Shown here in pieces: positions 1 to 64,000 of a stretch of DNA of 64,000 nt. Below the pieces are notes generated by a model that was not told the DNA's origin, made no database searches, and saw only the letters and a program-made list of their open reading frames with translations. Made by a program: the position numbers and the translations under genes. Within the stretch, counting starts at the first letter, position 1; each line of letters opens with the position of its first letter. Location of the stretch: NCBI GenBank assembly GCA_947175195.1, contig CAMWLQ010000003.1, positions 1-64,000 of the forward strand, in the 5' to 3' direction. The stretch comes from an uncultured Clostridia bacterium (GTDB lineage Bacteria; Bacillota; Clostridia; Christensenellales; Pumilibacteraceae).

Positions 1-621
<621 letters not shown>

Positions 622-791
622 TTGTATAACCAAGAGCTTTCGCTCCGTAGCTATCTTTAAAAAAAGTACCGATTCTTTCTCAAAAACATACTGACATAAA
701 TAATTGACTTTGTATATTTTTTAAAAAGTCTAATTCGCTAAATCTATTCACTTGTTAATGTTCTTGCTGTCTTTCGTCGGACAGCTTATAC

Positions 792-820
792 ATAATATCA
801 CACCCTAAAAGGTATGTCAA
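792..820 (-). promoter_or_regulatory. rRNA operon promoter
   Basis: On the minus strand TTGACA (complement of 815-820) is followed after exactly 17 bases by TATTAT (complement of 792-797). Transcription would start near 785, leaving a leader of about 165 bases before the mature 16S end. The 622-955 stretch holds this leader, this promoter and the divergent rqcP promoter; I see no gene in it. Confidence 0.75.
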
Positions 821-936
821 GCATTTTTGACACTTTTTTCAAAAATTTTTGCAAAAAATTTTATACTGTTTTTATAGGGTATTTTATGGGTTTTTCCTTA
901 TATATTATAGCGCCGACTACCCTATCCCCAAAATGC

Positions 937-965
937 TTGCCATTTATTACCGACAATGATATACT
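937..965 (+). promoter_or_regulatory. promoter of rqcP-ispDF-ktr unit, implying a leaderless mRNA
   Basis: TTGCCA (937-942), a 17-base spacer, then TATACT (960-965). The predicted start point is about 971-973, directly at the ATG at 974 that best matches the RqcP family start. No Shine-Dalgarno sequence precedes that ATG. If the promoter is real, the first gene is translated from a leaderless transcript. Confidence 0.55.
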
Positions 966-973
966 ATACAAGT

Positions 974-1216
974 ATGCGCATTGATAAGTTTTTAAAGGTA
1001 TCACGAATAATAAAGCGGCGCACCGTAGCCGCCGACGCCTGCGACGCGGGCAAGGTTGTTGTCAACGGTCGGTCGGTCAAGCCCGCCTATACCTTAAAAA
1101 TAGGCGACGTTGTGGAGGTGCGGCTTGGTAGCCAACCTATTAAGTTCGTCGTAAAATCACTCAACGACAAGGTCGGCAAGGAGGACGCGGTTAGTTTGTA
1201 TGAAATACAACGCTGA
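974..1216 (+). CDS. rqcP: S4-domain RNA-binding protein RqcP (YabO family)
   Basis: An 80-residue protein that is almost entirely one S4 RNA-binding fold. It opens MRIDKFLKVSRIIKRRT, close to Bacillus RqcP (MRLDKFLKVSRLIKRRT), followed by a VVVNGR turn and a GDVVEV strand. In Firmicutes RqcP works with RqcH on the obstructed 50S subunit to add C-terminal alanine tails during ribosome-associated quality control. An upstream in-frame ATG exists at 956, but it would overlap the predicted -10 box and add six residues the family lacks, so 974 is preferred. The stop overlaps the start of ispDF by 17 bases, suggesting translational coupling. Confidence 0.85.
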   Translation: MRIDKFLKVSRIIKRRTVAADACDAGKVVVNGRSVKPAYTLKIGDVVEVRLGSQPIKFVVKSLNDKVGKEDAVSLYEIQR

Positions 1217-2348
1217 TAGTCCACTCAATATTGCCGCAGTTATCGTGTGCGCCGGCAAGGGCGAACGCAGCGGACTGCCGTACAACAAAATCTTGCACGT
1301 CATCGGGCGCAAAACGGTGCTGGAAAAATCTTTGGACACATTTTTGCATACGAGAGTAAGTCATATTACCGTAGTTACTTCCAATGACGACATCTCCGCC
1401 GTGCGCGATATAACTTCGGCATACGACAATGTTACGGTCACCCTCGGCGGCGACACGCGAGCACAAAGCGTTTACTTAGGATTACAAGCGTACCCGTGCG
1501 ACATTGTGCTCATTCACGACGGCGCACGTCCATACGTAACCGAGGATATTATAGAACACGCAATAGACAGCGCAATAGAATACGGCAGCGGCATTGCCGC
1601 CGTGCCGTGCGTTGATACCGTAAAACGCGTAAAAGGCGATAAAGCACACAGCCTGCCGCGGGCGGAGCTGTTCAACGCGCAAACGCCGCAAGCCTTTCGC
1701 TATTCCGAAATCACCGACGCATACAGCCGCGCAAACGGCACATTCACCGACGATGCCGAGGTGTACGAAAGCGCGGGCTATACTCCCCGCTTGGTCGAGG
1801 GCGCATACGACAACGTCAAGCTGACAACGCCTGCGGACTTTATTAATCCGAACAAATCGTGCCGCATAGGCATCGGTTTCGACCTACACAGGCTTGTCGA
1901 GGGTCGCAAGCTGATTTTGGGCGGAGTAACGCTCGATTATCACTTGGGGCTTTTGGGACACTCGGACGCCGACGTGCTTACCCACGCGATAATGGACGCG
2001 TTACTGTCTGCCGCCGATCTGCCCGACATCGGCGTGCTATTCCCCGACACGGACGACAAGTACCTCGGCATATCGTCCATTACTCTCTTAAAGCAAGTGC
2101 TTAGCGAGGTGGAGCGCAAAGGATTACGCATAGGCAATATTTCCGCCGTTATCATTGCGCAGCAGCCCAAGCTTGCACCCGTCATAGGCGATATACGGCG
2201 CAGCCTTGCCGACGCGCTCAACATAAAAGTAACGCAAATAAACGTTTCCGCGACTACGACCGAAAAGCTGGGGCTTATCGGCGAAGGCAATGCAATCGCG
2301 GCAAACGCCTCCTGTTTGCTTATGGAGAATACCGATGGAAAAAACTAA
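1200..2348 (+). CDS. ispDF: bifunctional IspD/IspF enzyme of the MEP isoprenoid pathway
   Basis: A 382-residue fusion. Residues about 12-215 are the IspD cytidylyltransferase: the nucleotide-binding stretch AGKGERSGLPYNK at 18-30 and DGARPYV at 107-113. It makes CDP-methylerythritol from MEP and CTP. Residues about 221-378 are IspF (MECDP synthase): GIGFDLH with the metal ligands D228 and H230, GHSDAD with H254, and the conserved ATTTEKLG stretch near the C-terminus. The intervening step needs IspE, which is not in the window. Fused IspDF is known in several bacterial groups but is a minority arrangement in Clostridia. It overlaps both rqcP and ktrB, so the whole plus-strand unit is tightly packed. 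Confidence 0.93.
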   Translation: MKYNADSPLNIAAVIVCAGKGERSGLPYNKILHVIGRKTVLEKSLDTFLHTRVSHITVVTSNDDISAVRDITSAYDNVTVTLGGDTRAQSVYLGLQAYPCDIVLIHDGARPYVTEDIIEHAIDSAIEYGSGIAAVPCVDTVKRVKGDKAHSLPRAELFNAQTPQAFRYSEITDAYSRANGTFTDDAEVYESAGYTPRLVEGAYDNVKLTTPADFINPNKSCRIGIGFDLHRLVEGRKLILGGVTLDYHLGLLGHSDADVLTHAIMDALLSAADLPDIGVLFPDTDDKYLGISSITLLKQVLSEVERKGLRIGNISAVIIAQQPKLAPVIGDIRRSLADALNIKVTQINVSATTTEKLGLIGEGNAIAANASCLLMENTDGKN

Positions 2349-3693
2349 AAACAAAAAACATTTCCGCATGCGCCCGATGATAATCGTGCTGCTGGGATTT
2401 TTGGTCGTCATGCTTGTGGGCGCGTTTTTCCTTGCCCTGCCAGTGTCCAACACCGACGGCAAGTGGATGCGTTTTACTCATGCCGTGTTTTGGGCAATGA
2501 ACGGCGTGTGCGGCACGGGGCTTGTCGTAACCCCTACCTCTTTGACGTTTACAGGTTTCGGTCAAGCCGTACTGCTGTTGCTTATACAGTTCGGCGGGCT
2601 GGGCTTTATGACGATGGCAACGTTTGTATTTATAATAATCCGCAAAAAAATAACGCTAAAAGATAGAGTAGCCATACAAGAGGCGCTTGGGCAGGACCAA
2701 ATGAAGGGCGTTGTTCGGCTTGTGCGCAACATTATGATTATGACGTTCGTAATCGAAATTGCGGGCGCGGCAATGCTTACACCATTCTTTTGTATTCGCA
2801 ACGGTGCTATCGGCGTGTGGCAATCTTTGTTTACGTCCGTTTCGGCGTTTTGCAACGCCGGTTTCGATATTTTTGGGCGCGTAGGCAACGAGTACGGATC
2901 GCTGTCAGACTACAACGGCAACTATGGCATAATCACAATCGTCGCGCTTATCGCCATACTTGGCTCGTTCGGATTCCCTGTAATTGACGATATACTTAAA
3001 TGCAAATTCCGCTTTAAACGGTACAGACTACATACAAAGGTAGTGCTTGTAGTTTCGCTTTCCATAATGACGTTCGGGACGTTCTACTTTTTGGCGTCCG
3101 AATTCAATTCCGCGGCAATGGCGGGAATGAACGGCGGAGAAAAGCTGCTTAACAGTATGTTCCAGTCGGTAACGGCAAGCTCCACCGCGGGCTATGCAAC
3201 AGTGGATCAAACAAAGCTCTCCCCGTCGGGAATGTTGCTGTCCGCAATCATTATGTTTATAGGCTCATCCCCCTGCAGTACAGGCGGCGGAATTAAAACA
3301 ACCACGTTCGCTGTGATCGTACTTATGAGCTGGTCGGGCTTGCGCGGCAAGGAAGATATAGAAATCGGCATGCACAGCATAAGCATAAAGAACGGATTAA
3401 AAGCCGTAGCAGTCATGTTGCTCGGCGCCGCTTTGATTTTGTGCGGCGTAGCCATAATAGGCGCAACCGACGGCATTTCCCCCGTTGGGTACATGCTGTA
3501 CGACACTGTATCGGCGTTTACAACGACGGGACTGTCAATGGGCATTGTCCCCTCGCTGTCCGACGCGGCGCTGTACGTACTGGCGGTGGTCATGTTTATA
3601 GGCAGGCTCGGACCGCTCAGCCTCGGACTGATGATTTCCAACCAAAAGAAATCGGGGCTTAAATTCCCCACTTCCAATATAATGATAGGTTAA
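2335..3693 (+). CDS. ktrB: KtrB-type potassium uptake channel subunit
   Basis: A polytopic membrane protein of 452 residues of the TrkH/KtrB/HKT superfamily. The four pore loops carry the expected filter glycines: CGTGLV, NAGFD, STAGYATVD and TTTGLSMG. KtrB forms a dimeric channel gated by a ring of KtrA subunits; the ktrA gene follows 17 bases downstream. The start at 2335 (MEKTKNKKHF) is chosen because it gives a short basic N-terminus before the first helix and a 14-base overlap with ispDF; an ATG at 2290 would add 15 residues unlike the family. Confidence 0.92.
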   Translation: MEKTKNKKHFRMRPMIIVLLGFLVVMLVGAFFLALPVSNTDGKWMRFTHAVFWAMNGVCGTGLVVTPTSLTFTGFGQAVLLLLIQFGGLGFMTMATFVFIIIRKKITLKDRVAIQEALGQDQMKGVVRLVRNIMIMTFVIEIAGAAMLTPFFCIRNGAIGVWQSLFTSVSAFCNAGFDIFGRVGNEYGSLSDYNGNYGIITIVALIAILGSFGFPVIDDILKCKFRFKRYRLHTKVVLVVSLSIMTFGTFYFLASEFNSAAMAGMNGGEKLLNSMFQSVTASSTAGYATVDQTKLSPSGMLLSAIIMFIGSSPCSTGGGIKTTTFAVIVLMSWSGLRGKEDIEIGMHSISIKNGLKAVAVMLLGAALILCGVAIIGATDGISPVGYMLYDTVSAFTTTGLSMGIVPSLSDAALYVLAVVMFIGRLGPLSLGLMISNQKKSGLKFPTSNIMIG

Positions 3694-3710
3694 AGGAGAA
3701 CAAACTTAAC

Positions 3711-4406
3711 ATGAAGAAAAATCAATACGTAGTATTCGGACTGGGACGGTTTGGCACGGCGCTCACAAAGGCGCTGTACGATTACGGCGCGGAAGTGCTT
3801 GCCGTGGACATAGACGAGGATACCGTGAACGATATTTCACCGTACTGCACTCATTCGGTTTGTACGGACGCGACCGACGCGCACAACCTTGAAAAGCTGG
3901 GCATCAACAATATGGACGTCGCTATTGTTTGCGTTGCGTCCAATATCGAGTCGAGCATATTTATCACGCTAATGTGCAAGCAAATGGGCATACCCAAGGT
4001 TATAGCCAAAGCGCGCGACGAACAGCACAAAATGGTGCTCGAACGCATAGGCGCCGACTCGGTAATCATTCCCGAAATAGCTATGGGCGAACGTTTGGCG
4101 GCTATGCTTGCCAAGCCCAACGTCGTAGAAATTATGACGCTGGCAAACAGTTTCCGCATGGTAGAAATACACACGCCCAAGCGCTGGGTGGACAAAACGC
4201 TTATCGAGCTTAACCTGCGCAACACCGAGCGTGTGAACATTGTTGTAATCAAGCGCGGCGACGAAATAATAACCTCCCCCGCTGCCGACTGCAAGCTGCT
4301 TGCCGACGACCTGCTTGTGGTTGCCGGCTCGGTCGAAGACATAAACAGGCTGAGTAGCAAAGCCACAGGCAAAGCCGTTGCCGACACTCTTACCGACAAA
4401 ATATAA
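3711..4406 (+). CDS. ktrA: KtrA regulatory subunit of the potassium channel (RCK domain)
   Basis: A 231-residue cytoplasmic protein. Residues 5-15 hold the Rossmann fingerprint G10-x-G12-x-x-G15 with an acidic pair (D33, D35) at the end of the second strand, typical of RCK_N domains that bind ATP/ADP or NAD(H). Residues about 135-220 form the RCK_C domain. The length (Bacillus KtrA is about 222) and the position directly after ktrB support KtrA rather than the double-domain TrkA. The Shine-Dalgarno AAAGGAGAA lies a suitable distance upstream. Confidence 0.92.
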   Translation: MKKNQYVVFGLGRFGTALTKALYDYGAEVLAVDIDEDTVNDISPYCTHSVCTDATDAHNLEKLGINNMDVAIVCVASNIESSIFITLMCKQMGIPKVIAKARDEQHKMVLERIGADSVIIPEIAMGERLAAMLAKPNVVEIMTLANSFRMVEIHTPKRWVDKTLIELNLRNTERVNIVVIKRGDEIITSPAADCKLLADDLLVVAGSVEDINRLSSKATGKAVADTLTDKI

Positions 4407-4410
4407 AGCT

Positions 4411-5133
4411 ATGAAACTTATTAAGCACCAACGCGTAAGCGCAAGCATATCGGACGTAGACGCAAATCTTTCGGTAATCGGCGTTTTTCAAGTAGTTCAG
4501 GACGCCGTAACCGAAACGCTTGGCAGGCTGAAAATGGACAACCCTACTATGCGCAAGCAGTATAACGCGGTATGGCTGTTTACTCGCAACCGCGCCAAGC
4601 TGTTTAACTCCATACCGTGGGGCGACGAGCAGTTTACAGTAACGGCATTTGTTTCCTCCATTACTCACGCAACACTGAGCGTGGACGTGTCGATAAAAAA
4701 TGCCGACGGCGTTTTATGCGCCTATTCGCGCGTCGAAACGTGCGCACTCGATCTGACAGCTATGCGCATACTCCGTTTGCAAACGATTGACGCTATCCAC
4801 GCCGTAACAGTAGAAAAGCCCGAAATAGACATGGCGTTTACCAAATTCGACTGCTCACCCACCGAGCAAGTTGATACGGTGCGCGTCGCCAGCACCAACA
4901 TAGATATGTCACGACACACAAATAACGTCGAATACATACGGTTTATCCTTAACACCTACACCGTTAAGGAACTGCACGACAAACCCATACGCGAGATGGA
5001 AATTCGCTATCTCAGCCAATCCTACGAAAACGACGTGCTTACCGTGTACAAGCAAAGCTGCGGCGATGACAAGGACGTGTTCCTGTTAAAATCGTCCGAT
5101 AAAGATACGGTTAAGTGCGAAATACTGTTTTAG
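4411..5133 (+). CDS. acyl-ACP thioesterase (double hot-dog)
   Basis: A 240-residue protein with the layout of bacterial and plant acyl-ACP thioesterases: an N-terminal hot-dog with Q-D-A-V-T-E-T in the first helix, then a second hot-dog containing DMSRHTNNVEYI. In plant FatB the equivalent stretch is DVNQHVNNVKYI, where Asn and His act in catalysis. Here the Asn position is Ser, so activity or substrate choice may differ. The family releases free fatty acids from ACP. The start at 4411 (MKLIKHQRVS) follows the ktrA stop by 4 bases; the ATG at 4378 lies inside ktrA. It is the last gene before a strong terminator. Confidence 0.8.
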   Translation: MKLIKHQRVSASISDVDANLSVIGVFQVVQDAVTETLGRLKMDNPTMRKQYNAVWLFTRNRAKLFNSIPWGDEQFTVTAFVSSITHATLSVDVSIKNADGVLCAYSRVETCALDLTAMRILRLQTIDAIHAVTVEKPEIDMAFTKFDCSPTEQVDTVRVASTNIDMSRHTNNVEYIRFILNTYTVKELHDKPIREMEIRYLSQSYENDVLTVYKQSCGDDKDVFLLKSSDKDTVKCEILF

Positions 5134-5159
5134 CCGAATAAACGCCGATTAAGCAAAGA

Positions 5160-5189
5160 AAAACCCTACTCTCCTTGGAGTAGGGTTTT
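5160..5189. terminator. bidirectional intrinsic terminator
   Basis: A perfect 12-bp stem, AAAACCCTACTC at 5160-5171 and its complement at 5178-5189, with loop TCCTTG. It is flanked by T-rich sequence on the plus side and an A-tract on the other. It sits between the convergent thioesterase gene and the giant surface-protein gene and can serve both. Confidence 0.92.
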
Positions 5190-5207
5190 GTTTTGGTTTA
5201 AGCTATG

Positions 5208-8200
5208 CTACATTGCCGCGTCGCTGCCGCCGTTACCGTCTATCGGGTCTTGTGCGGGCGGGAGCGCGGTAAGCTGTTGCTGCGGCGCGTCGGTGCCTGC
5301 ACCGAGCATCATCGACGGATCGGCTTGAGGCGCGGGACCGCCGGGCAAATAACCAAAGCTTTGGTAATCGGTCGGAGAAGGACCGCCGGCAAGCTTGAGC
5401 ATTTGCTCCTCGATTTCCATTTCGGATACGAGCAATGCCTCAATCTCCTCTCTTTCGCGTTTACGCTTGCGTATGACCGCGATTATTATTATAAGAACTA
5501 CCAGCAACAGTAACGCGCAACATATTATGATTATCCACATAACCATGTTCGATTCAAAGCTGGCTGCCAGTTTGACCCACAAGCTTGCCTCGGGCAGGTC
5601 TTTATTCGATGCGATAAACTTGAGCTGCACGGGCGAGCCTGTTTCGTCGGTAACCGTGACGGTTATTTCCGATTCGCCGCGCGCGACAAAGCTTATCTCA
5701 AGGTATTTATATTCGCCGTTTTCGTCCTTTACAAGCTTGGCTTTGACCAACGAGCTTACTTGCGACTTAACGTCCACAAACCTGATAGCCGTGCCTTCCG
5801 GATCGTCCGCGTCCTCAAACAACTGCCATGCCTGCAGCCTGATGGTGTTCGCCTCGTCAAGGTCGCGCAATTCGTCGACGTTGCCGTCATCGCCATGGCG
5901 CTTGAATACGATTTCCGTAAACTTGATTTGCGGCGAACGGTTGGCAACTATGTTCAAGTAGAAATACTTTTTGTAGGTGACGGATTTGTCGCTCTTGAGC
6001 GCAAAGTTGACTTCTACGCGAACGGGATCTCTCGTCACCTGATTGCCCGCCTTGATTTCCCAAAGCTGACCGCTTTCGTCGAGCTTGTTAAAGTCGGCTT
6101 TGCTCTTGTCAATTTCGTTTTGGAAACCTATGCTGACAATCTCGTAGTACTCGTACTGACTGAACACGCTCGCTTGGTCGCTGCCATCGAAATTAGTGTA
6201 ATTTTCGTCCAATGCAAGGTTGTTGGGCAAATCGGGCATGAGCGAACGTATATCCAACTGCTTTGTCTTGCTGCAAGCAAGCTCGACGTCCGTCAATCCG
6301 TCAATAACCTCGTTGGGATTGCTTATTACGTGGACCTCCAAGCAGAACGTTGTGGAAAGCGTGTCGTCCTTGACGTTGGCGTTGCCGTCGACTATCGTGA
6401 TGTCGACCGCACCGCTGCCGTAGAATCCCTCGCGCGGCTTGACAACAAACCACTGATTGTATAGATTGGTGTTGTCCTTAAAGCCGTATTCCTTACCCAT
6501 ACGCTTGCAATAATCTCTAAGGAGCGTATCATCGAGCCTGGCGGGTATCGTAACCTCAAACAGCGCGGTTGACATAACTATGTCGGTAATGCCAAAGCTG
6601 TCCGGTATGGTTGTGTATTTTTGCGAATAAACATTGGTTGCAGCGCGTGCATCCTGTCTGACTATGCGCAAGCACGTATCGGGATTAAGCGCGCTTTCGT
6701 CGTCGCCAACAACGTCGGAATCGTTTTTGTCCGCTACAAAGTCGCCGATAAAGAACAACATTCCCGCGGGCTCGCCGTTTTCCGAGCCTATCATGTACAG
6801 CGTCGTATTCTCTTTGCCGTCAAGCGTATACGGCGCGTCGTTCATAACTATTACGTTAATCTTGATGATTATGCCGTTGGTGTCTACATCGACATCTGCC
6901 GAACGGTCGATAATGCGCACATACACCGTACCGGTAAGATCGCGCTCGGTTGCAACCGCATTGAACAAAATTCCGGTTATGTGCAGGTCGTCATCACCCA
7001 CAGGCTCCGCAGTCGCCAAAGTTTTTGTGTTGTCGATATTGGGGTTGCCATTGCTGTCAAGCTCGTACCAGTCGACATTTTCCTTTTTGTCGGTAATATA
7101 CGTGTAACCGCCCTGCGACTTAGGCAACACAAACCTGTACGAGTCGGCGTCGTATGTCGCCGTATCGTTGTCCGTTAATATGTCGGCAAGATTGACCTCC
7201 AGCGCAGTATCGAAACGGAGCTGTACGTTCATTACATATTCGTCGTTGTCATCGTGCACGAAGGTGTAACCGACCTGCGTTTGCGCGTTGATTTCGGTAT
7301 ACGATTCTACCGCGCCGAGATCGCTGTTGTGAATAGTCACATACACCGTTGTGGTAACGCGCTCGCCTACGCTATCCTCACCCGTAATAATCAGCGGTAT
7401 GGTGACCGACGGCTGATAAACTCCGCCTACTACGTAATCTATACGGCGGTTAATCTTGACTTCCATTTCGCCGTTGTTGTTGATCGATATGTCGAACGCG
7501 CGCGGTCTGCCGGTTGCCGTATCGGCACGCCATTCAAGACCGGGCATTGTTCTGATTGCCTCGCTCATAACGTTTTCGTACTCGGCGTCGGTAAGTCGGT
7601 TGTTGACAATGCCGTGAACGGTTACATTGTCGCCTGCGTCGGAGTCCATAAAGAGCGCGCCGTATCTATCCTCGGGATTGAACACGGTAAACGTGCCGAC
7701 CGTTCCCTTAACGCCCTCTACCTCGTGCCGACCGTCAACAGCCTGCGGTGCGGAGTCAATTACGTTAAGCTTGAACAGCGAACCTGCGCTGAGCACTGCG
7801 TCAGTGCGCGAGAAAGCACGATCGCCTATCGGCTTGGTAACCTCGACGTACAGTATAAATTCGGAACTGTTCAGCGTGGACGCCTTGGGCGTAAACAACA
7901 CCGACGCGCCGTCCGCGGCGAACTCGAAACTCGCATAATTGAGTATGGCGTTGAGTTTGACGTTGCCCACGTTGCCGACAGGCACGGTAGTGCCGTCCGC
8001 CAATCTTCCGCCTATCATGTAGTCGGAATAATCGCCGTCGGTTTTAAGCCTGAAGGTTTTGCGCGTGCCGTTTTGATCGAGCATAGCCCTAATAGCGTCG
8101 GAGGAAAGCGCTATGACCGAGCCGTCGTCCTGCACGTCGATAAACGCGTACATCCTGACGTCGTAGTTTGCATCACCCGACACGGTGGCGTCGGGATCGA

Positions 8201-11200
8201 CTATGGGCGACAAATTGTTGTTGTCGTTGCCGACGTTGCCCGTCATATTGACAAATGCATACTTGGAGCTGTCTGTAGGCTGAGCGGGGTTATAGAACAC
8301 GTCGTAAGACTTGACGTTTATCGTATCCGAGCCCTTAAGATAATTAGTGTAAGCATTACCCGTTGCTGTTGCCGCCGTAGGATTGGTCATATCGGAATAC
8401 AGCGTGTAAATACGGATTGTTATGAGCAATGTGTTGTCGTACGCGCTGTCGCCGTAGTCGGCAATGCGGAATTGCAACTCCTCATAGCCTCTTGTCGTAT
8501 CGGGATTGTAGCCCGTTGCCGTAATGGTAAAGCTCAATCCGTCGGTGCTCGGTTTTATCTCAAAGTATTCGGTGCGGTAAACTCCGTCGACGTCGCTGAC
8601 AAGCGGTTGCTCGTTGACGACAAATTCACCGTTGCCGTACAACCGCATATTTCTTGTTTCGCTGTCGCCGTCGGGGTCGCGAGCAACGCCGTTCATCCTG
8701 ACGGTGGTCACGCGCCGCGCCGTTCTTTGTCCTACGCCCGCCACATTAAACGTGTGCGTGCCCTCCGCGGGAACGATGTACGTAGCAAACGTGCCCGTGT
8801 TGACGCTGCCGTTTGCATTATACACGCCCTCCAAACCTATGTCGGTTATCTTTACGTTCTCGTCATCGTCGGAGCAATCGAGCGCAATCGGCGGCGAGCT
8901 GACTATTGTTATGTACAGCGTGCAAGTGATTATGCCGCCCTCGCCGTCCGCAATCGTTACGGTAAACGGCTCGTTTATACATGCGGACCTTGCTATAATA
9001 CGCAAAGCCATAGTTTGCGCGGATGCGTTTGCAGCCGAGCCTTCCGGACGCAATGCGAGCATTCCCTCGGAATACACGTTGATTCTGTCGTTGGATTGAG
9101 TCCACTCGGTAAAGCGCAACCGCCACGGCGTGTCGTCGGTGGCAAGTCCGACATATCCGAGATGCACGGTGCTGCCGTCGGAGCCGCGATCAAGCGTGCT
9201 GTCGTATGTGATATGAGTGCCGCCTGCCGTTGCCGTAGTAATATCGGCAAATTTCCAAAACTCACCGTTACCGGTAGCGTTGTTGCTGCCGTCGCCGAAC
9301 GTGGTGCCGTAGCCCGCGCTGGCTTGCCTTTCGGTAATCATTGTGTAAGTATCGGAGTAGCGGTATGCCGTGGCTATTCTGGAGTCGTTAGCGCCGCTAA
9401 ACACGTCATAGTAGCTTGTTAATATCGTTATGTCGTCGCCCGCGCGCATCGTAAACGAACGGTTTACTTGCGTGACGGACGGCGTTTGGTTGGTTATGTT
9501 GATAATAAACGTGAACGGAGCGGTGTACGCGCCTGTGCCGTCATAGAACCTGAGCGTAAACTTGTACCTATCCACCGACACGCTCCGGTTGTTGTAGGTG
9601 GCTGTAGTGCGGCGGTTTACCCTGAACATGATAGTGTTGTACTGCGGCGCACCGCTACCCGTCACGTTCATATACATAACGACGTCGCGTTCGCTGTAGG
9701 CGTCCGAGTCGACGCTTACAAATCCGCCGCCGTTGTAGTAATACACCTCGCCTTCCTTTTGCACGTCGGGGTGATACTGGACTGTCTTGTACTCGTCGCG
9801 TTCAAGCGGCGAATCCAAATAGTCGCCCGTTTCGCAAACGATACCGGTGGAGTTGGTTTCGAAATACGCCTTGGTGGACAACCTGCCGACATTGTTTTGA
9901 GTGTACGTATAAATATCGGGGTCTGAAACAATATCGTAAAGGTTGATAGTAGCGGAGTTGCCAACGGCAAGATTCATGGAATATTGCCGTCCTTCACCAT
10001 TCGCCTCACCTACCAATTTAAGCGAGGGGTCGCCGTTTATTATGGTTATACGTAACTCGATTGCCACGTACGACGCGTCGTTGAAACCTAAGCCAAAGCT
10101 GTCGTAAATAAGCACTTTAAACGGATAGTAAACACGGGACGGAGTAAGCGGATCAACGCTTGTACTGTCGTACAATGCTACAAGCCCGCGCCTGGCGTAA
10201 GCCTCGGCAACAGACTCCTGACTGGTGGTATCAACCGTTTTAAGGTCGGGTACGTTGTCATTTCCGAACGCCGTTTCGTTTATAAACGTCTTGCGCACGG
10301 GCATAATGTTGAGCGTGGTGTTATTGTTGGTGAGCGATGCATTGAAATAGCTGCTGTAGCCGTCCTTGCCCGCCACGCCGTACATACCGGCGTTGGCTTG
10401 GTATGTGCCGTTTTTGTACGCTTTGTCGGAATCGTTAAGCGCCGCAATAAAAGCGGATTTGCTATCGTAGTCGTTTACGCCAAAGTAGTTTTCAACCGAT
10501 TTTTGCGCTTTGTCCGACGTAGCCAAAACATTTGCAAACGCACTGTCGTTGTCGGTCAGTTTCATTGCACGGTTGTAGCCCTCGGCACCCACCTGCCACT
10601 GCGAAAGCTGCATAAACGAATCGCTTGAGAAATACGCGTAATCGCGCTTATCCGCAGTGCCGTAGTCGTCGTCGTAATACTCGATTACATGCTCGGCGGT
10701 TGACGGATTTTGTCCTACTGCCTTGCGGCTGAGCGTATAAGCAGCCGACTCGGACGATTTCAATTCCAAATCGGTGTAGTACGTGCCCTTAACGGTGTCG
10801 TACTTAACCTTATCGGTCATGCTTTGCGCGGCATTGCTCTCATCGCCGTGGCTGTACAAGTCGAGCTTGGAGTTTTCTACGTGAATCTTAAGCTCAACCG
10901 TGCGGCGATCGACGTTGGATATCTCGCCGTTTGTGAGCGCAACGCTGGTGCCCTTGTACCGCGCAAGGTTGATGGTGAACGAAAGGCTGCGCGTGCTCGT
11001 TCTGACATTCTTTTTGGTAAACGTAAGACCGAAATTATGCTCGATAAGCTTGGTAGCCTGCTCCTCGAGGTACATAATCATTTCGTCTTCGCCAACAATG
11101 TTGTTTACGTTGGGCTCGTACTGCTCGTAGCCTATAGACGTATCTTCGGGTGTTCTGGTAACGACCGCAAGACGGTTGTTGTAGTATGCGCTGCTGTACG

Positions 11201-14200
11201 GATCGGTTGCAAGCCTTGCGCTGTTGGTTGAATCGTCGGAGTCGTGATACCAGTCGAATGCGCCTATCGTGATATACGGGTTATTATTAATATCAGTGCC
11301 CTTCCACTCGTACGTGCCGTCGGACAACGTCATGCATGCGAGTATTTGGTTGATATTGTTAAGGTCGACTGCACTGTATGTGCCATTAGAATTTTTCGGG
11401 AGCTCATAGCCGACATAAGTATCGGTGGGATATTCGACCTTGCCCATATCGGGATTGCTCGTCTTTGCACCGACAAGAGTGGACAGCAAGCCAAAATAGC
11501 TCATAGGCACGTATACGGACTGATACGTAACGTTTTCGCCCGACGCGGTGTGCCCTGTTGCTATCGCCGAAGGCACCTCTATCGTGTCGCTGTACTTAAA
11601 CGCACCCGCAACATCGCCCGAGGTTGCGGTATATACCGCTCCCGAGGTCGCTTTGTTGGCAAGCGAGCCGTCATCGGTATTGCCGTCGTAAGTGGATATA
11701 TACCGAGTGGTAGTAGGCGTCGTGCCCGCAGTAGTGTACTCTACGGTATAATAGTCGTTGTTTTGACCCAAGTATTCGTTGATAGAGCGAATACCTGTTT
11801 TGGATATATGCTGATAAACGGTGATAAGCAGTCTACCGTTGACCACAACGTTGCCCGCACTGCGGTTGCTGTTAAACGCAGTAGCAGCTCCTGCAGTATC
11901 GCCGCCCAATTCCGCTTGGTCGCGCAGCGAGAAACGTACACCGACGTCCTCGTTGGATTCAAAACCGAACTGTGCATGCAACAGCAACGCCCAGTCTGCA
12001 ATTATAAACCGACCGCTATTATCGAAACACGTATCTGACGAAATCGTGCCGCCCGACAAAGCGTTGACAAGCTGGGTGCGCGTATACCAAGTGTTGTTTA
12101 CAAGGAAATTAAGCTCGGCAGTATATCCGGTGGGTACGCCGCCCGCGGTAGTTGTGCCGGTGCGCGTAAACACCTTTACAGCCGAGGGCGTACCGTTGAA
12201 TGTGGACGCGTCAAAGCCTATGCTCGGCACAGCCGCATCAAATGCATCAGCCGTTTTATTGATGTAACTAAATACTGCGTTGCCGCTTTCGTTGGTGATA
12301 TTGGTGCATTGGGAAAGCACTACCTTGTTGTGCAAGCCGTCTTCGTCCACGGCAATGAGCTTGATGTCTATATCAAGCGCGCCCTTTGCCGTCTTAAGGC
12401 TGTCGGCAGCGGTTTGCGAGCCTACTATATAACGACTGCGCATTATATCGCCGTCACTTGTTGACTCGATATTCCACATGGGATTTTGCGCGTCAAAGCC
12501 GTTTGTTTCCGACTCGTTAAGCACAGGCACGGTGTTAATCACCTCTATTTGGACATAGCCAAGCGAAGTTCCGCCGCTGTTGTCCGTTACAAAGAACGCA
12601 ACGTACACACCGCCCACAATCGCCTTGGTCGAGCTGACTGCGCTTACCGAAAGCTCACGACGGCTGAGTATTTCCGCAGTTACGTAGTTGGTAAGCGACA
12701 AAGTGCCGTTTGCAGTATACTTATCAGCCAGGCCGTCAAACGAATCAAACGTCAATATATCTATTGCCGTGCCGTCGGCGGTGGTCAAATTGTTGGTGTT
12801 GTAGCCGTCTACAAAGCTCTTGTTTACCACGGCTATGCCGCTCGCCATCATGTATTCGGGCACGTCACGGTCGTGGTCTTCCATAAGACCCGTTTCGCTG
12901 CCGTTGCCGTTGGCGTACAGTACGGCTATATCGGGCGTAACAACCGTTTGTCCCGACACGATGGGCTTTACGGACAGTTCCTTATAGTACGCGGGATTTT
13001 TAATATTCGGTTTGGTATTTACAACCTCTATAACTATGCGCACGGTAAAGCTGCTGCTGCCGTCGGACGAGTTGCTGCCGTAGCGGTCGCGCACTACCAA
13101 GTCCACCACTGCGGGCTGCGTAGTACGGTTGAGCGCGGTGAGCATCATAAAGTCTACCGCATAGGTAGTGCCGCCAATTTTGACGTTTGTGCCGAAATCG
13201 ACGTCCACAAAGTTGGCGGTGTTGGCTTTGGATGCGCTTACGTTGTTGAATGTAGTGGGATTGTACGTATACGCGTCCGAGCCGCCCGTTGTACGTTCAA
13301 AGTACAGCTTGTCGATTACCATATTGGCATTGGCGGTGGTCGCGGTGTTTGACGCAGTGCCGCTCGCCGTGTTGCTCACCTTTTTGACGAGCGTTGTCTT
13401 ATTGGTAGAGCTGAGGAAGGTAGACGCTGCCGCATTGTACGAGCTTGCGAACATACCGGTAAACTGCTTGTTTCCGTCAGCCGCGGCGTTGCTGCCCGTA
13501 GTAAACAAGCCCGTGCTCGAATTGTACCGTCCGCTGTAGCCGTTGAGCGTAAATCCGCCGGTTACCTCGTTGACGCCTACAACGCCCATGTTGTAGTCGT
13601 ATGCAAGATCGTAAGGCGTTACCATAACGGTGCCGCCGAGCGGAATCTTGTACGTAAAGGTGGGCGTATCGCCGTTTGCCGCATAGGAATATGTGCTGTA
13701 CGCACTGTCGCGTTCGGGATTGCCGAACGTGGCTATCTTGCCGCTGTCGTCCTTGTAGGTTTGGAGCGGCGTGTTCTTAACGCGGATTGCAATATTTATT
13801 GTGGAAACCGCATTGCTCGTTACGTCGTTTACGCCTGCCGTGGCATAGACGTATCTATTCATTGTCGCGGACTTAAGCGTTATTTTAAGTCCGTCAATCG
13901 TGTAGTAAGCGGTGTTGTCCGATGCGACCGGCAGATTGACAAAATAGTAGCCGTTGCCGTTAGTGCCGCTGCCGACTACAACACGCCCGCCGCCGTATGC
14001 CGCTGTTGCAAAGTAGCTCCTCGATATATAAATAGGTATTGTTTGAGCCTTGATATAGTAATTTTCCCAAACTCCGTTGGAGTTGGTTACGCCAACCTCG
14101 CTGACGCTTTTTACTATCTGCTCTGGCGTGGTGGTCAAACGCAAAAGCTCGTTGAGTTTTTTTCCGTTGCCCCAAGTAGCAAGTCCGTTGGCTGTGGAGA

Positions 14201-16943
14201 AATTGTCGCCGTCTATGGCAAGCGGCTGCAAGCCTGTGGAAGTGAGCGCGCCGGTATTTTCGCCGTTTGCGTCCTCCGCCTTGTACTGACCTACCACGTG
14301 CGAGCCGCTGTAGTTAATCGCCATCGGCGCAAAGTAGAAACTGTCCCCCACCGCGCCGTCGGCTGTCGGGAACGTCGAAACGGCTGTTTGACTTGTTACC
14401 GAGCTGGGCGACGTAACGGTGGCAACGGGAGTGTGCGACGTCGTGTTGGAATTACCGACAGTAAACGCAAGCGGCAGCCATATGCCGTTGTCGGCGGTTT
14501 CCCGCTTGTCGCTGATATGCAACAACAGGTAGAAATGTCCGATTGCGCCCGTCCTGCTTTGACTGTACTGCGAGTAGCTCGCCCTAAGTCCGGTTACGGT
14601 CAACACGTCGTTTGCGTAGGTAAAGCTCATAAACGCTTGTTCTCGTATCGTACCCGATACGGGTGACGTCGCGTTGTATGCTATATTAGCGTTAAATCCG
14701 GTTGTGGTAGTGCCTGTTGCAGTGGTAGTGAACGGATCGCCGGACACGGTAGCGCCCGTCGTGTAACCTATGTTGTAGCCCGTTGCCGCAACAACCTTTT
14801 GCTGTCTGTCGATAAGGACAAACTCGTTGGCGGGAACGGAAACACCCGTTATGGTGTGCGTGCTCGAACTGATTGTCGCGGTATCGGCGTCACTGAAATA
14901 CGTATTGAGCGAAAGCGATTGGGACGCGCCCACTGTGACGTTTATGGCGCTGCTCGCCGCCGATTTAAGTACGGGGCGAATATTGCCCATTTTGAACACG
15001 ATTTCCAAGCTGATTGCGCTTATACCCGGAACAACATTGGGATAGCTCGACCCGAAAGCCGTTGTCTTTTCCACCGTATAAATAGTTATAGGCAAAACCT
15101 GATAATTCGGATCGGGCGTAATACACTCTAATGTGAGCTGCGAATACGCATTGGCAATAACGGTCTTGTTAGCCAAATACGCCGTGACCTTGCTGGTGTT
15201 GTTGTCCACCTCTTGGATTTTATACTTACGCGCCGAGCCTGTTATAGCGGTAGTGGAATTTATGGATATGACAGCTTGGTCGTAGTTGCCGCTAATCGAC
15301 AAGCCGCTCAAAAGGCTTGCCGCCGTTATGGGTGTGTATGCCTCGCCTATCGTAAGCGATTTTTTGATAAACAGCGTACTCCTGCCCGTACCGTTGGGAT
15401 TAAATATGCCGGACGCCGAGGCGGGATCCACGGGCGGCGAAGTGGACGCGATTGTAGACGCACCTACGTTGCTTTGTCCCGACACTACTCCCGTCCTGAG
15501 CGACACGGTATCGACGGTTACGGTTACCGTAAACGTAATCTTGGATACTCCACGGGTGGTTGTACTGCCGAATGCGTCGCGTATGTAAACGTACAACGTA
15601 AGTTTTCCGTCCGCAGTACTGCCGTCGGTACCGCTACGCGGATAGCGTTTTACGTTTGTTATAGTAAGCGTTGTCGCACTTGACGTAGCACTCCAAGTCC
15701 AGTCAAAGTAGTTGGTTGCATACGAACCGGTGGAAAGCCACAGTCCGGTATTGGCAGTAGGCGAAGTGTCGTAGTTGGACGACGTGTTGTTGGTATAATA
15801 CACCGCCGTACCTTCGGGGTCGGTAGCAAGAGTGGACGCCGCAATTGCGGTGGTAGAGGTCGAGCCTCTCGATTGTACAGTAACAGACGCACTTCTAGTC
15901 GTGGGAACCCTATTGACCGACACAACGGTTATAACAGCCTTACCGTTGCCCGTAACCGACGTTTGCGTTGTGTTGGAAATAGTTGTAAGAGTGCTTTTTA
16001 TGTAATTGCAGCCACCGCCGCCGGGGCAGCCGTAGCAAGTTGCACCACTGCTTCCGCCGGCACCGCCATAGTAGCCGCCGCCACCGCCTGCGCCACCGCA
16101 ACCGCTCGATACCGATGCGCCATTGCCGCCTTGACCGAATGAACCCGAACCACCGGCAGTAGTAAGTGATGAATAAGGAGTGGAACCTACGCTACTCGTG
16201 CCACCGCCGGAAGTAGAGCCGCCGGTAGCCGTATTAGTATATGACGAGTTGTAAATAGCAGTTCCACCGGTCGGACCACCGTTGCCACCGACTGCGGACG
16301 CATTGGAATAGCCGCCGCCACCGCCGCCACCGCCGACAATCAATACCGCACCGGTATTGCTTGACAGCGCACTAAGTTTACCGGTAGCCGTAGCTATATG
16401 AGTAGCACCGCCACCGGAGGCCGTTCTATGCCCGCACGTTCTGTTATAAGTTGTCGAGCCGCCGCCGTTATAGCCGCCTGCCGTAGTCGTGCCTTGCGTA
16501 CTGGTCGCAGTCGCGCCCGCTCCGCCGACACAAATATACAGTGTGGTTGCGGTCGTTATAGTGTACGTAGCTTTGGCGTAACCGCCGTACCCACCCAAAA
16601 TGGAGGAGGAATAACCATAACCGCCTTGCGCGCCCCAAACTTCCAAATAGTACGTTCCGATAGGCAACGTAACCGAATATACGGAGCCCGTATAAGAATA
16701 AGTAAGCGTATCGCCTGCCGCAATCGACGTTGCGGTATAAGTCGTGCCCGACGTAGGAGTGTACGCGGTTGACGTCTTAACCTCGCCCTGCTCCGCGCTA
16801 TCCGTAGCCGTGCGCGTCGGCGTATAACCGATGCATAATGCGCACGTAATCGCCACCGCGAGCGCGGTAATAACCGCAGCAAGCATGATAATCACGCGCC
16901 GTGTTAATTTAGTATTCGTATTCTGATTGTTTGTTCGCCTCAT
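5208..16943 (-). CDS. giant membrane-anchored surface protein, 3,911 residues, glycine-rich domain plus Ig/cadherin-like repeats
   Basis: Residues about 15-40 are a basic-then-hydrophobic signal segment. Residues about 65-340 form a glycine-rich domain with EVWGAQGGYG, CVGGAG, GGGATHI and runs of Gly, matching the ALK/LTK-type glycine-rich family (PF12810-like). About 3,300 residues of beta-rich Ser/Thr/Asp/Asn sequence follow, with recurring repeat boundaries of the N-x-x-P type (NTKPNI near 1310, NTVPVL near 1468, NGDPSL near 2304, NQTPSV near 2484, NDAPYT near 3368, NRSPQI near 3668), as in cadherin-like and Ig-like repeats. One membrane helix lies near 3798-3820 (MWIIIICCALLLLVVLIIII), then RKRKRER and a Pro/Gln/Gly-rich cytoplasmic tail of about 85 residues. 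There is no LPXTG sorting signal, so it is held by the helix. It probably acts in adhesion or as a surface layer; the ligand is unknown. A GAGGT Shine-Dalgarno precedes the ATG. Confidence 0.9.
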   Translation of the reverse strand: MRRTNNQNTNTKLTRRVIIMLAAVITALAVAITCALCIGYTPTRTATDSAEQGEVKTSTAYTPTSGTTYTATSIAAGDTLTYSYTGSVYSVTLPIGTYYLEVWGAQGGYGYSSSILGGYGGYAKATYTITTATTLYICVGGAGATATSTQGTTTAGGYNGGGSTTYNRTCGHRTASGGGATHIATATGKLSALSSNTGAVLIVGGGGGGGGYSNASAVGGNGGPTGGTAIYNSSYTNTATGGSTSGGGTSSVGSTPYSSLTTAGGSGSFGQGGNGASVSSGCGGAGGGGGYYGGAGGSSGATCYGCPGGGGCNYIKSTLTTISNTTQTSVTGNGKAVITVVSVNRVPTTRSASVTVQSRGSTSTTAIAASTLATDPEGTAVYYTNNTSSNYDTSPTANTGLWLSTGSYATNYFDWTWSATSSATTLTITNVKRYPRSGTDGSTADGKLTLYVYIRDAFGSTTTRGVSKITFTVTVTVDTVSLRTGVVSGQSNVGASTIASTSPPVDPASASGIFNPNGTGRSTLFIKKSLTIGEAYTPITAASLLSGLSISGNYDQAVISINSTTAITGSARKYKIQEVDNNTSKVTAYLANKTVIANAYSQLTLECITPDPNYQVLPITIYTVEKTTAFGSSYPNVVPGISAISLEIVFKMGNIRPVLKSAASSAINVTVGASQSLSLNTYFSDADTATISSSTHTITGVSVPANEFVLIDRQQKVVAATGYNIGYTTGATVSGDPFTTTATGTTTTGFNANIAYNATSPVSGTIREQAFMSFTYANDVLTVTGLRASYSQYSQSRTGAIGHFYLLLHISDKRETADNGIWLPLAFTVGNSNTTSHTPVATVTSPSSVTSQTAVSTFPTADGAVGDSFYFAPMAINYSGSHVVGQYKAEDANGENTGALTSTGLQPLAIDGDNFSTANGLATWGNGKKLNELLRLTTTPEQIVKSVSEVGVTNSNGVWENYYIKAQTIPIYISRSYFATAAYGGGRVVVGSGTNGNGYYFVNLPVASDNTAYYTIDGLKITLKSATMNRYVYATAGVNDVTSNAVSTINIAIRVKNTPLQTYKDDSGKIATFGNPERDSAYSTYSYAANGDTPTFTYKIPLGGTVMVTPYDLAYDYNMGVVGVNEVTGGFTLNGYSGRYNSSTGLFTTGSNAAADGNKQFTGMFASSYNAAASTFLSSTNKTTLVKKVSNTASGTASNTATTANANMVIDKLYFERTTGGSDAYTYNPTTFNNVSASKANTANFVDVDFGTNVKIGGTTYAVDFMMLTALNRTTQPAVVDLVVRDRYGSNSSDGSSSFTVRIVIEVVNTKPNIKNPAYYKELSVKPIVSGQTVVTPDIAVLYANGNGSETGLMEDHDRDVPEYMMASGIAVVNKSFVDGYNTNNLTTADGTAIDILTFDSFDGLADKYTANGTLSLTNYVTAEILSRRELSVSAVSSTKAIVGGVYVAFFVTDNSGGTSLGYVQIEVINTVPVLNESETNGFDAQNPMWNIESTSDGDIMRSRYIVGSQTAADSLKTAKGALDIDIKLIAVDEDGLHNKVVLSQCTNITNESGNAVFSYINKTADAFDAAVPSIGFDASTFNGTPSAVKVFTRTGTTTAGGVPTGYTAELNFLVNNTWYTRTQLVNALSGGTISSDTCFDNSGRFIIADWALLLHAQFGFESNEDVGVRFSLRDQAELGGDTAGAATAFNSNRSAGNVVVNGRLLITVYQHISKTGIRSINEYLGQNNDYYTVEYTTAGTTPTTTRYISTYDGNTDDGSLANKATSGAVYTATSGDVAGAFKYSDTIEVPSAIATGHTASGENVTYQSVYVPMSYFGLLSTLVGAKTSNPDMGKVEYPTDTYVGYELPKNSNGTYSAVDLNNINQILACMTLSDGTYEWKGTDINNNPYITIGAFDWYHDSDDSTNSARLATDPYSSAYYNNRLAVVTRTPEDTSIGYEQYEPNVNNIVGEDEMIMYLEEQATKLIEHNFGLTFTKKNVRTSTRSLSFTINLARYKGTSVALTNGEISNVDRRTVELKIHVENSKLDLYSHGDESNAAQSMTDKVKYDTVKGTYYTDLELKSSESAAYTLSRKAVGQNPSTAEHVIEYYDDDYGTADKRDYAYFSSDSFMQLSQWQVGAEGYNRAMKLTDNDSAFANVLATSDKAQKSVENYFGVNDYDSKSAFIAALNDSDKAYKNGTYQANAGMYGVAGKDGYSSYFNASLTNNNTTLNIMPVRKTFINETAFGNDNVPDLKTVDTTSQESVAEAYARRGLVALYDSTSVDPLTPSRVYYPFKVLIYDSFGLGFNDASYVAIELRITIINGDPSLKLVGEANGEGRQYSMNLAVGNSATINLYDIVSDPDIYTYTQNNVGRLSTKAYFETNSTGIVCETGDYLDSPLERDEYKTVQYHPDVQKEGEVYYYNGGGFVSVDSDAYSERDVVMYMNVTGSGAPQYNTIMFRVNRRTTATYNNRSVSVDRYKFTLRFYDGTGAYTAPFTFIINITNQTPSVTQVNRSFTMRAGDDITILTSYYDVFSGANDSRIATAYRYSDTYTMITERQASAGYGTTFGDGSNNATGNGEFWKFADITTATAGGTHITYDSTLDRGSDGSTVHLGYVGLATDDTPWRLRFTEWTQSNDRINVYSEGMLALRPEGSAANASAQTMALRIIARSACINEPFTVTIADGEGGIITCTLYITIVSSPPIALDCSDDDENVKITDIGLEGVYNANGSVNTGTFATYIVPAEGTHTFNVAGVGQRTARRVTTVRMNGVARDPDGDSETRNMRLYGNGEFVVNEQPLVSDVDGVYRTEYFEIKPSTDGLSFTITATGYNPDTTRGYEELQFRIADYGDSAYDNTLLITIRIYTLYSDMTNPTAATATGNAYTNYLKGSDTINVKSYDVFYNPAQPTDSSKYAFVNMTGNVGNDNNNLSPIVDPDATVSGDANYDVRMYAFIDVQDDGSVIALSSDAIRAMLDQNGTRKTFRLKTDGDYSDYMIGGRLADGTTVPVGNVGNVKLNAILNYASFEFAADGASVLFTPKASTLNSSEFILYVEVTKPIGDRAFSRTDAVLSAGSLFKLNVIDSAPQAVDGRHEVEGVKGTVGTFTVFNPEDRYGALFMDSDAGDNVTVHGIVNNRLTDAEYENVMSEAIRTMPGLEWRADTATGRPRAFDISINNNGEMEVKINRRIDYVVGGVYQPSVTIPLIITGEDSVGERVTTTVYVTIHNSDLGAVESYTEINAQTQVGYTFVHDDNDEYVMNVQLRFDTALEVNLADILTDNDTATYDADSYRFVLPKSQGGYTYITDKKENVDWYELDSNGNPNIDNTKTLATAEPVGDDDLHITGILFNAVATERDLTGTVYVRIIDRSADVDVDTNGIIIKINVIVMNDAPYTLDGKENTTLYMIGSENGEPAGMLFFIGDFVADKNDSDVVGDDESALNPDTCLRIVRQDARAATNVYSQKYTTIPDSFGITDIVMSTALFEVTIPARLDDTLLRDYCKRMGKEYGFKDNTNLYNQWFVVKPREGFYGSGAVDITIVDGNANVKDDTLSTTFCLEVHVISNPNEVIDGLTDVELACSKTKQLDIRSLMPDLPNNLALDENYTNFDGSDQASVFSQYEYYEIVSIGFQNEIDKSKADFNKLDESGQLWEIKAGNQVTRDPVRVEVNFALKSDKSVTYKKYFYLNIVANRSPQIKFTEIVFKRHGDDGNVDELRDLDEANTIRLQAWQLFEDADDPEGTAIRFVDVKSQVSSLVKAKLVKDENGEYKYLEISFVARGESEITVTVTDETGSPVQLKFIASNKDLPEASLWVKLAASFESNMVMWIIIICCALLLLVVLIIIIAVIRKRKREREEIEALLVSEMEIEEQMLKLAGGPSPTDYQSFGYLPGGPAPQADPSMMLGAGTDAPQQQLTALPPAQDPIDGNGGSDAAM

Positions 16944-16969
16944 AGCTACCTCACAACTCTATCGTGTTG

Positions 16970-17025
16970 TTAACAATTTGTTCATAATTATATGGATATA
17001 CATAATAATATTAACAATTTGTTCA
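16970..17025. repeat. two direct copies of a palindromic operator-like 15-mer
   Basis: TTAACAATTTGTTCA occurs identically at 16970-16984 and 17011-17025, 41 bases apart. Each copy is an almost perfect palindrome (T-x-AACAA-x-TTGTT-x-A). One overlaps the -10 region of the giant gene promoter, the other lies downstream of its start point. The layout fits a dimeric repressor binding twice with about four helical turns between sites. The protein that binds is unknown. Confidence 0.6.
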
Positions 17026-17036
17026 CAATTTGTCAA
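17008..17036 (-). promoter_or_regulatory. promoter of the giant surface-protein gene
   Basis: On the minus strand TTGACA (complement of 17031-17036), 17 bases, then TAATAT (complement of 17008-17013). The predicted start is near 17001, about 57 bases before the ATG. A copy of the palindromic repeat described at 16970-17025 covers the -10 box and spacer, and another lies in the untranslated leader. The 16944-17265 interval contains only regulatory sequence for the two divergent units. Confidence 0.75.
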
Positions 17037-17183
17037 TACTTTTAAGGCAAATAGTTTTGTTATAGAGTTAATTTTTGCAGCAGTGCGCCTTTTGCCGTCC
17101 TTTTGCTCATAATAAATACATGACAAACAATTCCGAATTCTCCAAAAATCGCCGTTTACTCTTATATAAAGCGCAAAAAAATA

Positions 17184-17212
17184 TTGACATATATTTATTT
17201 GTATTGTATAAT
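17184..17212 (+). promoter_or_regulatory. promoter of the padR unit (full consensus)
   Basis: TTGACA at 17184-17189 and TATAAT at 17207-17212 with exactly 17 bases between: a perfect sigma-A promoter. The start point should be about 17219, at the left edge of an inverted repeat (17219-17240). Confidence 0.85.
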
Positions 17213-17218
17213 ATCAGT

Positions 17219-17240
17219 TGTATATTGCTATCAGTATACA
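17219..17240 (+). promoter_or_regulatory. probable PadR operator at the transcription start
   Basis: Inverted repeat TGTATA-N10-TATACA. PadR-family regulators bind spaced inverted repeats of this general size, usually in their own promoter. Its position at +1 of a consensus promoter next to a padR gene suggests autorepression. Confidence 0.55.
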
Positions 17241-17265
17241 TTTGTGCAGTAAATAGAGGTGAGCT

Positions 17266-18915
17266 ATGGCAGAAAGCGATTTGATTCGCGGCAACGTAGA
17301 TACCATAATCCTGAAAGTCTTGTACGAGGGCGACCGCTACGGCTACGATTTGATACGACAAATCAATGCGCGCGGCGACGGTCAGTGGGAAATAAAACAA
17401 CCCACCGTTTACGCTTGCCTCAAACGGCTGGAAAAGCAGGGCTTTGTCACCTCCTACTGGGACTCTGCCGAATCCGACGGCGGACGACGCAAATATTACT
17501 CTCTTACCGAAAGCGGCAGAGAGGTCTTTTTAAAGTACAAAAGCGAGTTTGAGCGCGCCAACGCTTTGTTCGGCGGCTTGATTTCGGGCTCCGAGCCTAC
17601 CGTATTCATTCAGCCCACCGACGATTTTTCGGACGTGGAGGACGAAGGCTATACCCTGCCTAAGCGCAAGCCCAAACGCACGCCCAAAAAACCGACTGCG
17701 GACAAGCCCGCCGACAACACCGATAATACCGACTTTGCACAAATAACCGAGGAGACTGCCGCGCCCGAGCTTGACGAACAGCCTATCGAGCAAACCCAAG
17801 CCGACTCCCCTATCGATAATTATTTTGCGACCGACGATACCGAAGAGCCGCAAATTGCGGAGGAACAGCTCCGCACCGCGCCCGCCGCCGAAACACCGAC
17901 GCGCGAGGCGCTCGATCCAAAACTGATAATAGAGCAGTATTTTGCCGCCGAAAACGGCGAAAGCTATTCCGATATTCAACGCAAACGCACTTTCGCGCCC
18001 ATAGACGAGCCTGTACCCCAGCCTGCGCCCGAACGCGAAACGCCCGTGCCTCCGCCCGCGCCCGTAGTGCAAAAGACGGAGCCTCCGGCGCCCGTAGTGC
18101 AAAAGCCGTTACAGCCCGCGCCCGCGCAACCCACTTTGCCCACGCCGACGGACGACAGACCTATGCTTGTGCCTGCGGCAATAAAGGGCTTTGAGCCAGC
18201 GCCAGTAGAGAAAAATCCTATCGGGTTTACTACCGAAGAAGAATCCCCTGCCCGCCGCGAATACAAAGCGGTGCTCGGCGATCTTGTGGACAGGTTTGAA
18301 GTGACGTCGCCCGATATTCGCACCGCAAGAACTGCGGCGCAAGAGCAGGCGGCGACATCCGAACAAACCGCGGGACAGCTCGGCAAGGTCGAGCAAGCCG
18401 TGCGCGAACTCGGCAACGACGTAAAGATACGCAACCACAACAATTCGGCAAAGGAATACGCGGGAAAGAATTTTTATTACAGCAATCGGCTGATGATGAC
18501 GCACTACACGGGCATGTGCCTTGCAATGTTCTTAATCGGGCTTGCGCTGTTCCTAATTTTCTATGCCGGACTTAATATGCGCATGCAGTACGACTACGTA
18601 CTGTACATTTGCGCGGGGCTACTGCCGATATTCATGTTTATAACAGCCGTTATATGCTACGCCAACAATCCCGAAAAGACGCGGCGCATCAACGTAAACT
18701 TTAAGTTTGCATTGATAATCCGCATTGTCATAATGATTCAGGTGGCGGTCGTCATTTATTGCGTCAACTTGATTTGCGGTATGCCGCTCGCCTTCTCCGA
18801 ATATTACGTTCCGTCAATCGTGCTGCCGCTCGCATATGCTTTATTCATTCCGATCAGCGAAATAATATTTATCAATCTTTTGAATTCGGGTAAATATTCG
18901 GACAACAAGCAGTAA
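17266..18915 (+). CDS. membrane-anchored PadR-family regulator (winged helix, long disordered linker, four membrane helices)
   Basis: Residues 1-104 are a clear PadR winged helix: GNVDTIILKVLYEGDRYGYDLIRQI, PTVYACLKRLEKQGF, then the beta wing GGRRKYYSLTESG. Ordinary PadR proteins continue with a short dimerisation helix. Here residues about 105-410 are instead a low-complexity linker rich in Pro, Glu, Thr and Ala (for example PVPPPAPVVQK repeated). Residues about 415-535 hold four hydrophobic helices, ending in a short polar tail. The predicted product is a transcription factor tethered to the membrane that could sense a membrane signal. The start follows AGAGGTGAG by a suitable gap. The next gene, a recombinase, starts 6 bases after the stop. 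I know no characterised protein of this architecture. Confidence 0.85.
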   Translation: MAESDLIRGNVDTIILKVLYEGDRYGYDLIRQINARGDGQWEIKQPTVYACLKRLEKQGFVTSYWDSAESDGGRRKYYSLTESGREVFLKYKSEFERANALFGGLISGSEPTVFIQPTDDFSDVEDEGYTLPKRKPKRTPKKPTADKPADNTDNTDFAQITEETAAPELDEQPIEQTQADSPIDNYFATDDTEEPQIAEEQLRTAPAAETPTREALDPKLIIEQYFAAENGESYSDIQRKRTFAPIDEPVPQPAPERETPVPPPAPVVQKTEPPAPVVQKPLQPAPAQPTLPTPTDDRPMLVPAAIKGFEPAPVEKNPIGFTTEEESPARREYKAVLGDLVDRFEVTSPDIRTARTAAQEQAATSEQTAGQLGKVEQAVRELGNDVKIRNHNNSAKEYAGKNFYYSNRLMMTHYTGMCLAMFLIGLALFLIFYAGLNMRMQYDYVLYICAGLLPIFMFITAVICYANNPEKTRRINVNFKFALIIRIVIMIQVAVVIYCVNLICGMPLAFSEYYVPSIVLPLAYALFIPISEIIFINLLNSGKYSDNKQ

Positions 18916-18921
18916 TCACCA

Positions 18922-20028
18922 ATGAGCTCTTATTTTGACGAAAGAACAGAGAAAACACTAACCGCAATCGAGGATGTACTCGATACCCTGCCCTACTTTG
19001 CACGGGAGTTTAACGTGGGTATATCCATGCGGACTATGCCGCTTACAAGGCTCGGATACCTACGGGATATTCGAGTCTTTTGCGATTATCTTGTTAAACG
19101 CAAATTCAAGCGCGACAATCTTATGATTATCGACCTTACGGTAGAGCATCTTGCCCAGGTTACCCCTACCGATATAGAAATGTATATCGACTACCTGTCC
19201 ATGTACACAATGGACGGCAAAAAGCATATGTGCAAGGAACACGCCAAGGAGCGCAAGGTGTCAAGCCTGCGCGCGCTGTTCAAGTATTTTTACAAGCGCG
19301 AAAAAATCGACCATGACGTCATGACCAAGGTAGATACGCCCAAGGTCCACCTCAAGCCAATTGTGCGCCTGGACGTGAACGAGGTCGTGGACATCTTGGA
19401 CGAGGCGGAAACCGGCGACAACCTTACAGGCAGGCAAAAGGCGTTTCACGACGCTACCGCAGTGCGCGACGAGGCTATGCTGTCGCTGTTTTTGGGCACG
19501 GGTATTCGTATAAGCGAGTGCGTGGGGCTCAACCGTTCCGATATTAACTTTGCCGACAACAGCTTTATGGTGACGCGCAAGGGCGGCAATACGTCCGTAC
19601 TCTATTTTTCGGAAGAGGTTGCCGACGCACTGCGCAAGTACATAGACTGGCTGGACGGACAAATCGCCGAGGGCACTCCCTTCGGCAAGCGCGTGTACGA
19701 TCCCGACGCGCTGTTCATTTCCGGCAAGGGCGGACGAATGACGCCGCGCGCCGTACAGCTTATGGTCAAAAAATACGCCAAAATCACCACCCCGTTCAAA
19801 AAGATAACGCCGCACAAGCTGCGCAGCACGTACGGCACCAATCTTTACCACGAAACGCACGATATTTTCGTCGTGGCGGAGGTTTTGGGTCATACCGACG
19901 TCAACACCACGCGCAAGCATTACGCCGCAATGAGCGAGGATATTCGCCGCGAGGCTGTAAGCAAGGTAAAGCTGCGCGATAAGGACGCGCAAGCCCCCGA
20001 CGATGACGACGGTGACGACGATGAATAA
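18922..20028 (+). CDS. tyrosine recombinase, XerS-like
   Basis: A 368-residue tyrosine recombinase with all catalytic residues visible: R196 (GTGIRISE), K220 (TRKGG), H298 and R301 (HKLRSTYGT), H324 (LGHTDVNTT) and Y334 (KHY). The N-terminal core-binding domain (about 10-140) has the extended layout of single-recombinase XerS/XerH proteins (about 355-365 residues) rather than the roughly 300 residues of XerC/XerD. Similarity to streptococcal XerS extends through IEDVLDTLPYFAREF and the RKGG stretch. XerS resolves chromosome dimers at one dif-type site; I could not identify such a site here. It ends in a very acidic tail (DDDDGDDDE). A different integrase function cannot be excluded. It lies in one unit with the padR gene and the following small gene. 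Confidence 0.8.
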   Translation: MSSYFDERTEKTLTAIEDVLDTLPYFAREFNVGISMRTMPLTRLGYLRDIRVFCDYLVKRKFKRDNLMIIDLTVEHLAQVTPTDIEMYIDYLSMYTMDGKKHMCKEHAKERKVSSLRALFKYFYKREKIDHDVMTKVDTPKVHLKPIVRLDVNEVVDILDEAETGDNLTGRQKAFHDATAVRDEAMLSLFLGTGIRISECVGLNRSDINFADNSFMVTRKGGNTSVLYFSEEVADALRKYIDWLDGQIAEGTPFGKRVYDPDALFISGKGGRMTPRAVQLMVKKYAKITTPFKKITPHKLRSTYGTNLYHETHDIFVVAEVLGHTDVNTTRKHYAAMSEDIRREAVSKVKLRDKDAQAPDDDDGDDDE

Positions 20029-20404
20029 CGACGCGGCGCGGCTGCTTAACGACGCCGTAATAAATAGGCTTGCGGATATTTACCTGTCGTTTTTGAATAT
20101 CCCCACCTGCCGACAAAGCTACCGCCGCATTAAAAATGCGGTTATTCTTTGCGCGCTTGTTTACGACGATATGTCGTTGGTATACGCCGAACTGGAAAAA
20201 ACAGAAATATGCTCGGCGGCGGAAATAGCGCGCGATATTGCCACGACCATTAACAGCCTACCCAATCCGATTGGGGAAACGTTCAACAACGCGTACTGCG
20301 CCGAATCGGAAATGGGCTTTATGCCAAAACACAAAAATACCGAGGACATTATAGCATTCCTCGGCAAAACTTTCCTATATATACTGGAAACTAATTATAG
20401 ATAA
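20021..20404 (+). CDS. small protein resembling a stand-alone Spo0A C-terminal DNA-binding domain
   Basis: About 127 residues. It lacks a receiver domain, but the pattern fits a divergent Spo0A_C fold: LNIPTCRQSYRRIKNAVILC resembles the Spo0A stretch IGVPPHLKGYRYLREAI. The helix-turn-helix region is SAAEIARDIATTINSL, and the end KNTEDIIAFLGKTF resembles PTNSEFIAMIADKL. The start at 20021 overlaps the recombinase stop (ATGAATAA), implying coupling; an ATG at 20003 is the alternative. A second gene of this type is at 59633-59962. The assignment comes from pattern matching by eye; treat the function as unknown. Confidence 0.6.
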   Translation: MNNDAARLLNDAVINRLADIYLSFLNIPTCRQSYRRIKNAVILCALVYDDMSLVYAELEKTEICSAAEIARDIATTINSLPNPIGETFNNAYCAESEMGFMPKHKNTEDIIAFLGKTFLYILETNYR

Positions 20405-20430
20405 TAAGGTTGAGGCAACTCGACCTTATT
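20403..20430. terminator. bidirectional terminator between convergent units
   Basis: A 12-bp stem with one G-U pair: AATAAGGTTGAG at 20403-20414, loop GCAA, and CTCGACCTTATT at 20419-20430, followed by TTCTTAATT. It ends the padR unit and overlaps the stop codon of the opposing activase gene. Confidence 0.8.
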
Positions 20431-21379
20431 TCTTAATTCTCACTGCGCCGTTGTCGCACTTGTTGCCCCAAGAATCGATGAGCTCGTCCTCTTTGTAAAC
20501 ACATATGATTTCGCAATGGTTGGCGCACTTGCCGCACTCGAATCCGCGCGTTTTAAATTCTATGTCCGCAATATCGAACGAGAACGGGTTTTCCTTGCCG
20601 CTGCGCCTTGCAAGCACAGCAACGCCGAACGCGCCCATAAGGTGTCCGTTTTCGTCGACCGTTACCTCGCTGCCCACCTCGTCCTCAAACGCTTTTTTTA
20701 CGCCCACGTTCTTGCTGACGCCGCCCTGAAAAACTATGGGCGCTTTTATTTTTTTGCCCTTGCCTATATTGTTGAGGTAATTGGTTACAACCGCCTTGCA
20801 CAGCCCCGCAATTATATCCTCTTTTTTGTGACCTATTTGTGCCTTGTGCACAAGATCGCTTTCGGCAAACACCGTGCAGCGCGCCGCTATATTTGTAGGG
20901 TTTTTGGAGGTAAGCGCTATCTCGCCGAAGTCCTCTACCGACACGCCCAGCCTGTGCGCCTGACTGGACAAAAACGAGCCCGTCCCCGCCGCACACAGCG
21001 TGTTCATTGCGTAATCGACAACAAACCCGTTTTCGATTATAATGATTTTGGAGTCCTGCCCGCCTATTTCGAATATGGTGTTTACATCGGGATGTATGGT
21101 CGTAGTGCCTATTGCGTGCGCGGTGATTTCGTTTTTGACAACGCTTGCGCCAGTCATAACGCCGATAAGCTTACGCGCGCTGCCCGTCGTTCCCACGGAC
21201 ACTATATCGACGTCCTTTCCGTCCAGCTGACGCTCCAACGCTTTAAGTAGCTTTTTAACCGCGCCCGTAGGATCGCCTTCCGTCCATAAATATTCCTTTG
21301 CGAGTATATTGTTGTCGCCGTCTATAACCACGCCCTTGGTGGAAATAGAGCCTATGTCTATACCTAAATATGCCTTCAT
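20426..21379 (-). CDS. BadF/HgdC-type ATPase, activator of a 2-hydroxyacyl-CoA dehydratase-like reductase
   Basis: A 317-residue ASKHA-fold ATPase: phosphate-1 loop GIDIGSISTKGVVID at the N-terminus, EIGGQDSK phosphate-2 loop, NTLCAAGTGSF with the cysteine that ligates the inter-subunit [4Fe-4S] cluster, and AARCTVFAESD with a second cysteine. These proteins form homodimers around one cluster and use ATP to push electrons into a partner. The C-terminus has extra cysteines (FECGKCANHCEIICVYK) that standard HgdC lacks; they may bind another cluster. The partner proteins are the two genes directly upstream. The start overlaps the preceding gene by 4 bases (ATGA). Last gene of the marR operon. 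Confidence 0.88.
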   Translation of the reverse strand: MKAYLGIDIGSISTKGVVIDGDNNILAKEYLWTEGDPTGAVKKLLKALERQLDGKDVDIVSVGTTGSARKLIGVMTGASVVKNEITAHAIGTTTIHPDVNTIFEIGGQDSKIIIIENGFVVDYAMNTLCAAGTGSFLSSQAHRLGVSVEDFGEIALTSKNPTNIAARCTVFAESDLVHKAQIGHKKEDIIAGLCKAVVTNYLNNIGKGKKIKAPIVFQGGVSKNVGVKKAFEDEVGSEVTVDENGHLMGAFGVAVLARRSGKENPFSFDIADIEFKTRGFECGKCANHCEIICVYKEDELIDSWGNKCDNGAVRIKK

Positions 21380-22461
21380 ACCGCCTTACTCCTTTCGCCC
21401 GCTTTTCGGACCTCTATCATATCGTAAAATGCCTCCAGTCGCGTTTTTACGCCCGTTTCGCTCGTTTGCGAATCGAAACTGAAATGCAAAATGGGAATAT
21501 GCAAATCGTCGCTCACGCGCTGCAAAATGGGCGTTGCGTCGTTTTCAGGCATACACCCGAACGACTTGACGTGAATAACGCCGTCACAGCCCGACCGCGC
21601 AAACTCCATTGCCTCCGCTATCGTGCTGTTTGCCGTTGCGCCTATATCGAACTTAACGTAATCCTTTGCGTAATCGCGTTTGCGCTTGTTTTCGTTATGA
21701 ATAATCGTGCATGAAAAATTCATTTTTCTATAAACCTCCATGCCGAACTTGGCAAGCTCCTTTTCCATAAAGTGATTTGAAAACGGCTCTTGCACGGTGT
21801 AGTAATCGCCGACAAACCCGATTTTGAGCGTATTTTTCGGCTTGTCCGTCTTGATTGCGTTTAGCGCATTCCAATACTCGACTATAAGCGCCTTTACCGT
21901 CTTTCCGTCGTTGGCTTTGGCAAGCTTTGCCAAGAACTCGTTGTACGTTTTGTCGAACTCACCGTTCACCACCTCAAACCCGACGTTGCGGCGTATAAAG
22001 TCCTCAAACTTGTCGAGCGCTTTGATTATTCTGATCGTGGTCGGCGCCGCGGCAACCACCTTTGCAATCGACACGTCGGGATTGATAATCTTAAGATTTT
22101 TCATTATCGACTTGGGCGACGACCATTTTATTTCCGCCATATTAAAGAACATAAACTCATAGCCCATGTCGCGCAGGAGCTGCTCCTGCAGCTCGCCGTA
22201 ATACTCCAACCTACATTCGCCGTAAATTTGTGCAAGGCAGTTTGCGCCAAGCTCCAAAGCCTCGATATACGTGCCCAAGCAATACTTAAACGGCACGCAA
22301 ACATAGTCGGGACTGTACTTGCCGCCAATCTCGAGCGTCTTTTTTGTTATGGGTGGAGGAATGAGATAGCTTACCCCAAACCCGTTTTCCATTAAATATC
22401 TAAACGCATACGCGTAGTTCCCTATGTGCGGGAAACATACAATAATATCTTTGCGATCCAT
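21376..22461 (-). CDS. HgdB/COG3581-like subunit of an ATP-driven reductase
   Basis: 361 residues resembling the 2-hydroxyglutaryl-CoA dehydratase D-component family: FPHIGNYAYAFRYLMENGFGV, then PPITKKTLEIGGKYSPDYVCVPFKYCLG, then NCLAQIYGECRLEYYGE. Cysteines at about 55, 60, 74 and 82 and in SFGCMPEND are candidate Fe-S ligands. In many Clostridia this domain is part of one long polypeptide with the activase and DUF2229 domains; here the three are separate genes. It follows the DUF2229 gene by 12 bases. The substrate cannot be read from the sequence. Confidence 0.8.
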   Translation of the reverse strand: MDRKDIIVCFPHIGNYAYAFRYLMENGFGVSYLIPPPITKKTLEIGGKYSPDYVCVPFKYCLGTYIEALELGANCLAQIYGECRLEYYGELQEQLLRDMGYEFMFFNMAEIKWSSPKSIMKNLKIINPDVSIAKVVAAAPTTIRIIKALDKFEDFIRRNVGFEVVNGEFDKTYNEFLAKLAKANDGKTVKALIVEYWNALNAIKTDKPKNTLKIGFVGDYYTVQEPFSNHFMEKELAKFGMEVYRKMNFSCTIIHNENKRKRDYAKDYVKFDIGATANSTIAEAMEFARSGCDGVIHVKSFGCMPENDATPILQRVSDDLHIPILHFSFDSQTSETGVKTRLEAFYDMIEVRKAGERSKAV

Positions 22462-22473
22462 AATTATTCTCCG

Positions 22474-23406
22474 TCAGTCGTGGCACTGTTGTTTTTGAGC
22501 CTGCTTTTTCAGCTCGATAATATCCACAAAGCTCTCAAGCCGCGTTTCCATACCCGCGGTGCCGGACTGTGCGTCCACCGTCAAAGTAATCATAGGCTTG
22601 TCCTTGTACTTGCGTATAAGCAGCTCGTCCATCATACTGTCCGTGCCGCAGGGAAACGCCGTTACCAAGATTATGCCGTCCACGTTGTCCTTTAACAGCT
22701 CCACCGCGCCGACAAGATGACGGTTGTACGGCCACTGCATTGTGGTGGTAACGTCCTGCGAGGCGCGTATACATTCGCGTTCGTCCGCATATTCGGCTAT
22801 TATAGGCTCACAGCCAAGCGCTTTGACGGCGCTTATTATAGGGTCGCCTATGTATTTATCGCCCACGCAATAGGCGTGCGCAACAATAAGTATTTTTGTT
22901 TTGTCGGTGTTTTCCAGTACCGCGTTTTGCTTTTGCTCACGCAGCATATCGTAGTTCATTTGCGCTTGCTTTGCCATTATGTACGCATACTTGATTTGCG
23001 ACCGCTTAATGCCGAGGAACTTGCCCATTTTGTAAACAGCCTTGCGCTCGCGGTAAACGTTTCTGTCGTAAATATCGTAATACAACAGTTTAACGTTCCT
23101 GTCACAAAACGTCGTGTTTACCACGTCGGGCAAAGCCCAAAACTTTGTGCACATTTCGTACTTAAGCCAGTACTTTTGCCTCGGCACGAATATGTAGTCA
23201 CACTTGTCCAAAAGCCATTCTACAGCCCCGAGCATAATCTTTGACGGCAAGCACGCCTCGTCGATTGCGAGGTTGGAGCCGTTGGTGACGACCTGCTTGT
23301 CGGTTTCGGGACTGACAATATAGTCAACGCCTATCTCGTCGAAAAACGTCGTCCAAAATTTGTGATGCTTATAATATAAAAGCGCTCTCGGTATTCCTAT
23401 CTTCAT
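22474..23406 (-). CDS. DUF2229/COG3580 protein, partner of the activase and HgdB-like subunit
   Basis: A 310-residue protein opening MKIGIPRALLYYKHHKFWTTFF, the family signature, followed by DEACLPSKIMLG. Conserved-looking cysteines also occur in AHAYCVGDK and AFPCGTDSMMDE, positions where this family holds Fe-S ligands. The C-terminal part TLTVDAQSGTAGMETRLESFVDII parallels the end of the next gene (SFDSQTSETGVKTRLEAFYDMI), so the two are ancient relatives that probably pair. It starts 3 bases after the degV stop. Confidence 0.8.
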   Translation of the reverse strand: MKIGIPRALLYYKHHKFWTTFFDEIGVDYIVSPETDKQVVTNGSNLAIDEACLPSKIMLGAVEWLLDKCDYIFVPRQKYWLKYEMCTKFWALPDVVNTTFCDRNVKLLYYDIYDRNVYRERKAVYKMGKFLGIKRSQIKYAYIMAKQAQMNYDMLREQKQNAVLENTDKTKILIVAHAYCVGDKYIGDPIISAVKALGCEPIIAEYADERECIRASQDVTTTMQWPYNRHLVGAVELLKDNVDGIILVTAFPCGTDSMMDELLIRKYKDKPMITLTVDAQSGTAGMETRLESFVDIIELKKQAQKQQCHD

Positions 23407-23409
23407 AAT

Positions 23410-24255
23410 TTACTTTGCAAAGAATGCAACCGCTATTGCATTCGGTCCTATGTGTGTGCCTATCGTACTGCCTATCATATACGACGGAATATTCTCCGTT
23501 TTACCCTTCCACAACTGTTCGCTGTCCTGCAAATATTTTTGCAGGTAATCGCCCGAAAGTCCCGAATACGCCAACGCATACGGCATATCAAAGTCGATTC
23601 CGCCGCACTTTTCGACAAGCTGGTTTAAAAGGTTGTTGCTCTTTTTAGATCCCATAGCCTTGCCGACAAGCTTTATTTCGCCCTTTACGATTGAGATAAC
23701 CGGCTTGATTGACAACAATTCGCCCGCTATCGCAGCCACGGACGATATACGCCCGCCCTTGCGCAGGTATTTTAACGTACCCAATACGGCAAGCAGCTGT
23801 ATTTTATTCTTTTTGTCGTTAAGCTCTTTTACTATTTCAGCTGCGGTCTTGCCTTCGCCGATAAGCCTGAGAGCGTATTGCAACAAAATTCTTTCGCCTA
23901 TACACGCCTCGATGCTGTCCACTACGTGAACTTTGCCGCCGAACTTTTTTGCCGCCTTAACGGCGCTCGAATACGTTCCCGACAGCTTGGACGAAATAGT
24001 AATGGCTATTACCTCGCTGCCGTCGGCGGTAAGCTCGCCAAAGCTTTCCTCCCAAGCATATTCGTTTACCTGACTCGTTTGCGGCAGCTCCGCGCTCTCT
24101 ATCAGTTTGTCAAAAAACTCCTTGTGAGTTAAGTCTATGCCGTCCGAAAACTCCTCGTCGCCGAAACGCACCTTCATGGGTATTAAATATATGCCTAACT
24201 GCTCCGCCTCGTCCTTTTCCACGTCGGAGGCGGAGTCAACTATAATTTTAATCAT
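23410..24255 (-). CDS. DegV-family fatty-acid-binding protein (FakB-like)
   Basis: A 281-residue two-domain DegV protein: IIVDSASDV at the N-terminus, PQTSQVN, and ITISSKLSGTYSSA, which form the carboxylate- and acyl-binding pocket in this family. DegV/FakB proteins hold a fatty acid and present it to fatty acid kinase FakA. No fakA is present in this window. The gene overlaps marR by 8 bases and precedes the reductase genes, suggesting that the whole operon handles acyl groups. Confidence 0.9.
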   Translation of the reverse strand: MIKIIVDSASDVEKDEAEQLGIYLIPMKVRFGDEEFSDGIDLTHKEFFDKLIESAELPQTSQVNEYAWEESFGELTADGSEVIAITISSKLSGTYSSAVKAAKKFGGKVHVVDSIEACIGERILLQYALRLIGEGKTAAEIVKELNDKKNKIQLLAVLGTLKYLRKGGRISSVAAIAGELLSIKPVISIVKGEIKLVGKAMGSKKSNNLLNQLVEKCGGIDFDMPYALAYSGLSGDYLQKYLQDSEQLWKGKTENIPSYMIGSTIGTHIGPNAIAVAFFAK

Positions 24256-24697
24256 TGTTTTTAACCAAATCCTTGTAATAAGTTTTTAAGTTATCGACTA
24301 TCGTACCAAGTGATTTGTAAAAGAATATACGCTCCTCGGCGGTAAAATCGACGCTGCCAGCCTTAACAGCTTGGACTGCCCTGCCGCAAATGTTGACGGC
24401 TATCTCCTTGCCCGTATCCGTCAACACAATAACGGCATTGCGCCCGTTGGAATCGTGTTTGACGTGACCGTTATCCTGCATAATTTTGAGCGCACGCGAA
24501 ATCGCAGCCTTGTCCTCCAGCGTCAATTCGACAAGCTCCTTTGCCGTAAGCCCTTGCGGATTTTTATTGAGATAGTAAAGGCACATGACATGAATGGTCT
24601 TCAATCCGTACTTTTCAATCTCAAAGGCCTTGATTTTTTGCACAAGCTTGTTAAGCGCTAAAATAGCATTTGTAAAATCCTCGAATAACTGTTCCAT
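24248..24697 (-). CDS. MarR-family transcriptional regulator, probable autorepressor of the operon
   Basis: 149 residues with the MarR winged helix: YGLKTIHVMCLYYLNKNPQGLTAKELVELTLEDKAAISRALKIMQDNGHV, then a short wing and VLTDTGKEIA. The ATG at 24697 is chosen because AAAGGTGATT lies directly before it; a GTG at 24703 is possible. The promoter just upstream is bracketed by two palindromes sharing AGTTGATTNNTCAACT, which strongly suggests self-control of marR-degV-DUF2229-HgdB-activase. The operator resembles those of FabT, the MarR-type regulator of fatty acid synthesis in lactic bacteria, but orthology is not shown. Confidence 0.88.
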   Translation of the reverse strand: MEQLFEDFTNAILALNKLVQKIKAFEIEKYGLKTIHVMCLYYLNKNPQGLTAKELVELTLEDKAAISRALKIMQDNGHVKHDSNGRNAVIVLTDTGKEIAVNICGRAVQAVKAGSVDFTAEERIFFYKSLGTIVDNLKTYYKDLVKNND

Positions 24698-24706
24698 AAT
24701 CACCTT

Positions 24707-24726
24707 TTAGTTGATTAGTCAACTAA
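24707..24726 (-). promoter_or_regulatory. operator 1 of the marR operon
   Basis: Palindrome TTAGTTGA-N4-TCAACTAA between the -10 box and the start codon, covering the predicted transcription start and touching the ribosome-binding region. Confidence 0.8.
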
Positions 24727-24729
24727 CAT

Positions 24730-24758
24730 AGTATATCGTATTATATGCACGTTGTCAA
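24730..24758 (-). promoter_or_regulatory. marR operon promoter
   Basis: On the minus strand TTGACA (complement of 24753-24758), 17 bases, TATACT (complement of 24730-24735). It lies exactly between two operator copies whose centres are 57 bp apart. Confidence 0.85.
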
Positions 24759-24760
24759 CC

Positions 24761-24786
24761 AAATTAGTTGATTAATCAACTAATTT
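24761..24786 (-). promoter_or_regulatory. operator 2 of the marR operon
   Basis: A perfect 26-bp palindrome with half-site AAATTAGTTGATT, immediately upstream of the -35 box. It shares the core AGTTGATTNNTCAACT with operator 1. Confidence 0.85.
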
Positions 24787-24814
24787 GCGCATAATCGTCA
24801 GTTTAAAGCAAACA

Positions 24815-24847
24815 AAAACAGCCTTGCATTACCTGCAAAGCTGTTTT
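24815..24847 (-). terminator. terminator of thrS
   Basis: Stem AAAACAGC/GCTGTTTT with an inner TTGC/GCAA pairing across one mismatch; on the minus strand the stem is followed by TTTGTTTGC. It sits 11 bases after the thrS stop codon. Confidence 0.75.
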
Positions 24848-24858
24848 ATGTTGTTTAA

Positions 24859-26793
24859 TCAGTTGATTGCTTTGGTGTCTATTTCCTCGCGGATTTTGTG
24901 GTAGAATTCGTCAAAGGTCATTGTGCCGAGGTTGTCGTTGCGGTGGCGGACGGAAACAAGGTTTTGCTCCGCCTCCTTATCGCCTATTACAAGCATGTAC
25001 GGCACTTTGTCCATTTGCGCCTCGCGGATTTTATATCCGATTTTTTCGCTGCGGTTGTCGTCCGTAGCAAGTATGCCGCGGCGTTTAAGCTCGTTTGTAA
25101 TTTCCGTGCATTTGTCCGCCGTGCGCTCGGTAAGCGACATTACGCGCACCTGTTCGGGCGAAATCCACAGCGGGAACGCGCCGCCGAACTTTTCTATCAA
25201 AAGCGCGAGCGTGCGCTCGTAGCAGCCTATGGAGCTGCGGTGGATAATGTACGGGGTTTTCTTTTCGCCGTTTACGTCGATGTAAGTCATATCGAACTTT
25301 TCGGCAAGGAACATGTCAACCTGTATCGTCAACAAGGTATCCTCTTTGCCGTAAACGTTGCGTGACTGAATGTCCAGCTTGGGACCGTAGAACGCCGCCT
25401 CGCCTATTCCCTCCACGTATGTCACGCCGAGGTCGTCGAGTATGTTTTTCATTATCTTTTCCGCCTCTTTCCACTTGGCGGGCTCTTGGATATACTTGTC
25501 TTTGTCCTTGGGATCCCAGCGCGAGAAACGGTAGAATATGTCGTCGTGCAAGCCGAAGATGTTAAGCATATATTCGCACAAATCCAAGCAGCCTTTAAAC
25601 TCGTCCTCGAGCTGTTCGGGCGTGCATATTATATGTCCCTCGGCAAGAGTGAACTGCCGCACCCTTGTAAGCCCGTGCATCTCGCCGCTCGATTCGTTGC
25701 GGAACAGCGTGCTTGTTTCGTTGTAGCGGCACGGAAGGTCGCGGTAGCTTTTAAGTCCGTTTTTGTAAATCATATATTGGAAGGGGCAAGTCATGGGACG
25801 GAGCGCAAGCACCTCGTCGTCCATAACCTCGTCGCCTATTATGAACATGCCGTCGCGGTAGTGGTCCCAGTGTCCGCTGAGCTTGTACAAATCGCTCTTT
25901 GCCATATACGGCGTTTTGGTGAGCATATAGCCACGGCGCTCCTCCTCGTCCTCGACAAAGCGCTGCATTGTTTGTATCATCTTTGCGCCCTTGGGCATAA
26001 AAAGCGGCAAGCCTTGACCTATGCGCTCCTCCGTCATAAACAGCTGCATATCCCTGCCCAGCTTGTTGTGGTCGCGCTTTTTAGCCTCGGCAAGCTTTTG
26101 AAGGTATTCCTCTACCTCCGATTTCTTTTCGAACGCAACGCCGTAAATGCGCGTTAGCATTTTGTTATGCTCGTCGCCCTTCCAGTACGCGCCCGCAAGC
26201 TGAATGAGCTTGACGTGCTTTACCTTGCCCGTGCTCGGCAGGTGCGGACCTCTGCACAAATCCACAAAGTTGCCTTGGCGGTAGAACGTTATTTTGCTAC
26301 GCGCAGGGAGCTCCTCTATGAGCTGCATTTTGTACACCTCGTTGTAGCCCTGCATTTGCGCCATTGCCGCTTTGCGCGTTACCACCTCACGCTCGATGGG
26401 AAGATCCGCCGCAATAATGCGGTTCATCTCGTTTTCCACCGACACAAGATCGTCCATGGTTATGGCAAACGGCAAATCTACGTCGTAGTAAAAGCCCGTG
26501 GCCGTAGCAGGTCCTATTGCAAGCTGCGCCGCGGGATAGACCGTTTTTATAGCCTGCGCCAAAATATGCGACGCGGTATGACGGTACACCTCCCGTCCCT
26601 CGTCGTCGCGGTACGTCAGTATCTCCAGCGTGCAGTCAGCAGTTATCGGGCTTTTAAGGTCTACAAGCTCGCCGTTTACCTTTGCCACAAGCGCGGCGCG
26701 AGCAAGCCCTTCGCTGATGTTCTTAGCGACCTGCTCAGCCGTAATGCCGTTTTCCACTTCTATGACGCTGCCGTCTTTAAGTGTGATTTTCAT
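24859..26793 (-). CDS. thrS: threonyl-tRNA synthetase
   Basis: 644 residues with full ThrRS architecture: N-terminal TGS domain (MKITLKDGSVIEVENG), the editing domain with HTASH and CRGPH, the class II catalytic core with the zinc-binding cysteine in MTCPFQY, RVRQFTLAEGH (motif 2 region) and HRSSIGCYERTLALLIE (motif 3), and a C-terminal anticodon-binding domain (SPEQVRVMSL onward). It charges tRNA-Thr and clears mischarged Ser. The start at 26793 has GGAGG eight bases upstream; an ATG at 26817 would add eight residues absent from the family. Expression is controlled by the T-box leader. Confidence 0.97.
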   Translation of the reverse strand: MKITLKDGSVIEVENGITAEQVAKNISEGLARAALVAKVNGELVDLKSPITADCTLEILTYRDDEGREVYRHTASHILAQAIKTVYPAAQLAIGPATATGFYYDVDLPFAITMDDLVSVENEMNRIIAADLPIEREVVTRKAAMAQMQGYNEVYKMQLIEELPARSKITFYRQGNFVDLCRGPHLPSTGKVKHVKLIQLAGAYWKGDEHNKMLTRIYGVAFEKKSEVEEYLQKLAEAKKRDHNKLGRDMQLFMTEERIGQGLPLFMPKGAKMIQTMQRFVEDEEERRGYMLTKTPYMAKSDLYKLSGHWDHYRDGMFIIGDEVMDDEVLALRPMTCPFQYMIYKNGLKSYRDLPCRYNETSTLFRNESSGEMHGLTRVRQFTLAEGHIICTPEQLEDEFKGCLDLCEYMLNIFGLHDDIFYRFSRWDPKDKDKYIQEPAKWKEAEKIMKNILDDLGVTYVEGIGEAAFYGPKLDIQSRNVYGKEDTLLTIQVDMFLAEKFDMTYIDVNGEKKTPYIIHRSSIGCYERTLALLIEKFGGAFPLWISPEQVRVMSLTERTADKCTEITNELKRRGILATDDNRSEKIGYKIREAQMDKVPYMLVIGDKEAEQNLVSVRHRNDNLGTMTFDEFYHKIREEIDTKAIN

Positions 26794-26821
26794 TGTCTTG
26801 TCCTCCGAAATAAACAAAAAT

Positions 26822-27040
26822 AAATCGTCCGTAACAAATAGTTAAGGACGATAATTATACCGTGGTTCCACCTTAGTTCGCGCCATATAAGCGCCTCATT
26901 GTCTTACATAACCGTAAGCGGTTTCCGTATCATCGCGGTGGTTTCACTTGGCGCGGCTCATACAAGGTTTCCAGCTACCCCTTGCTCTCTGTCAATCACC
27001 CACGCGGCTACTTGTCCGCTACGGAATATTCGATTACTTT
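26822..27040 (-). promoter_or_regulatory. T-box leader (Thr) of thrS
   Basis: Read on the minus strand, the leader has the stem I elements CAGAGAG and GCTGGAAACC. The specifier loop reads GTGAAACCACC with the Thr codon ACC at 26942-26940. The T-box antiterminator sequence is AAGGTGGAACCACGG (near 26857-26873). The terminator hairpin ATCGTCC...GGACGAT (26824-26852) is followed by TTATTTTTG. Uncharged tRNA-Thr would stabilise the antiterminator and allow thrS transcription. Confidence 0.92.
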
Positions 27041-27041
27041 G

Positions 27042-27070
27042 AGTTTAGCACTGTAATTATATTTTGTCAA
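27042..27070 (-). promoter_or_regulatory. thrS promoter
   Basis: On the minus strand TTGACA (complement of 27065-27070), 17 bases, TAAACT (complement of 27042-27047). The start point would be about 27035, at the beginning of the T-box leader. Confidence 0.75.
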
Positions 27071-27092
27071 GCGATTTAATTCAATCTCAACC

Positions 27093-27980
27093 TTATTTAT
27101 AATTCCGAATTCCGAATTGTCTACGGCTTTCTATCTTGGACTTTATCCCGCCGATTACTATGAACACGACGAACATAAGACACGCAATGGAAATCCATAC
27201 CGGAATTCCCCAGCCCGAAAACGGTATTACGCCGCTGCCGAGGTATGCAGTAAGCCCGATCATTACCGGACGCGTCACCAAGCATATAACGGTAAAGTAC
27301 GTGTACGACATTGTGGTTATGCCCGCTATCATACAAAGCATGTCGTCGGGAAACGCCGGAAACAACAGCATTATTATAAACAAAAACCTGCCCTTTTCGT
27401 TCATGATTTTTGCGTACTTTTCGGTATTGTCCTCGCCGAACATCCAATTGCACAGCCGCCGCCCGAACACCTTGCCCAGCATAAACGAAATGAGCGAGCC
27501 GATAATTGTGCCTATAACCGACAGTATAAAGCTGGTTGTCGCGCCGTATATAGCCACACCCAAAAGTATCGTCACCGCCTCCGGTATGGGCAGCACCACC
27601 ACTTGAAAAACGGTAAGACCTATAAATATAGCTACGCCCCAAAACCCGCTGCCGCGTATATAGCTTTTAAGCGCATTAAAATCCGAAAACTTATCCGACA
27701 ATCCCGTAGTGTAATACAGCACGTAGCAAACGACAAGCGTTACCGCGACTATGCTCACCACCAGCACGGTGCGCGAAAAATGCTTGTACTTTTCCTTATC
27801 CGCCGCGCAGTACACTATCGGACAAACCAACAGCACCGATACAGCTATGTAATACAAAACGGCGCTACGGGTTTTCATAAATATTTCGCACAGTATAACG
27901 GTGCCGGCGCATACGGCGCACAGTATAACCGCCATCAACGTCGATTTCGTTTGATCCTTCACGCTATATATTATGCGCAA
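27093..27980 (-). CDS. TVP38/TMEM64-family (VTT domain) membrane protein
   Basis: 295 residues. Three N-terminal hydrophobic segments (about 14-90) precede a VTT domain (about 110-260) with FQVVVLPIPEAVTILLGVAIYG, the re-entrant loop region GTIIGSLISFMLGKVFGRR, and FPAFPDDMLCMIAGITTMSYTYF, typical of this DedA-like superfamily. Members move or flip lipids or ions; the exact substrate is unknown. The last eight residues (FGIRNYK and neighbours) are encoded by an intergenic AATTCCGAATT repeat, so the native C-terminus has probably been extended by that element. It starts 35 bases after rnhA and may share its transcript. Confidence 0.82.
   Translation of the reverse strand: MRIIYSVKDQTKSTLMAVILCAVCAGTVILCEIFMKTRSAVLYYIAVSVLLVCPIVYCAADKEKYKHFSRTVLVVSIVAVTLVVCYVLYYTTGLSDKFSDFNALKSYIRGSGFWGVAIFIGLTVFQVVVLPIPEAVTILLGVAIYGATTSFILSVIGTIIGSLISFMLGKVFGRRLCNWMFGEDNTEKYAKIMNEKGRFLFIIMLLFPAFPDDMLCMIAGITTMSYTYFTVICLVTRPVMIGLTAYLGSGVIPFSGWGIPVWISIACLMFVVFIVIGGIKSKIESRRQFGIRNYK
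27101..27118. repeat. tandem AATTCCGAATT-type palindrome
   Basis: Two overlapping copies of AATTCCGAATT at the 3' end of the VTT gene. The same motif occurs at 17129-17140, 48795-48824, 59558-59572 and 63023-63063, always at gene borders. Confidence 0.6.
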
Positions 27981-28015
27981 AAATTGTCGAATAAATCAAG
28001 GACAAATTCAAGTTG

Positions 28016-28459
28016 TCAGTCCGTAATCTTTGCTATTTCCCCGCGTGCGGCTTTGTCGCAACGGTTGTTGTACTCGTTGTCGGCATGACCCTTAACCTTG
28101 ATAAACGTTACGTTATGCTGCCGCCTAAGCTCACTGAGCTGCTGCCACAGGTCTTGATTTTTTACAGGCTTTTTGTCGGCAGTACGCCAAGCGTTGCGTT
28201 GCCAATTATCTATCCAGTGCTGTTCTATAGCGTTTACGAGATACGCGGAATCGGAATACAAATTTACATTGCACTTTTCCTTGAGCGCCGAAAGCCCCGC
28301 TATGGCGGCATATACCTCCATGCGGTTATTGGTGGTTTCTTTTTCCCCGCCCGCAAGTATCTTTTCCTTGCCGCCGTACAAAAGAATAGCGCACCACCCG
28401 CCCTTGCCTGGATTGCCGCTGCACGCGCCGTCCGTATAGATTTCCACTGTTTTAAGCAT
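28016..28459 (-). CDS. rnhA: ribonuclease HI
   Basis: 147 residues with the RNase HI active site in order: D in EIYTDGACSGNPG, E in NNRMEVYAAI, D in LYSDSAYLVNAI and D in KVKGHADNEYNNRCDKAAR. It degrades RNA in RNA-DNA hybrids. The start at 28459 (MLKTVEIYTDG) has AAGGAA upstream; the longer reading frame to 28525 would add 22 residues not found in the family and overlaps the promoter. Confidence 0.95.
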   Translation of the reverse strand: MLKTVEIYTDGACSGNPGKGGWCAILLYGGKEKILAGGEKETTNNRMEVYAAIAGLSALKEKCNVNLYSDSAYLVNAIEQHWIDNWQRNAWRTADKKPVKNQDLWQQLSELRRQHNVTFIKVKGHADNEYNNRCDKAARGEIAKITD

Positions 28460-28492
28460 ACCGTTCCTTAATGACAAAAATATCTTTTCTAC

Positions 28493-28501
28493 ATTGTACC
28501 A
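28493..28501 (-). promoter_or_regulatory. possible extended -10 promoter of rnhA
   Basis: On the minus strand TGGTACAAT gives an extended -10 element about 28 bases before the rnhA start; no good -35 box is at the right spacing. Confidence 0.4.
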
Positions 28502-28529
28502 TATTTTTTTGAAAACTGCACGCAAACCA

Positions 28530-28558
28530 TTGACTTTATTTAATTAAAATGATAGAAT
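28530..28558 (+). promoter_or_regulatory. tRNA-Trp promoter
   Basis: TTGACT (28530-28535), 17 bases, TAGAAT (28553-28558), ending 10 bases before the tRNA 5' end. Confidence 0.75.
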
Positions 28559-28568
28559 ATTGTTGTTT

Positions 28569-28644
28569 AGGGGAGTAGCTCAGTTGGTAGAGTCGCGGTC
28601 TCCAAAACCGTTGGTCGCGTGTTCGAGTCGCGTCTCCCCTGCCA
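28569..28644 (+). tRNA. tRNA-Trp (anticodon CCA)
   Basis: A 76-base cloverleaf: acceptor AGGGGAG pairs with CTCCCCT, discriminator G, and CCA encoded at 28642-28644. The anticodon loop CTCCAAA has CCA at 28602-28604, with stem GCGGT/ACCGT. The T-loop is TTCGAGT with a stem of four or five pairs including wobbles. The sole tRNA in the window. Confidence 0.96.
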
Positions 28645-28683
28645 AAACAAAATCCCACCCATAAGGGCGGGATTTTGTTTTTT
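28644..28683. terminator. terminator after tRNA-Trp, probably bidirectional
   Basis: A very long stem: AAAACAAAATCCC and CCC pair with GGG and GGGATTTTGTTTT around loop ATAA, with one mismatch. It lies directly after the tRNA CCA end and also faces the end of the opposing membrane-protein gene. Confidence 0.88.
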
Positions 28684-28710
28684 GTAATTTAGTGTTTCGC
28701 AATTATAATA

Positions 28711-29580
28711 TTATTCCGCAGCGTAGCTGACCGGTATATATTTCTCTATTACGTCCTGCTCGTAAAGCGGCATTACTATCTCCTTTTGCTCACCGTCCAA
28801 CAGCAAGCTTACGGATATATACCCTTTCATAAACAACGCGCCAAAGTTGTTTGCACGTATTTTGTACGGCTTGTATTTGGGCGAATTAAACGTATCGTCT
28901 TTTGTCCAGCCGTAAAACATAACGCGCTTGGGTACGTAGTTTGCACCCGTAACCGCCGAGAGCGGAACTTTTATCAAATCGGAAACGTCGGCAAAATACA
29001 AGTCGTCGTCTTGCTTGAATATTTTATAGCTAATGGGTATATATTGAGCAAATTGGCAGCCGTTCTTTTCCTTACCCTTGCGGCTTAGCTTGTAAGGGAA
29101 ACACAGCACGTCTATGCTGTCGGCGTCACTCGGAACGCCGAGCTCGTCATAGCTACTGTTATTTACATTATCACATTCATCTATTGCGGCTTTATATTCG
29201 TCGGATGACTCCACTCGTTTTGTGCGCTTGCGTTCCCATACATGCAAAGCGATAGCTACGGCAAGACATATCACGCCTACCACTATCATAACAATAACGC
29301 CGTTACCTACAAACCTATTCCACATTACGTCAAAAGGCTCGTCGCCTATGCTTTTGGCGAATGCGTTAAGCACTCCGCCCAATAAACAAATTGCAGTCAA
29401 GCCGCACAACATTTGTATTATTCTCAGCCATAGCGGGAGCTGCGACGCTTTTTGCATATTTTTAAGCCCGTCCAATGAAGAATCATGCTTAACTGATGTT
29501 TCATCCGAAACCGAACGCACTATGTATTTTTTGTAATCTGACTCCCCGGTTTTAACGTTGAATTTGAATAAATTATCCAT
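28711..29580 (-). CDS. uncharacterised protein with two membrane helices
   Basis: About 289 residues; I do not recognise a family. Residues about 48-75 and 93-115 are hydrophobic helices (LRIIQMLCGLTAICLLGGVL and GVIVMIVVGVICLAVAIAL), separated by about 18 residues and followed by a basic ERKRTKR. The remaining 170 residues are soluble, mixed alpha/beta, probably cytoplasmic by the positive-inside rule. The start at 29580 (MDNLFKFN) begins 6 bases after the ruvC stop; a longer frame to 29631 would overlap ruvC. It is the last gene of the tgt-ruvC unit and ends at the tRNA terminator. Confidence 0.7.
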   Translation of the reverse strand: MDNLFKFNVKTGESDYKKYIVRSVSDETSVKHDSSLDGLKNMQKASQLPLWLRIIQMLCGLTAICLLGGVLNAFAKSIGDEPFDVMWNRFVGNGVIVMIVVGVICLAVAIALHVWERKRTKRVESSDEYKAAIDECDNVNNSSYDELGVPSDADSIDVLCFPYKLSRKGKEKNGCQFAQYIPISYKIFKQDDDLYFADVSDLIKVPLSAVTGANYVPKRVMFYGWTKDDTFNSPKYKPYKIRANNFGALFMKGYISVSLLLDGEQKEIVMPLYEQDVIEKYIPVSYAAE

Positions 29581-29585
29581 AGGGT

Positions 29586-30077
29586 TTATTTCAATCCCCT
29601 CTTTACGCCCTGCGCGGATAGCGCGTGGCAAATCGCCGCGGCAAGCGCGTCGGCGGCGTCGTCGGGCTTGGGAGTTTCTTTAAGGCGCAATAGCGATTTT
29701 ACCATAAACTGCACCTGCGTTTTGGCGGCGGTGCCATTGCCCGTTACGGTGGACTTAATTTGCAGCGGTGTGTACTCGAACAGCTTGTCGCAAATTTTGG
29801 CGCACGACAAAAGTATTACTCCGCGAGCCTGCGCCACCTTTATGCCCGTGGTGATATTGGTGTTGAAAAACAATTCCTCAATCGCTATCTCGTCGGGCTT
29901 GATTTCGGTTACAAGCTCGGTGATTTGGCTTTCTATCATTTTAAGCCGCTCAACGGTAGGCAGCTTGGCGGGCGTTTCCACCGCGCCGTAATCGAGCGGG
30001 CGCAGCTTGCCGTTTTCGCTTTCTATTATTCCGTACCCGACTATTGCATAGCCGGGGTCTATTCCGAGTATTCGCAT
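29586..30077 (-). CDS. ruvC: RuvC Holliday-junction resolvase
   Basis: 163 residues with the RNase-H-like resolvase acidic residues: D7 in GIDPGYAIVGYG, E67/E68 in IAIEELFF, and D139/D140 and D143 in PKPDDAADALAAAICH. It cuts Holliday junctions moved by RuvAB. Here ruvC is separated from ruvAB (34813-35388 and 33759-34805), lying in the tgt unit instead of a ruvCAB cluster. Confidence 0.95.
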   Translation of the reverse strand: MRILGIDPGYAIVGYGIIESENGKLRPLDYGAVETPAKLPTVERLKMIESQITELVTEIKPDEIAIEELFFNTNITTGIKVAQARGVILLSCAKICDKLFEYTPLQIKSTVTGNGTAAKTQVQFMVKSLLRLKETPKPDDAADALAAAICHALSAQGVKRGLK

Positions 30078-30086
30078 TGCCCTCTC

Positions 30087-31978
<1,892 letters not shown>

Positions 31979-32034
31979 TGGATTGGTAATGTTTATTTAC
32001 TTGTATACATTAATTCTTTTATTACTCTATGTAA

Positions 32035-32063
32035 TTGACAAGCAAAAATCTTTGATATATAAT
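32035..32063 (+). promoter_or_regulatory. promoter of the small membrane-protein gene
   Basis: TTGACA (32035-32040), 17 bases, TATAAT (32058-32063), a full consensus pair about 29 bases before the ATG. Confidence 0.85.
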
Positions 32064-32091
32064 AATTCTAACTGTAATATAGGAGAAACCT

Positions 32092-32634
32092 ATGAGCGAA
32101 AATTATGCACAACAATCTTCGGCAAAAAAGCTGAATATGGTATTTTTTGCTGCAGCTATACTGGTCGCATTTATAGCTTTGTGCATGCTATTTGCGCCCG
32201 CCATAACAATAGTAGGCGTGGAACGACTTGATGGCAGCGCCGCCCAATATACAGGTTGGGAAGTAAGTTTCGGATTTTCCGAATATGCCGAAAACGGTGT
32301 GGCGCAATACTACACTATGCCATCCGCCAACATGATAACCTACTTTGCCATAATAATCGGCATAGTTTTTTCCATACTTGCCTACACACGTAAATTAGGG
32401 AAAATCGCGTACATAATTGCTTTTATCGCTTTTGCATACGCCGCGTTGGGCTTTGTATTGACCACCGCATTTACAAGCTACGGGCCGCTGCATGTAAATA
32501 TGATAGACGGTTATACTACGTCCACTTTCATACCGTACTGCGAACGCAGCGGCGGCACAATAGCGGGAATTATATTCTCCGTTTTTGCCGCGTTATTTCA
32601 CTGCGTAGCGTGGAAGGCGTCAACGGTCAAATAG
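32092..32634 (+). CDS. uncharacterised membrane protein with four predicted helices
   Basis: 180 residues, a single-gene unit with its own consensus promoter, Shine-Dalgarno (AGGAGAAA) and terminator. Hydrophobic helices lie at about 16-40, 80-98, 104-125 and 155-175. An extracellular-looking loop of about 40 residues with several Tyr sits between helices 1 and 2. I recognise no family motif. Similar four-helix small membrane proteins of unknown role are common in uncultured Clostridia. Confidence 0.72.
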   Translation: MSENYAQQSSAKKLNMVFFAAAILVAFIALCMLFAPAITIVGVERLDGSAAQYTGWEVSFGFSEYAENGVAQYYTMPSANMITYFAIIIGIVFSILAYTRKLGKIAYIIAFIAFAYAALGFVLTTAFTSYGPLHVNMIDGYTTSTFIPYCERSGGTIAGIIFSVFAALFHCVAWKASTVK

Positions 32635-32666
32635 CAAAATACTTTTAAATATATTAATTATAAAAT

Positions 32667-32705
32667 AACCTGCCTCCGATAAGCACGTGGCAGGTTTATT
32701 GTTTA
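32667..32705. terminator. terminator
   Basis: Stem AACCTGCC (32667-32674) with GGCAGGTT (32689-32696) and a 14-base loop, followed by TATTGTTT. It lies between the convergent small membrane-protein gene and queA. Confidence 0.7.
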
Positions 32706-32743
32706 AATAAGTGAGCAATATCAGTCAATCCGAGCGCCGAAGT

Positions 32744-33766
32744 TTATTGGAAGAAACATGCGTCGCCGAAAGAGAAAAAGCGGTATTTTTCTTGTACTGC
32801 CGTTTTATAAATTTCCAAAGTCTTCTCCCTACCAAGCATTGCGCTGACCAACATTATCAACGTGGATTCGGGCAAGTGAAAGTTGGTTATAAGCCCGTCC
32901 ACCACCTTGAACTTGTACGGCGGATAAATGAAAATATTAGTGTCGCCGTGCCCTGCGTGTACTACGCCGTCGGCGGTAGAGCTTGATTCGAGCACGCGCA
33001 CCGACGTTGTGCCTACCGCTATCACTCGCCTGCCGCTTTTGCGTGCGGCATTTATTTTGTTTGCCGCATCTTCGGTAACGCAGTAATATTCGCTATGCAT
33101 TTTGTGGTTTTCCACGTCATCGGTCTTGACGGGCAAAAACGTGCCCAAGCCCACGTGCAGCAGCACCTCGACAAATTCTATACCCTTTGCTTTAAGCTCG
33201 TTTATGAGCCGTTCGGTAAAGTGCAAGCCCGCCGTAGGTGCGGCGGACGATCCCACGTCGTGGGCGTACACCGTTTGGTATCTATCTATACTTTTAAGCT
33301 GATTATGAATATAGTGCGGTAGCGGCACCTCGCCTATCTTGTTGAGTATTTCCTCAAAAACGCCGTTGTAGTAAAACCGCAGTGTGCGTGCGCCTTCCTC
33401 GCCCTCGGCTATAACCTCGCCCGTCAATTCGTCGGAGAATGTCAATCGTATTCCCTTTTTGGCGCGCTTGGCGGGACGGCACAGCGTTTCCCACGTGTCG
33501 CGGTCGATACGCTTATGCAGCAGGAACGAGATATTCGCGCCCGTGTCCTCTTTTACGCCAGTGACGCGCGCGGGCAGCACCTTGGTGTTGTTTATTACAA
33601 GCAAGTCGTCGGGTCTTAGCAGCTCGGGCAAATCAAAAAAATGCCGATGCGTCACCGTATCGGAATTTCTTTCGTATACCAAAAGCCTCGAACTGTCGCG
33701 CGGCTCTATCGGCGTTTGCGCAATAAATTCCTTTGGCAAATCATAGTAGAAATCGCTTTTATTCAT
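32744..33766 (-). CDS. queA: S-adenosylmethionine:tRNA ribosyltransferase-isomerase
   Basis: 340 residues of normal QueA length. Signatures: [24 protein letters not shown] at the N-terminus, [26 protein letters not shown], and [23 protein letters not shown] near the C-terminus. It transfers the ribosyl group of SAM to preQ1-modified tRNA to give epoxyqueuosine. Last gene of the ftsK-to-queA unit; it overlaps ruvB by 8 bases. The ruvA-ruvB-queA order is common in bacteria. Confidence 0.97.
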
Positions 33767-34805
33767 TACCGCCGTCCGTGTCCAAAAATGAAAGCTGTGT
33801 AACTGCCTTGCGTGACGGCTTTACGCCCAAATGATTGAACGCAGCCTTTAACGCTATCCGTCCGCGCGGTGTGCGCGCAATAAAGCCGAGCTGAATGAGG
33901 TACGGCTCTATAACGTCCTCTATCGTCCCCGCGTCCTCGTTGATTGCAGCGGCAAGCGTGTCCAGTCCCGTCGGTCCGCCATCGAACTTTTCCACCAGTG
34001 CGGAAAGCAGTTTTTTGTCGTTGTAGTCAAGACCCAGCGGGTCGATTTCCATGTCGTTGAGCGCCTTGACCGTAATCGGCAAAGTGATGTTGCCGTCGCC
34101 TATTACCTGCGCAAAATCGCGCACGCGTTTTAGCAAACGGTTGGCAATTCTCGGCGTGCCGCGCGAACGTGAGGCAAGCTCCGCCGCCGCGTCGTCGTCG
34201 ATAGAGATTTTGAGCAGGCGCGCCGAACGCTTGATTATGCGCACCAAGTCGGTCGGAGAATACGGCTCTAATCTACAAATAACGCCAAACCTGTCGCGGA
34301 GCGGACCTGTAAGCATGCCCGCACGCGTGGTAGCGCCTATCAATGTGAATTTATTCAGGTTAAGCCGCAGCGACGTTGCGCCCGCGCCCTTGCCCGTGGA
34401 TATATCCAGCACAAAGTCTTCCATCGCGGGGTACAGCACTTCCTCGATAGAATGGTTGAGCCTGTGGATTTCGTCGAGGAACAGCACGTCGCGCTCTTGA
34501 AGATTGGTCAGCATTGACGCAAGGTTGGCGGCGCGTTCTATACCGGGACCGCTCGTCACCTTGATTTCCACGCCCAATTCCGAGGCGATAATGTGCGCAA
34601 GCGTCGTTTTGCCCAGCCCCGGCGGTCCGTACAGCAAAACATGGTCGAGCGCCTCGCCGCGCGCCTTGCTTGCCGCAACGTACACCTTGAGATTGGCTTT
34701 GACCTTGTCCTGTCCTATATATTCGTCAAACGTAGTCGGACGGAGCGAAATATCGCCGTCGTCGGTGACCAGTTCTTTGTTTGTGATAAACCTGTTGTTT
34801 TCCAT
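33759..34805 (-). CDS. ruvB: RuvB Holliday-junction branch-migration helicase
   Basis: 348 residues. AAA+ ATPase with Walker A GPPGLGKT (60-67), Walker B LFLDEIH (around 108-114), sensor 1 [18 protein letters not shown] with the arginine finger region, and the C-terminal winged helix [37 protein letters not shown]. It forms hexamer rings that pull DNA through the RuvA-bound junction. It is 7 bases after ruvA. Confidence 0.98.
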
Positions 34806-34812
34806 TGTTCAA

Positions 34813-35388
34813 TTATAAGTTACGTAACGCCGCAAGGACAATATCCTCGGTGGACATATCGGGTTTGGAAACCTTTTTGACCGCTGCCTCAGCCTCCTTG
34901 CGCTCGTAGCCCAAGCCGATAAGCGCAAGCACCGATTTTTCGTCGGGCAACTGCTGTTCGGCAATGACAGTGCCGCCGTCGTCGACAGCAGGCGCGACCT
35001 TACCCTTGAGCTCCAACACGATGCGCTCGGCGGTCTTTTTGCCCACGCCCTTTATTGTGGAAAGCGCCGCGGCATTGCCCGACGCTATTGCCGAAGTGAG
35101 CCTATCCGCCGCCATTCCGCTAAGCACCGCCACAGCGAGCTTGGGACCGACGCCCGACACGCCTATCAACAGCAAAAACAATTCGCGTTCCTGCTGTCCC
35201 GAAAACCCGAACAGCTCCAGCGCGTCGTCGCGCACGGCGAGGTACACGGGCATCTTTACGTCCTGCTTGCGGCTCGCCTCGGCACAAGCGAAAGCGGACG
35301 CCGTGAGCGCAAAGCCCACGCCGCCGCAATCTACTACTACCTTATTTTCGCTTACCGCGGCAACCTTGCCCGATATATAGTCGAACAT
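34813..35388 (-). CDS. ruvA: RuvA Holliday-junction binding protein
   Basis: 191 residues: N-terminal OB fold (MFDYISGKVAAV ... VVDCGGVGFALT), tandem helix-hairpin-helix motifs (LLIGVSGVGPKLAVAVLSG and LSTIKGVGKKTAERIVLEL), and the C-terminal RuvB-binding domain (ALIGLGYERKEAEAAVKKV). It holds the four-way junction for RuvB. Confidence 0.97.
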   Translation of the reverse strand: MFDYISGKVAAVSENKVVVDCGGVGFALTASAFACAEASRKQDVKMPVYLAVRDDALELFGFSGQQERELFLLLIGVSGVGPKLAVAVLSGMAADRLTSAIASGNAAALSTIKGVGKKTAERIVLELKGKVAPAVDDGGTVIAEQQLPDEKSVLALIGLGYERKEAEAAVKKVSKPDMSTEDIVLAALRNL

Positions 35389-35438
35389 TTTTTTACCCTT
35401 TTGTATTAAGCAACTTTAAGCTTTTCAGTATATGCGTT

Positions 35439-36518
35439 TTATTCGCCGTCGCCCTCGGAATCCGAGCTTTCCTCAAACGGCAAGCCGCCCTTTTGCGCAA
35501 TCATCTCGCGGATTTTGGCGTCCAACTCTTCCAACAGCTCGGGGCGCGAAAGGATTATTTGTTTTACCGTTTCCCTGCCCTGACCGAGCCGCTCGTCCTT
35601 GTACGAGAACCACGAGCCGCTCTTGACGATAAGTCCTTGATCGATAGCCATATCCAAAATGCAACCCTCGTTGGAAATGCCCTTGCCGAATATGAGATCG
35701 AATTCAGCCGTCTTGAACGGAGGAGCAAGCTTGTTCTTTACAATCTTGACCTTGGTGCGGTTGCCGATAACGTTTGCGCCATCCTTAAGCGCCTCGCCCT
35801 TGCGCACGTCAAGCCTTACGCTCGCGTAAAACTTTAACGCTTTGCCGCCGGGTGTTACTTCGGGATTGCCGTACATAACGCCTATCTTTTCGCGCAGCTG
35901 GTTGATGAATATTATGCAAGTCTTTGTCTTGTTGCAAACGCCCGCAATCTTGCGCAGTGCCTGCGACATTAACCGCGCCTGCAAACCGACGTGGCTTTCG
36001 CCTATCTCGCCGTTGATTTCAGCCTGCGGCGTGAGCGCGGCAACCGAGTCGATTACAACCACGTCCATTGCACTGCTGCGTACAAGCGCCTCGGCAATGT
36101 CCAGCGCCTGCTCTCCGTTGTCCGGCTGGCATATGTAAAGGCGGGACAGGTCGATGCCTAAGTGCTGAGCGTAAACGGGGTCGAGCGCGTGCTCCGCGTC
36201 GATAAACGCGACCATGCCGCCCGTCTTTTGCGTTTCCGCTATTACGTGCAATGCAAGCGTAGTTTTACCGCTCGATTCGGGACCGTAAACCTCGACAATC
36301 CTGCCACGCGGCAAGCCTCCTATTCCAAGCGCAAGATCGAGCGCGAGGCAGCCCGTAGGGATAGCGTCCACCTGCGTAGCGACCGAATCGGTCATGCGCA
36401 TGATAGAGCCCTTGCCGTACGTTTTTTCGATTTGAGCAATGGTTTCCGCCAATGCCTTCTCTTTTTCGGACTGCGACATGTCGGTGTTGTAAACTTTGAA
36501 TTTTTCCTTCTTATCCAT
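35439..36518 (-). CDS. recA: RecA recombinase
   Basis: 359 residues. Walker [10 protein letters not shown] (79-87), Walker [13 protein letters not shown], the L1/L2 DNA-binding loops ([14 protein letters not shown] and the [21 protein letters not shown] stretch), and an acidic C-terminal tail ([11 protein letters not shown]). It forms filaments on single-stranded DNA for recombination and SOS induction. The cinA-recA order is the classical one. Confidence 0.98.
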
Positions 36519-36544
36519 AATATACCTCTTGGTAGTTTTTTTAC

Positions 36545-37837
36545 TTAGTTATCGTTGCCGTCGTTGGGCGAAACTATCGTCGGCGCAAACGGTGCGATCG
36601 GTGTGGTGGGTTGCGCTTGCACGGGTTGCTGTTGCGCCATAGGCTGTTGTACAGGTTGCTGCGGCGCATACGGTACGCCCTGAGGCTGCATAGGCTGTTG
36701 CTGTGCATACTGCGCGGGCTGTTGCGTAGGCTGCTGTACAGGCTGCGCAGCCTGTTGCTGCGCTTGCGCCGCCGCAAATGCCTCACGCTGCTTTTTTTGC
36801 CGCCTGTAGCTTATTAAGCTTTCGTACAGCAAGAACATTGCGTTTTTCACGCCGCTTTTTATGTTGTATTCGCGGTCGCCGTTAAACACGTATTTGATTA
36901 CGGCTATGCTCTTTTGTGAGGTTATGCCGAGCGCGACGTAGCAAAGCCCGAGCGCACCATTCTGAGCGGACGGACCTGCGTTGCCCGTGGTGGCAATGGC
37001 TATATCGCAATCCCCGCTCGCCATAAGCCCGAGCGCCATATTGTACGCGGTGTCGCCGCTTACCACGCCCTTTTCAGCAATGGTTTCGAACGGAACGCCC
37101 AGCCGCTTATGCTTGGACACGACGGAGTATGTGACAACGTCCTCCATAAGATAATCGCTTGCGCCAGCAACGGAAGTGAACGCCGCGCCGAGCGCGCCGC
37201 CGGTAAACGATTCGGCGATTTTGATTTTAAGCCCCTCGGCTTTGAGTATTTGCGCCACGCGCTCGTTGATTGAAATATCGTCGTAGGCATAGGTGCAGCC
37301 GCCGAGTATATCGCCCAAGCGTTCGGAAATATCGTTCATATCCTCTTTGGCAATGTTGGTGGAGCACCGCGCGTGCACCTCACATTCCAAAAAGTCCTCG
37401 AAAAATCCGAACTGCACCTTGCTCTTTTTGGTCATGTATTCCTTGAGCATAACCTTAAGCTCGTCAACCGACTTGCCGTATGTTTTGAACACTATTACGG
37501 CATAGCGCTTTTTGACCTTTTTGTTGAGCAGCGGAATAAACTTGTCCGTCAAAAATTTGTAATCGACCTTTGCCGCGACGGAATGGAGCTTGCCGTCAAG
37601 CTCGAAGTGGTCGGGGCGCAGCGACAGCGTGTCCTTGTAAGCGTCGTAAAACGCGTCCGTATTGCCGTCTATGACGATAGCGTCGCATGTGGCGCGCAGC
37701 ATATTGATAGCGCCGTCGATTTCCGATATTTCCGCCGTGACGAATAGATCCGCAGTATGTCCGTTGTCAAACAACGCCATCTTAGCGGTGCGCACGTCTA
37801 CGGTTTGCTTTTCGACCGATAAAAAGCCTACTTTCAC
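36545..37837 (-). CDS. cinA: CinA-family protein with divergent N-terminal domain and Gln/Pro-rich tail
   Basis: 430 residues from a GTG start with GGAGG upstream. Residues about 200-350 are a clear CinA C-terminal (nicotinamide-nucleotide amidase-type) domain: [46 protein letters not shown] and [10 protein letters not shown]. The first 120 residues take the place of the MoCF-like domain but lack its GxxG/TGGxGPTxDD signature, so that activity is doubtful. Residues about 125-195 resemble the CinA KH-type linker. Residues about 355-430 are a low-complexity Gln/Pro/Ala tail that CinA normally lacks. Position between pgsA and recA supports the assignment. Confidence 0.8.
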
Positions 37838-37841
37838 TAAT

Positions 37842-38459
37842 CTAATCCTCCAAGACCTGTCTGTTCTTTACGATATAATGCACGCCCGAAACGACGGTGA
37901 GAACGGTAGCAAGAATAAGAAGAATCAAGCCGCCGTAGAAGAATACAATGCCCGCAAGCTCGTTCCATACCACAAAGTCCGCAACGGGCAGCAACGCAAA
38001 CAGCGCCATCATTTGCACTAAGGTTTTGAGCTTGCCAAGCTTATCGGCGGCAAGCACGACCTTTTTGTCCGCGGCGATCGTGCGGAAAACGCTTATCATA
38101 AGCTCGCGCGACAGTATGAGCATTGTGCAAACGGCTATAACGATTTTGTGCCCGCTCGACGGCTCGATATACAAATGTCCGCCGTACGCCGCCAAAACGG
38201 GGTCGGCAACGCATATGGCGACAAGCGAGCACGCGATAATCATTTTGTCGGCTATCGGGTCGATGAACTTGCCGAAATTGGAAACGAGATTGTTTTTGCG
38301 CGCAAGGTAGCCGTCAAAGAAATCGGTCAGGCACGCAAAAAAGTAGACGAGCGCGGCGGCAAGTCTATGCCCCTCGAACTCGACAAAAAACAGTACTATC
38401 AAAATGGGTATCATCAACATTCTGATGACAGTGAGAATATTGGGTATATTCTTTTTCAT
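37842..38459 (-). CDS. pgsA: CDP-diacylglycerol-glycerol-3-phosphate 3-phosphatidyltransferase
   Basis: 205 residues with the CDP-alcohol phosphotransferase motif DGYLARKNNLVSNFGKFIDPIADK (DG-x2-AR-x8-G-x3-D-x3-D) and about six membrane helices. It makes phosphatidylglycerophosphate, the first committed step to phosphatidylglycerol. Its start overlaps the rimO stop by 4 bases. Confidence 0.95.
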   Translation of the reverse strand: MKKNIPNILTVIRMLMIPILIVLFFVEFEGHRLAAALVYFFACLTDFFDGYLARKNNLVSNFGKFIDPIADKMIIACSLVAICVADPVLAAYGGHLYIEPSSGHKIVIAVCTMLILSRELMISVFRTIAADKKVVLAADKLGKLKTLVQMMALFALLPVADFVVWNELAGIVFFYGGLILLILATVLTVVSGVHYIVKNRQVLED

Positions 38460-39805
38460 TGTTTATCGCTCCCGGTTTTTCCGTATAGGTCGTAATTAGT
38501 GCTTTTGGTAATTTCGACGTCGTAGTAGTTGCCAACCTCCAAGTCGGTGCCCTTAATGTACACCACCCCGTCTACCCCGGGTGCTTGAAACTGCGCTCTG
38601 CCGACAAATCGGTTTTTATCGAAATCTACGTCCTCGTAAATCACGCGCAGGGTTTTGCCTACTTGCTTTGAATTGAATTCCTTGGTGACCTCAGCGCATA
38701 CGCGCCCCAACGCGTTTACGCGCTTAATCTTGTCCGATTTTTTAACCTGATCGGGCAGCCATGCCGACGGCGTGCCTTCCTCTTTGGAATACGCAAACAC
38801 GCCCGCATACTCCGGCTTTACCTTTTTTACAAACGCGCAAAGCTCGTCAAACTCCGTTTGCGTTTCGCCGGGAAATCCGACCATCAGCGTGGTGCGCACC
38901 ACTATTCCCTTTGCATGTAGCTTTTTGATCAATTTTTCAAGCGCAAGCTTGTTGGTCTTCCTGTTCATCAATTTTAGAATCTTGTTGGAACAGTGCTGAA
39001 TGGGAATGTCTATATATTTGGCAATTTTGTCCGAGCTCGATATTTTTTCTATAAGCTCGTCGGTAATACGCTCGGGATAGCAGTATAGCAGCCTGATAGT
39101 AACGGGCAGTTTTTCCAGCTCGCAAAGCAGCTGCAAAAGCGACGAGCCGATGTCGCAGCCGTAACGCGAAACGTCCTGCGCCACAAGTATAAGCTCTTTT
39201 ACGCCGTCCGCGGCAAGCTTGTCCGCCTCAGCATAAATATCGGCAAGCGGGCGCGATTTATACTTACCGCGTATGGACGGGATTGTACAAAACGTGCATT
39301 TGTTGTTGCAGCCCTCCGCCACCTTTAAGTACGCAACATGCGGATATGTAGTAAGCAGCCTACCGCAGTTTTCCGCATCGTAAAACGCGGCGTTAGGATA
39401 ATCGGAGTTTTCGGTAGCAAGCGCCTCGCCGTCGTTTTCGGGTCGCGCATCGGCAGTACTGTTGCCGTTTACTACGTCTACTATATTCTCGTAATCGAAC
39501 GTGCCCAAAAACGCGTCTACCTCGGGCAACGCCGTAACAAGCTCGTCGCGGTACTTTTGCGGCAAACAGCCTGTTACTATAAGCTTTTTACACCTGCCCG
39601 TCTTTTTAAGTTCGGCGTAGCTCAAAATGGTGTCTATACTCTCCTCGCGCGCGCTTTCTATAAACGCACAGGTATTGACAATTATTACGTCGGCGTCCGA
39701 AATGTCGCTCACCGCAAAGCCGCCGCGCACAAGACGGTACAGCATATGTTCGGTGTCTATTCTGTTTTTGTCACAACCGAGTGAAATAACCGCGACATTT
39801 TCCAT
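38456..39805 (-). CDS. rimO: ribosomal protein S12 methylthiotransferase
   Basis: 449 residues. N-terminal UPF0004 domain with three cluster cysteines (ISLGCDKNRIDTE, NTCAFIESAREESI and TGCLPQKY), the radical-SAM motif CNNKCTFC in the centre, and a C-terminal TRAM domain (from about 385). The CDKN and AREESID variants separate RimO from MiaB and MtaB. It adds a methylthio group to Asp of ribosomal protein S12. Confidence 0.93.
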   Translation of the reverse strand: MENVAVISLGCDKNRIDTEHMLYRLVRGGFAVSDISDADVIIVNTCAFIESAREESIDTILSYAELKKTGRCKKLIVTGCLPQKYRDELVTALPEVDAFLGTFDYENIVDVVNGNSTADARPENDGEALATENSDYPNAAFYDAENCGRLLTTYPHVAYLKVAEGCNNKCTFCTIPSIRGKYKSRPLADIYAEADKLAADGVKELILVAQDVSRYGCDIGSSLLQLLCELEKLPVTIRLLYCYPERITDELIEKISSSDKIAKYIDIPIQHCSNKILKLMNRKTNKLALEKLIKKLHAKGIVVRTTLMVGFPGETQTEFDELCAFVKKVKPEYAGVFAYSKEEGTPSAWLPDQVKKSDKIKRVNALGRVCAEVTKEFNSKQVGKTLRVIYEDVDFDKNRFVGRAQFQAPGVDGVVYIKGTDLEVGNYYDVEITKSTNYDLYGKTGSDKQ

Positions 39806-39836
39806 TTTTTTCTCCCAAACCGTAAATTATCTATTG

Positions 39837-42800
39837 TCAATTATCGTCGAGATCGTGTCCGAACACTTCTTTGTACTGATCGATAGACATAATAACGTCG
39901 CGCGGCTTGTTGTTGCCCGTAATCGGACCGATATACCCCGCCGACTCCATGTTGTCTATGATGCGCGCCGCACGCGCGTAGCCGATAGAGAACCTGCGCT
40001 GCACGACGGTAGTGGATATTTGCTTTGCTTTGATAGCGTGCGCCATAACTCTGGGCGCAAGCGGGTCAAGCTCACCGCCGCCTTCACCGCCGCCCATTCC
40101 GCCGCCACCGTTACCGCCGGCAACAAACTTTTCGGCCTCCTCGTCGAAGTCACATTCGTAATGCTCTTTGAGGTGGTTGACAACGGCAAGCACCTCCTCG
40201 CCGCCTACAAACGAGCCCTGCACGCGCTTGGGCGCATACGCGTCCTGCGGATAGAACAGCATATCGCCGTTACCTGTGAGCGCCTCAGCACCCACTATAT
40301 CGATTATGATACGCGAGTTGGTCGCGTCGGGCACCTTAAACGCTATACGGCTGGTAAGGTTAGCTTTTATCGTACCGGTAATAACGTCCGCCGACGGGCG
40401 CTGCGTAGCAACGATAAGGTGAATACCCGCAGCACGAGCAAGCGCCGCAATGCTGCTGATTTTGCTTTCTATCTCGCCCGATACCGACGACTGCATGAGG
40501 TTGGCAAGCTCGTCGATTATTATGACTATGTGCGGCATTTTGCTGATTTTGCCGCTGATTACGTCAGGCATACCGTTGTATTCCGACAGCTTGCTGCACG
40601 CGTACTTTTGCAGTACGGTGTAACGCCTGTTCATTTCCTTATCCGCCCACTTGAGCGCATTGAGCGCCTCCGTAGGCTCGGTAATCGTCTTTTCAAACAA
40701 CAAGTGCGGCATGCCGCGGAACTTACTGAACTCCACGCGCTTGGGGTCGATAAGAATAAACCTCAAATCCTCGGGACTGGACTTGTACAATAGACTGACT
40801 ATAAGACTGTTAAGTCCCGCCGACTTACCGCTACCCGTTTGACCTGCTATAAGAAGGTGCGGTATCTTTTCCAAATCGCAAACTACAAGCTCGCCGCCGA
40901 TGTCCTTACCTACCGAGAACAGCATGGGCGATTTGTGCTTGGTAAACACAGGCGAAGACACCACCTCGCGCAAACCGACTATTGCGTTCTTTTTGTTGGG
41001 TACCTCTATACCTACGGCGCGCTTGCCGGGAATGGGTGCCTCTACACGCACGCCGCTGACTGCGGCAAGCTCGTACGCTATATCCGCACAGCGCGATTCT
41101 ATTGCCTTAACGGACGTACCCGACGGCACCTCCAGCTCGTACCGCGTTACTTGCGGTCCGGGCACGATATTGATAACGTTGACCTGCGTCTTTAAAAAGC
41201 GCGAAACAACGTCTTCCAATATTCCAGCATTGGCTTGCAATTCCTCTTGCGACGCATCTACGGTTTCGTAAATTTTAAGCAAGTCAATCGGCGGTGTTTT
41301 GTAATTGTAATGCTTGTATCTTTTGGTGTCCTGCGACACAACCGATTGCTCCGCCTGCTGTTGCAAAACGCCTTGAATTGTCATTTGATTTTCCAACGGC
41401 GCATTGCTCTTTTTCGGTTTTGCGGGCTTGGCGGGCTCTACAATCGGTTTGTCTTGATCGTCAGCCGCAACGTACATACCAGACAAGTCTTGTCCCGTAA
41501 ATCCGTCGCCGTGGTCAAAACTATGCTCGCTGAGGTCTACAGCCGGCTCGTTGGATATTATGAGCGATCCGTCGATTATGCCGTCGTCAAGATCTTTGTC
41601 GGGCTTGATTTCCTCTATATCCGACTGTCCGTTCGATTGGGGCGCATACGGCTTGCTGCCGTCCAAAATTTCCTCTTGCTCCTGTATAGTTCCTCCGCCA
41701 TGTCCTACAAACGGATTAAGCGCGTCGCTGGCGTCGAATATATCCTCCGCCTTAAACCTGTCGCTTTCGAGCGGCGGTACATACGTTTGCACGGGCTCGG
41801 AAATATCGTTCATTTTGGGACGGTCCATTTCCTCCAACGCACGCATAAACGCGTCGTCAACCGATACGGGCTCGGGCTCGGGCGCATATTGCGGCGCAAC
41901 CGACTGAACGGGTCGAGCGGATTGAACAGGCTGAATAGGTTGAATAGGCGGTATAGACGGCGCTACAGGTTGCGAGGCGTCTATAATGGGCTCTACGTAT
42001 TCCAAACGCGGGCTGGACTTAGGCATACCGAATGCGGGACGGTAATTGTCGCTGCCGTCGTAAATAGGCTCGCGATTACGCTCCGCCACTATCGGCTTTT
42101 TGGGATGCTCGTCCACTATGTTTTCTATACCGACGTCGTTGAAATGAATATTCTTGTCGGGCGGAAAATACAGCGCGTTGAGATTGCCAGGCGTGCCGTC
42201 GTAGTCCACACGGCGCGGGCGCTCTATGTTTTGCGCGTCGGTCGCCACCCTCGTAGGAGGATCCATAAATTCGAGCGGCTCGGGCGCGTCGATAACCGCC
42301 TCTTGCACCTGCTGTTGCTGCGGCTGCTCGGCTTGCGGCTGAGCGTTAGCCGCACGGAATTCCTCCGCGGCTCGGCGCTTGATTTCTTCCTTATCGCCGT
42401 AAAGCCTAAAGCGCGCGGCGGCAGCCAATGCGCTGCGGTCGACGGGCTCGTCCTCGTCCTCGAACACAGGCGTATCCGAATAATCGCTCACCTTGCGCTC
42501 GGCGCTGACGGGAATGTCGGACGCCGAGCCCGACTCCACACTGATTTCCGCACTGTTGCGTTCTATCATTCCCGTAAACAATCCCGGTGCGGGCGTTGCG
42601 TCCACCACCATTTGCGCCTGAACGGGCAAATCGGGCTCTTCCTCCTGCGTCGGCAGCTCCGCCATTGCCTTTTTGTCCCTGCGTTTGGCGCTGAGTGCGC
42701 GGAGCTTAGAGAACGCCGAGGTCATAAACATAATATCCAAAATAAGCGCAAGCGAAAATACAACGTACGAGGCAGCCTCGGTGATTACCGCTTTAAACGC

Positions 42801-43241
42801 AAATGCAATAAGCCCCATAAGTATTCCGCCTGCGGAATACTTGGCGGAATACGTCGACGAGATGTATGCCGAAAACTTTTTGCCCAAAAACGCATGTGTA
42901 GACGCCAACTGCAAAATCAAAAGACCGAAAATAACGGCAAGCGCAATGCCCACCCTTGTTTTGGTTTCCGCCTGTATCTTGCGCCCGCTCAAAATAAAAA
43001 TACCCAAAATAAGCGTAGCAATCAACATAGGATAAGAGGCAATGCCGAACACCCCCAACAGCACGCCGAAAATAGCCTCGCTGAAAACACCGAGAATAGG
43101 CTTGATAACTATGCAAAGCAACAAAAAAGCGGAAATGATGATTAACGTCACGCCCAAAATATCGTGATTTCCGTTGCTTGTTTTGTTTTTCTTTTTACGA
43201 CTTCTGTTACGTGCCACCTTTCTACCTCTGGAAAAAATCAA
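39837..43241 (-). CDS. ftsK: FtsK/SpoIIIE-family DNA translocase
   Basis: 1,134 residues. Four or five N-terminal membrane helices (about 27-175), an unusually long acidic/Pro/Gln-rich linker (about 190-640, including repeats such as PIQPIQPVQSARPVQSV), then the motor: alpha domain from about 660, Walker A GQTGSGKS near 797, Walker B IVIIIDELANLM near 903, and a C-terminal winged-helix gamma domain (SIGYARAARIIDNMESAGYIGP) that reads oriented DNA motifs. It pumps DNA at the septum in division or, as SpoIIIE, into the forespore. First gene of a long unit with rimO, pgsA, cinA, recA, ruvAB and queA. Confidence 0.95.
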   Translation of the reverse strand: MIFSRGRKVARNRSRKKKNKTSNGNHDILGVTLIIISAFLLLCIVIKPILGVFSEAIFGVLLGVFGIASYPMLIATLILGIFILSGRKIQAETKTRVGIALAVIFGLLILQLASTHAFLGKKFSAYISSTYSAKYSAGGILMGLIAFAFKAVITEAASYVVFSLALILDIMFMTSAFSKLRALSAKRRDKKAMAELPTQEEEPDLPVQAQMVVDATPAPGLFTGMIERNSAEISVESGSASDIPVSAERKVSDYSDTPVFEDEDEPVDRSALAAAARFRLYGDKEEIKRRAAEEFRAANAQPQAEQPQQQQVQEAVIDAPEPLEFMDPPTRVATDAQNIERPRRVDYDGTPGNLNALYFPPDKNIHFNDVGIENIVDEHPKKPIVAERNREPIYDGSDNYRPAFGMPKSSPRLEYVEPIIDASQPVAPSIPPIQPIQPVQSARPVQSVAPQYAPEPEPVSVDDAFMRALEEMDRPKMNDISEPVQTYVPPLESDRFKAEDIFDASDALNPFVGHGGGTIQEQEEILDGSKPYAPQSNGQSDIEEIKPDKDLDDGIIDGSLIISNEPAVDLSEHSFDHGDGFTGQDLSGMYVAADDQDKPIVEPAKPAKPKKSNAPLENQMTIQGVLQQQAEQSVVSQDTKRYKHYNYKTPPIDLLKIYETVDASQEELQANAGILEDVVSRFLKTQVNVINIVPGPQVTRYELEVPSGTSVKAIESRCADIAYELAAVSGVRVEAPIPGKRAVGIEVPNKKNAIVGLREVVSSPVFTKHKSPMLFSVGKDIGGELVVCDLEKIPHLLIAGQTGSGKSAGLNSLIVSLLYKSSPEDLRFILIDPKRVEFSKFRGMPHLLFEKTITEPTEALNALKWADKEMNRRYTVLQKYACSKLSEYNGMPDVISGKISKMPHIVIIIDELANLMQSSVSGEIESKISSIAALARAAGIHLIVATQRPSADVITGTIKANLTSRIAFKVPDATNSRIIIDIVGAEALTGNGDMLFYPQDAYAPKRVQGSFVGGEEVLAVVNHLKEHYECDFDEEAEKFVAGGNGGGGMGGGEGGGELDPLAPRVMAHAIKAKQISTTVVQRRFSIGYARAARIIDNMESAGYIGPITGNNKPRDVIMSIDQYKEVFGHDLDDN

Positions 43242-43272
43242 TAGTAAAATTACGCAATTCTACGCACTAACA

Positions 43273-43301
43273 ATTATAACATAGACCTTTTTACTTTTCA
43301 A
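43273..43301 (-). promoter_or_regulatory. promoter of the ftsK-queA unit
   Basis: On the minus strand TTGAAA (complement of 43296-43301), 17 bases, TATAAT (complement of 43273-43278), about 30 bases before the ftsK start. Confidence 0.7.
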
Positions 43302-43363
43302 GGCTTTTGGCACAAAAACAAAAACTTTTTTGTCGTGATTTAAGTCAAGCTATTTTGGGCAGT

Positions 43364-43471
43364 AAAAAAGGTTGAGATTCCTCGCGTTGCTCGGAATGAC
43401 AAAAAAATTAATGCAGTAGTAAAAATTACTTTTGTCACTCCGAACGTAGTGAGGAGTCTCAACCCTTTTTT
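43364..43471. repeat. long imperfect inverted repeat (MITE-like), also terminator-like
   Basis: Arm 1 (about 43364-43404) reads AAGGTTGAGATTCCTCGC onward to GGAATGACAAAA. Arm 2 (about 43430-43471) is its near complement, TTTTGTCACTCCGAACG onward to TCTCAACC. Arms of about 40 bases differ at only a few places, with a 25-base AT-rich centre. The arms end in A- and T-tracts, so a transcript in either direction would form a terminator-like hairpin; it may end the dUTPase unit. The rest of 43242-43528 holds only the ftsK promoter. Confidence 0.75.
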
Positions 43472-43528
43472 ATACGGGCAAAAAATGCGACCCGTCGCAA
43501 TATGGCTTATACGTTCACTCTATCATTC

Positions 43529-43921
43529 TTAATTATCTTTAAGCTCGTATCCCGTTTTGCTTGACAACCCGTTTTGGCGGTCGTAGTTTTCCTTGTTCTT
43601 TTTAAGGTAAATATCGAACAGCTCGTCGCTGGTCATGCCGCTGTCTATGCACATACCCAAAAAGAAATGGAGTACGTCCACTATCTCCTCTTTGAGCTTG
43701 GCGTCGTCTATTTCTGTGGGATTTTTCCACCATTTATACTTAGCCTCTTCCACCACCTCGCCCAGCTCGACCATTAGCGCAAGCGCCTTTTTGCACACCC
43801 ACTCGCCCTTTGTATAGTCGAGGTTGCGTTTTTCGCGTATGTAAGCGTCCAAGCCCTTTTGCATCCTGAACAAAACGTCCAGCTTATCCTCGTTTTGCGT
43901 AGTTGTTTCTTTGGTTTCCAT
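43529..43921 (-). CDS. dimeric dUTPase / MazG-like pyrophosphohydrolase
   Basis: 130 residues of the all-alpha NTP pyrophosphatase superfamily. The metal-binding pattern is visible: ELGEVVEEAKYKWWKNP, then KLKEEIVDVLHFFLGMCID (ExxE followed by ExxD). The end KKNKENYDRQNGL is typical of the dUTPase_2-like group that makes dUMP from dUTP. It starts 4 bases after mlpA and ends the rpsO-pnp-ylxY-mlpA cluster. Confidence 0.85.
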   Translation of the reverse strand: METKETTTQNEDKLDVLFRMQKGLDAYIREKRNLDYTKGEWVCKKALALMVELGEVVEEAKYKWWKNPTEIDDAKLKEEIVDVLHFFLGMCIDSGMTSDELFDIYLKKNKENYDRQNGLSSKTGYELKDN

Positions 43922-43925
43922 ATGA

Positions 43926-45182
43926 CTAATCTCCGTTGTAAATATCTATAATTTTTGCATTAGGCTGTTTGCCCGCATACGCAAACGTGGGCTTGCCGCC
44001 GAATACCTCGTGCGCCATTGCGTTTACCTTGTCGGGCGTGACCTGCTGGATTTCCGATATTAGCTTATCTATGTCGTAAGTGAGCCCCGCCATAACCTGC
44101 CAGCGCAGCAATGCGAGCATATAATTCATAGGATTTTCCTTGCTGAACAGCGACGTGACCTTTAACTGCATTTTGGCTTTTTCGGTTTCCTCCGCCGTGA
44201 CGCCGTCCTTGAGTATGAGGTCGATTTCGTTTTTGATTGCGCGCACCGAGCTTTCCACATTGTACACGTTTACGTTGGCGTTCACCGCGAACATACCGTT
44301 TGTCCTGCCGTACCAGGGCGAGCTGTACACACTGTACACAAGCCCCATTTTTTCGCGCAGGCGCTGGAACAGCCTTGAGCTCATACCGCTGCCCAATATG
44401 CAATCGAGCGATGCAAGCGTGGACGTGCGCTCGTCGGCAAACGTGAGCGCGGGAAACGCTATGGATATTTCCGATTGCTCGTAGTCGTGGATATATTCGC
44501 CGTAGCCGCCGCAGTACTGCTGTTTGGTCATTGTGCACGGCGCCGTGTACTTTTGCGACACGTAGGACGCCATATACTTTTCCACAAGCTCCAAAGCCTG
44601 CGCCTCGGTAATATTGCCCACAAACGCGACCGCCGTATTGCTCGGCAAATAATTGTGTTTTTTGTACTCCAAAATGTCGGGCTTGTTAAAACGCTTTACG
44701 TTATTTTTAGTGCCCAATATTTCCATGCCGAGCGAGCTACCCTCAAACGCCGTCCTATACAGCACGTCGTAGCACACGCCGTCGGGCTCGTCCTTGCTCA
44801 TATTGATTTCTTCGATTATGACCTTGCGTTCGCGGTCGAGCTCCTCTTGCGCATACGCCGCGTTAAGAAACAAGTCGGACAAAAGCTCGAAACAATCGCC
44901 CAGCTTTTCGTCAATCGACTTGAAATAAAAGCAAGTGTATTCCTTGCCCGTGAACGCGTTGTACGCCGCGCCCGCGCGGTCAAACCGCGACACTATTTCC
45001 GCCGCGCTGCGCGTTGCCGTGCCCTTAAACTGCATATGCTCTATAAAGTGCGATATGCCGTTGTTTTCGGGCGTTTCAAAGCAGCTGCCTGCGCCCACCA
45101 TAATGCCTGCCGTAACCGACCTTAACGCCATATTGGGCTCTACAATTACGGTCAGTCCGCTGTCGTATTTCTTTACTGTCAT
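43926..45182 (-). CDS. mlpA: M16-family zinc peptidase (MlpA/YmxG-like)
   Basis: 418 residues. Inverted zinc motif HFIEH (H45, E48, H49) with the distal glutamate in ERKVIIEEINM, and the second non-catalytic half from about residue 210. Related to mitochondrial processing peptidase. In Bacillus the same order pnpA-ylxY-mlpA is found. AAAGGAGAAA precedes the start. Substrates are unknown. Confidence 0.9.
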   Translation of the reverse strand: MTVKKYDSGLTVIVEPNMALRSVTAGIMVGAGSCFETPENNGISHFIEHMQFKGTATRSAAEIVSRFDRAGAAYNAFTGKEYTCFYFKSIDEKLGDCFELLSDLFLNAAYAQEELDRERKVIIEEINMSKDEPDGVCYDVLYRTAFEGSSLGMEILGTKNNVKRFNKPDILEYKKHNYLPSNTAVAFVGNITEAQALELVEKYMASYVSQKYTAPCTMTKQQYCGGYGEYIHDYEQSEISIAFPALTFADERTSTLASLDCILGSGMSSRLFQRLREKMGLVYSVYSSPWYGRTNGMFAVNANVNVYNVESSVRAIKNEIDLILKDGVTAEETEKAKMQLKVTSLFSKENPMNYMLALLRWQVMAGLTYDIDKLISEIQQVTPDKVNAMAHEVFGGKPTFAYAGKQPNAKIIDIYNGD

Positions 45183-45208
45183 GTTTCTCCTTTACGTGCA
45201 AATGTTCT

Positions 45209-45928
45209 TTACACCATATCGCTTTCAAGTACTTCGCTTACGGGCGCGACCTTAAGTCCCGCGTCAGTCACCGCCTGCAAAATATTTTCCAGTGCTTTGA
45301 CGGTGCTGTCGGTCGGGTGCATAAGTATCAAGTCCCCGCCCTTAATATTCTTTACCGCGCGCTTGTATATAATTTCGCTGTCGTGGTCGCGCCAGTCTAT
45401 TGTGTCGCGCGTCCACATAATCGAGCGGTAGCCAAGCTCTTCCGCCACGCCAAGCGCGGTATCGCCGAACGATCCCGACGGCGGCGCGAACAAGTTCATG
45501 TCTATGCCCAGCACGTCCTTGACGGCGTCGTGCGCCGAGCTTATCTCCTTGCGGTTGTACGCGGCGTCCAGCTTTTTATGGTCCTTGTGGTAGTAGCCGT
45601 GATTGCCTATTTCGTGTCCCGCGTCCGCTATCTTTTTGAGCATGTCGGGATTGCCGTCTACCCACGAGCCGCCCACGAAAAACGTGGTTTTAAAGCTGTA
45701 CTTATCCAGAATGTCCAGCATCGGCTGAATGTATTCCGTACCCCAGTACACGTTAATCATCAGCGACACCTTGGTGGCGGACTTGCCCGAGTACAGCGGC
45801 TGCCGACCCTGCGCGCTAACCTTGGCGTTGCCGCCAACGTTGACCGAAAGAGCAAGCACGACGGCTACGGTGGCACATATCACTATGTTGCCCAAAATGC
45901 GCAAAAACTTTACCTTTGAACGCGACAT
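45209..45928 (-). CDS. ylxY: polysaccharide deacetylase-family protein YlxY, lacking the catalytic Asp pair
   Basis: 239 residues. N-terminal membrane/signal segment (about 8-32), then a NodB domain. The metal-binding HxxxH is present (H110 and H114 in GNHGYYHKDH), as are the FAPPSGSFG motif and TIDWRDH. The first motif, normally TFDDG with the catalytic base and metal ligand Asp, reads INVYWG (58-63). Bacillus YlxY has a similar change. It is therefore probably an inactive or altered sporulation-linked cell-wall protein. It sits between pnp and mlpA, as in Bacillus. Confidence 0.88.
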   Translation of the reverse strand: MSRSKVKFLRILGNIVICATVAVVLALSVNVGGNAKVSAQGRQPLYSGKSATKVSLMINVYWGTEYIQPMLDILDKYSFKTTFFVGGSWVDGNPDMLKKIADAGHEIGNHGYYHKDHKKLDAAYNRKEISSAHDAVKDVLGIDMNLFAPPSGSFGDTALGVAEELGYRSIMWTRDTIDWRDHDSEIIYKRAVKNIKGGDLILMHPTDSTVKALENILQAVTDAGLKVAPVSEVLESDMV

Positions 45929-45957
45929 ATAACACCTCGCAATATTATGACTTAAAC

Positions 45958-46009
45958 AAAAGCCGCAAGACCACGACTGTAAAAGTATTCGTTAGGTTTT
46001 GCGGCTTTT
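45958..46009 (-). terminator. terminator between pnp and ylxY
   Basis: Stem AAAAGCCGCAA (45958-45968) with TTGCGGCTTTT (45999-46009) and a 30-base interior; on the minus strand the 3' arm runs into TTTTGTTTAAG. It would separate pnp from ylxY or give partial read-through. Confidence 0.65.
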
Positions 46010-46065
46010 TACTAAAAGCCCTATGGCATTATTTATATTCGCTATGCTCGGTGTTTTAGTATTGT

Positions 46066-48306
46066 TTAGTCTTTCTTTTCCTTGCGGGGCTTTCTATCGC
46101 CCTTGTCGCCATGCGGGCGGTCGCCGTGCGGACGACGGGGTTTTCTTTCCCCACGCTCACCGCGGTCGTCCTCGGCATTGTCGGCACCCTCCGCTTTTTC
46201 AATCGGGTCGCCGCTGAGCTTTTCGATAAGCTTAAGGTCTATCTTGCCCTGCTTAGTAAAGCTGACAACCTCGACCTTGACGGTATCGCCTTCCTTGAGC
46301 ACCTCGGACACCGCATTGAGGCGTTTGCCCACGTACCTGCCGAGCTTGGCAATGTGTATCATGCCGTCGCGACCGGGAGCAAGCTCCACAAACGCGCCCA
46401 GCTCGTCGCGCACCGTTACTACCGGTCCGACGTACGTATCGCCGATTTCGGGATCTTTTACAATGTTCAGGATGATTTCTTTCGCCTTTTGGGTCATCTC
46501 TTGATCGACGCCCGCAATGAACACTCTACCGTCTTCCTCGATGTCGATCTTGACGCCCGTTTCGTCCACAATCTTGTTGATTGTCTTGCCGGACTTGCCG
46601 ATTACGTCGCCGATCTTGTCGGGATCGATAGTGAACATTATAATCTTAGGCGCGTACTGCGAAAGCTCGGGGCGCGGCTTGTCCAAAACGGCAAGCATTT
46701 TGCCGAGTATGTGCAGTCTGCCTACGCGCGCCTGCTCGAGTGCCGTGCGCAGTATCTTTTCGTCAATGCCCTTGATTTTTATATCCATTTGGATAGCGGT
46801 AATGCCGTGCTCGGTGCCCGCTACCTTAAAGTCCATATCGCCGAGGAAATCCTCCAAGCCCTGAATATCCGAAAGGATAGCAAGACGATTCTTTGCCTCG
46901 TCCTTTATAAGACCCATTGCTATGCCCGCTACGGGCGCCTTGATGGGCACGCCTGCGTCCATAAGCGACAGCGTAGAGCCGCAAACGCTCGCCTGCGAGG
47001 TGGAGCCGTTGGACGAAAGGATTTCCGACACAACGCGAATGGTGTACGGGAATTCGTCCTCCGACGGAATAACGGGCTCGAGCGCGCGTTCGGCAAGCGC
47101 GCCGTGACCTATCTCGCGCCGACCGGGTGCGCGGAGCGGTTTCGCCTCGCCCGTCGAGTACGGCGGCATATTGTACTGGTGCATATAGCGCTTGGTTTCC
47201 TCGTCGTCGAGGTTGTCCAGCTTTTGCGCGTCGCCGGCAGTGCCGAGCGTGCAAATGGACAGCGCCTGCGACTGACCGCGTGTAAACACAGCCGAGCCGT
47301 GCGTGCGCGGAAGAACGCCTACCTCGCACCAAATATCGCGGATGTCGGTGGTTTTACGACCGTCGGGACGAACGCCCTTGGCGAGAATCTTTTCACGCAC
47401 CTTCTCTTTGGTCATGTAGTAAAGCGTATCGCCGATTTCGCGTTCCCTGCCCTCGAACTGCTCTTTGAAGTGCTCCATAACGTCGGCTTGAACGGCGTCC
47501 TGATTTTCCTGACGCTCGGTCCTGTCAAACGTGTCAAGCGCTTTGTCAAGCTTTTTGTCGGCGTACTTGCGTACTGCCTCGTTTACGTCGTCGCCGATAT
47601 GATACAGCTCCATGTCAAGCTTTTTCTTTCCGACCTTTTTGACAATGTCGTTGATGAACTTGACCTGCTTTTTGATTTCCTCGTGCGCGAACAGTATGCC
47701 GCCGAGCATTTGCTCCTCCGACACCTCTTGCGCGCCCGCCTCAACCATCATTATGGCGTCGGCGGTACCCGATACGTACACGTGCATCGTGCTTTTTGCG
47801 CGCTGCTCGTTGTCGGGGTTGATAACGTACTTGCCGTCGACACAGCCGACTACGACCGAGCCGGTAGGTCCCATAAACGGTATGTCGGATATGGACAACG
47901 CAATCGAGCTGCCGAGCATTCCGAACACTTCGGGCGGGATATTGGTATCCACGGACAGCGCCGTTGCCACAACCGATACGTCGTTGAACAAGCCCTTGGG
48001 GAACAACGGACGGATGGGACGGTCGATAAGGCGGGACGTCAAGATTGCCTTGTCGCTGCCTCTGCCCTCGCGGCGTTTAAAGCTGCCGGGAATCTTGCCG
48101 ATTGCGTACAGCTTTTCTTCAAAGTCTACTCCGAGCGGGAAATAATCCATGCCCGGTCGGGGCGCGTCCGCCATAGTCACGTTTGTCATAACAACCGTAT
48201 CGCCGCAGCGAATAATACACGAGCCGTTGGCTTGTCCCGCATACTTGCCGGTTTCTACAGTGACCGTGCGCCCTCCGATTTCAGTTTGGAAAACATTGCA
48301 TTCCAT
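46066..48306 (-). CDS. pnp: polyribonucleotide nucleotidyltransferase
   Basis: 746 residues with two RNase PH domains (about 10-210 and 310-540, the second with the GxxSQAxxICTLGT and TRGQSQ-type motifs), a KH domain (around 550-610, IGDVIGKSGKTINKIVDE) and an S1 domain (around 620-690, YVGPVVTVRDELGAFVEL). The last 50 residues are a charged Arg/Lys/Gly/Asp tail with repeated RPHGD. It degrades RNA 3'-5' with phosphate. AGGAGAAAT precedes the ATG. Confidence 0.98.
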   Translation of the reverse strand: MECNVFQTEIGGRTVTVETGKYAGQANGSCIIRCGDTVVMTNVTMADAPRPGMDYFPLGVDFEEKLYAIGKIPGSFKRREGRGSDKAILTSRLIDRPIRPLFPKGLFNDVSVVATALSVDTNIPPEVFGMLGSSIALSISDIPFMGPTGSVVVGCVDGKYVINPDNEQRAKSTMHVYVSGTADAIMMVEAGAQEVSEEQMLGGILFAHEEIKKQVKFINDIVKKVGKKKLDMELYHIGDDVNEAVRKYADKKLDKALDTFDRTERQENQDAVQADVMEHFKEQFEGREREIGDTLYYMTKEKVREKILAKGVRPDGRKTTDIRDIWCEVGVLPRTHGSAVFTRGQSQALSICTLGTAGDAQKLDNLDDEETKRYMHQYNMPPYSTGEAKPLRAPGRREIGHGALAERALEPVIPSEDEFPYTIRVVSEILSSNGSTSQASVCGSTLSLMDAGVPIKAPVAGIAMGLIKDEAKNRLAILSDIQGLEDFLGDMDFKVAGTEHGITAIQMDIKIKGIDEKILRTALEQARVGRLHILGKMLAVLDKPRPELSQYAPKIIMFTIDPDKIGDVIGKSGKTINKIVDETGVKIDIEEDGRVFIAGVDQEMTQKAKEIILNIVKDPEIGDTYVGPVVTVRDELGAFVELAPGRDGMIHIAKLGRYVGKRLNAVSEVLKEGDTVKVEVVSFTKQGKIDLKLIEKLSGDPIEKAEGADNAEDDRGERGERKPRRPHGDRPHGDKGDRKPRKEKKD

Positions 48307-48372
48307 TTTTTATATTTCTCCTAAATTAATAATGCCATAATTGAATAACTCAAAACGCCTTAACATAACAAA

Positions 48373-48397
48373 CAAGGGTGTGCCACGGCACACCCTT
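48373..48397 (-). terminator. terminator after rpsO
   Basis: Perfect 11-bp stem CAAGGGTGTGC and its complement around loop CACG, followed on the minus strand by TTTGTTATG. It lies 9 bases after the rpsO stop, before pnp. Confidence 0.8.
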
Positions 48398-48406
48398 GAA
48401 TCGGTG

Positions 48407-48670
48407 TTACTTACGCAATTCGAGTTTGGCAACCAAGCTGCGGTATCTTTCGATGTCGATTTCTTTAAGATAATTCAGCTGGCTGCGACGGCTACCTACC
48501 ATCTGCAAAAGTCCGCGGCGGGAGTGGTGATCCTTTTTGTGGGTCTTAAGGTGTTCGGTAAGATGATTTATGCGCCATGTAAGGAGCGCAATTTGAACCT
48601 CGGGACTACCCGTGTCACCCTCGTGCGTTGCGTACTTTGCTATGATTTCCGCCTTGATTTGTTTGTCCAT
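48407..48670 (-). CDS. rpsO: 30S ribosomal protein S15
   Basis: 87 residues, of standard length. Typical blocks: [36 protein letters not shown] and [23 protein letters not shown]. Binds the 16S central domain and commonly represses its own mRNA. GGAGGT lies just before the start. Adjacent to pnp, as in most bacteria. Confidence 0.98.
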
Positions 48671-48679
48671 TTTTTACCT

Positions 48680-48745
48680 CCGACAAAATTGAATTCGCCT
48701 TAATCACAGAACTGCGTGGAGAGCGCAATACCGAGAATAAGGTAC
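48680..48745 (-). promoter_or_regulatory. candidate S15 autoregulatory leader
   Basis: The untranslated leader of rpsO on the minus strand contains CCTTA ... TAAGG pairing around an inner TGCG/CGCA hairpin. Several bacteria use structured rpsO leaders that bind S15. The match is by position and pairing only. Confidence 0.4.
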
Positions 48746-48752
48746 GTAAAAG

Positions 48753-48782
48753 ATTATAGCACAGTATTTTTGCCTTTGTCAA
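48753..48782 (-). promoter_or_regulatory. rpsO promoter
   Basis: On the minus strand TTGACA (complement of 48777-48782), 18 bases, TATAAT (complement of 48753-48758). Confidence 0.75.
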
Positions 48783-48794
48783 TCGATTTTATAT

Positions 48795-48824
48795 AATTCG
48801 AAATTATGAATTCGGAATTAAATT
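48795..48824. repeat. AATTCCGAATT-type repeat at the EIIC gene end
   Basis: AATTCGAAATTATG followed by AATTCGGAATTAAATTC; a degenerate double copy of the border motif, partly inside the last codons of the EIIC gene. Confidence 0.5.
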
Positions 48825-50071
48825 CTCATGTCCCCTTTTCGTATCCAGCCCTTTTTGCGCATAAGCTCGGACACGCCGAGCGCGACCGCGGCGGGAACGA
48901 TAATATAGCACACAAGCACTGCTATAAGCACGTACCACCATTGTATGCCGTTTTCTATAGATGTCATAAAGGTTTGGATTACACCGACAAGCCCCGCAGT
49001 ACCCATGCCGCTGCCCGTAGCGTCGCACATAATTTTGAACGCCGCACTCGCAAGCGGTCCGGCAACGGCGGACGCCGCTACCGCGGGAATGAGTATGCGC
49101 GGATTTTTGCCGAGGTTTGGTATTTGCAGCATGCTCGTGCCTATGCCCTGCGACACAAGCCCGCCCCATTTGTTTTCGCGGAAGCTTGCCACGGCAAAGC
49201 CGACCATATGCGCGCAGCACCCCGCGCACGCCGCCGCCGCGCCTATACTCGCATTGTAGGATAACGCAGGCGTGTTTATAAGCGACGAATTGAATATCAT
49301 AACGCCGAACGCCGCGCTGGACGTAGGCAGCGTTAGCAGCAGTCCCATAACCACCGCAACGAGAATGCCGAACGACACGGGCTCCCAGCCTATAGCAAGC
49401 GACACCGCCTTGCCGAGCAGTGCAAACAGCATGCCGAAGGGAATACCGAGCGCGATTGCGCCCACCGTGCCGCACGCAATAGCGCACAGCGGCACGACAA
49501 GTATGTCTATAGGCGTTTTGCCCTCTACGTGCCGAGTGACCTCTATTGCCGCCACAGCCGCGACAAACGCGCCTACGGGGTCGCCTATTGCGATTGACGG
49601 ATTGGCTGACGCGCCGTAAACGTGTATGCCCGACAGCGCAAAAATGTTGGTAATGTTTGCGCCCACCATACCCGCGACGGAAGACGAAAAGCTTGTCAGC
49701 TTGCCTGCTTTAAGGCTGTACGCAATGCCGACGCCTATACCCGCGCCCATCAACAGCTTTGCGACGTACCCGATATAATACAACATATTGCCGAATGCGT
49801 TTTTGCCGATAAGCGACCCTATTTGCCCTATTATAGTGCCTATAATGAGCGTGCAAAAAAGTCCGAGCGCCATGCCCGAAAACGCCTCTATAAAATACCT
49901 GTGCGCAAAATACTTGACCCACTGCTTTGCCGTGCGTTTTTGCGGCGCGGTGTCTACTGCGCTTTGTTCTATTTGTTCGACTTGCTCGACGTTTTCGGCT
50001 ACCGCTTGTTCGTTTGCGTCGGGCGGTTGTGCCACTGTATCGTCAAGTTTTTCCGACTGAATTTCGTCCAT
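48818..50071 (-). CDS. orphan EIIC-type membrane transporter (PTS_EIIC_2 family)
   Basis: 417 residues. A hydrophilic acidic head (1-48), then about nine to ten membrane helices rich in Gly and Ala, with MLYYIGYVAKLLMGAGIGVGIAYSLKAGKL, NPSIAIGDPVGAFVAAVAAIEV and TLPTSSAAFGVMIF. This matches the PTS_EIIC_2 family, which lacks EIIA/EIIB partners and whose transported compound is unknown. No PTS phosphocarrier gene is nearby. Single-gene unit with its own promoter. Confidence 0.8.
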   Translation of the reverse strand: MDEIQSEKLDDTVAQPPDANEQAVAENVEQVEQIEQSAVDTAPQKRTAKQWVKYFAHRYFIEAFSGMALGLFCTLIIGTIIGQIGSLIGKNAFGNMLYYIGYVAKLLMGAGIGVGIAYSLKAGKLTSFSSSVAGMVGANITNIFALSGIHVYGASANPSIAIGDPVGAFVAAVAAIEVTRHVEGKTPIDILVVPLCAIACGTVGAIALGIPFGMLFALLGKAVSLAIGWEPVSFGILVAVVMGLLLTLPTSSAAFGVMIFNSSLINTPALSYNASIGAAAACAGCCAHMVGFAVASFRENKWGGLVSQGIGTSMLQIPNLGKNPRILIPAVAASAVAGPLASAAFKIMCDATGSGMGTAGLVGVIQTFMTSIENGIQWWYVLIAVLVCYIIVPAAVALGVSELMRKKGWIRKGDMRI

Positions 50072-50106
50072 ATTGTTTCACTCCTGCAAAACAATTTAGT
50101 AATTAC

Positions 50107-50135
50107 AGTATAACATTCGCAACACGGAGTGTCAA
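50107..50135 (-). promoter_or_regulatory. promoter of the EIIC gene
   Basis: On the minus strand TTGACA (complement of 50130-50135), 17 bases, TATACT (complement of 50107-50112). Confidence 0.8.
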
Positions 50136-50154
50136 ATAAATAATAACATGCACA

Positions 50155-50186
50155 AAAAAACTCCTTACATACGTAAGAAGTTTTTT
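50155..50186 (-). terminator. terminator of the InlB-repeat lipoprotein gene
   Basis: AAAAAACT plus CTTAC pair with GTAAG plus AGTTTTTT around loop ATAC with one mismatch. It lies 19 bases beyond the stop codon and ends in a T-run on the minus strand. Confidence 0.85.
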
Positions 50187-50204
50187 GTGTTATGTAATTA
50201 TCGA

Positions 50205-53066
50205 TTAAGCTTGACGTGTAAACGTTGCTTGTAAATCACTATCAACATCCATTGTGCTCCAATCGAATATTTGTAAAGAGCTATTATCTTCCGAAATCAA
50301 TATCCAAAAATCTTCGCCGTTGATTTTGATTTTAAATGCTCTATCGTTGCCCGCAACTGCCGTCGCTGTACCATCACCACTTTGGAATCCGGCGTATGCG
50401 TATGCCAGCGTGTCAGTGTTAATAGTTATTTGCGTGTAAGTAGCAATCCCTACATTAAGCGAGCCTGTAAATGTTTTTTCAGCCACGTCCTCGCCTCCCG
50501 ACGACGCGTCTTTCCACTGTGCGGTAAGCGTTACGTTTCCGTTGGGCATGGTGTACTCCGCGCCAGCGGCATACTTATTTGTCCCATCCGACCAACCGTC
50601 GAACACTTTGTCACCATTGGCAAGTCCCGTGCCTGCCGCAAGGTCGAACCTTTCTCCCTCGGCTTTATTTGTTTCTATAGGGAGCGTACCAGTGCCACCG
50701 CCAAGGTCATACGTCACCGTATAATACGTTATTTGCTCCCAAACGGCAGTGAACGTTGTATCCTGCGTCAGCGTGTAATACGAACCCGCATCATAAATAG
50801 CACCCTCATTAGCGGTACCGATATCCGCGCTGCTCGTCCAACCTTTAAGCGTATATCCCGCTCTGGTGAAATAAATATTAGCTGCAAGGAATTGCTTTTT
50901 ACCGTAAGGCAAGCGGTATGCGGTTGCGGACGAGATAAACTTTGTCGTACTCGTTTCGCTGTCGAAATTGGTTTCGACTGCCGGATTGTCAACACCCGCA
51001 TAGCTGACAGTATACAACCTATTCCACCTTGCAATTACTTCGGTGTTATCGCCCGTCAATATTATTCTTGCACCCTGGGCATAGTCGGTTTCGTTTACAG
51101 TCCAACCCGCCAACGTGTAATCGTCACGCGAGAAACCTATTTGATAATTGCGTATCAGCGTATATGAATTGGGAGTCGTGACGTAATCGGTATAGTCCTC
51201 ACCGTTTCCGCCGTTCGCTTTGTAGACTATAGTATAGATATGATAGACATATTCTACAACCACGTCTTTTTCGGGCATTGTAAAGTTCTCGCAATAAGCG
51301 TTGTCTTTTATTTCTCCGTCCACCTTGATTTGTTCGTAATTGGAATCAATCGGATACAACAACCCTACTGGTATATCTTTAGAATAATATGCAATAATGT
51401 CATCGCTGTTCGGAATATTGTTGGTTATTGTCATCTTGTAGAGCCGATCTTGGAACTCGTATTGATTTTGTCCCACGGTCAAGGTGATATGTATGTTACG
51501 ACCGTTTGTCGTACCCGTTACTGGCGTGCTTACGCGAGCCGAAGCGTAATCCGAATCCACTACAGTGCTGTCAGTTATAGTAAACGCATTGTACGAATAT
51601 GTATACGATAAATCATTGTATACTAAGCAATCATAATCACCTGTATATATTATAATTGTCCCTGTGCCGTCATCATTCAACATGAGTGTGCCAGTAATAT
51701 TATCGTTGTTATATGCTACGGCTATGTTTGCGGTTGGATTGAACATAGGCACGTTCTTCCACTGTGCAGTAAAAGTTACCGCTTTTTCAGACATGGTGTA
51801 TTCAGCGCCTGCGGCATACTTGTTTTTGCCGTCATACCAGCCGTCAAATACTTTACCGCCATTGGTAAGCCCAGCTGCAGAAGCAAGGTTGAATTTTTCA
51901 CCTTTTGCCTTGTCGGTTTCGGTGGGCACCGTGCCGCTCGCGCCATCACCGATGACATATGTAACCGAATGTTTTACAGCCGCACTCAAATCGCCGTATG
52001 TATATGTTTTCCCTTTTACGGTAATCGCAATATTAAGTACGTTGTTTATAAATGTTCCCGTACAAGTCGTGCCAATCGCAGGAGTGATTGTGATAGTTGA
52101 ACCCTGCATAGAAAAGGTAAGCGTTACATACTCCAAAGAGTTTTCGCTTAAATGTAAAATATAAAAACCGCCCTCATGTGTTTTAAAATCCAAATCTATC
52201 CTTGATGTCCAATCGTTATCTTCTCCTCTAAATGCGTTTTCATACTGCGCCACAAAAACGGCATCGCCTGTAAGAGTGTACGTATTGCCCGCATACAGCA
52301 ATCTGTTGGAAACAGCGTCATCATTCTCCGCTTTCCAACCGTTAAACCTATAGAAATTTTCTACGACAAACGGAAAATCATATAATATAGAATATGTGCC
52401 CGACGGCACGTTGCTTATAACTACATCCTCGCCTGTGCCGTGTTCGCCCGCCTTGTATGTTACCGTATACGTTACCGGAATCTCGTTATCCTTCCACTGC
52501 GCGGTGAAAACAACCGGTTTATCCGACATAGTGTATTCGGCGCCTGCGGCGTACTTGTTTTCGCCGTCCGACCAGCCGTCGAATTCCTTGCCTTCGTACG
52601 AAATACCGTCAGCCGACGCAAGGTTAAACTTTTCGTTCGCACCCTTGTATGATTGGGCGGGCGTTTCGCCGGTACCACCGTTAAGGTTGTAAGTTACACT
52701 GTACGTTACTGGATCGTCGCCGTTAGATCCCCACTGCGCGGTAAACGTAACCGCATTGGACGGCATAGTGTATTCGTCACCTGCATTATACGTAAGGCTG
52801 CCGTCGTTCCAGCCCGCAAACGTCTTACCCTCATAGGTAATGCCGTCGGCGGATTTAAGCTTGAACTTTTCCCCTGCCGCCTTGTCCGTTTCGGTGGGCG
52901 GCGTGCCCGTTGCGTCCGCGCCGACCTCGTAAGTAACCTTGTATTTTTTGTCGGGCGTATTCTCGTGTTTTCCGTCGGACGTACCGCCGTCGCACGCGAT
53001 AAACGCAAGCGCCGTAGCTGCTACCGTCAGCGGCAGCAGTAGTGTTTTTAACAATCTTTTTGCCAT
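50205..53066 (-). CDS. lipoprotein with seven InlB B-type (Listeria-Bacteroides) repeats
   Basis: 953 residues. Signal with a lipobox-like end (ALAFIAC, Cys25), so probably lipid-anchored. Repeats of about 70 residues at roughly 43-112, 122-192, 199-275, 366-437, 611-681, 683-773 and 779-849, with the pattern VTYxxxGGTG...GWSDGxxKYAAGAEYTM...VTFTAQW; KYAAGAEYTM is repeated almost exactly in four of them. Between 445-605 and after 860 are unrelated beta-rich domains. Such repeats form elongated beta stalks on Gram-positive surfaces. AAGGAGAGAG precedes the ATG. The neighbouring gene encodes a related surface lipoprotein. Confidence 0.87.
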   Translation of the reverse strand: MAKRLLKTLLLPLTVAATALAFIACDGGTSDGKHENTPDKKYKVTYEVGADATGTPPTETDKAAGEKFKLKSADGITYEGKTFAGWNDGSLTYNAGDEYTMPSNAVTFTAQWGSNGDDPVTYSVTYNLNGGTGETPAQSYKGANEKFNLASADGISYEGKEFDGWSDGENKYAAGAEYTMSDKPVVFTAQWKDNEIPVTYTVTYKAGEHGTGEDVVISNVPSGTYSILYDFPFVVENFYRFNGWKAENDDAVSNRLLYAGNTYTLTGDAVFVAQYENAFRGEDNDWTSRIDLDFKTHEGGFYILHLSENSLEYVTLTFSMQGSTITITPAIGTTCTGTFINNVLNIAITVKGKTYTYGDLSAAVKHSVTYVIGDGASGTVPTETDKAKGEKFNLASAAGLTNGGKVFDGWYDGKNKYAAGAEYTMSEKAVTFTAQWKNVPMFNPTANIAVAYNNDNITGTLMLNDDGTGTIIIYTGDYDCLVYNDLSYTYSYNAFTITDSTVVDSDYASARVSTPVTGTTNGRNIHITLTVGQNQYEFQDRLYKMTITNNIPNSDDIIAYYSKDIPVGLLYPIDSNYEQIKVDGEIKDNAYCENFTMPEKDVVVEYVYHIYTIVYKANGGNGEDYTDYVTTPNSYTLIRNYQIGFSRDDYTLAGWTVNETDYAQGARIILTGDNTEVIARWNRLYTVSYAGVDNPAVETNFDSETSTTKFISSATAYRLPYGKKQFLAANIYFTRAGYTLKGWTSSADIGTANEGAIYDAGSYYTLTQDTTFTAVWEQITYYTVTYDLGGGTGTLPIETNKAEGERFDLAAGTGLANGDKVFDGWSDGTNKYAAGAEYTMPNGNVTLTAQWKDASSGGEDVAEKTFTGSLNVGIATYTQITINTDTLAYAYAGFQSGDGTATAVAGNDRAFKIKINGEDFWILISEDNSSLQIFDWSTMDVDSDLQATFTRQA

Positions 53067-53089
53067 AGTCTCTCTCCTTTTTGGATAAT

Positions 53090-53117
53090 ATTATACCCCT
53101 CCGCACGTCATTGTGCG
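53090..53117 (-). promoter_or_regulatory. promoter -10 of the InlB-repeat gene with an inverted repeat in place of the -35 region
   Basis: TATAAT on the minus strand is the complement of 53090-53095. No good -35 box exists; instead the inverted repeat CGCAC-N6-GTGCG (53102-53117) covers that region, as for a regulator-dependent promoter. Confidence 0.45.
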
Positions 53118-53190
53118 AAAAATAGATAACCTGATATAGTAAAATATGTAGCAATTACTTTAAAGCAGTATTTAATGCCGTAGCGTAACG

Positions 53191-56100
53191 TTATGCAGTG
53201 GTATGCTTGTATGTAAAGGTTGTATGGTCGTCGGACACCGTTACGGTAAAGCTGTAAACAGTGCTACGATATGTGAACGTAAACGTGTACACGTTGCCGT
53301 TCTTTTCCGCCAACACGCCATAGCCGCTTGCCTCCGTCCAGTACAGCTTGCGGTCGGTATCTACATCTATTTCGAACTCAGCCGTGATAATATAGATATT
53401 GTCGTTTTGCATAAGAATGGATATTTTGCTGCCGTCCGGCGCCGTAATATCGTTGTAACGAATAGGCGAAAGCTTTTTGGTGATATCCAGCGTCTCGCCG
53501 TTGAAATCGACATATATATCGTACAGCTTGCCGTCCTCGTCCTCGTAGTTATAGATGATTTTGGTGCTGTATCCGTTTATGTACAGCTGAACTTCTTTGC
53601 CGTTAAACTTGACGGTAGCGTATCCGCGGTTGTTTTCGTAGCTCTCGGGCTGAAGATCCATCGGATCGCATTCAAGCGTGTTCTTGCCGTCCTTGGTCGT
53701 GTACGTCATCTTTTCCTGAATGGGGGTAAAGTACCGCATAGTGCTACCCAACGCAAAGGAAATAACGCCGTCCTTGTATTTGCCCTCTATGGTGGCGTAA
53801 GGCGTACCGGTGCTTGACGAACTGTACTCGTAGAACGTGATCTTTTCGCCGTCGATAGCGTACATCCACACGTACGAGTTTTGATACACTGCCCTGCCGT
53901 CCAGCTCAAGCGTATCGCCGCCGCTTATGTACATACCCTTTTCGTCACCCGACTCTATGTACAAATGCCTGCAATAATCGCTCCACGTGGATTCACTGTA
54001 GCAGTTAAGCGCGACGTCGATATTTTGTACTTTAAACCTGAACGCAATATTGCCGAGCGTAATCTTGCTGCCCATTGTGGGTGCGCCGTCTTCGGCATCG
54101 CCCATAAGCTCTACAACGAGCGTGGGATCGTCTTCGTAAACATTGCATTGATAGAATGCAAAGTCGCCTATTTCCGTAATGGCGGCGCCAAGCTGCACAA
54201 GCCTGAGGCTTTCGCAGCCGCTAAACGCGCTTTCGCCTATTATCTTGATTGCCGGCAGCTCCAGCACATCCTCTTGTGTATTGTCGCTGTTGTTGAGCTT
54301 GTCGCATGCAGCAAACGCCATTGAGCCTAAGCTTTGAACATTGGGCATCGCAACCGTTTCGAGGTTTACGCAGCCGTAGAACGCACTTGCGCCCACAAGA
54401 ATAACATTGTTAAGGTCAACGCTCTTGATAAAGTCCATTCCACGGAACACTTCGCTGTTGATTGCATTAATGTAATCCGGAATGACAATGTCTATAAGCT
54501 CGCCTTCCGCAAGCTCCTTTTGCAGGTTATACTGAACAAGCACAGTATATTCTGTGCTGCCCGACGTTACGGTTTGCGTAACCCACTCGGGCAATTTGGC
54601 AGCCGCGGTAGCGCCCACGATTTTGTCCGCAAATGCACTCCAAGCGGTCTTGTATGCGTCCACAGCGGTGTCGGGAACGACTATTTTAAAGTCGCCCGCG
54701 CCCCAGCGGAAGGGATTGTCATCCGCGCCGGTATAGTCTAATTGTGCGGGAGTCGTGCCGAGGAATACAGCACGGCGCAACGAGTAGTTGTTTTGGAATG
54801 CGCGCGCACCTATTGCCGTCACTGTCGCGGGTACGGTCACCGAAGTGAGCGATACGCCGCTCGTGCTTATTAAGTAATTAAACGCATCGGCGGCAATCTC
54901 GGTTGCCTCTTCGGGAATTTCCACAACAGTCGCCTGACCTTGATAATCGGTAAGAACGCCATTTGTGTTTACGACACAGCCGGTCTTGCTGACCGAGAAT
55001 TTCATATTTGCATTGTTGATTACAAATACCATTCTTTCGGTTTCGACGGTTTCACCGTCTTCCTCAGTCGTGCAAACAAGGGTAACTACACCGCCCTCGT
55101 CAACCGTGTAATCACCTTCGTAAATAACGCCGTTGGATATGTACTGCGCCATGCCGTAGCCGTCAAGGTACAGCGTGCTCTTGTCATTTTCTTCGGTCGA
55201 TGTGTATGTGCCGACAACCGTTTCGTCGCACATACTGAACACGGGAATGTAACCGCCACTACTCGATGAAACAACACCGACGATAAACTTGAACGTAAAC
55301 TGATCCTGATACATTGCGGAAAGCGGCTCGAACTGCCACTCACCCCTTATCGATTCGTAATTGTCGGTGCCGTAATACACGCCATTTACCGACATAGTAA
55401 TATTTTGACCTGCGTCGTCGTAAACGTTAAGCGTTGCGTTGCCGTAACCGCCGAGGTTGAGCTCCCAAGCAAGTCCGTTGATATTGTAGAACGTGCCGCT
55501 TTCGCCACCGATTATTGTGAACAATCCGTCGTATTCGGTGCCTTCTACCGGCTGGCGTACAATGTTAAAGTACGACGTTTCGGGCTTGGAGCTGTCGTCC
55601 GCCTTTTCGTCGGTATATTTGAATATGTAATCGCCGTTTTCGGGATCGTATTCGTAATCGCCGCTTGCCGCAACGTTGATCATATCGCCCACGCACCGTA
55701 TATACGTCGCATAGCCAAAGCCGTCCAACGCCATAATGTAGTCGTAGGAAATCATATCGTATACGTAATCGTACATTAAGTACTGACCTTGCATTCCGTC
55801 CAACGTAGCGTAAGTGAAGTTGGGATACAGCCTGCCCGCAAACTCGCCGCCCTCGAACTCGTCGGAGTAGAACGTGAACTCGGTGCTGCCCGATGCGGTA
55901 TCGCTGCTCGGGGAAACAAAGCCGTCAAGATTTTTTGCGTCTTTATCCGCACGGACAAGCTTTGCCGCGCCCTTACCCTTGCCGATAAGCGGCTCGTACA
56001 CGTAAATCTTGTCGTCGTTTTCGTTGCGCGCGTCGGTGTACTCTACCGCCCACTGCGCATAAAGCTTGATATTGGAATCGGTAAGCGTAATCTTGTCGCC

Positions 56101-56622
56101 CGCGTTGTACTGTCCGTCCTGCTTGACGTCAGCCACCAAGCCGTTGGGGTAAATGGACCAACCGACAAACATATAACCAACGGCGCCGTAATCGTTGCCG
56201 TCGGCAACGGTAACGCTTTCACCCGCCTCGACCGTCACGTTGGGAATGTCCTTTGCGTGCGGGGCTTGACCCTTGTTATATTCGTAAATTACGGTATATT
56301 CGACTTTAGGGGTGTCGAACTTGGCGTAATACTTAACGTTCTTATTGGGCATGACGGAAGGGATTTCCACCGCGTCGCCTTTGAACTCGGCATTGGTGTA
56401 CCAGCCGACAAATGTGCTGCCCGATTTTTCGGGATTGCTCGGCGCAAAAATCATACTGCCGCCCACTGCGGTTATCGGGTCGATTTCCGTCCCGCCGTAG
56501 GTTTCGAACGACATAGTATACGTTTTGGACGCATCGTCGCCGCCGCAACCTACGACAAACATCGACATAGCCGCGACCGCCGCTAATATTATTGTCACAA
56601 AGATAAGTTTACGTGATTTCAT
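53191..56622 (-). CDS. surface lipoprotein with InlB-type repeats and BspA-type leucine-rich repeats
   Basis: 1,143 residues from ATG 56622. The signal MKSRKLIFVTIILAAVAAMS ends with lipobox VVGC (Cys26). Two InlB-type repeats at about 33-102 and 106-192 (GWYTNAEFKG; VGWSIYPNGL ... LYAQW). A middle region with beta-rich repeats of GDYEYDPENGDYIFKY type (about 200-560). BspA-type LRR_5 repeats at about 565-870 (IAADAFNYL, IGARAFQNNYSL, VGASAFYGCVNLE, IGESAFSGCESLR), then a beta-rich C-terminus. A longer frame to 56745 adds 41 residues that overlap the promoter, and AAAGGT precedes 56622. Probably an adhesin or glycan/protein-binding surface protein. Confidence 0.85.
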   Translation of the reverse strand: MKSRKLIFVTIILAAVAAMSMFVVGCGGDDASKTYTMSFETYGGTEIDPITAVGGSMIFAPSNPEKSGSTFVGWYTNAEFKGDAVEIPSVMPNKNVKYYAKFDTPKVEYTVIYEYNKGQAPHAKDIPNVTVEAGESVTVADGNDYGAVGYMFVGWSIYPNGLVADVKQDGQYNAGDKITLTDSNIKLYAQWAVEYTDARNENDDKIYVYEPLIGKGKGAAKLVRADKDAKNLDGFVSPSSDTASGSTEFTFYSDEFEGGEFAGRLYPNFTYATLDGMQGQYLMYDYVYDMISYDYIMALDGFGYATYIRCVGDMINVAASGDYEYDPENGDYIFKYTDEKADDSSKPETSYFNIVRQPVEGTEYDGLFTIIGGESGTFYNINGLAWELNLGGYGNATLNVYDDAGQNITMSVNGVYYGTDNYESIRGEWQFEPLSAMYQDQFTFKFIVGVVSSSSGGYIPVFSMCDETVVGTYTSTEENDKSTLYLDGYGMAQYISNGVIYEGDYTVDEGGVVTLVCTTEEDGETVETERMVFVINNANMKFSVSKTGCVVNTNGVLTDYQGQATVVEIPEEATEIAADAFNYLISTSGVSLTSVTVPATVTAIGARAFQNNYSLRRAVFLGTTPAQLDYTGADDNPFRWGAGDFKIVVPDTAVDAYKTAWSAFADKIVGATAAAKLPEWVTQTVTSGSTEYTVLVQYNLQKELAEGELIDIVIPDYINAINSEVFRGMDFIKSVDLNNVILVGASAFYGCVNLETVAMPNVQSLGSMAFAACDKLNNSDNTQEDVLELPAIKIIGESAFSGCESLRLVQLGAAITEIGDFAFYQCNVYEDDPTLVVELMGDAEDGAPTMGSKITLGNIAFRFKVQNIDVALNCYSESTWSDYCRHLYIESGDEKGMYISGGDTLELDGRAVYQNSYVWMYAIDGEKITFYEYSSSSTGTPYATIEGKYKDGVISFALGSTMRYFTPIQEKMTYTTKDGKNTLECDPMDLQPESYENNRGYATVKFNGKEVQLYINGYSTKIIYNYEDEDGKLYDIYVDFNGETLDITKKLSPIRYNDITAPDGSKISILMQNDNIYIITAEFEIDVDTDRKLYWTEASGYGVLAEKNGNVYTFTFTYRSTVYSFTVTVSDDHTTFTYKHTTA

Positions 56623-56715
56623 ACTGTACCTTTTCCGCTTACAACCGATTTTTTTTGTACAATAAAGCAAACCGTTGACGGCGCCATTGCCATACAAAAG
56701 TTGTAATATTGCTTT

Positions 56716-56745
56716 ATAATACCACTTTTTGAAAGGTATTGTCAA
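56716..56745 (-). promoter_or_regulatory. promoter of the LRR lipoprotein gene
   Basis: On the minus strand TTGACA (complement of 56740-56745), 18 bases, TATTAT (complement of 56716-56721), leaving a leader of about 85 bases. The spacing confirms that the true start is 56622, not 56745. Confidence 0.7.
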
Positions 56746-56825
56746 ACATTAATAATATAAATTTAGGCACAATTAACCAAAAACACAAAAATTTTGGCTG
56801 ATTGTGCGTAGCAGTGCGAATTTGT

Positions 56826-56854
56826 TTGCTTTTTGCCGCAAATTATTATACAAT
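56826..56854 (+). promoter_or_regulatory. argG promoter
   Basis: TTGCTT (56826-56831), 17 bases, TACAAT (56849-56854), about 40 bases before the start codon. I see no clear ARG box. Confidence 0.5.
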
Positions 56855-56893
56855 ACGTGTGTTAATATTTTTTACATTAAGGAGTACATACTT

Positions 56894-58105
56894 ATGGCAA
56901 AAATGCGCGTTGTTCTTGCGTATTCCGGTGGACTGGACACCACCATCATCATTCCTTGGTTAAAGGAAAACTACGACTGCGACGTTATAGCCGTCGCCGC
57001 CGACGTCGGACAGGGCGAGGAGCTTCCCCCTCTCCACGAAAAAGCCAAAAAGAGCGGAGCGGAAAAACTCTATATCGAGAATCTTCAAGACGAGTTTGTA
57101 ACCGACTGCATATTCCCCACCATCAAGGCTGGCGCGGTGTACGAGGGCAAGTATCTTTTGGGTACGTCGTTTGCTCGACCCGTAATCGCCAAACGCTTGG
57201 TGGAAATCGCCAAAAAGGAAAAGGCGGACGCCATTTGCCACGGCTGCACGGGCAAGGGCAACGACCAAGTGCGGTTTGAGCTGTCCATTAAGGCGCTTGC
57301 GCCCGATATGAAGATTATCGCACCGTGGCGTATTTGGGATCTTAAGTCCCGCGACGACGAAATCGATTATGCCACCGCGCACGGACTGGACGTGCCCGTC
57401 ACCAAAGAGCACAACTATTCCATGGACCGCAACCTTTGGCACCTTTCGCACGAAGGCAGCGACCTCGAAGATCCCGCCAACGAGCCCAAGGACGAAATGC
57501 TGCTTATAAGCAAGCCCATTAAGGACACGCCCGACACCCCCGAATACGTCACTATCGACTGGGTCAAGGGTATTCCCACTGCGGTAAACGGCAAAAAGCT
57601 CGCACCCGTTGCGCTCATCGAAACGCTTAACGAAATCGGCTCCAGGCACGGCGTAGGCGTAGACGACATGGTGGAAAACCGTCTTGTCGGCATGAAATCG
57701 CGCGGCGTTTACGAAAACCCCGCAGGCTCCATACTGTACGCTGCGCACAAGAATTTGGAGGAAATCACCCTCGACCGCGATACCGCTCACTTTAAAGAGC
57801 ATATCGCTATCAAGTTTGCCGAGCTTGTGTACGACGGCAAGTGGTACACCCCGTTGCGCGAGGCGCTGTCCGCTTTCGTCGACCAAACGCAGGAATACGT
57901 TACCGGCACGACCAAGCTCAAGCTGTTCAAGGGCAAAATCACGCCCGCGGGCATGACATCCCCCTACTCGCTGTACGACGAGGATATAGCGACGTTCGGC
58001 GAGGACGACGTATACGACCAAAAGGATTCGGCTGGCTTTATCAACCTGTTCGGCTTGCCCCTCAAGGTCCGCGCCAAAATGCTGGAAAAAGCCAACAAAA
58101 AGTAA
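56894..58105 (+). CDS. argG: argininosuccinate synthase
   Basis: 403 residues from ATG 56894 with AAGGAG ten bases upstream; a longer frame from 56804 covers the promoter. The PP-loop AYSGGLDTT is at the N-terminus, followed by [33 protein letters not shown] and the substrate-binding [26 protein letters not shown]. It joins citrulline and aspartate using ATP. It forms a pair with argH. Confidence 0.97.
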
Positions 58106-58130
58106 TTTACAATCATTATAAACGAAACTT

Positions 58131-58153
58131 GCGGATTTATATCCGCATTTTTC
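58131..58153 (+). terminator. hairpin with T-run between argG and argH
   Basis: GCGGAT-TTAT-ATCCGC followed by ATTTTTC: a short intrinsic-terminator-like hairpin that could lower argH expression relative to argG. Confidence 0.5.
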
Positions 58154-58180
58154 TAAAGAACACTTTTTTACGAGGTCACT

Positions 58181-59554
58181 ATGAAACTTTGGTCGGGCAG
58201 ATTTACCGCCGAGCTTAACGATATAGCCGAGGAGTTTAACGACTCTCTCCCCTTCGATCGCCTTATGTACCGTCAGGACATTCAGGGCTCGATAGCGCAC
58301 TGCACAATGCTGGGCAAATGCGGCATAATAGCGCAGGGCGAGGCAAAAACGCTCGCCGACGCGCTCAAATCCATCCTTGCCGATATTGACGGCGGAAAGC
58401 TCGAGCCTGTGGGCGCGGAGGACATTCACTCGTTTGTGGAAAACACGCTTGTGTCGCGCGTCGGCGACGTCGGCAAAAAGCTGCACACGGCTCGCAGCCG
58501 CAACGACCAGGTAGCAACCGATATTCGCCTGTATTTGCGCGACGGCATAGACGAGCAAATCAAGCTTTTAAAAACGCTTGTCGTTACGCTTGCGGACAAG
58601 GCGGAAAAAGAGAAAGCTACCGCTATGCCAGCGTACACGCATATGCAAAAAGCGCAGCCCTCCACGCTCGGGCATTACCTGCTTGCTTACGCCAATATGT
58701 TTTTGCGCGACGCGCAAAGGCTTATAGACTGCCGCAAGCGCGTAAACGTTTTGCCGCTGGGCAGTGGCGCGTGCGCGTCCACCACATTCCCTATCGACCG
58801 CGAGTATACCGCACGGCTACTCGGCTTTGACGGCGTTACGCAAAACTCGCTGGACGGCGTGGGCGACCGCGATTTTGCGGTGGAATACCTGTCATGCGCG
58901 ACGCAAGCCATGCTGCACCTATCGCGCATAAACGAGGAATTTGTGTACTGGTCGGGCGAGGAATTCGGATTTTTGATTTTGCCCGACGCGTTCAGCACCG
59001 GCTCGTCCATTATGCCGCAAAAAAAGAATCCCGACGTAAACGAGCTGTTGCGCGGCAAGTGCGGCAGGGTCGTCGGCGACCTTGTCGGCATGATTACCGT
59101 AATGAAAGGTTTGCCACTCGCCTACAACAAGGATATGCAGGAAGACAAAGAGCCGCTGTTTGACGCGGTGAACACGCTGTCACTGTCGCTTAAGGTATTT
59201 ACCGCGTTTATGAACGCCGTGGACTTTGACCGCAAAAAAATGAACACTGCCGCCGCGGGCGGACACTCCTGCGCGACCGAGTGCGCGGACTACCTTGCCG
59301 CCAAGGGTTTACCCTTCCGCGCCGCGCACGAGATAACGGGCAAAATAGTGCTGTACTGCATAGATAACGGCAAAACCCTGCAAAGCCTTACCGTGGACGA
59401 ATACAAAAAGTTCTCCCCGCTTTTCGACGACGGCATACTGCAAGCCGTACTGCCCCAAAACGCGATTGCCCGCCGCAAAGCAATCGGCGGCTGCGCAAGC
59501 GATGAAATCGACAGGCAGCTAAAGGTATTGCGCAACGAACTAAACAAAATATAA
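58181..59554 (+). CDS. argH: argininosuccinate lyase
   Basis: 457 residues of the fumarase/aspartase superfamily: MKLWSGRF, HTARSRNDQVATD, the TAMPAYTHMQKAQPSTLGHY stretch and the signature GSSIMPQKKNPD. It splits argininosuccinate to arginine and fumarate. The Shine-Dalgarno is GAGGT. Confidence 0.97.
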   Translation: MKLWSGRFTAELNDIAEEFNDSLPFDRLMYRQDIQGSIAHCTMLGKCGIIAQGEAKTLADALKSILADIDGGKLEPVGAEDIHSFVENTLVSRVGDVGKKLHTARSRNDQVATDIRLYLRDGIDEQIKLLKTLVVTLADKAEKEKATAMPAYTHMQKAQPSTLGHYLLAYANMFLRDAQRLIDCRKRVNVLPLGSGACASTTFPIDREYTARLLGFDGVTQNSLDGVGDRDFAVEYLSCATQAMLHLSRINEEFVYWSGEEFGFLILPDAFSTGSSIMPQKKNPDVNELLRGKCGRVVGDLVGMITVMKGLPLAYNKDMQEDKEPLFDAVNTLSLSLKVFTAFMNAVDFDRKKMNTAAAGGHSCATECADYLAAKGLPFRAAHEITGKIVLYCIDNGKTLQSLTVDEYKKFSPLFDDGILQAVLPQNAIARRKAIGGCASDEIDRQLKVLRNELNKI

Positions 59555-59588
59555 CGATTAATTCGGAATTATCGGTATATGACTTATT

Positions 59589-59622
59589 AATTCACACGGT
59601 CACAGGCTGTGTGAATTTTTTT
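59589..59622. terminator. terminator between argH and the opposing Spo0A-C-like gene
   Basis: AATTCACAC (59589-59597) pairs with GTGTGAATT (59609-59617), followed by a T-run on the plus strand. Confidence 0.75.
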
Positions 59623-59632
59623 ATTCTTATTC

Positions 59633-59962
59633 TCAATTCGCATAACACTCTCTTTGCAACGATACGTAATTGGAGAACATGGAAACAATCTCCTTGTTGC
59701 CCGTGTCGCAAAATTCCATGCCGAAAAGTCGGCTTATGGCTGCGGTGGCGTTGGAGCTCATAAAAAGACGGCGCAAATTCTTTTCCACCGAACTGACAGT
59801 GCAGTTAAAGTTATGCGCAATGCGCTCGTATATGCTGCCTATCGTACATGTCGGGTCTTCCGAGTACAAATCCAAACACATACAAAACTGATCGAATCCT
59901 TTCAGCGAGGTGCGAAACCCTATCTTCACAAGCGTGATTATAATAAAATCTCGTTTTTTCAT
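59633..59962 (-). CDS. stand-alone Spo0A C-terminal-domain-like DNA-binding protein
   Basis: 109 residues with no receiver domain. [26 protein letters not shown] matches the Spo0A_C opening (IGVPPHLKGYRYLREAI). [25 protein letters not shown] is the helix-turn-helix equivalent of [33 protein letters not shown] ... [12 protein letters not shown] matches INKLFGYTV ... NSEFIAMIADKL. Spo0A normally needs a phosphorylated receiver to bind DNA, so this protein would be constitutive, regulated otherwise, or a competitor. GGAGTGACTC precedes the ATG. A second, more divergent member is at 20021-20404. Confidence 0.78.
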   Translation of the reverse strand: [109 protein letters not shown]

Positions 59963-59997
59963 GAGTCACTCCATTGGAATTTTTTGAGAGTAATCCC

Positions 59998-60026
59998 ATT
60001 AAAACGCATAAAAAGTCGAATGTCAA
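59998..60026 (-). promoter_or_regulatory. promoter of the Spo0A-C-like gene
   Basis: On the minus strand TTGACA (complement of 60021-60026), 17 bases, TTTAAT (complement of 59998-60003). The spacer holds GTCGAA (plus strand 60015-60020), five or six bases of the Spo0A box TGNCGAA, so self-binding is possible but unproven. Confidence 0.6.
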
Positions 60027-60112
60027 TAGTTTGAATATGGGCGATTTTGTATACTTTTATGCACCGCAATATACTGCGTTTTTCGAAGAAAACCGCACGC
60101 AAAATATAGTGA

Positions 60113-60143
60113 CAAAAGAAAAGCGGCGTCAACTTGACACCGC
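60113..60143 (-). terminator. terminator of the rpsU transcript
   Basis: On the minus strand GCGGTGTC-AAGTT-GACGCCGC (8-bp stem with one wobble) followed by TTTTCTTTTG. It implies that transcription from rpsU runs about 215 bases past its stop codon. Confidence 0.7.
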
Positions 60144-60357
60144 GGAAATAAATTTATGCTACTGACATTGCAGTAGTAAAATTCTTTTTGCTCGGAACAT
60201 CACTGATAATGGAATAGCCTTACAAAGCGAACAAGTCGTTAGTGCGGAGGCGCGGCATAGACAAGAAAGTCCGAGTGCCGACCGACGGGAGTTTAGACCC
60301 ACCTAAATGACCGAGGGCGGCGCGACGGCTGACGCCGTATATGCCGATGCATACGCG
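60144..60357. other. gene-free, GC-rich, potentially structured region after rpsU
   Basis: No protein is supported here. The part 60240-60357 is GC-rich and contains several pairings in series: CGGCA/TGCCG (around 60255-60280), CGG-TTTAG/CTAAA-CCG (around 60286-60312), ACGGC-TGAC-GCCGT (60325-60338) and GTATATGC/GCATAC. Plus-strand text includes GACAAGAAAGTCCGAG, vaguely like the RNase P P4 5' strand, but its 3' partner is missing. It may be the 3' UTR of rpsU or a small RNA on either strand. The neighbouring 59963-60112 holds only the Spo0A-C-like promoter. Confidence 0.4.
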
Positions 60358-60531
60358 CTAACGGAAACGTTTGCGAGCTGCCTCTTTTTTCTTTTTACGC
60401 TTAACGGAGGGCTTTTCGTAGTACTCCTTTTTGCGCATATCGCCGAGGATATTATCCTTTTGGCACTTACGTTTAAAACGCTTGAGTGCGCTGTCGAGCG
60501 ATTCGTTTTCGCCTACGCGGATTACTGCCAT
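60358..60531 (-). CDS. rpsU: 30S ribosomal protein S21
   Basis: 57 residues, translated by hand from the minus strand: [20 protein letters not shown], then [20 protein letters not shown], then PSVKRKKKK and EAARKRFR to a TAG stop. This is a full S21 of normal length with the usual basic C-terminus. An ideal Shine-Dalgarno AAGGAGGTGTGA lies before the ATG and a consensus promoter at 60585-60613. It is shorter than a 60-residue cutoff. Confidence 0.96.
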
Positions 60532-60584
60532 TATTCACACCTCCTTCGTTCCGAGAACTCCGATTTGCTAATCTTAGCTTAGAT

Positions 60585-60613
60585 ATTATATAAAATCATT
60601 TACCTTTTGTCAA
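60585..60613 (-). promoter_or_regulatory. rpsU promoter
   Basis: On the minus strand TTGACA (complement of 60608-60613), 17 bases, TATAAT (complement of 60585-60590): full consensus. Confidence 0.85.
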
Positions 60614-60624
60614 ACGATTTTTAC

Positions 60625-61821
60625 TTATTTCAAAGAAATTTCTATTTCGTACTTTATCTTGATATTGTTGTAATCGTATTGCGATTTATAGTAATCGGGA
60701 CAATGCCTGTAAAACTCCCTGCCTATAAACAACGGATCGGAGTTTGACGCAAGCGAATTGCTAAACGCGCTTTCCACCTCGCCTTGGATTTTCTTTTTGT
60801 ATCCCGCAATAAGCGCCTCGTTCGCCTTACTGCTGTTGGTGGCGAACAGTGAATTGAACTTATCCCCGTGCGGCTCGATAAATGCCTTTATCTTAATCGT
60901 AGCGATACCCATCTTTTGATCGACCTTTACCGACGAATGTTTTTTGAGCAGCCTGCCGCACACGCCTTTAATCGTTTTGCCGTTAAACTCAACGTCTGAG
61001 CATACCGTACCCTTTTCCACGGGCGCGCTCACCCACGCCACGCCGCGCGCGGACGTGGAATCGAGCACTCCCACTCGCCCGCTTTCGTCGTACAGGGCGA
61101 GCTTTTCCACCTTCATGCCAGTCTTTTGTTCGCCCTCGCCGCCACTGCCGCTTTCACCGCCGGAGCTACCACTATCTCCGCCCTCTCCGCCACCCGAGCC
61201 GCCGCCGCTGCCGCTATCTCCGCTTTCGCTCGCCTTGCCGCTTTGCATTTCCACAAGCGGCATATATGCGGTTTTGGACGCGCTGCCGAGGTCTGACAAA
61301 AAGCCCAAAAGCGTATTTGTCGCAATATGCGCCTTGCGCGCACTGTATGCAATAAAGTCGGCGTCGGTAGCGCCCGTCTTGGACATAAACTCGGTAAGGT
61401 CGGCTATAAGGTCTTCCGCCTTGCCGTCCGCCGCCGCCATCCACACGTCGGCGGTAACGTCGGTTGCGGTCATGAGCGAGCCCAATAATTCGGGCTTTGC
61501 GTCCTTGCCTACAATCACCATAGAGCAGTGACCGAGCTCCACCCGCCGACCGAGCGCGGTGTTCAATGCCTCGGCAGCCTCGTCCAGCGTGTCGCCCTCG
61601 ACGGTAACGGTGTCCTTGCCCGTCGAGCCCTGCGCCTCGGTGGGCATAACGTACTGCGCGGTAAGGCTGACCTTTTCGCCGCCGTCCAGCCCCAAAATGC
61701 CGACGATTACGCGGCTGTTTACCTCTTTGTTGCGCAGCGCCGTAGACGGCATAAACGCAATAAAGAACGCGAACAAAAACAGTAACACCTTGTATATCAG
61801 CAATTTTTTGCGCGTTGTCAT
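60625..61821 (-). CDS. gerAC: GerAC-like spore germination protein without a lipobox
   Basis: 398 residues. The C-terminal half (VDQKMGIATIKIKAFIEPHGDKFNSLF ... EFYRHCPDYYKSQYDYNNIKIKYEIEISLK) fits the Ger(x)C family, as does the N-terminal part (RVIVGILGLDGG, GHCSMVIVGKD). Two oddities: the N-terminal hydrophobic segment (about 8-27) ends FMPSTALRNK with no cysteine, so it would be a membrane-anchored or secreted protein instead of the usual lipoprotein; and residues about 197-235 are a Gly/Ser-rich linker (SGDSGSGGGSGGGEGG). The start overlaps gerAB by 4 bases. Confidence 0.83.
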   Translation of the reverse strand: MTTRKKLLIYKVLLFLFAFFIAFMPSTALRNKEVNSRVIVGILGLDGGEKVSLTAQYVMPTEAQGSTGKDTVTVEGDTLDEAAEALNTALGRRVELGHCSMVIVGKDAKPELLGSLMTATDVTADVWMAAADGKAEDLIADLTEFMSKTGATDADFIAYSARKAHIATNTLLGFLSDLGSASKTAYMPLVEMQSGKASESGDSGSGGGSGGGEGGDSGSSGGESGSGGEGEQKTGMKVEKLALYDESGRVGVLDSTSARGVAWVSAPVEKGTVCSDVEFNGKTIKGVCGRLLKKHSSVKVDQKMGIATIKIKAFIEPHGDKFNSLFATNSSKANEALIAGYKKKIQGEVESAFSNSLASNSDPLFIGREFYRHCPDYYKSQYDYNNIKIKYEIEISLK

Positions 61822-63017
61822 GCCGATTTCCTCCCCGCCGCGAGCGTATTATTCTTTTGCTTTTTGTTGTAAATAAGCGCACACACAAGTGCAAGCACGG
61901 GTATACCCGCCGCCATTACGGGCGTGATTACAGCGCACGCGTCCGAAGTTACGGCAAGCGAAAATATCATCGGATCGGTCAGCGCAAAGACCTGCACTAC
62001 GTATGTGGCAACGCATGTGCAAAGCGATATTATGAGGTGCGCGTTTTTGCCTATCACAAACGACACGCACCTGCACGTTGCGTAAAAGAACAGCGCCGCC
62101 TCGATAAACACCGACACGCTCCACACGACGGACGAAAACATATCCAGCCTGCCGTAAACGTTGCCCACCGAGAATTGAAGAATGTTGGAAAGATTGGTGG
62201 TGGAATCTATAAGCATCGGCACATTGCCGAACGCCGCCGACAACGCAATTGCAAAAAACACGGCTATACCCGTACCTATCACGCCCGAGCCCGCAGCAAA
62301 GCACCAAGTGAATTTTTTGGTCTTTGTCCTGCCTATAAACAGCACAAGCGGAGTAAAATCCCCCACCCACGCGGGGTGTTTGATAAGCGCGTAAATAAAG
62401 CTCTTTTTGTCCGCTACGGCGGGCAAAATATTGCCGAGGTCGAATCCCGTAAGCACGACGATAGCGACAAGTACGGCAAGACACACGACGATAATGGGCA
62501 TTATAATCTCGTTTAATCTACTTAAAGACCGCAACGTATGCGTGCCCGCCGCCGCCAAAAACACCAGCAGCACAATAATCATCAAGCTTGTGTCAAAATC
62601 GGCAAGCACGTTCGTGCCGTAAAAGTTAAGGATTTCCGCAACGGCGGTATTCAGCTTGAAAAACAAAAACAGCCCGATTATTGCCACTACGATTTTTGCG
62701 CCCACCTTGCCGAGCACCGACGAGAGCAGCTCGAAAAAATCGACATCGCACTTTTTGATGGTTATAATCATCGGGATGAGCGTAACAAGGTCGAAAGCTC
62801 CGTACACAGCCAAAATAATATATCCGTCCCGCCCCGTCGACTGTATTAGGAATATAGGCAGCAAAAACATTTTTGTCGCCATTGCAAGAATGAATATGAT
62901 TGCCACAAGCTGCTTGCCCGACGCCTGTTTTGTTTCGCGGGTGTTGGTAGTACCCGCGTTTTTGGTAGTTTCGCTGCCAAGGGCTGAATTATTCGTTTGC
63001 TGTTGCGTTGTTTCCAT
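61818..63017 (-). CDS. gerAB: GerAB-like spore germination permease
   Basis: About 399 residues with ten membrane helices of the endospore germination permease (APC-like) family: LVAIIFILAMATKMFLLPIFLIQSTG, SRLNEIIMPIIVV and the FSSVVWSVSVFIEAALFFYATC region. With GerAA and GerAC it forms the germinant receptor in the spore inner membrane. The start at 63017 (METTQQQ) is preferred; the ATG at 63038 would add MNSELLH, which is merely a translation of the AATTCCGAATT repeat. Confidence 0.88.
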   Translation of the reverse strand: METTQQQTNNSALGSETTKNAGTTNTRETKQASGKQLVAIIFILAMATKMFLLPIFLIQSTGRDGYIILAVYGAFDLVTLIPMIITIKKCDVDFFELLSSVLGKVGAKIVVAIIGLFLFFKLNTAVAEILNFYGTNVLADFDTSLMIIVLLVFLAAAGTHTLRSLSRLNEIIMPIIVVCLAVLVAIVVLTGFDLGNILPAVADKKSFIYALIKHPAWVGDFTPLVLFIGRTKTKKFTWCFAAGSGVIGTGIAVFFAIALSAAFGNVPMLIDSTTNLSNILQFSVGNVYGRLDMFSSVVWSVSVFIEAALFFYATCRCVSFVIGKNAHLIISLCTCVATYVVQVFALTDPMIFSLAVTSDACAVITPVMAAGIPVLALVCALIYNKKQKNNTLAAGRKSA

Positions 63018-63022
63018 ATGTA

Positions 63023-63063
63023 ATAATTCCGAATTCATAATTCCGAATTCCGAATTAATAATT
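63023..63063. repeat. cluster of AATTCCGAATT palindromes between gerAA and gerAB
   Basis: Three copies in 41 bases, two of them overlapping, filling the whole gerAA-gerAB spacer. The same motif marks four other gene borders in the window. Confidence 0.65.
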
Positions 63064-64000
63064 ACGCTTGTCTTGTCGGGTTATTGTTTGGTATGCTCTT
63101 AGGGCGCTGTTTCATTGTCGGGAAGGGACTGCGCTCTATTGCGTCCTTAAAGTCGGAATACACGAGCGGCGTGAACGGCGCAAGATACGGCGCATCGTAT
63201 GCGTTGAGCGAACATATATAATGCAATGTAAACAGCACGGCAAGTATCAAGCCGAACAGTCCGCACAAACCGCCAATAAGCGTAAATATGATTCTAAGCA
63301 CGCTCATAGACCCTATCATTGACGGCACGGTAAACAGTGCGATCGAGCTTAGCGCAATCACCATTACCGCAGGCGAGCTTATAATTCCCGCGCTAACCGC
63401 CGTTTCGCCCAGCACGAGCGCGCCCACGATACTCATAGCCATACCCACGGCGCGCGGCATGCGCACACTCGCCTCGCGTATTATCTCGAACAGCAGCAAT
63501 ACGAATATTGTTTCGGCAAGCGGAGAAAGCGGCAAACCCTTGATTGCCGTCATAAGCGTTATCATAAACCGCACGGGTATCAGCGTGTAGTGAAAGTTTT
63601 GCAGCGCCACGTACAGTCCCGGCAACAGCAACGCGAGTATAAGCCCCAAGTACCGCAGCAGCCGCACAAACGTGCCGTGGGTCGAACGCTGATAATAATC
63701 CTCGCCCGACTGGAATTCCTCCACCACGACGAACGGCACGGTTATCACCATCGGCGAGCCGTCCACAAAAATCGCCACGCGTCCCTCAAGCAGCTTTGCC
63801 GTGACTATATCGGGCTTTTCGCTCAGTCCCGTTTGATTGAACAGCGACAGCGGTTTTTCCTCGATATACGGCACGAGATAGTGACTGTCTACAATGCCGT
63901 CGATGTCGATTTTTTCAAGGCGTTTTTTGACGTTTTTAATCACCTTTTCATCGGCGACCGAGCTCAGGTAACACAGCGCTATTGCCGTCTTGCTTTTGCG
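63062..64000 (-). CDS. gerAA: GerAA-like spore germination protein (N-terminus beyond the window)
   Basis: The reading frame is open to the window edge. At 63944-64000 it encodes KSKTAIALCYLSSVADEKV, matching the family's N-terminal domain, so the first methionine is outside. Then IDIDGIVDSHYLVPYIEE, LLEGRVAIFVDGSPMVITVPFVVVEEFQSGEDYYQRSTHGTFVRLLRYLG, five or six membrane helices, and a C-terminal tail ending PFPTMKQRPKSIP. An internal GTG at 63943 is not the true start. First gene of gerAA-gerAB-gerAC. Confidence 0.93.
   Translation of the reverse strand, partial: RKSKTAIALCYLSSVADEKVIKNVKKRLEKIDIDGIVDSHYLVPYIEEKPLSLFNQTGLSEKPDIVTAKLLEGRVAIFVDGSPMVITVPFVVVEEFQSGEDYYQRSTHGTFVRLLRYLGLILALLLPGLYVALQNFHYTLIPVRFMITLMTAIKGLPLSPLAETIFVLLLFEIIREASVRMPRAVGMAMSIVGALVLGETAVSAGIISSPAVMVIALSSIALFTVPSMIGSMSVLRIIFTLIGGLCGLFGLILAVLFTLHYICSLNAYDAPYLAPFTPLVYSDFKDAIERSPFPTMKQRPKSIPNNNPTRQA

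Follow-up and report, generated by a model that had tools for sequence, protein, structure and literature searches.

A Clostridia operon joining a predicted three-piece PlsA-like reductase to a FakB-type DegV protein and a probable MarR autorepressor

Operon layout and promoter region

The window, a stretch of 64,000 nucleotides from an uncultured Clostridia bacterium, carries five tightly packed genes on the minus strand in the order marR, degV, DUF2229, HGD-D-like and BadF-type activase. The first encodes a MarR-family regulator (24248-24703, minus strand; Pfam MarR_2, 37 bits) and was called with a GTG start. Its start is more likely the ATG at 24697, which lies behind AAAGGTG; the GTG would then belong to the Shine-Dalgarno stretch. 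An 8-nt overlap leads into degV (23410-24255; Pfam DegV, 245.7 bits), whose product is by homology a FakB/DegV-type fatty-acid-binding protein. The DUF2229 reductase subunit (22474-23406; Pfam DUF2229, 144.9 bits) follows after 3 nt, and the HGD-D-like reductase subunit (21376-22461; Pfam HGD-D, 35.6 bits, with an additional weak DUF2229 match) after a further 12 nt. The last gene, overlapping its predecessor by 4 nt, encodes the activase, a BadF/HgdC-type ATP-binding electron injector (20426-21379; Pfam BcrAD_BadFG, 155.7 bits; TIGR00241, 185.8 bits). These coordinates agree with the overlapping or abutting arrangement described in a first-pass annotation of this DNA. A terminator-like hairpin with a 14-pair stem (24815-24847, minus strand) lies directly behind thrS and sets it apart from the operon. 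Comparison with loci L042-L044 shows purifying selection on all five genes (dN/dS about 0.03-0.12). Among the matches listed in a search of the open PMC literature, we found no paper on a marR-degV-DUF2229-HGD-activase operon. We refer to the last three genes as the trio.

A sigma-70-type promoter, TTGACA-17-TATACT (24758-24730, minus strand; 11 of 12 consensus positions), sits between two palindromes that we consider putative operators. The proximal one, TTAGTTGACTAATCAACTAA (24707-24726), lies downstream of the promoter and ahead of marR, covering the point where transcription is expected to start, and its core (24709-24724) has one mismatch on the minus strand. The distal one, around TTAGTTGATTAATCAACTAA (24760-24787), is a perfect 28-nt palindrome that abuts the -35 box; its core (24766-24781) has no mismatch on either strand. 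Their centres (24716.5 and 24773.5) are 57 bp apart, as the first-pass annotation had it. Counted from the GTG, the palindromes stand at -76 and -19 and the TTGACA at -55 both in the window and in L042-L046, so that pair and spacing recur in all five fetched same-genus loci that carry marR. In locus L073 the corresponding positions are -77, -19 and -56. Three same-genus trio loci have no recognisable marR: one retains degV only (L050) and two have neither gene (L047 and L048).

Within the window the operator motif at 3 mismatches was not above chance (6 matches vs 3.6 +/- 2.0; 15 of 100 shuffles reach 6). The best perfect inverted repeat in the 150-nt upstream region was reached by 3 of 200 shuffles in the window, and those of L046 and L073 were not exceptional against shuffles. 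The operator pair is convincing because of its near-exact matches and its conservation among relatives. With conserved operator-like sites at its own promoter, the MarR is probably autoregulatory and the operon self-repressed, and it is in this form that the earlier proposal of twin-operator control stands. Lipid-responsive control is plausible as a proposal. The palindrome given for FabT, an acyl-ACP-responsive MarR (ANTTTGACTGTNAAATT; PMC8406281), and the operator here (AGTTGATTAATCAACT) have in common the TTGA...TCAA half-sites only. A search of the whole genome at up to 2 mismatches returned 8 matches, 4 of them at the two known sites, vs 7 for a reversed-pattern control. It found nothing convincing outside both known sites and therefore gives no motif link to PlsA or other lipid genes.

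The DegV protein retains Thr60, Ser92, Arg169 and His268, which are kept in 30-31 of the 31 DegVs at or near trio loci. When mapped by motif, these residues correspond to the FakB-type carboxylate network (Thr, Ser, His and Arg) as named in PMC8892158, and the counterpart of FakB1 Ser171 is apparently Gly. Its PDB matches are FakB/DegV proteins, and it falls below the FakB1 equivalog cut-off (117 vs 350 bits). The kept carboxylate residues argue for the fatty-acid-binding type that had been assigned to it. Unlike FakB, it is linked to a reductase instead of FakA; the genome holds 7 DegV copies and two Dak2 (FakA-type) genes.

The reductase trio and its relation to PlsA

The two reductase subunits are homologous to each other (hhalign probability 99.9), and their three cysteines align. 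Those of the DUF2229 subunit (Cys52, Cys86, Cys253) are kept in 167/167 proteins and those of the HGD-D-like subunit (Cys55, Cys83, Cys303) in 159/159, with no further near-invariant Cys position in either set. The two genes adjoin in 77 of 80 named loci and in 80 of 80 class-wide loci. Where the locus has room for an activase gene (149 loci), one comes next in 137. In the activase, Cys129, Cys168 and the four cysteines of a C-terminal tail (Cys282, Cys285, Cys289, Cys308) are present in 142/142 proteins. The genome's own PlsA-type protein shares this tail, which the matches to solved activases do not reach: all five PDB matches end by residue 265. The trio is best read as an ATP-driven [4Fe-4S] ketyl-radical reductase from the PlsA/Ger branch of the benzoyl-CoA-reductase/2-hydroxyacyl-CoA-dehydratase superfamily.

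A fused PlsA-type protein of 1456 aa, with the order Act-Act-tail-DUF2229-HGD, is encoded separately in this genome; the trio profiles match it with 198 (activase), 125 (DUF2229) and 35 bits (HGD). The activase, DUF2229 and HGD-type proteins are PlsA-type domains, as the first-pass annotation claimed; the correspondence is one for one and includes the four-Cys tail. PlsA/PlsR (Clostridium perfringens; single-chain PlsA in Enterococcus and others) likewise combine an activase with this tail, DUF2229 and HGD-type domains, with three Cys per reductase domain, a comparison made only through the genome's own PlsA-type protein. PlsA/PlsR are made up of one or two chains that together hold two activase domains, the Cys tail, DUF2229 and HGD. 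The fused protein has this make-up, whereas the trio consists of three chains in the order DUF2229-HGD-ACT with one activase domain. In a DUF2229 tree of 57 trio and 13 fused-protein domains (12 distinct; C. perfringens is not represented), the trio domains form a clade apart from the fused ones (support of the fused-only split 1.0, branch 1.56; of the trio-only split 0.80). The trio also differs in having its own MarR and DegV and in coexisting with a PlsA-type protein.

Two other groups resemble it. The glycerol ester reductase Ger (Thermotogota, Desulfatibacillum alkenivorans), set beside the trio by description, belongs like it to a PlsA-like acyl-ester reductase branch and differs in having two activase domains within the protein (PMC13274423). 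Additional PlsA homologues without an activation domain exist in Bacillota, with a role that the authors call unclear (PMC13274423). Like the trio subunits they have no built-in activase, and the accessible part of that paper gives no operon, activase partner, DegV or MarR for them; they possibly belong to the same family as the trio.

The first-pass annotation had read the operon as a dispersed plasmalogen synthase, in which the trio turns phospholipid sn-1 acyl esters into vinyl ethers as PlsA/PlsR do, and DegV senses or supplies acyl chains. Besides the one-for-one homology and the common tail, this proposal is favoured by the report that a single activation domain in a PlsA-like homologue correlates with plasmalogen production in most genomes screened (PMC13274423). 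Across 291 genomes of the window's class, 50 have both trio and PlsA, 42 the trio only and 129 PlsA only. The trio is present in about a third (92/291), and 42 of these 92 are without a canonical PlsA match; in them, plasmalogens could be made by the trio. Against the proposal stand the fused protein already in the genome, the separate clade, the first activase domain missing from the trio and the distribution itself, in which avoidance between trio and PlsA is not clear (odds ratio 0.65, p 0.09) and the two occur independently. A canonical PlsA match is present in 7 of the 9 named records that we searched; the exceptions, of genome completeness not given, are Dethiobacter (L110) and Clostridiales GWE2_32_10 (L132), the latter with a remote 1432-aa relative. 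For these two, no lipid data were found in the open PMC literature. Desulfosporosinus species produce DMAs (PMC8982180), which do not discriminate because both Desulfosporosinus genomes searched carry a PlsA-type protein besides the trio. A paper on Clostridium thermocellum mentions an activase and plasmalogens (PMC3478167) and does not help to decide. Because a full PlsA-type protein is encoded in the same genome, the operon looks like a second fatty-chain reductase and not a split copy; we consider a split synthase unlikely.

Neighbours of the trio and other candidate functions

DegV adjoins the trio in 25 of the 80 nearest named loci. It lies upstream on the same strand in 28 cases among 34 loci (duplicates included), mostly through descent from one ancestral event. 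An orthologous DegV (70% identity) is still linked after a rearrangement, downstream of the trio (L088), and other DegV subfamilies adjoin trios in L055, L083, L087, L089 and L132. Beside the 80 class-wide trio loci, no DegV or MarR of similar kind was present in any, a search that a far-diverged MarR would escape. A fatty-acid carrier is therefore not a general requirement, and the recruitment of DegV is weakened as proof of function because it is mostly one inherited linkage with no class-wide counterpart. The MarR-DegV linkage is a clade trait.

We clustered by similarity the genes flanking the trio, as many as four per side, and also listed close same-strand neighbours. There was no class-wide conserved partner among these surveyed neighbours. 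A DUF4364-type gene (one member identified by Pfam) occurs in a cluster of 9 class-sample loci and is divergent from and adjoining the trio in 8 of them, and a nitroreductase-family gene lies 16-26 nt downstream in three named loci (L129, L130, L142). In L120, L122 and L131, two of which are closely similar, the trio stands beside a gene with AMP-binding, PP-binding and NAD_binding_4 domains. This make-up is that of a carboxylic acid reductase and would favour a fatty-acyl substrate.

The class-wide surroundings bear on a reading in which the partners are incidental: the trio would be a housekeeping or stress ATP-driven reductase of a non-lipid substrate (metalloenzyme activation, for example), to which one clade has added a MarR and a common DegV. 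It gains from the absence of both genes beside all 80 class-wide trios, from recurrent class-wide neighbours that look like unrelated genes and, by analogy, from the existence of corrinoid-reducing ATP-dependent activating enzymes (PMC6739815). The DegV kept through rearrangement, the other DegV subfamilies beside trios and a homology of the lipid-ester reductase type speak against it, and we give it the same small chance as the split synthase.

A true 2-hydroxyacyl-CoA dehydratase of amino-acid fermentation would have the architecture seen here, two homologous three-Cys subunits with an ATP activase. The structural model of the HGD-D-like subunit has the HAD/BCR fold, of the HgdB/BzdO type, and its predicted fold does not separate HAD, DCCP and BCR (Z within 1). 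By sequence, its best PDB match is 3o3m_B (E 0.0047), the beta subunit of a 2-hydroxyacyl-CoA dehydratase. Genes of CoA-transferase type, a hint at a CoA-ester substrate, occur near four trios (L106, L112, L115 and L131, of 180 loci; Pfam for L131 and L106, the L106 kind found in L112 and L115 by similarity). They lie 2-5 kb from the trio, outside its immediate operon, and none was found at the other 176 loci by similarity to these examples of two transferase kinds. Because of this distance and rarity, they leave the weight of the dehydratase reading unchanged. The trio has no equivalog-level match to (R)-2-hydroxyisocaproyl-CoA dehydratase (NCBIfam HadC model, 18.5 bits vs a cut-off of 700), and the solved activator matches a stretch of its activase that does not include the four-Cys tail. 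Searched against solved structures, the DUF2229 profile gave nothing significant (best E 0.026, to DCCP); the closest homologue that we found is the PlsA branch, which carries the Cys tail. A dehydratase is, in our estimate, quite improbable. A double-cubane-cluster reductase of small molecules, the main alternative of the first-pass annotation, is very improbable, since a double cubane is ligated by six Cys from a single chain (BzdN Cys36/73/100/263/293/327; PMC11971306) and each trio subunit has three invariant ones, the number of BzdO.

Proposed mechanism and significance

The explanation that we tentatively prefer is that the operon represses itself and encodes a stand-alone radical reductase in three pieces, powered by ATP and belonging to the PlsA/Ger branch; with its own FakB-type carrier, this enzyme would work beside PlsA on an acyl lipid or an activated fatty acid. 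MarR dimers on both palindromes would shut the operon off, and a ligand, probably a fatty acid or acyl derivative, would free MarR from them. The DegV would serve the reductase as fatty-acid carrier. With ATP, an activase dimer would pass single electrons from its [4Fe-4S] cluster into a DUF2229:HGD heterodimer, delivery possibly being aided by a second cluster in the four-Cys tail. With one three-Cys [4Fe-4S] site per subunit, the heterodimer would convert the acyl carbonyl to a ketyl radical. It would take a fatty-acyl lipid or activated fatty acid as substrate and yield a chain of ether or aldehyde type, over and above the plasmalogens that PlsA makes. The gene anatomy, the conserved operator-like palindromes, the homology, the conserved cysteines and the coexistence with a PlsA-type protein are direct observations; we infer the cluster types, the heterodimer, the sign and ligand of control, the substrate and the product.

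A fatty-acyl substrate is favoured by the FakB-type DegV of this operon and, at three other trios, by the adjoining gene of carboxylic-acid-reductase type. Several points count against the preferred reading: the sequence is silent on substrate and product, the acyl-reductase neighbour is found in three loci only, two of them much alike, DegV is a common family with several copies in this genome, the trio has no class-wide conserved neighbour, and the rare CoA-transferase-type genes would suit a CoA-ester substrate.

A bolder and more doubtful extension of it, which we rank below the split-synthase and incidental-partner readings, is a fatty-acid-salvage pathway to ether lipids. Under the control of an acyl-responsive MarR, DegV would hand a fatty acid or acyl phosphate directly to the stand-alone [4Fe-4S] reductase, whose aldehyde or ether products would not depend on the membrane-ester route of PlsA. 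If this were true, the split reductase, with its presence in 92 of 291 class genomes, would represent a second and so far unrecognised origin of ether lipids in bacteria.

Our results suggest that the Bacillota PlsA-like proteins lacking an activation domain of their own may belong to a three-gene unit, usually with its own activase, that occurs independently of PlsA. They also suggest that in one clade a local repressor and a fatty-acid-binding protein accompany this unit, which yields a substrate hypothesis. If the preferred reading of the operon is right, PlsA alone would be insufficient to predict ether-lipid potential.

Operon layout, promoter and operators

The marR (24248-24703, likely start ATG at 24697), degV (23410-24255), DUF2229 (22474-23406), HGD-D-like (21376-22461) and BadF-type activase (20426-21379) genes, all on the minus strand, form a single unit, as the first-pass annotation had it. 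Overlaps of 8 nt (marR with degV) and 4 nt (HGD-D-like gene with activase gene) and gaps of 3 nt (degV to the DUF2229 gene) and 12 nt (DUF2229 to HGD-D-like gene) join them, and a terminator-like hairpin (24815-24847) parts thrS from the operon. With dN/dS values of about 0.03-0.12, the genes show purifying selection. Most nearly as constrained as threonyl-tRNA synthetase (dN 0.009-0.013) is the activase (dN 0.016-0.030).

The minus-strand promoter, TTGACA-17-TATACT (24758-24730, 11 of 12 consensus positions), is flanked, again as first described, by two palindromes 57 bp apart from centre to centre. The distal one is perfect across 28 nt and lies directly against the -35 box. Judging from the spacing, the proximal palindrome would lie over the expected transcription start. 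Motif matches were not above chance in the window (6 with 3 mismatches, 3.6 in shuffles) or in excess in the whole genome (8 with 2 mismatches, 7 in the control). Unlike these counts, position and conservation beat expectation, so we regard the pair as more than chance: counted from the GTG of marR, palindromes of the same type sit at -76 and -19, and TTGACA at -55, in the window and in all five fetched same-genus loci with marR (L042-L046). Three other same-genus loci holding the DUF2229, HGD-D-like and activase genes (the trio) have no recognisable marR (L050, with degV; L047 and L048, without degV too). The site over the -35 box reads TTGTTGAC...CAACAA in several relatives that are further removed and share just 30-39% MarR identity, a pattern one would expect of an operator and a repressor that change together. 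Several of these sites are imperfect and do not stand out from shuffled sequences. The proposed similarity to the FabT operator extends to the TTGA...TCAA half-sites and ends there, going by the consensus in PMC8406281.

Elsewhere in the window, a 3911-aa open frame (5208-16943, minus), perhaps a giant surface protein, carries a glycine-rich ALK_LTK_GRD domain close to the N-terminus. The block at 17266-20404 (plus) opens with a fused protein in which a PadR domain runs on into a long linker and then a hydrophobic C-terminal stretch; close behind come a XerS/XerC-like recombinase and a 133-aa gene that has no Pfam match. This block adjoins the operon in L044, L045 and L046 as well.

The trio and the fused PlsA-type protein

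The operon was first proposed to encode a split plasmalogen synthase. That reading, which we consider unlikely, is disfavoured in the window's organism for three reasons. First, its genome encodes a fused 1456-aa protein outside the window (L062:4281-8651, contig C4), a probable PlsA by domain architecture and by the parts (Act1, Act2, Red1, Red2) described in PMC12838417. Second, DUF2229 domains of trio and fused proteins form separate clades (support 0.80 and 1.0, respectively) in a tree. For the trio it takes in 57 members, namely the window's and one in three of 166 others; the fused proteins contribute 13 domains, 12 of them distinct because one protein was entered twice. Third, among 291 class genomes, 50 have trio and PlsA, 42 the trio only, 129 PlsA only and 70 neither (odds ratio 0.65, p 0.09). 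The tally was made by hand, and PlsA counted as present where the DUF2229 region of the fused protein was matched at E 1e-90 or better. The trio is therefore not clearly a stand-in for PlsA, nor an accessory to it. The plasmalogen reading could hold for the 42 trio-only genomes. At 24-28% identity, the DUF2229 protein of the trio also matches further fused DUF2229 proteins of 1316-1342 aa in G313, G391, G324 and G410.

Neighbours of the trio and its possible substrate

Two sets of 80 trio loci were compared: named loci, biased to kin because they are the best of 432 relatives, and a class sample with each locus from a different genome. Upstream sequence of 1 kb or more was known for 72 and 77 loci, respectively. 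The HGD-like gene adjoins the DUF2229 gene in 77 and 80. The activase follows in 137 of the 149 loci (out of 160) with room for it; the 12 with none nearby (L097, L100, L102, L104, L105, L110, L114, L117, L183, L194, L198 and L206), 11 of which have the HGD-like gene, may have it supplied from elsewhere or have lost it.

Linkage to degV and marR was seen in part of the named set (DegV adjacent in 25/80, a similar MarR no more than 2.5 kb away in 16/80) and for neither gene in the class sample (both 0/80). A non-lipid reductase with incidental MarR and DegV partners is, in our judgement, also rather doubtful. Besides the window, its order supplied 20 trio loci; a DegV adjoins 9 of these, in one case a DegV of a different subfamily. 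The orthologous DegV usually lies upstream of the trio (downstream in L088, 70% identity), and other subfamilies adjoin trios in L055, L083, L087, L089 and L132. An otherwise similar operon (L073:5400-9344) has an unrelated 431-aa gene between degV and the DUF2229 gene. By motif and alignments, the operon's DegV retains T60, S92, R169 and H268, the counterparts of Thr, Ser, Arg and His at the carboxylate site of FakB (PMC8892158), but it fails the FakB1 equivalog level. In all, the genome has seven genes for DegV and two for Dak2; one of the latter adjoins a DegV gene other than the operon's.

Three loci (L120, L122 and L131, of which L120 and L131 resemble each other closely) encode, 4-90 nt upstream, a protein that combines AMP-binding, PP-binding and NAD_binding_4 domains, as a carboxylic acid reductase does. 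According to PMC9702350, bacterial plasmalogens drew on long-chain aldehydes, not on alcohols. Together, the DegV linkage and these neighbours hint at fatty acyl chains as a possible substrate. Against these hints, 4 of 180 loci (L106, L112, L115, L131) have CoA-transferase-type genes 2-5 kb off the trio, which would suit a CoA-ester substrate. That the trio is a true 2-hydroxyacyl-CoA dehydratase seems improbable. The double-cubane enzyme, originally the main alternative, is very improbable.

In one class-sample cluster, a DUF4364-type gene, a possible alternative regulator, is divergent from and adjoins the trio in 8 of 9 loci (e.g. L185); the window's MarR, too, matches DUF4364 weakly.

The trio's enzyme branch is already known through homology, and PMC13274423 notes additional PlsA-like proteins in Bacillota without giving them a role. 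Among the matches listed from the open PMC literature, none described a three-gene unit with activase, PlsA independence or a MarR-DegV operon. Our tentative and favoured reading is that the trio may be a fatty-acyl-directed reductase that works independently of PlsA.
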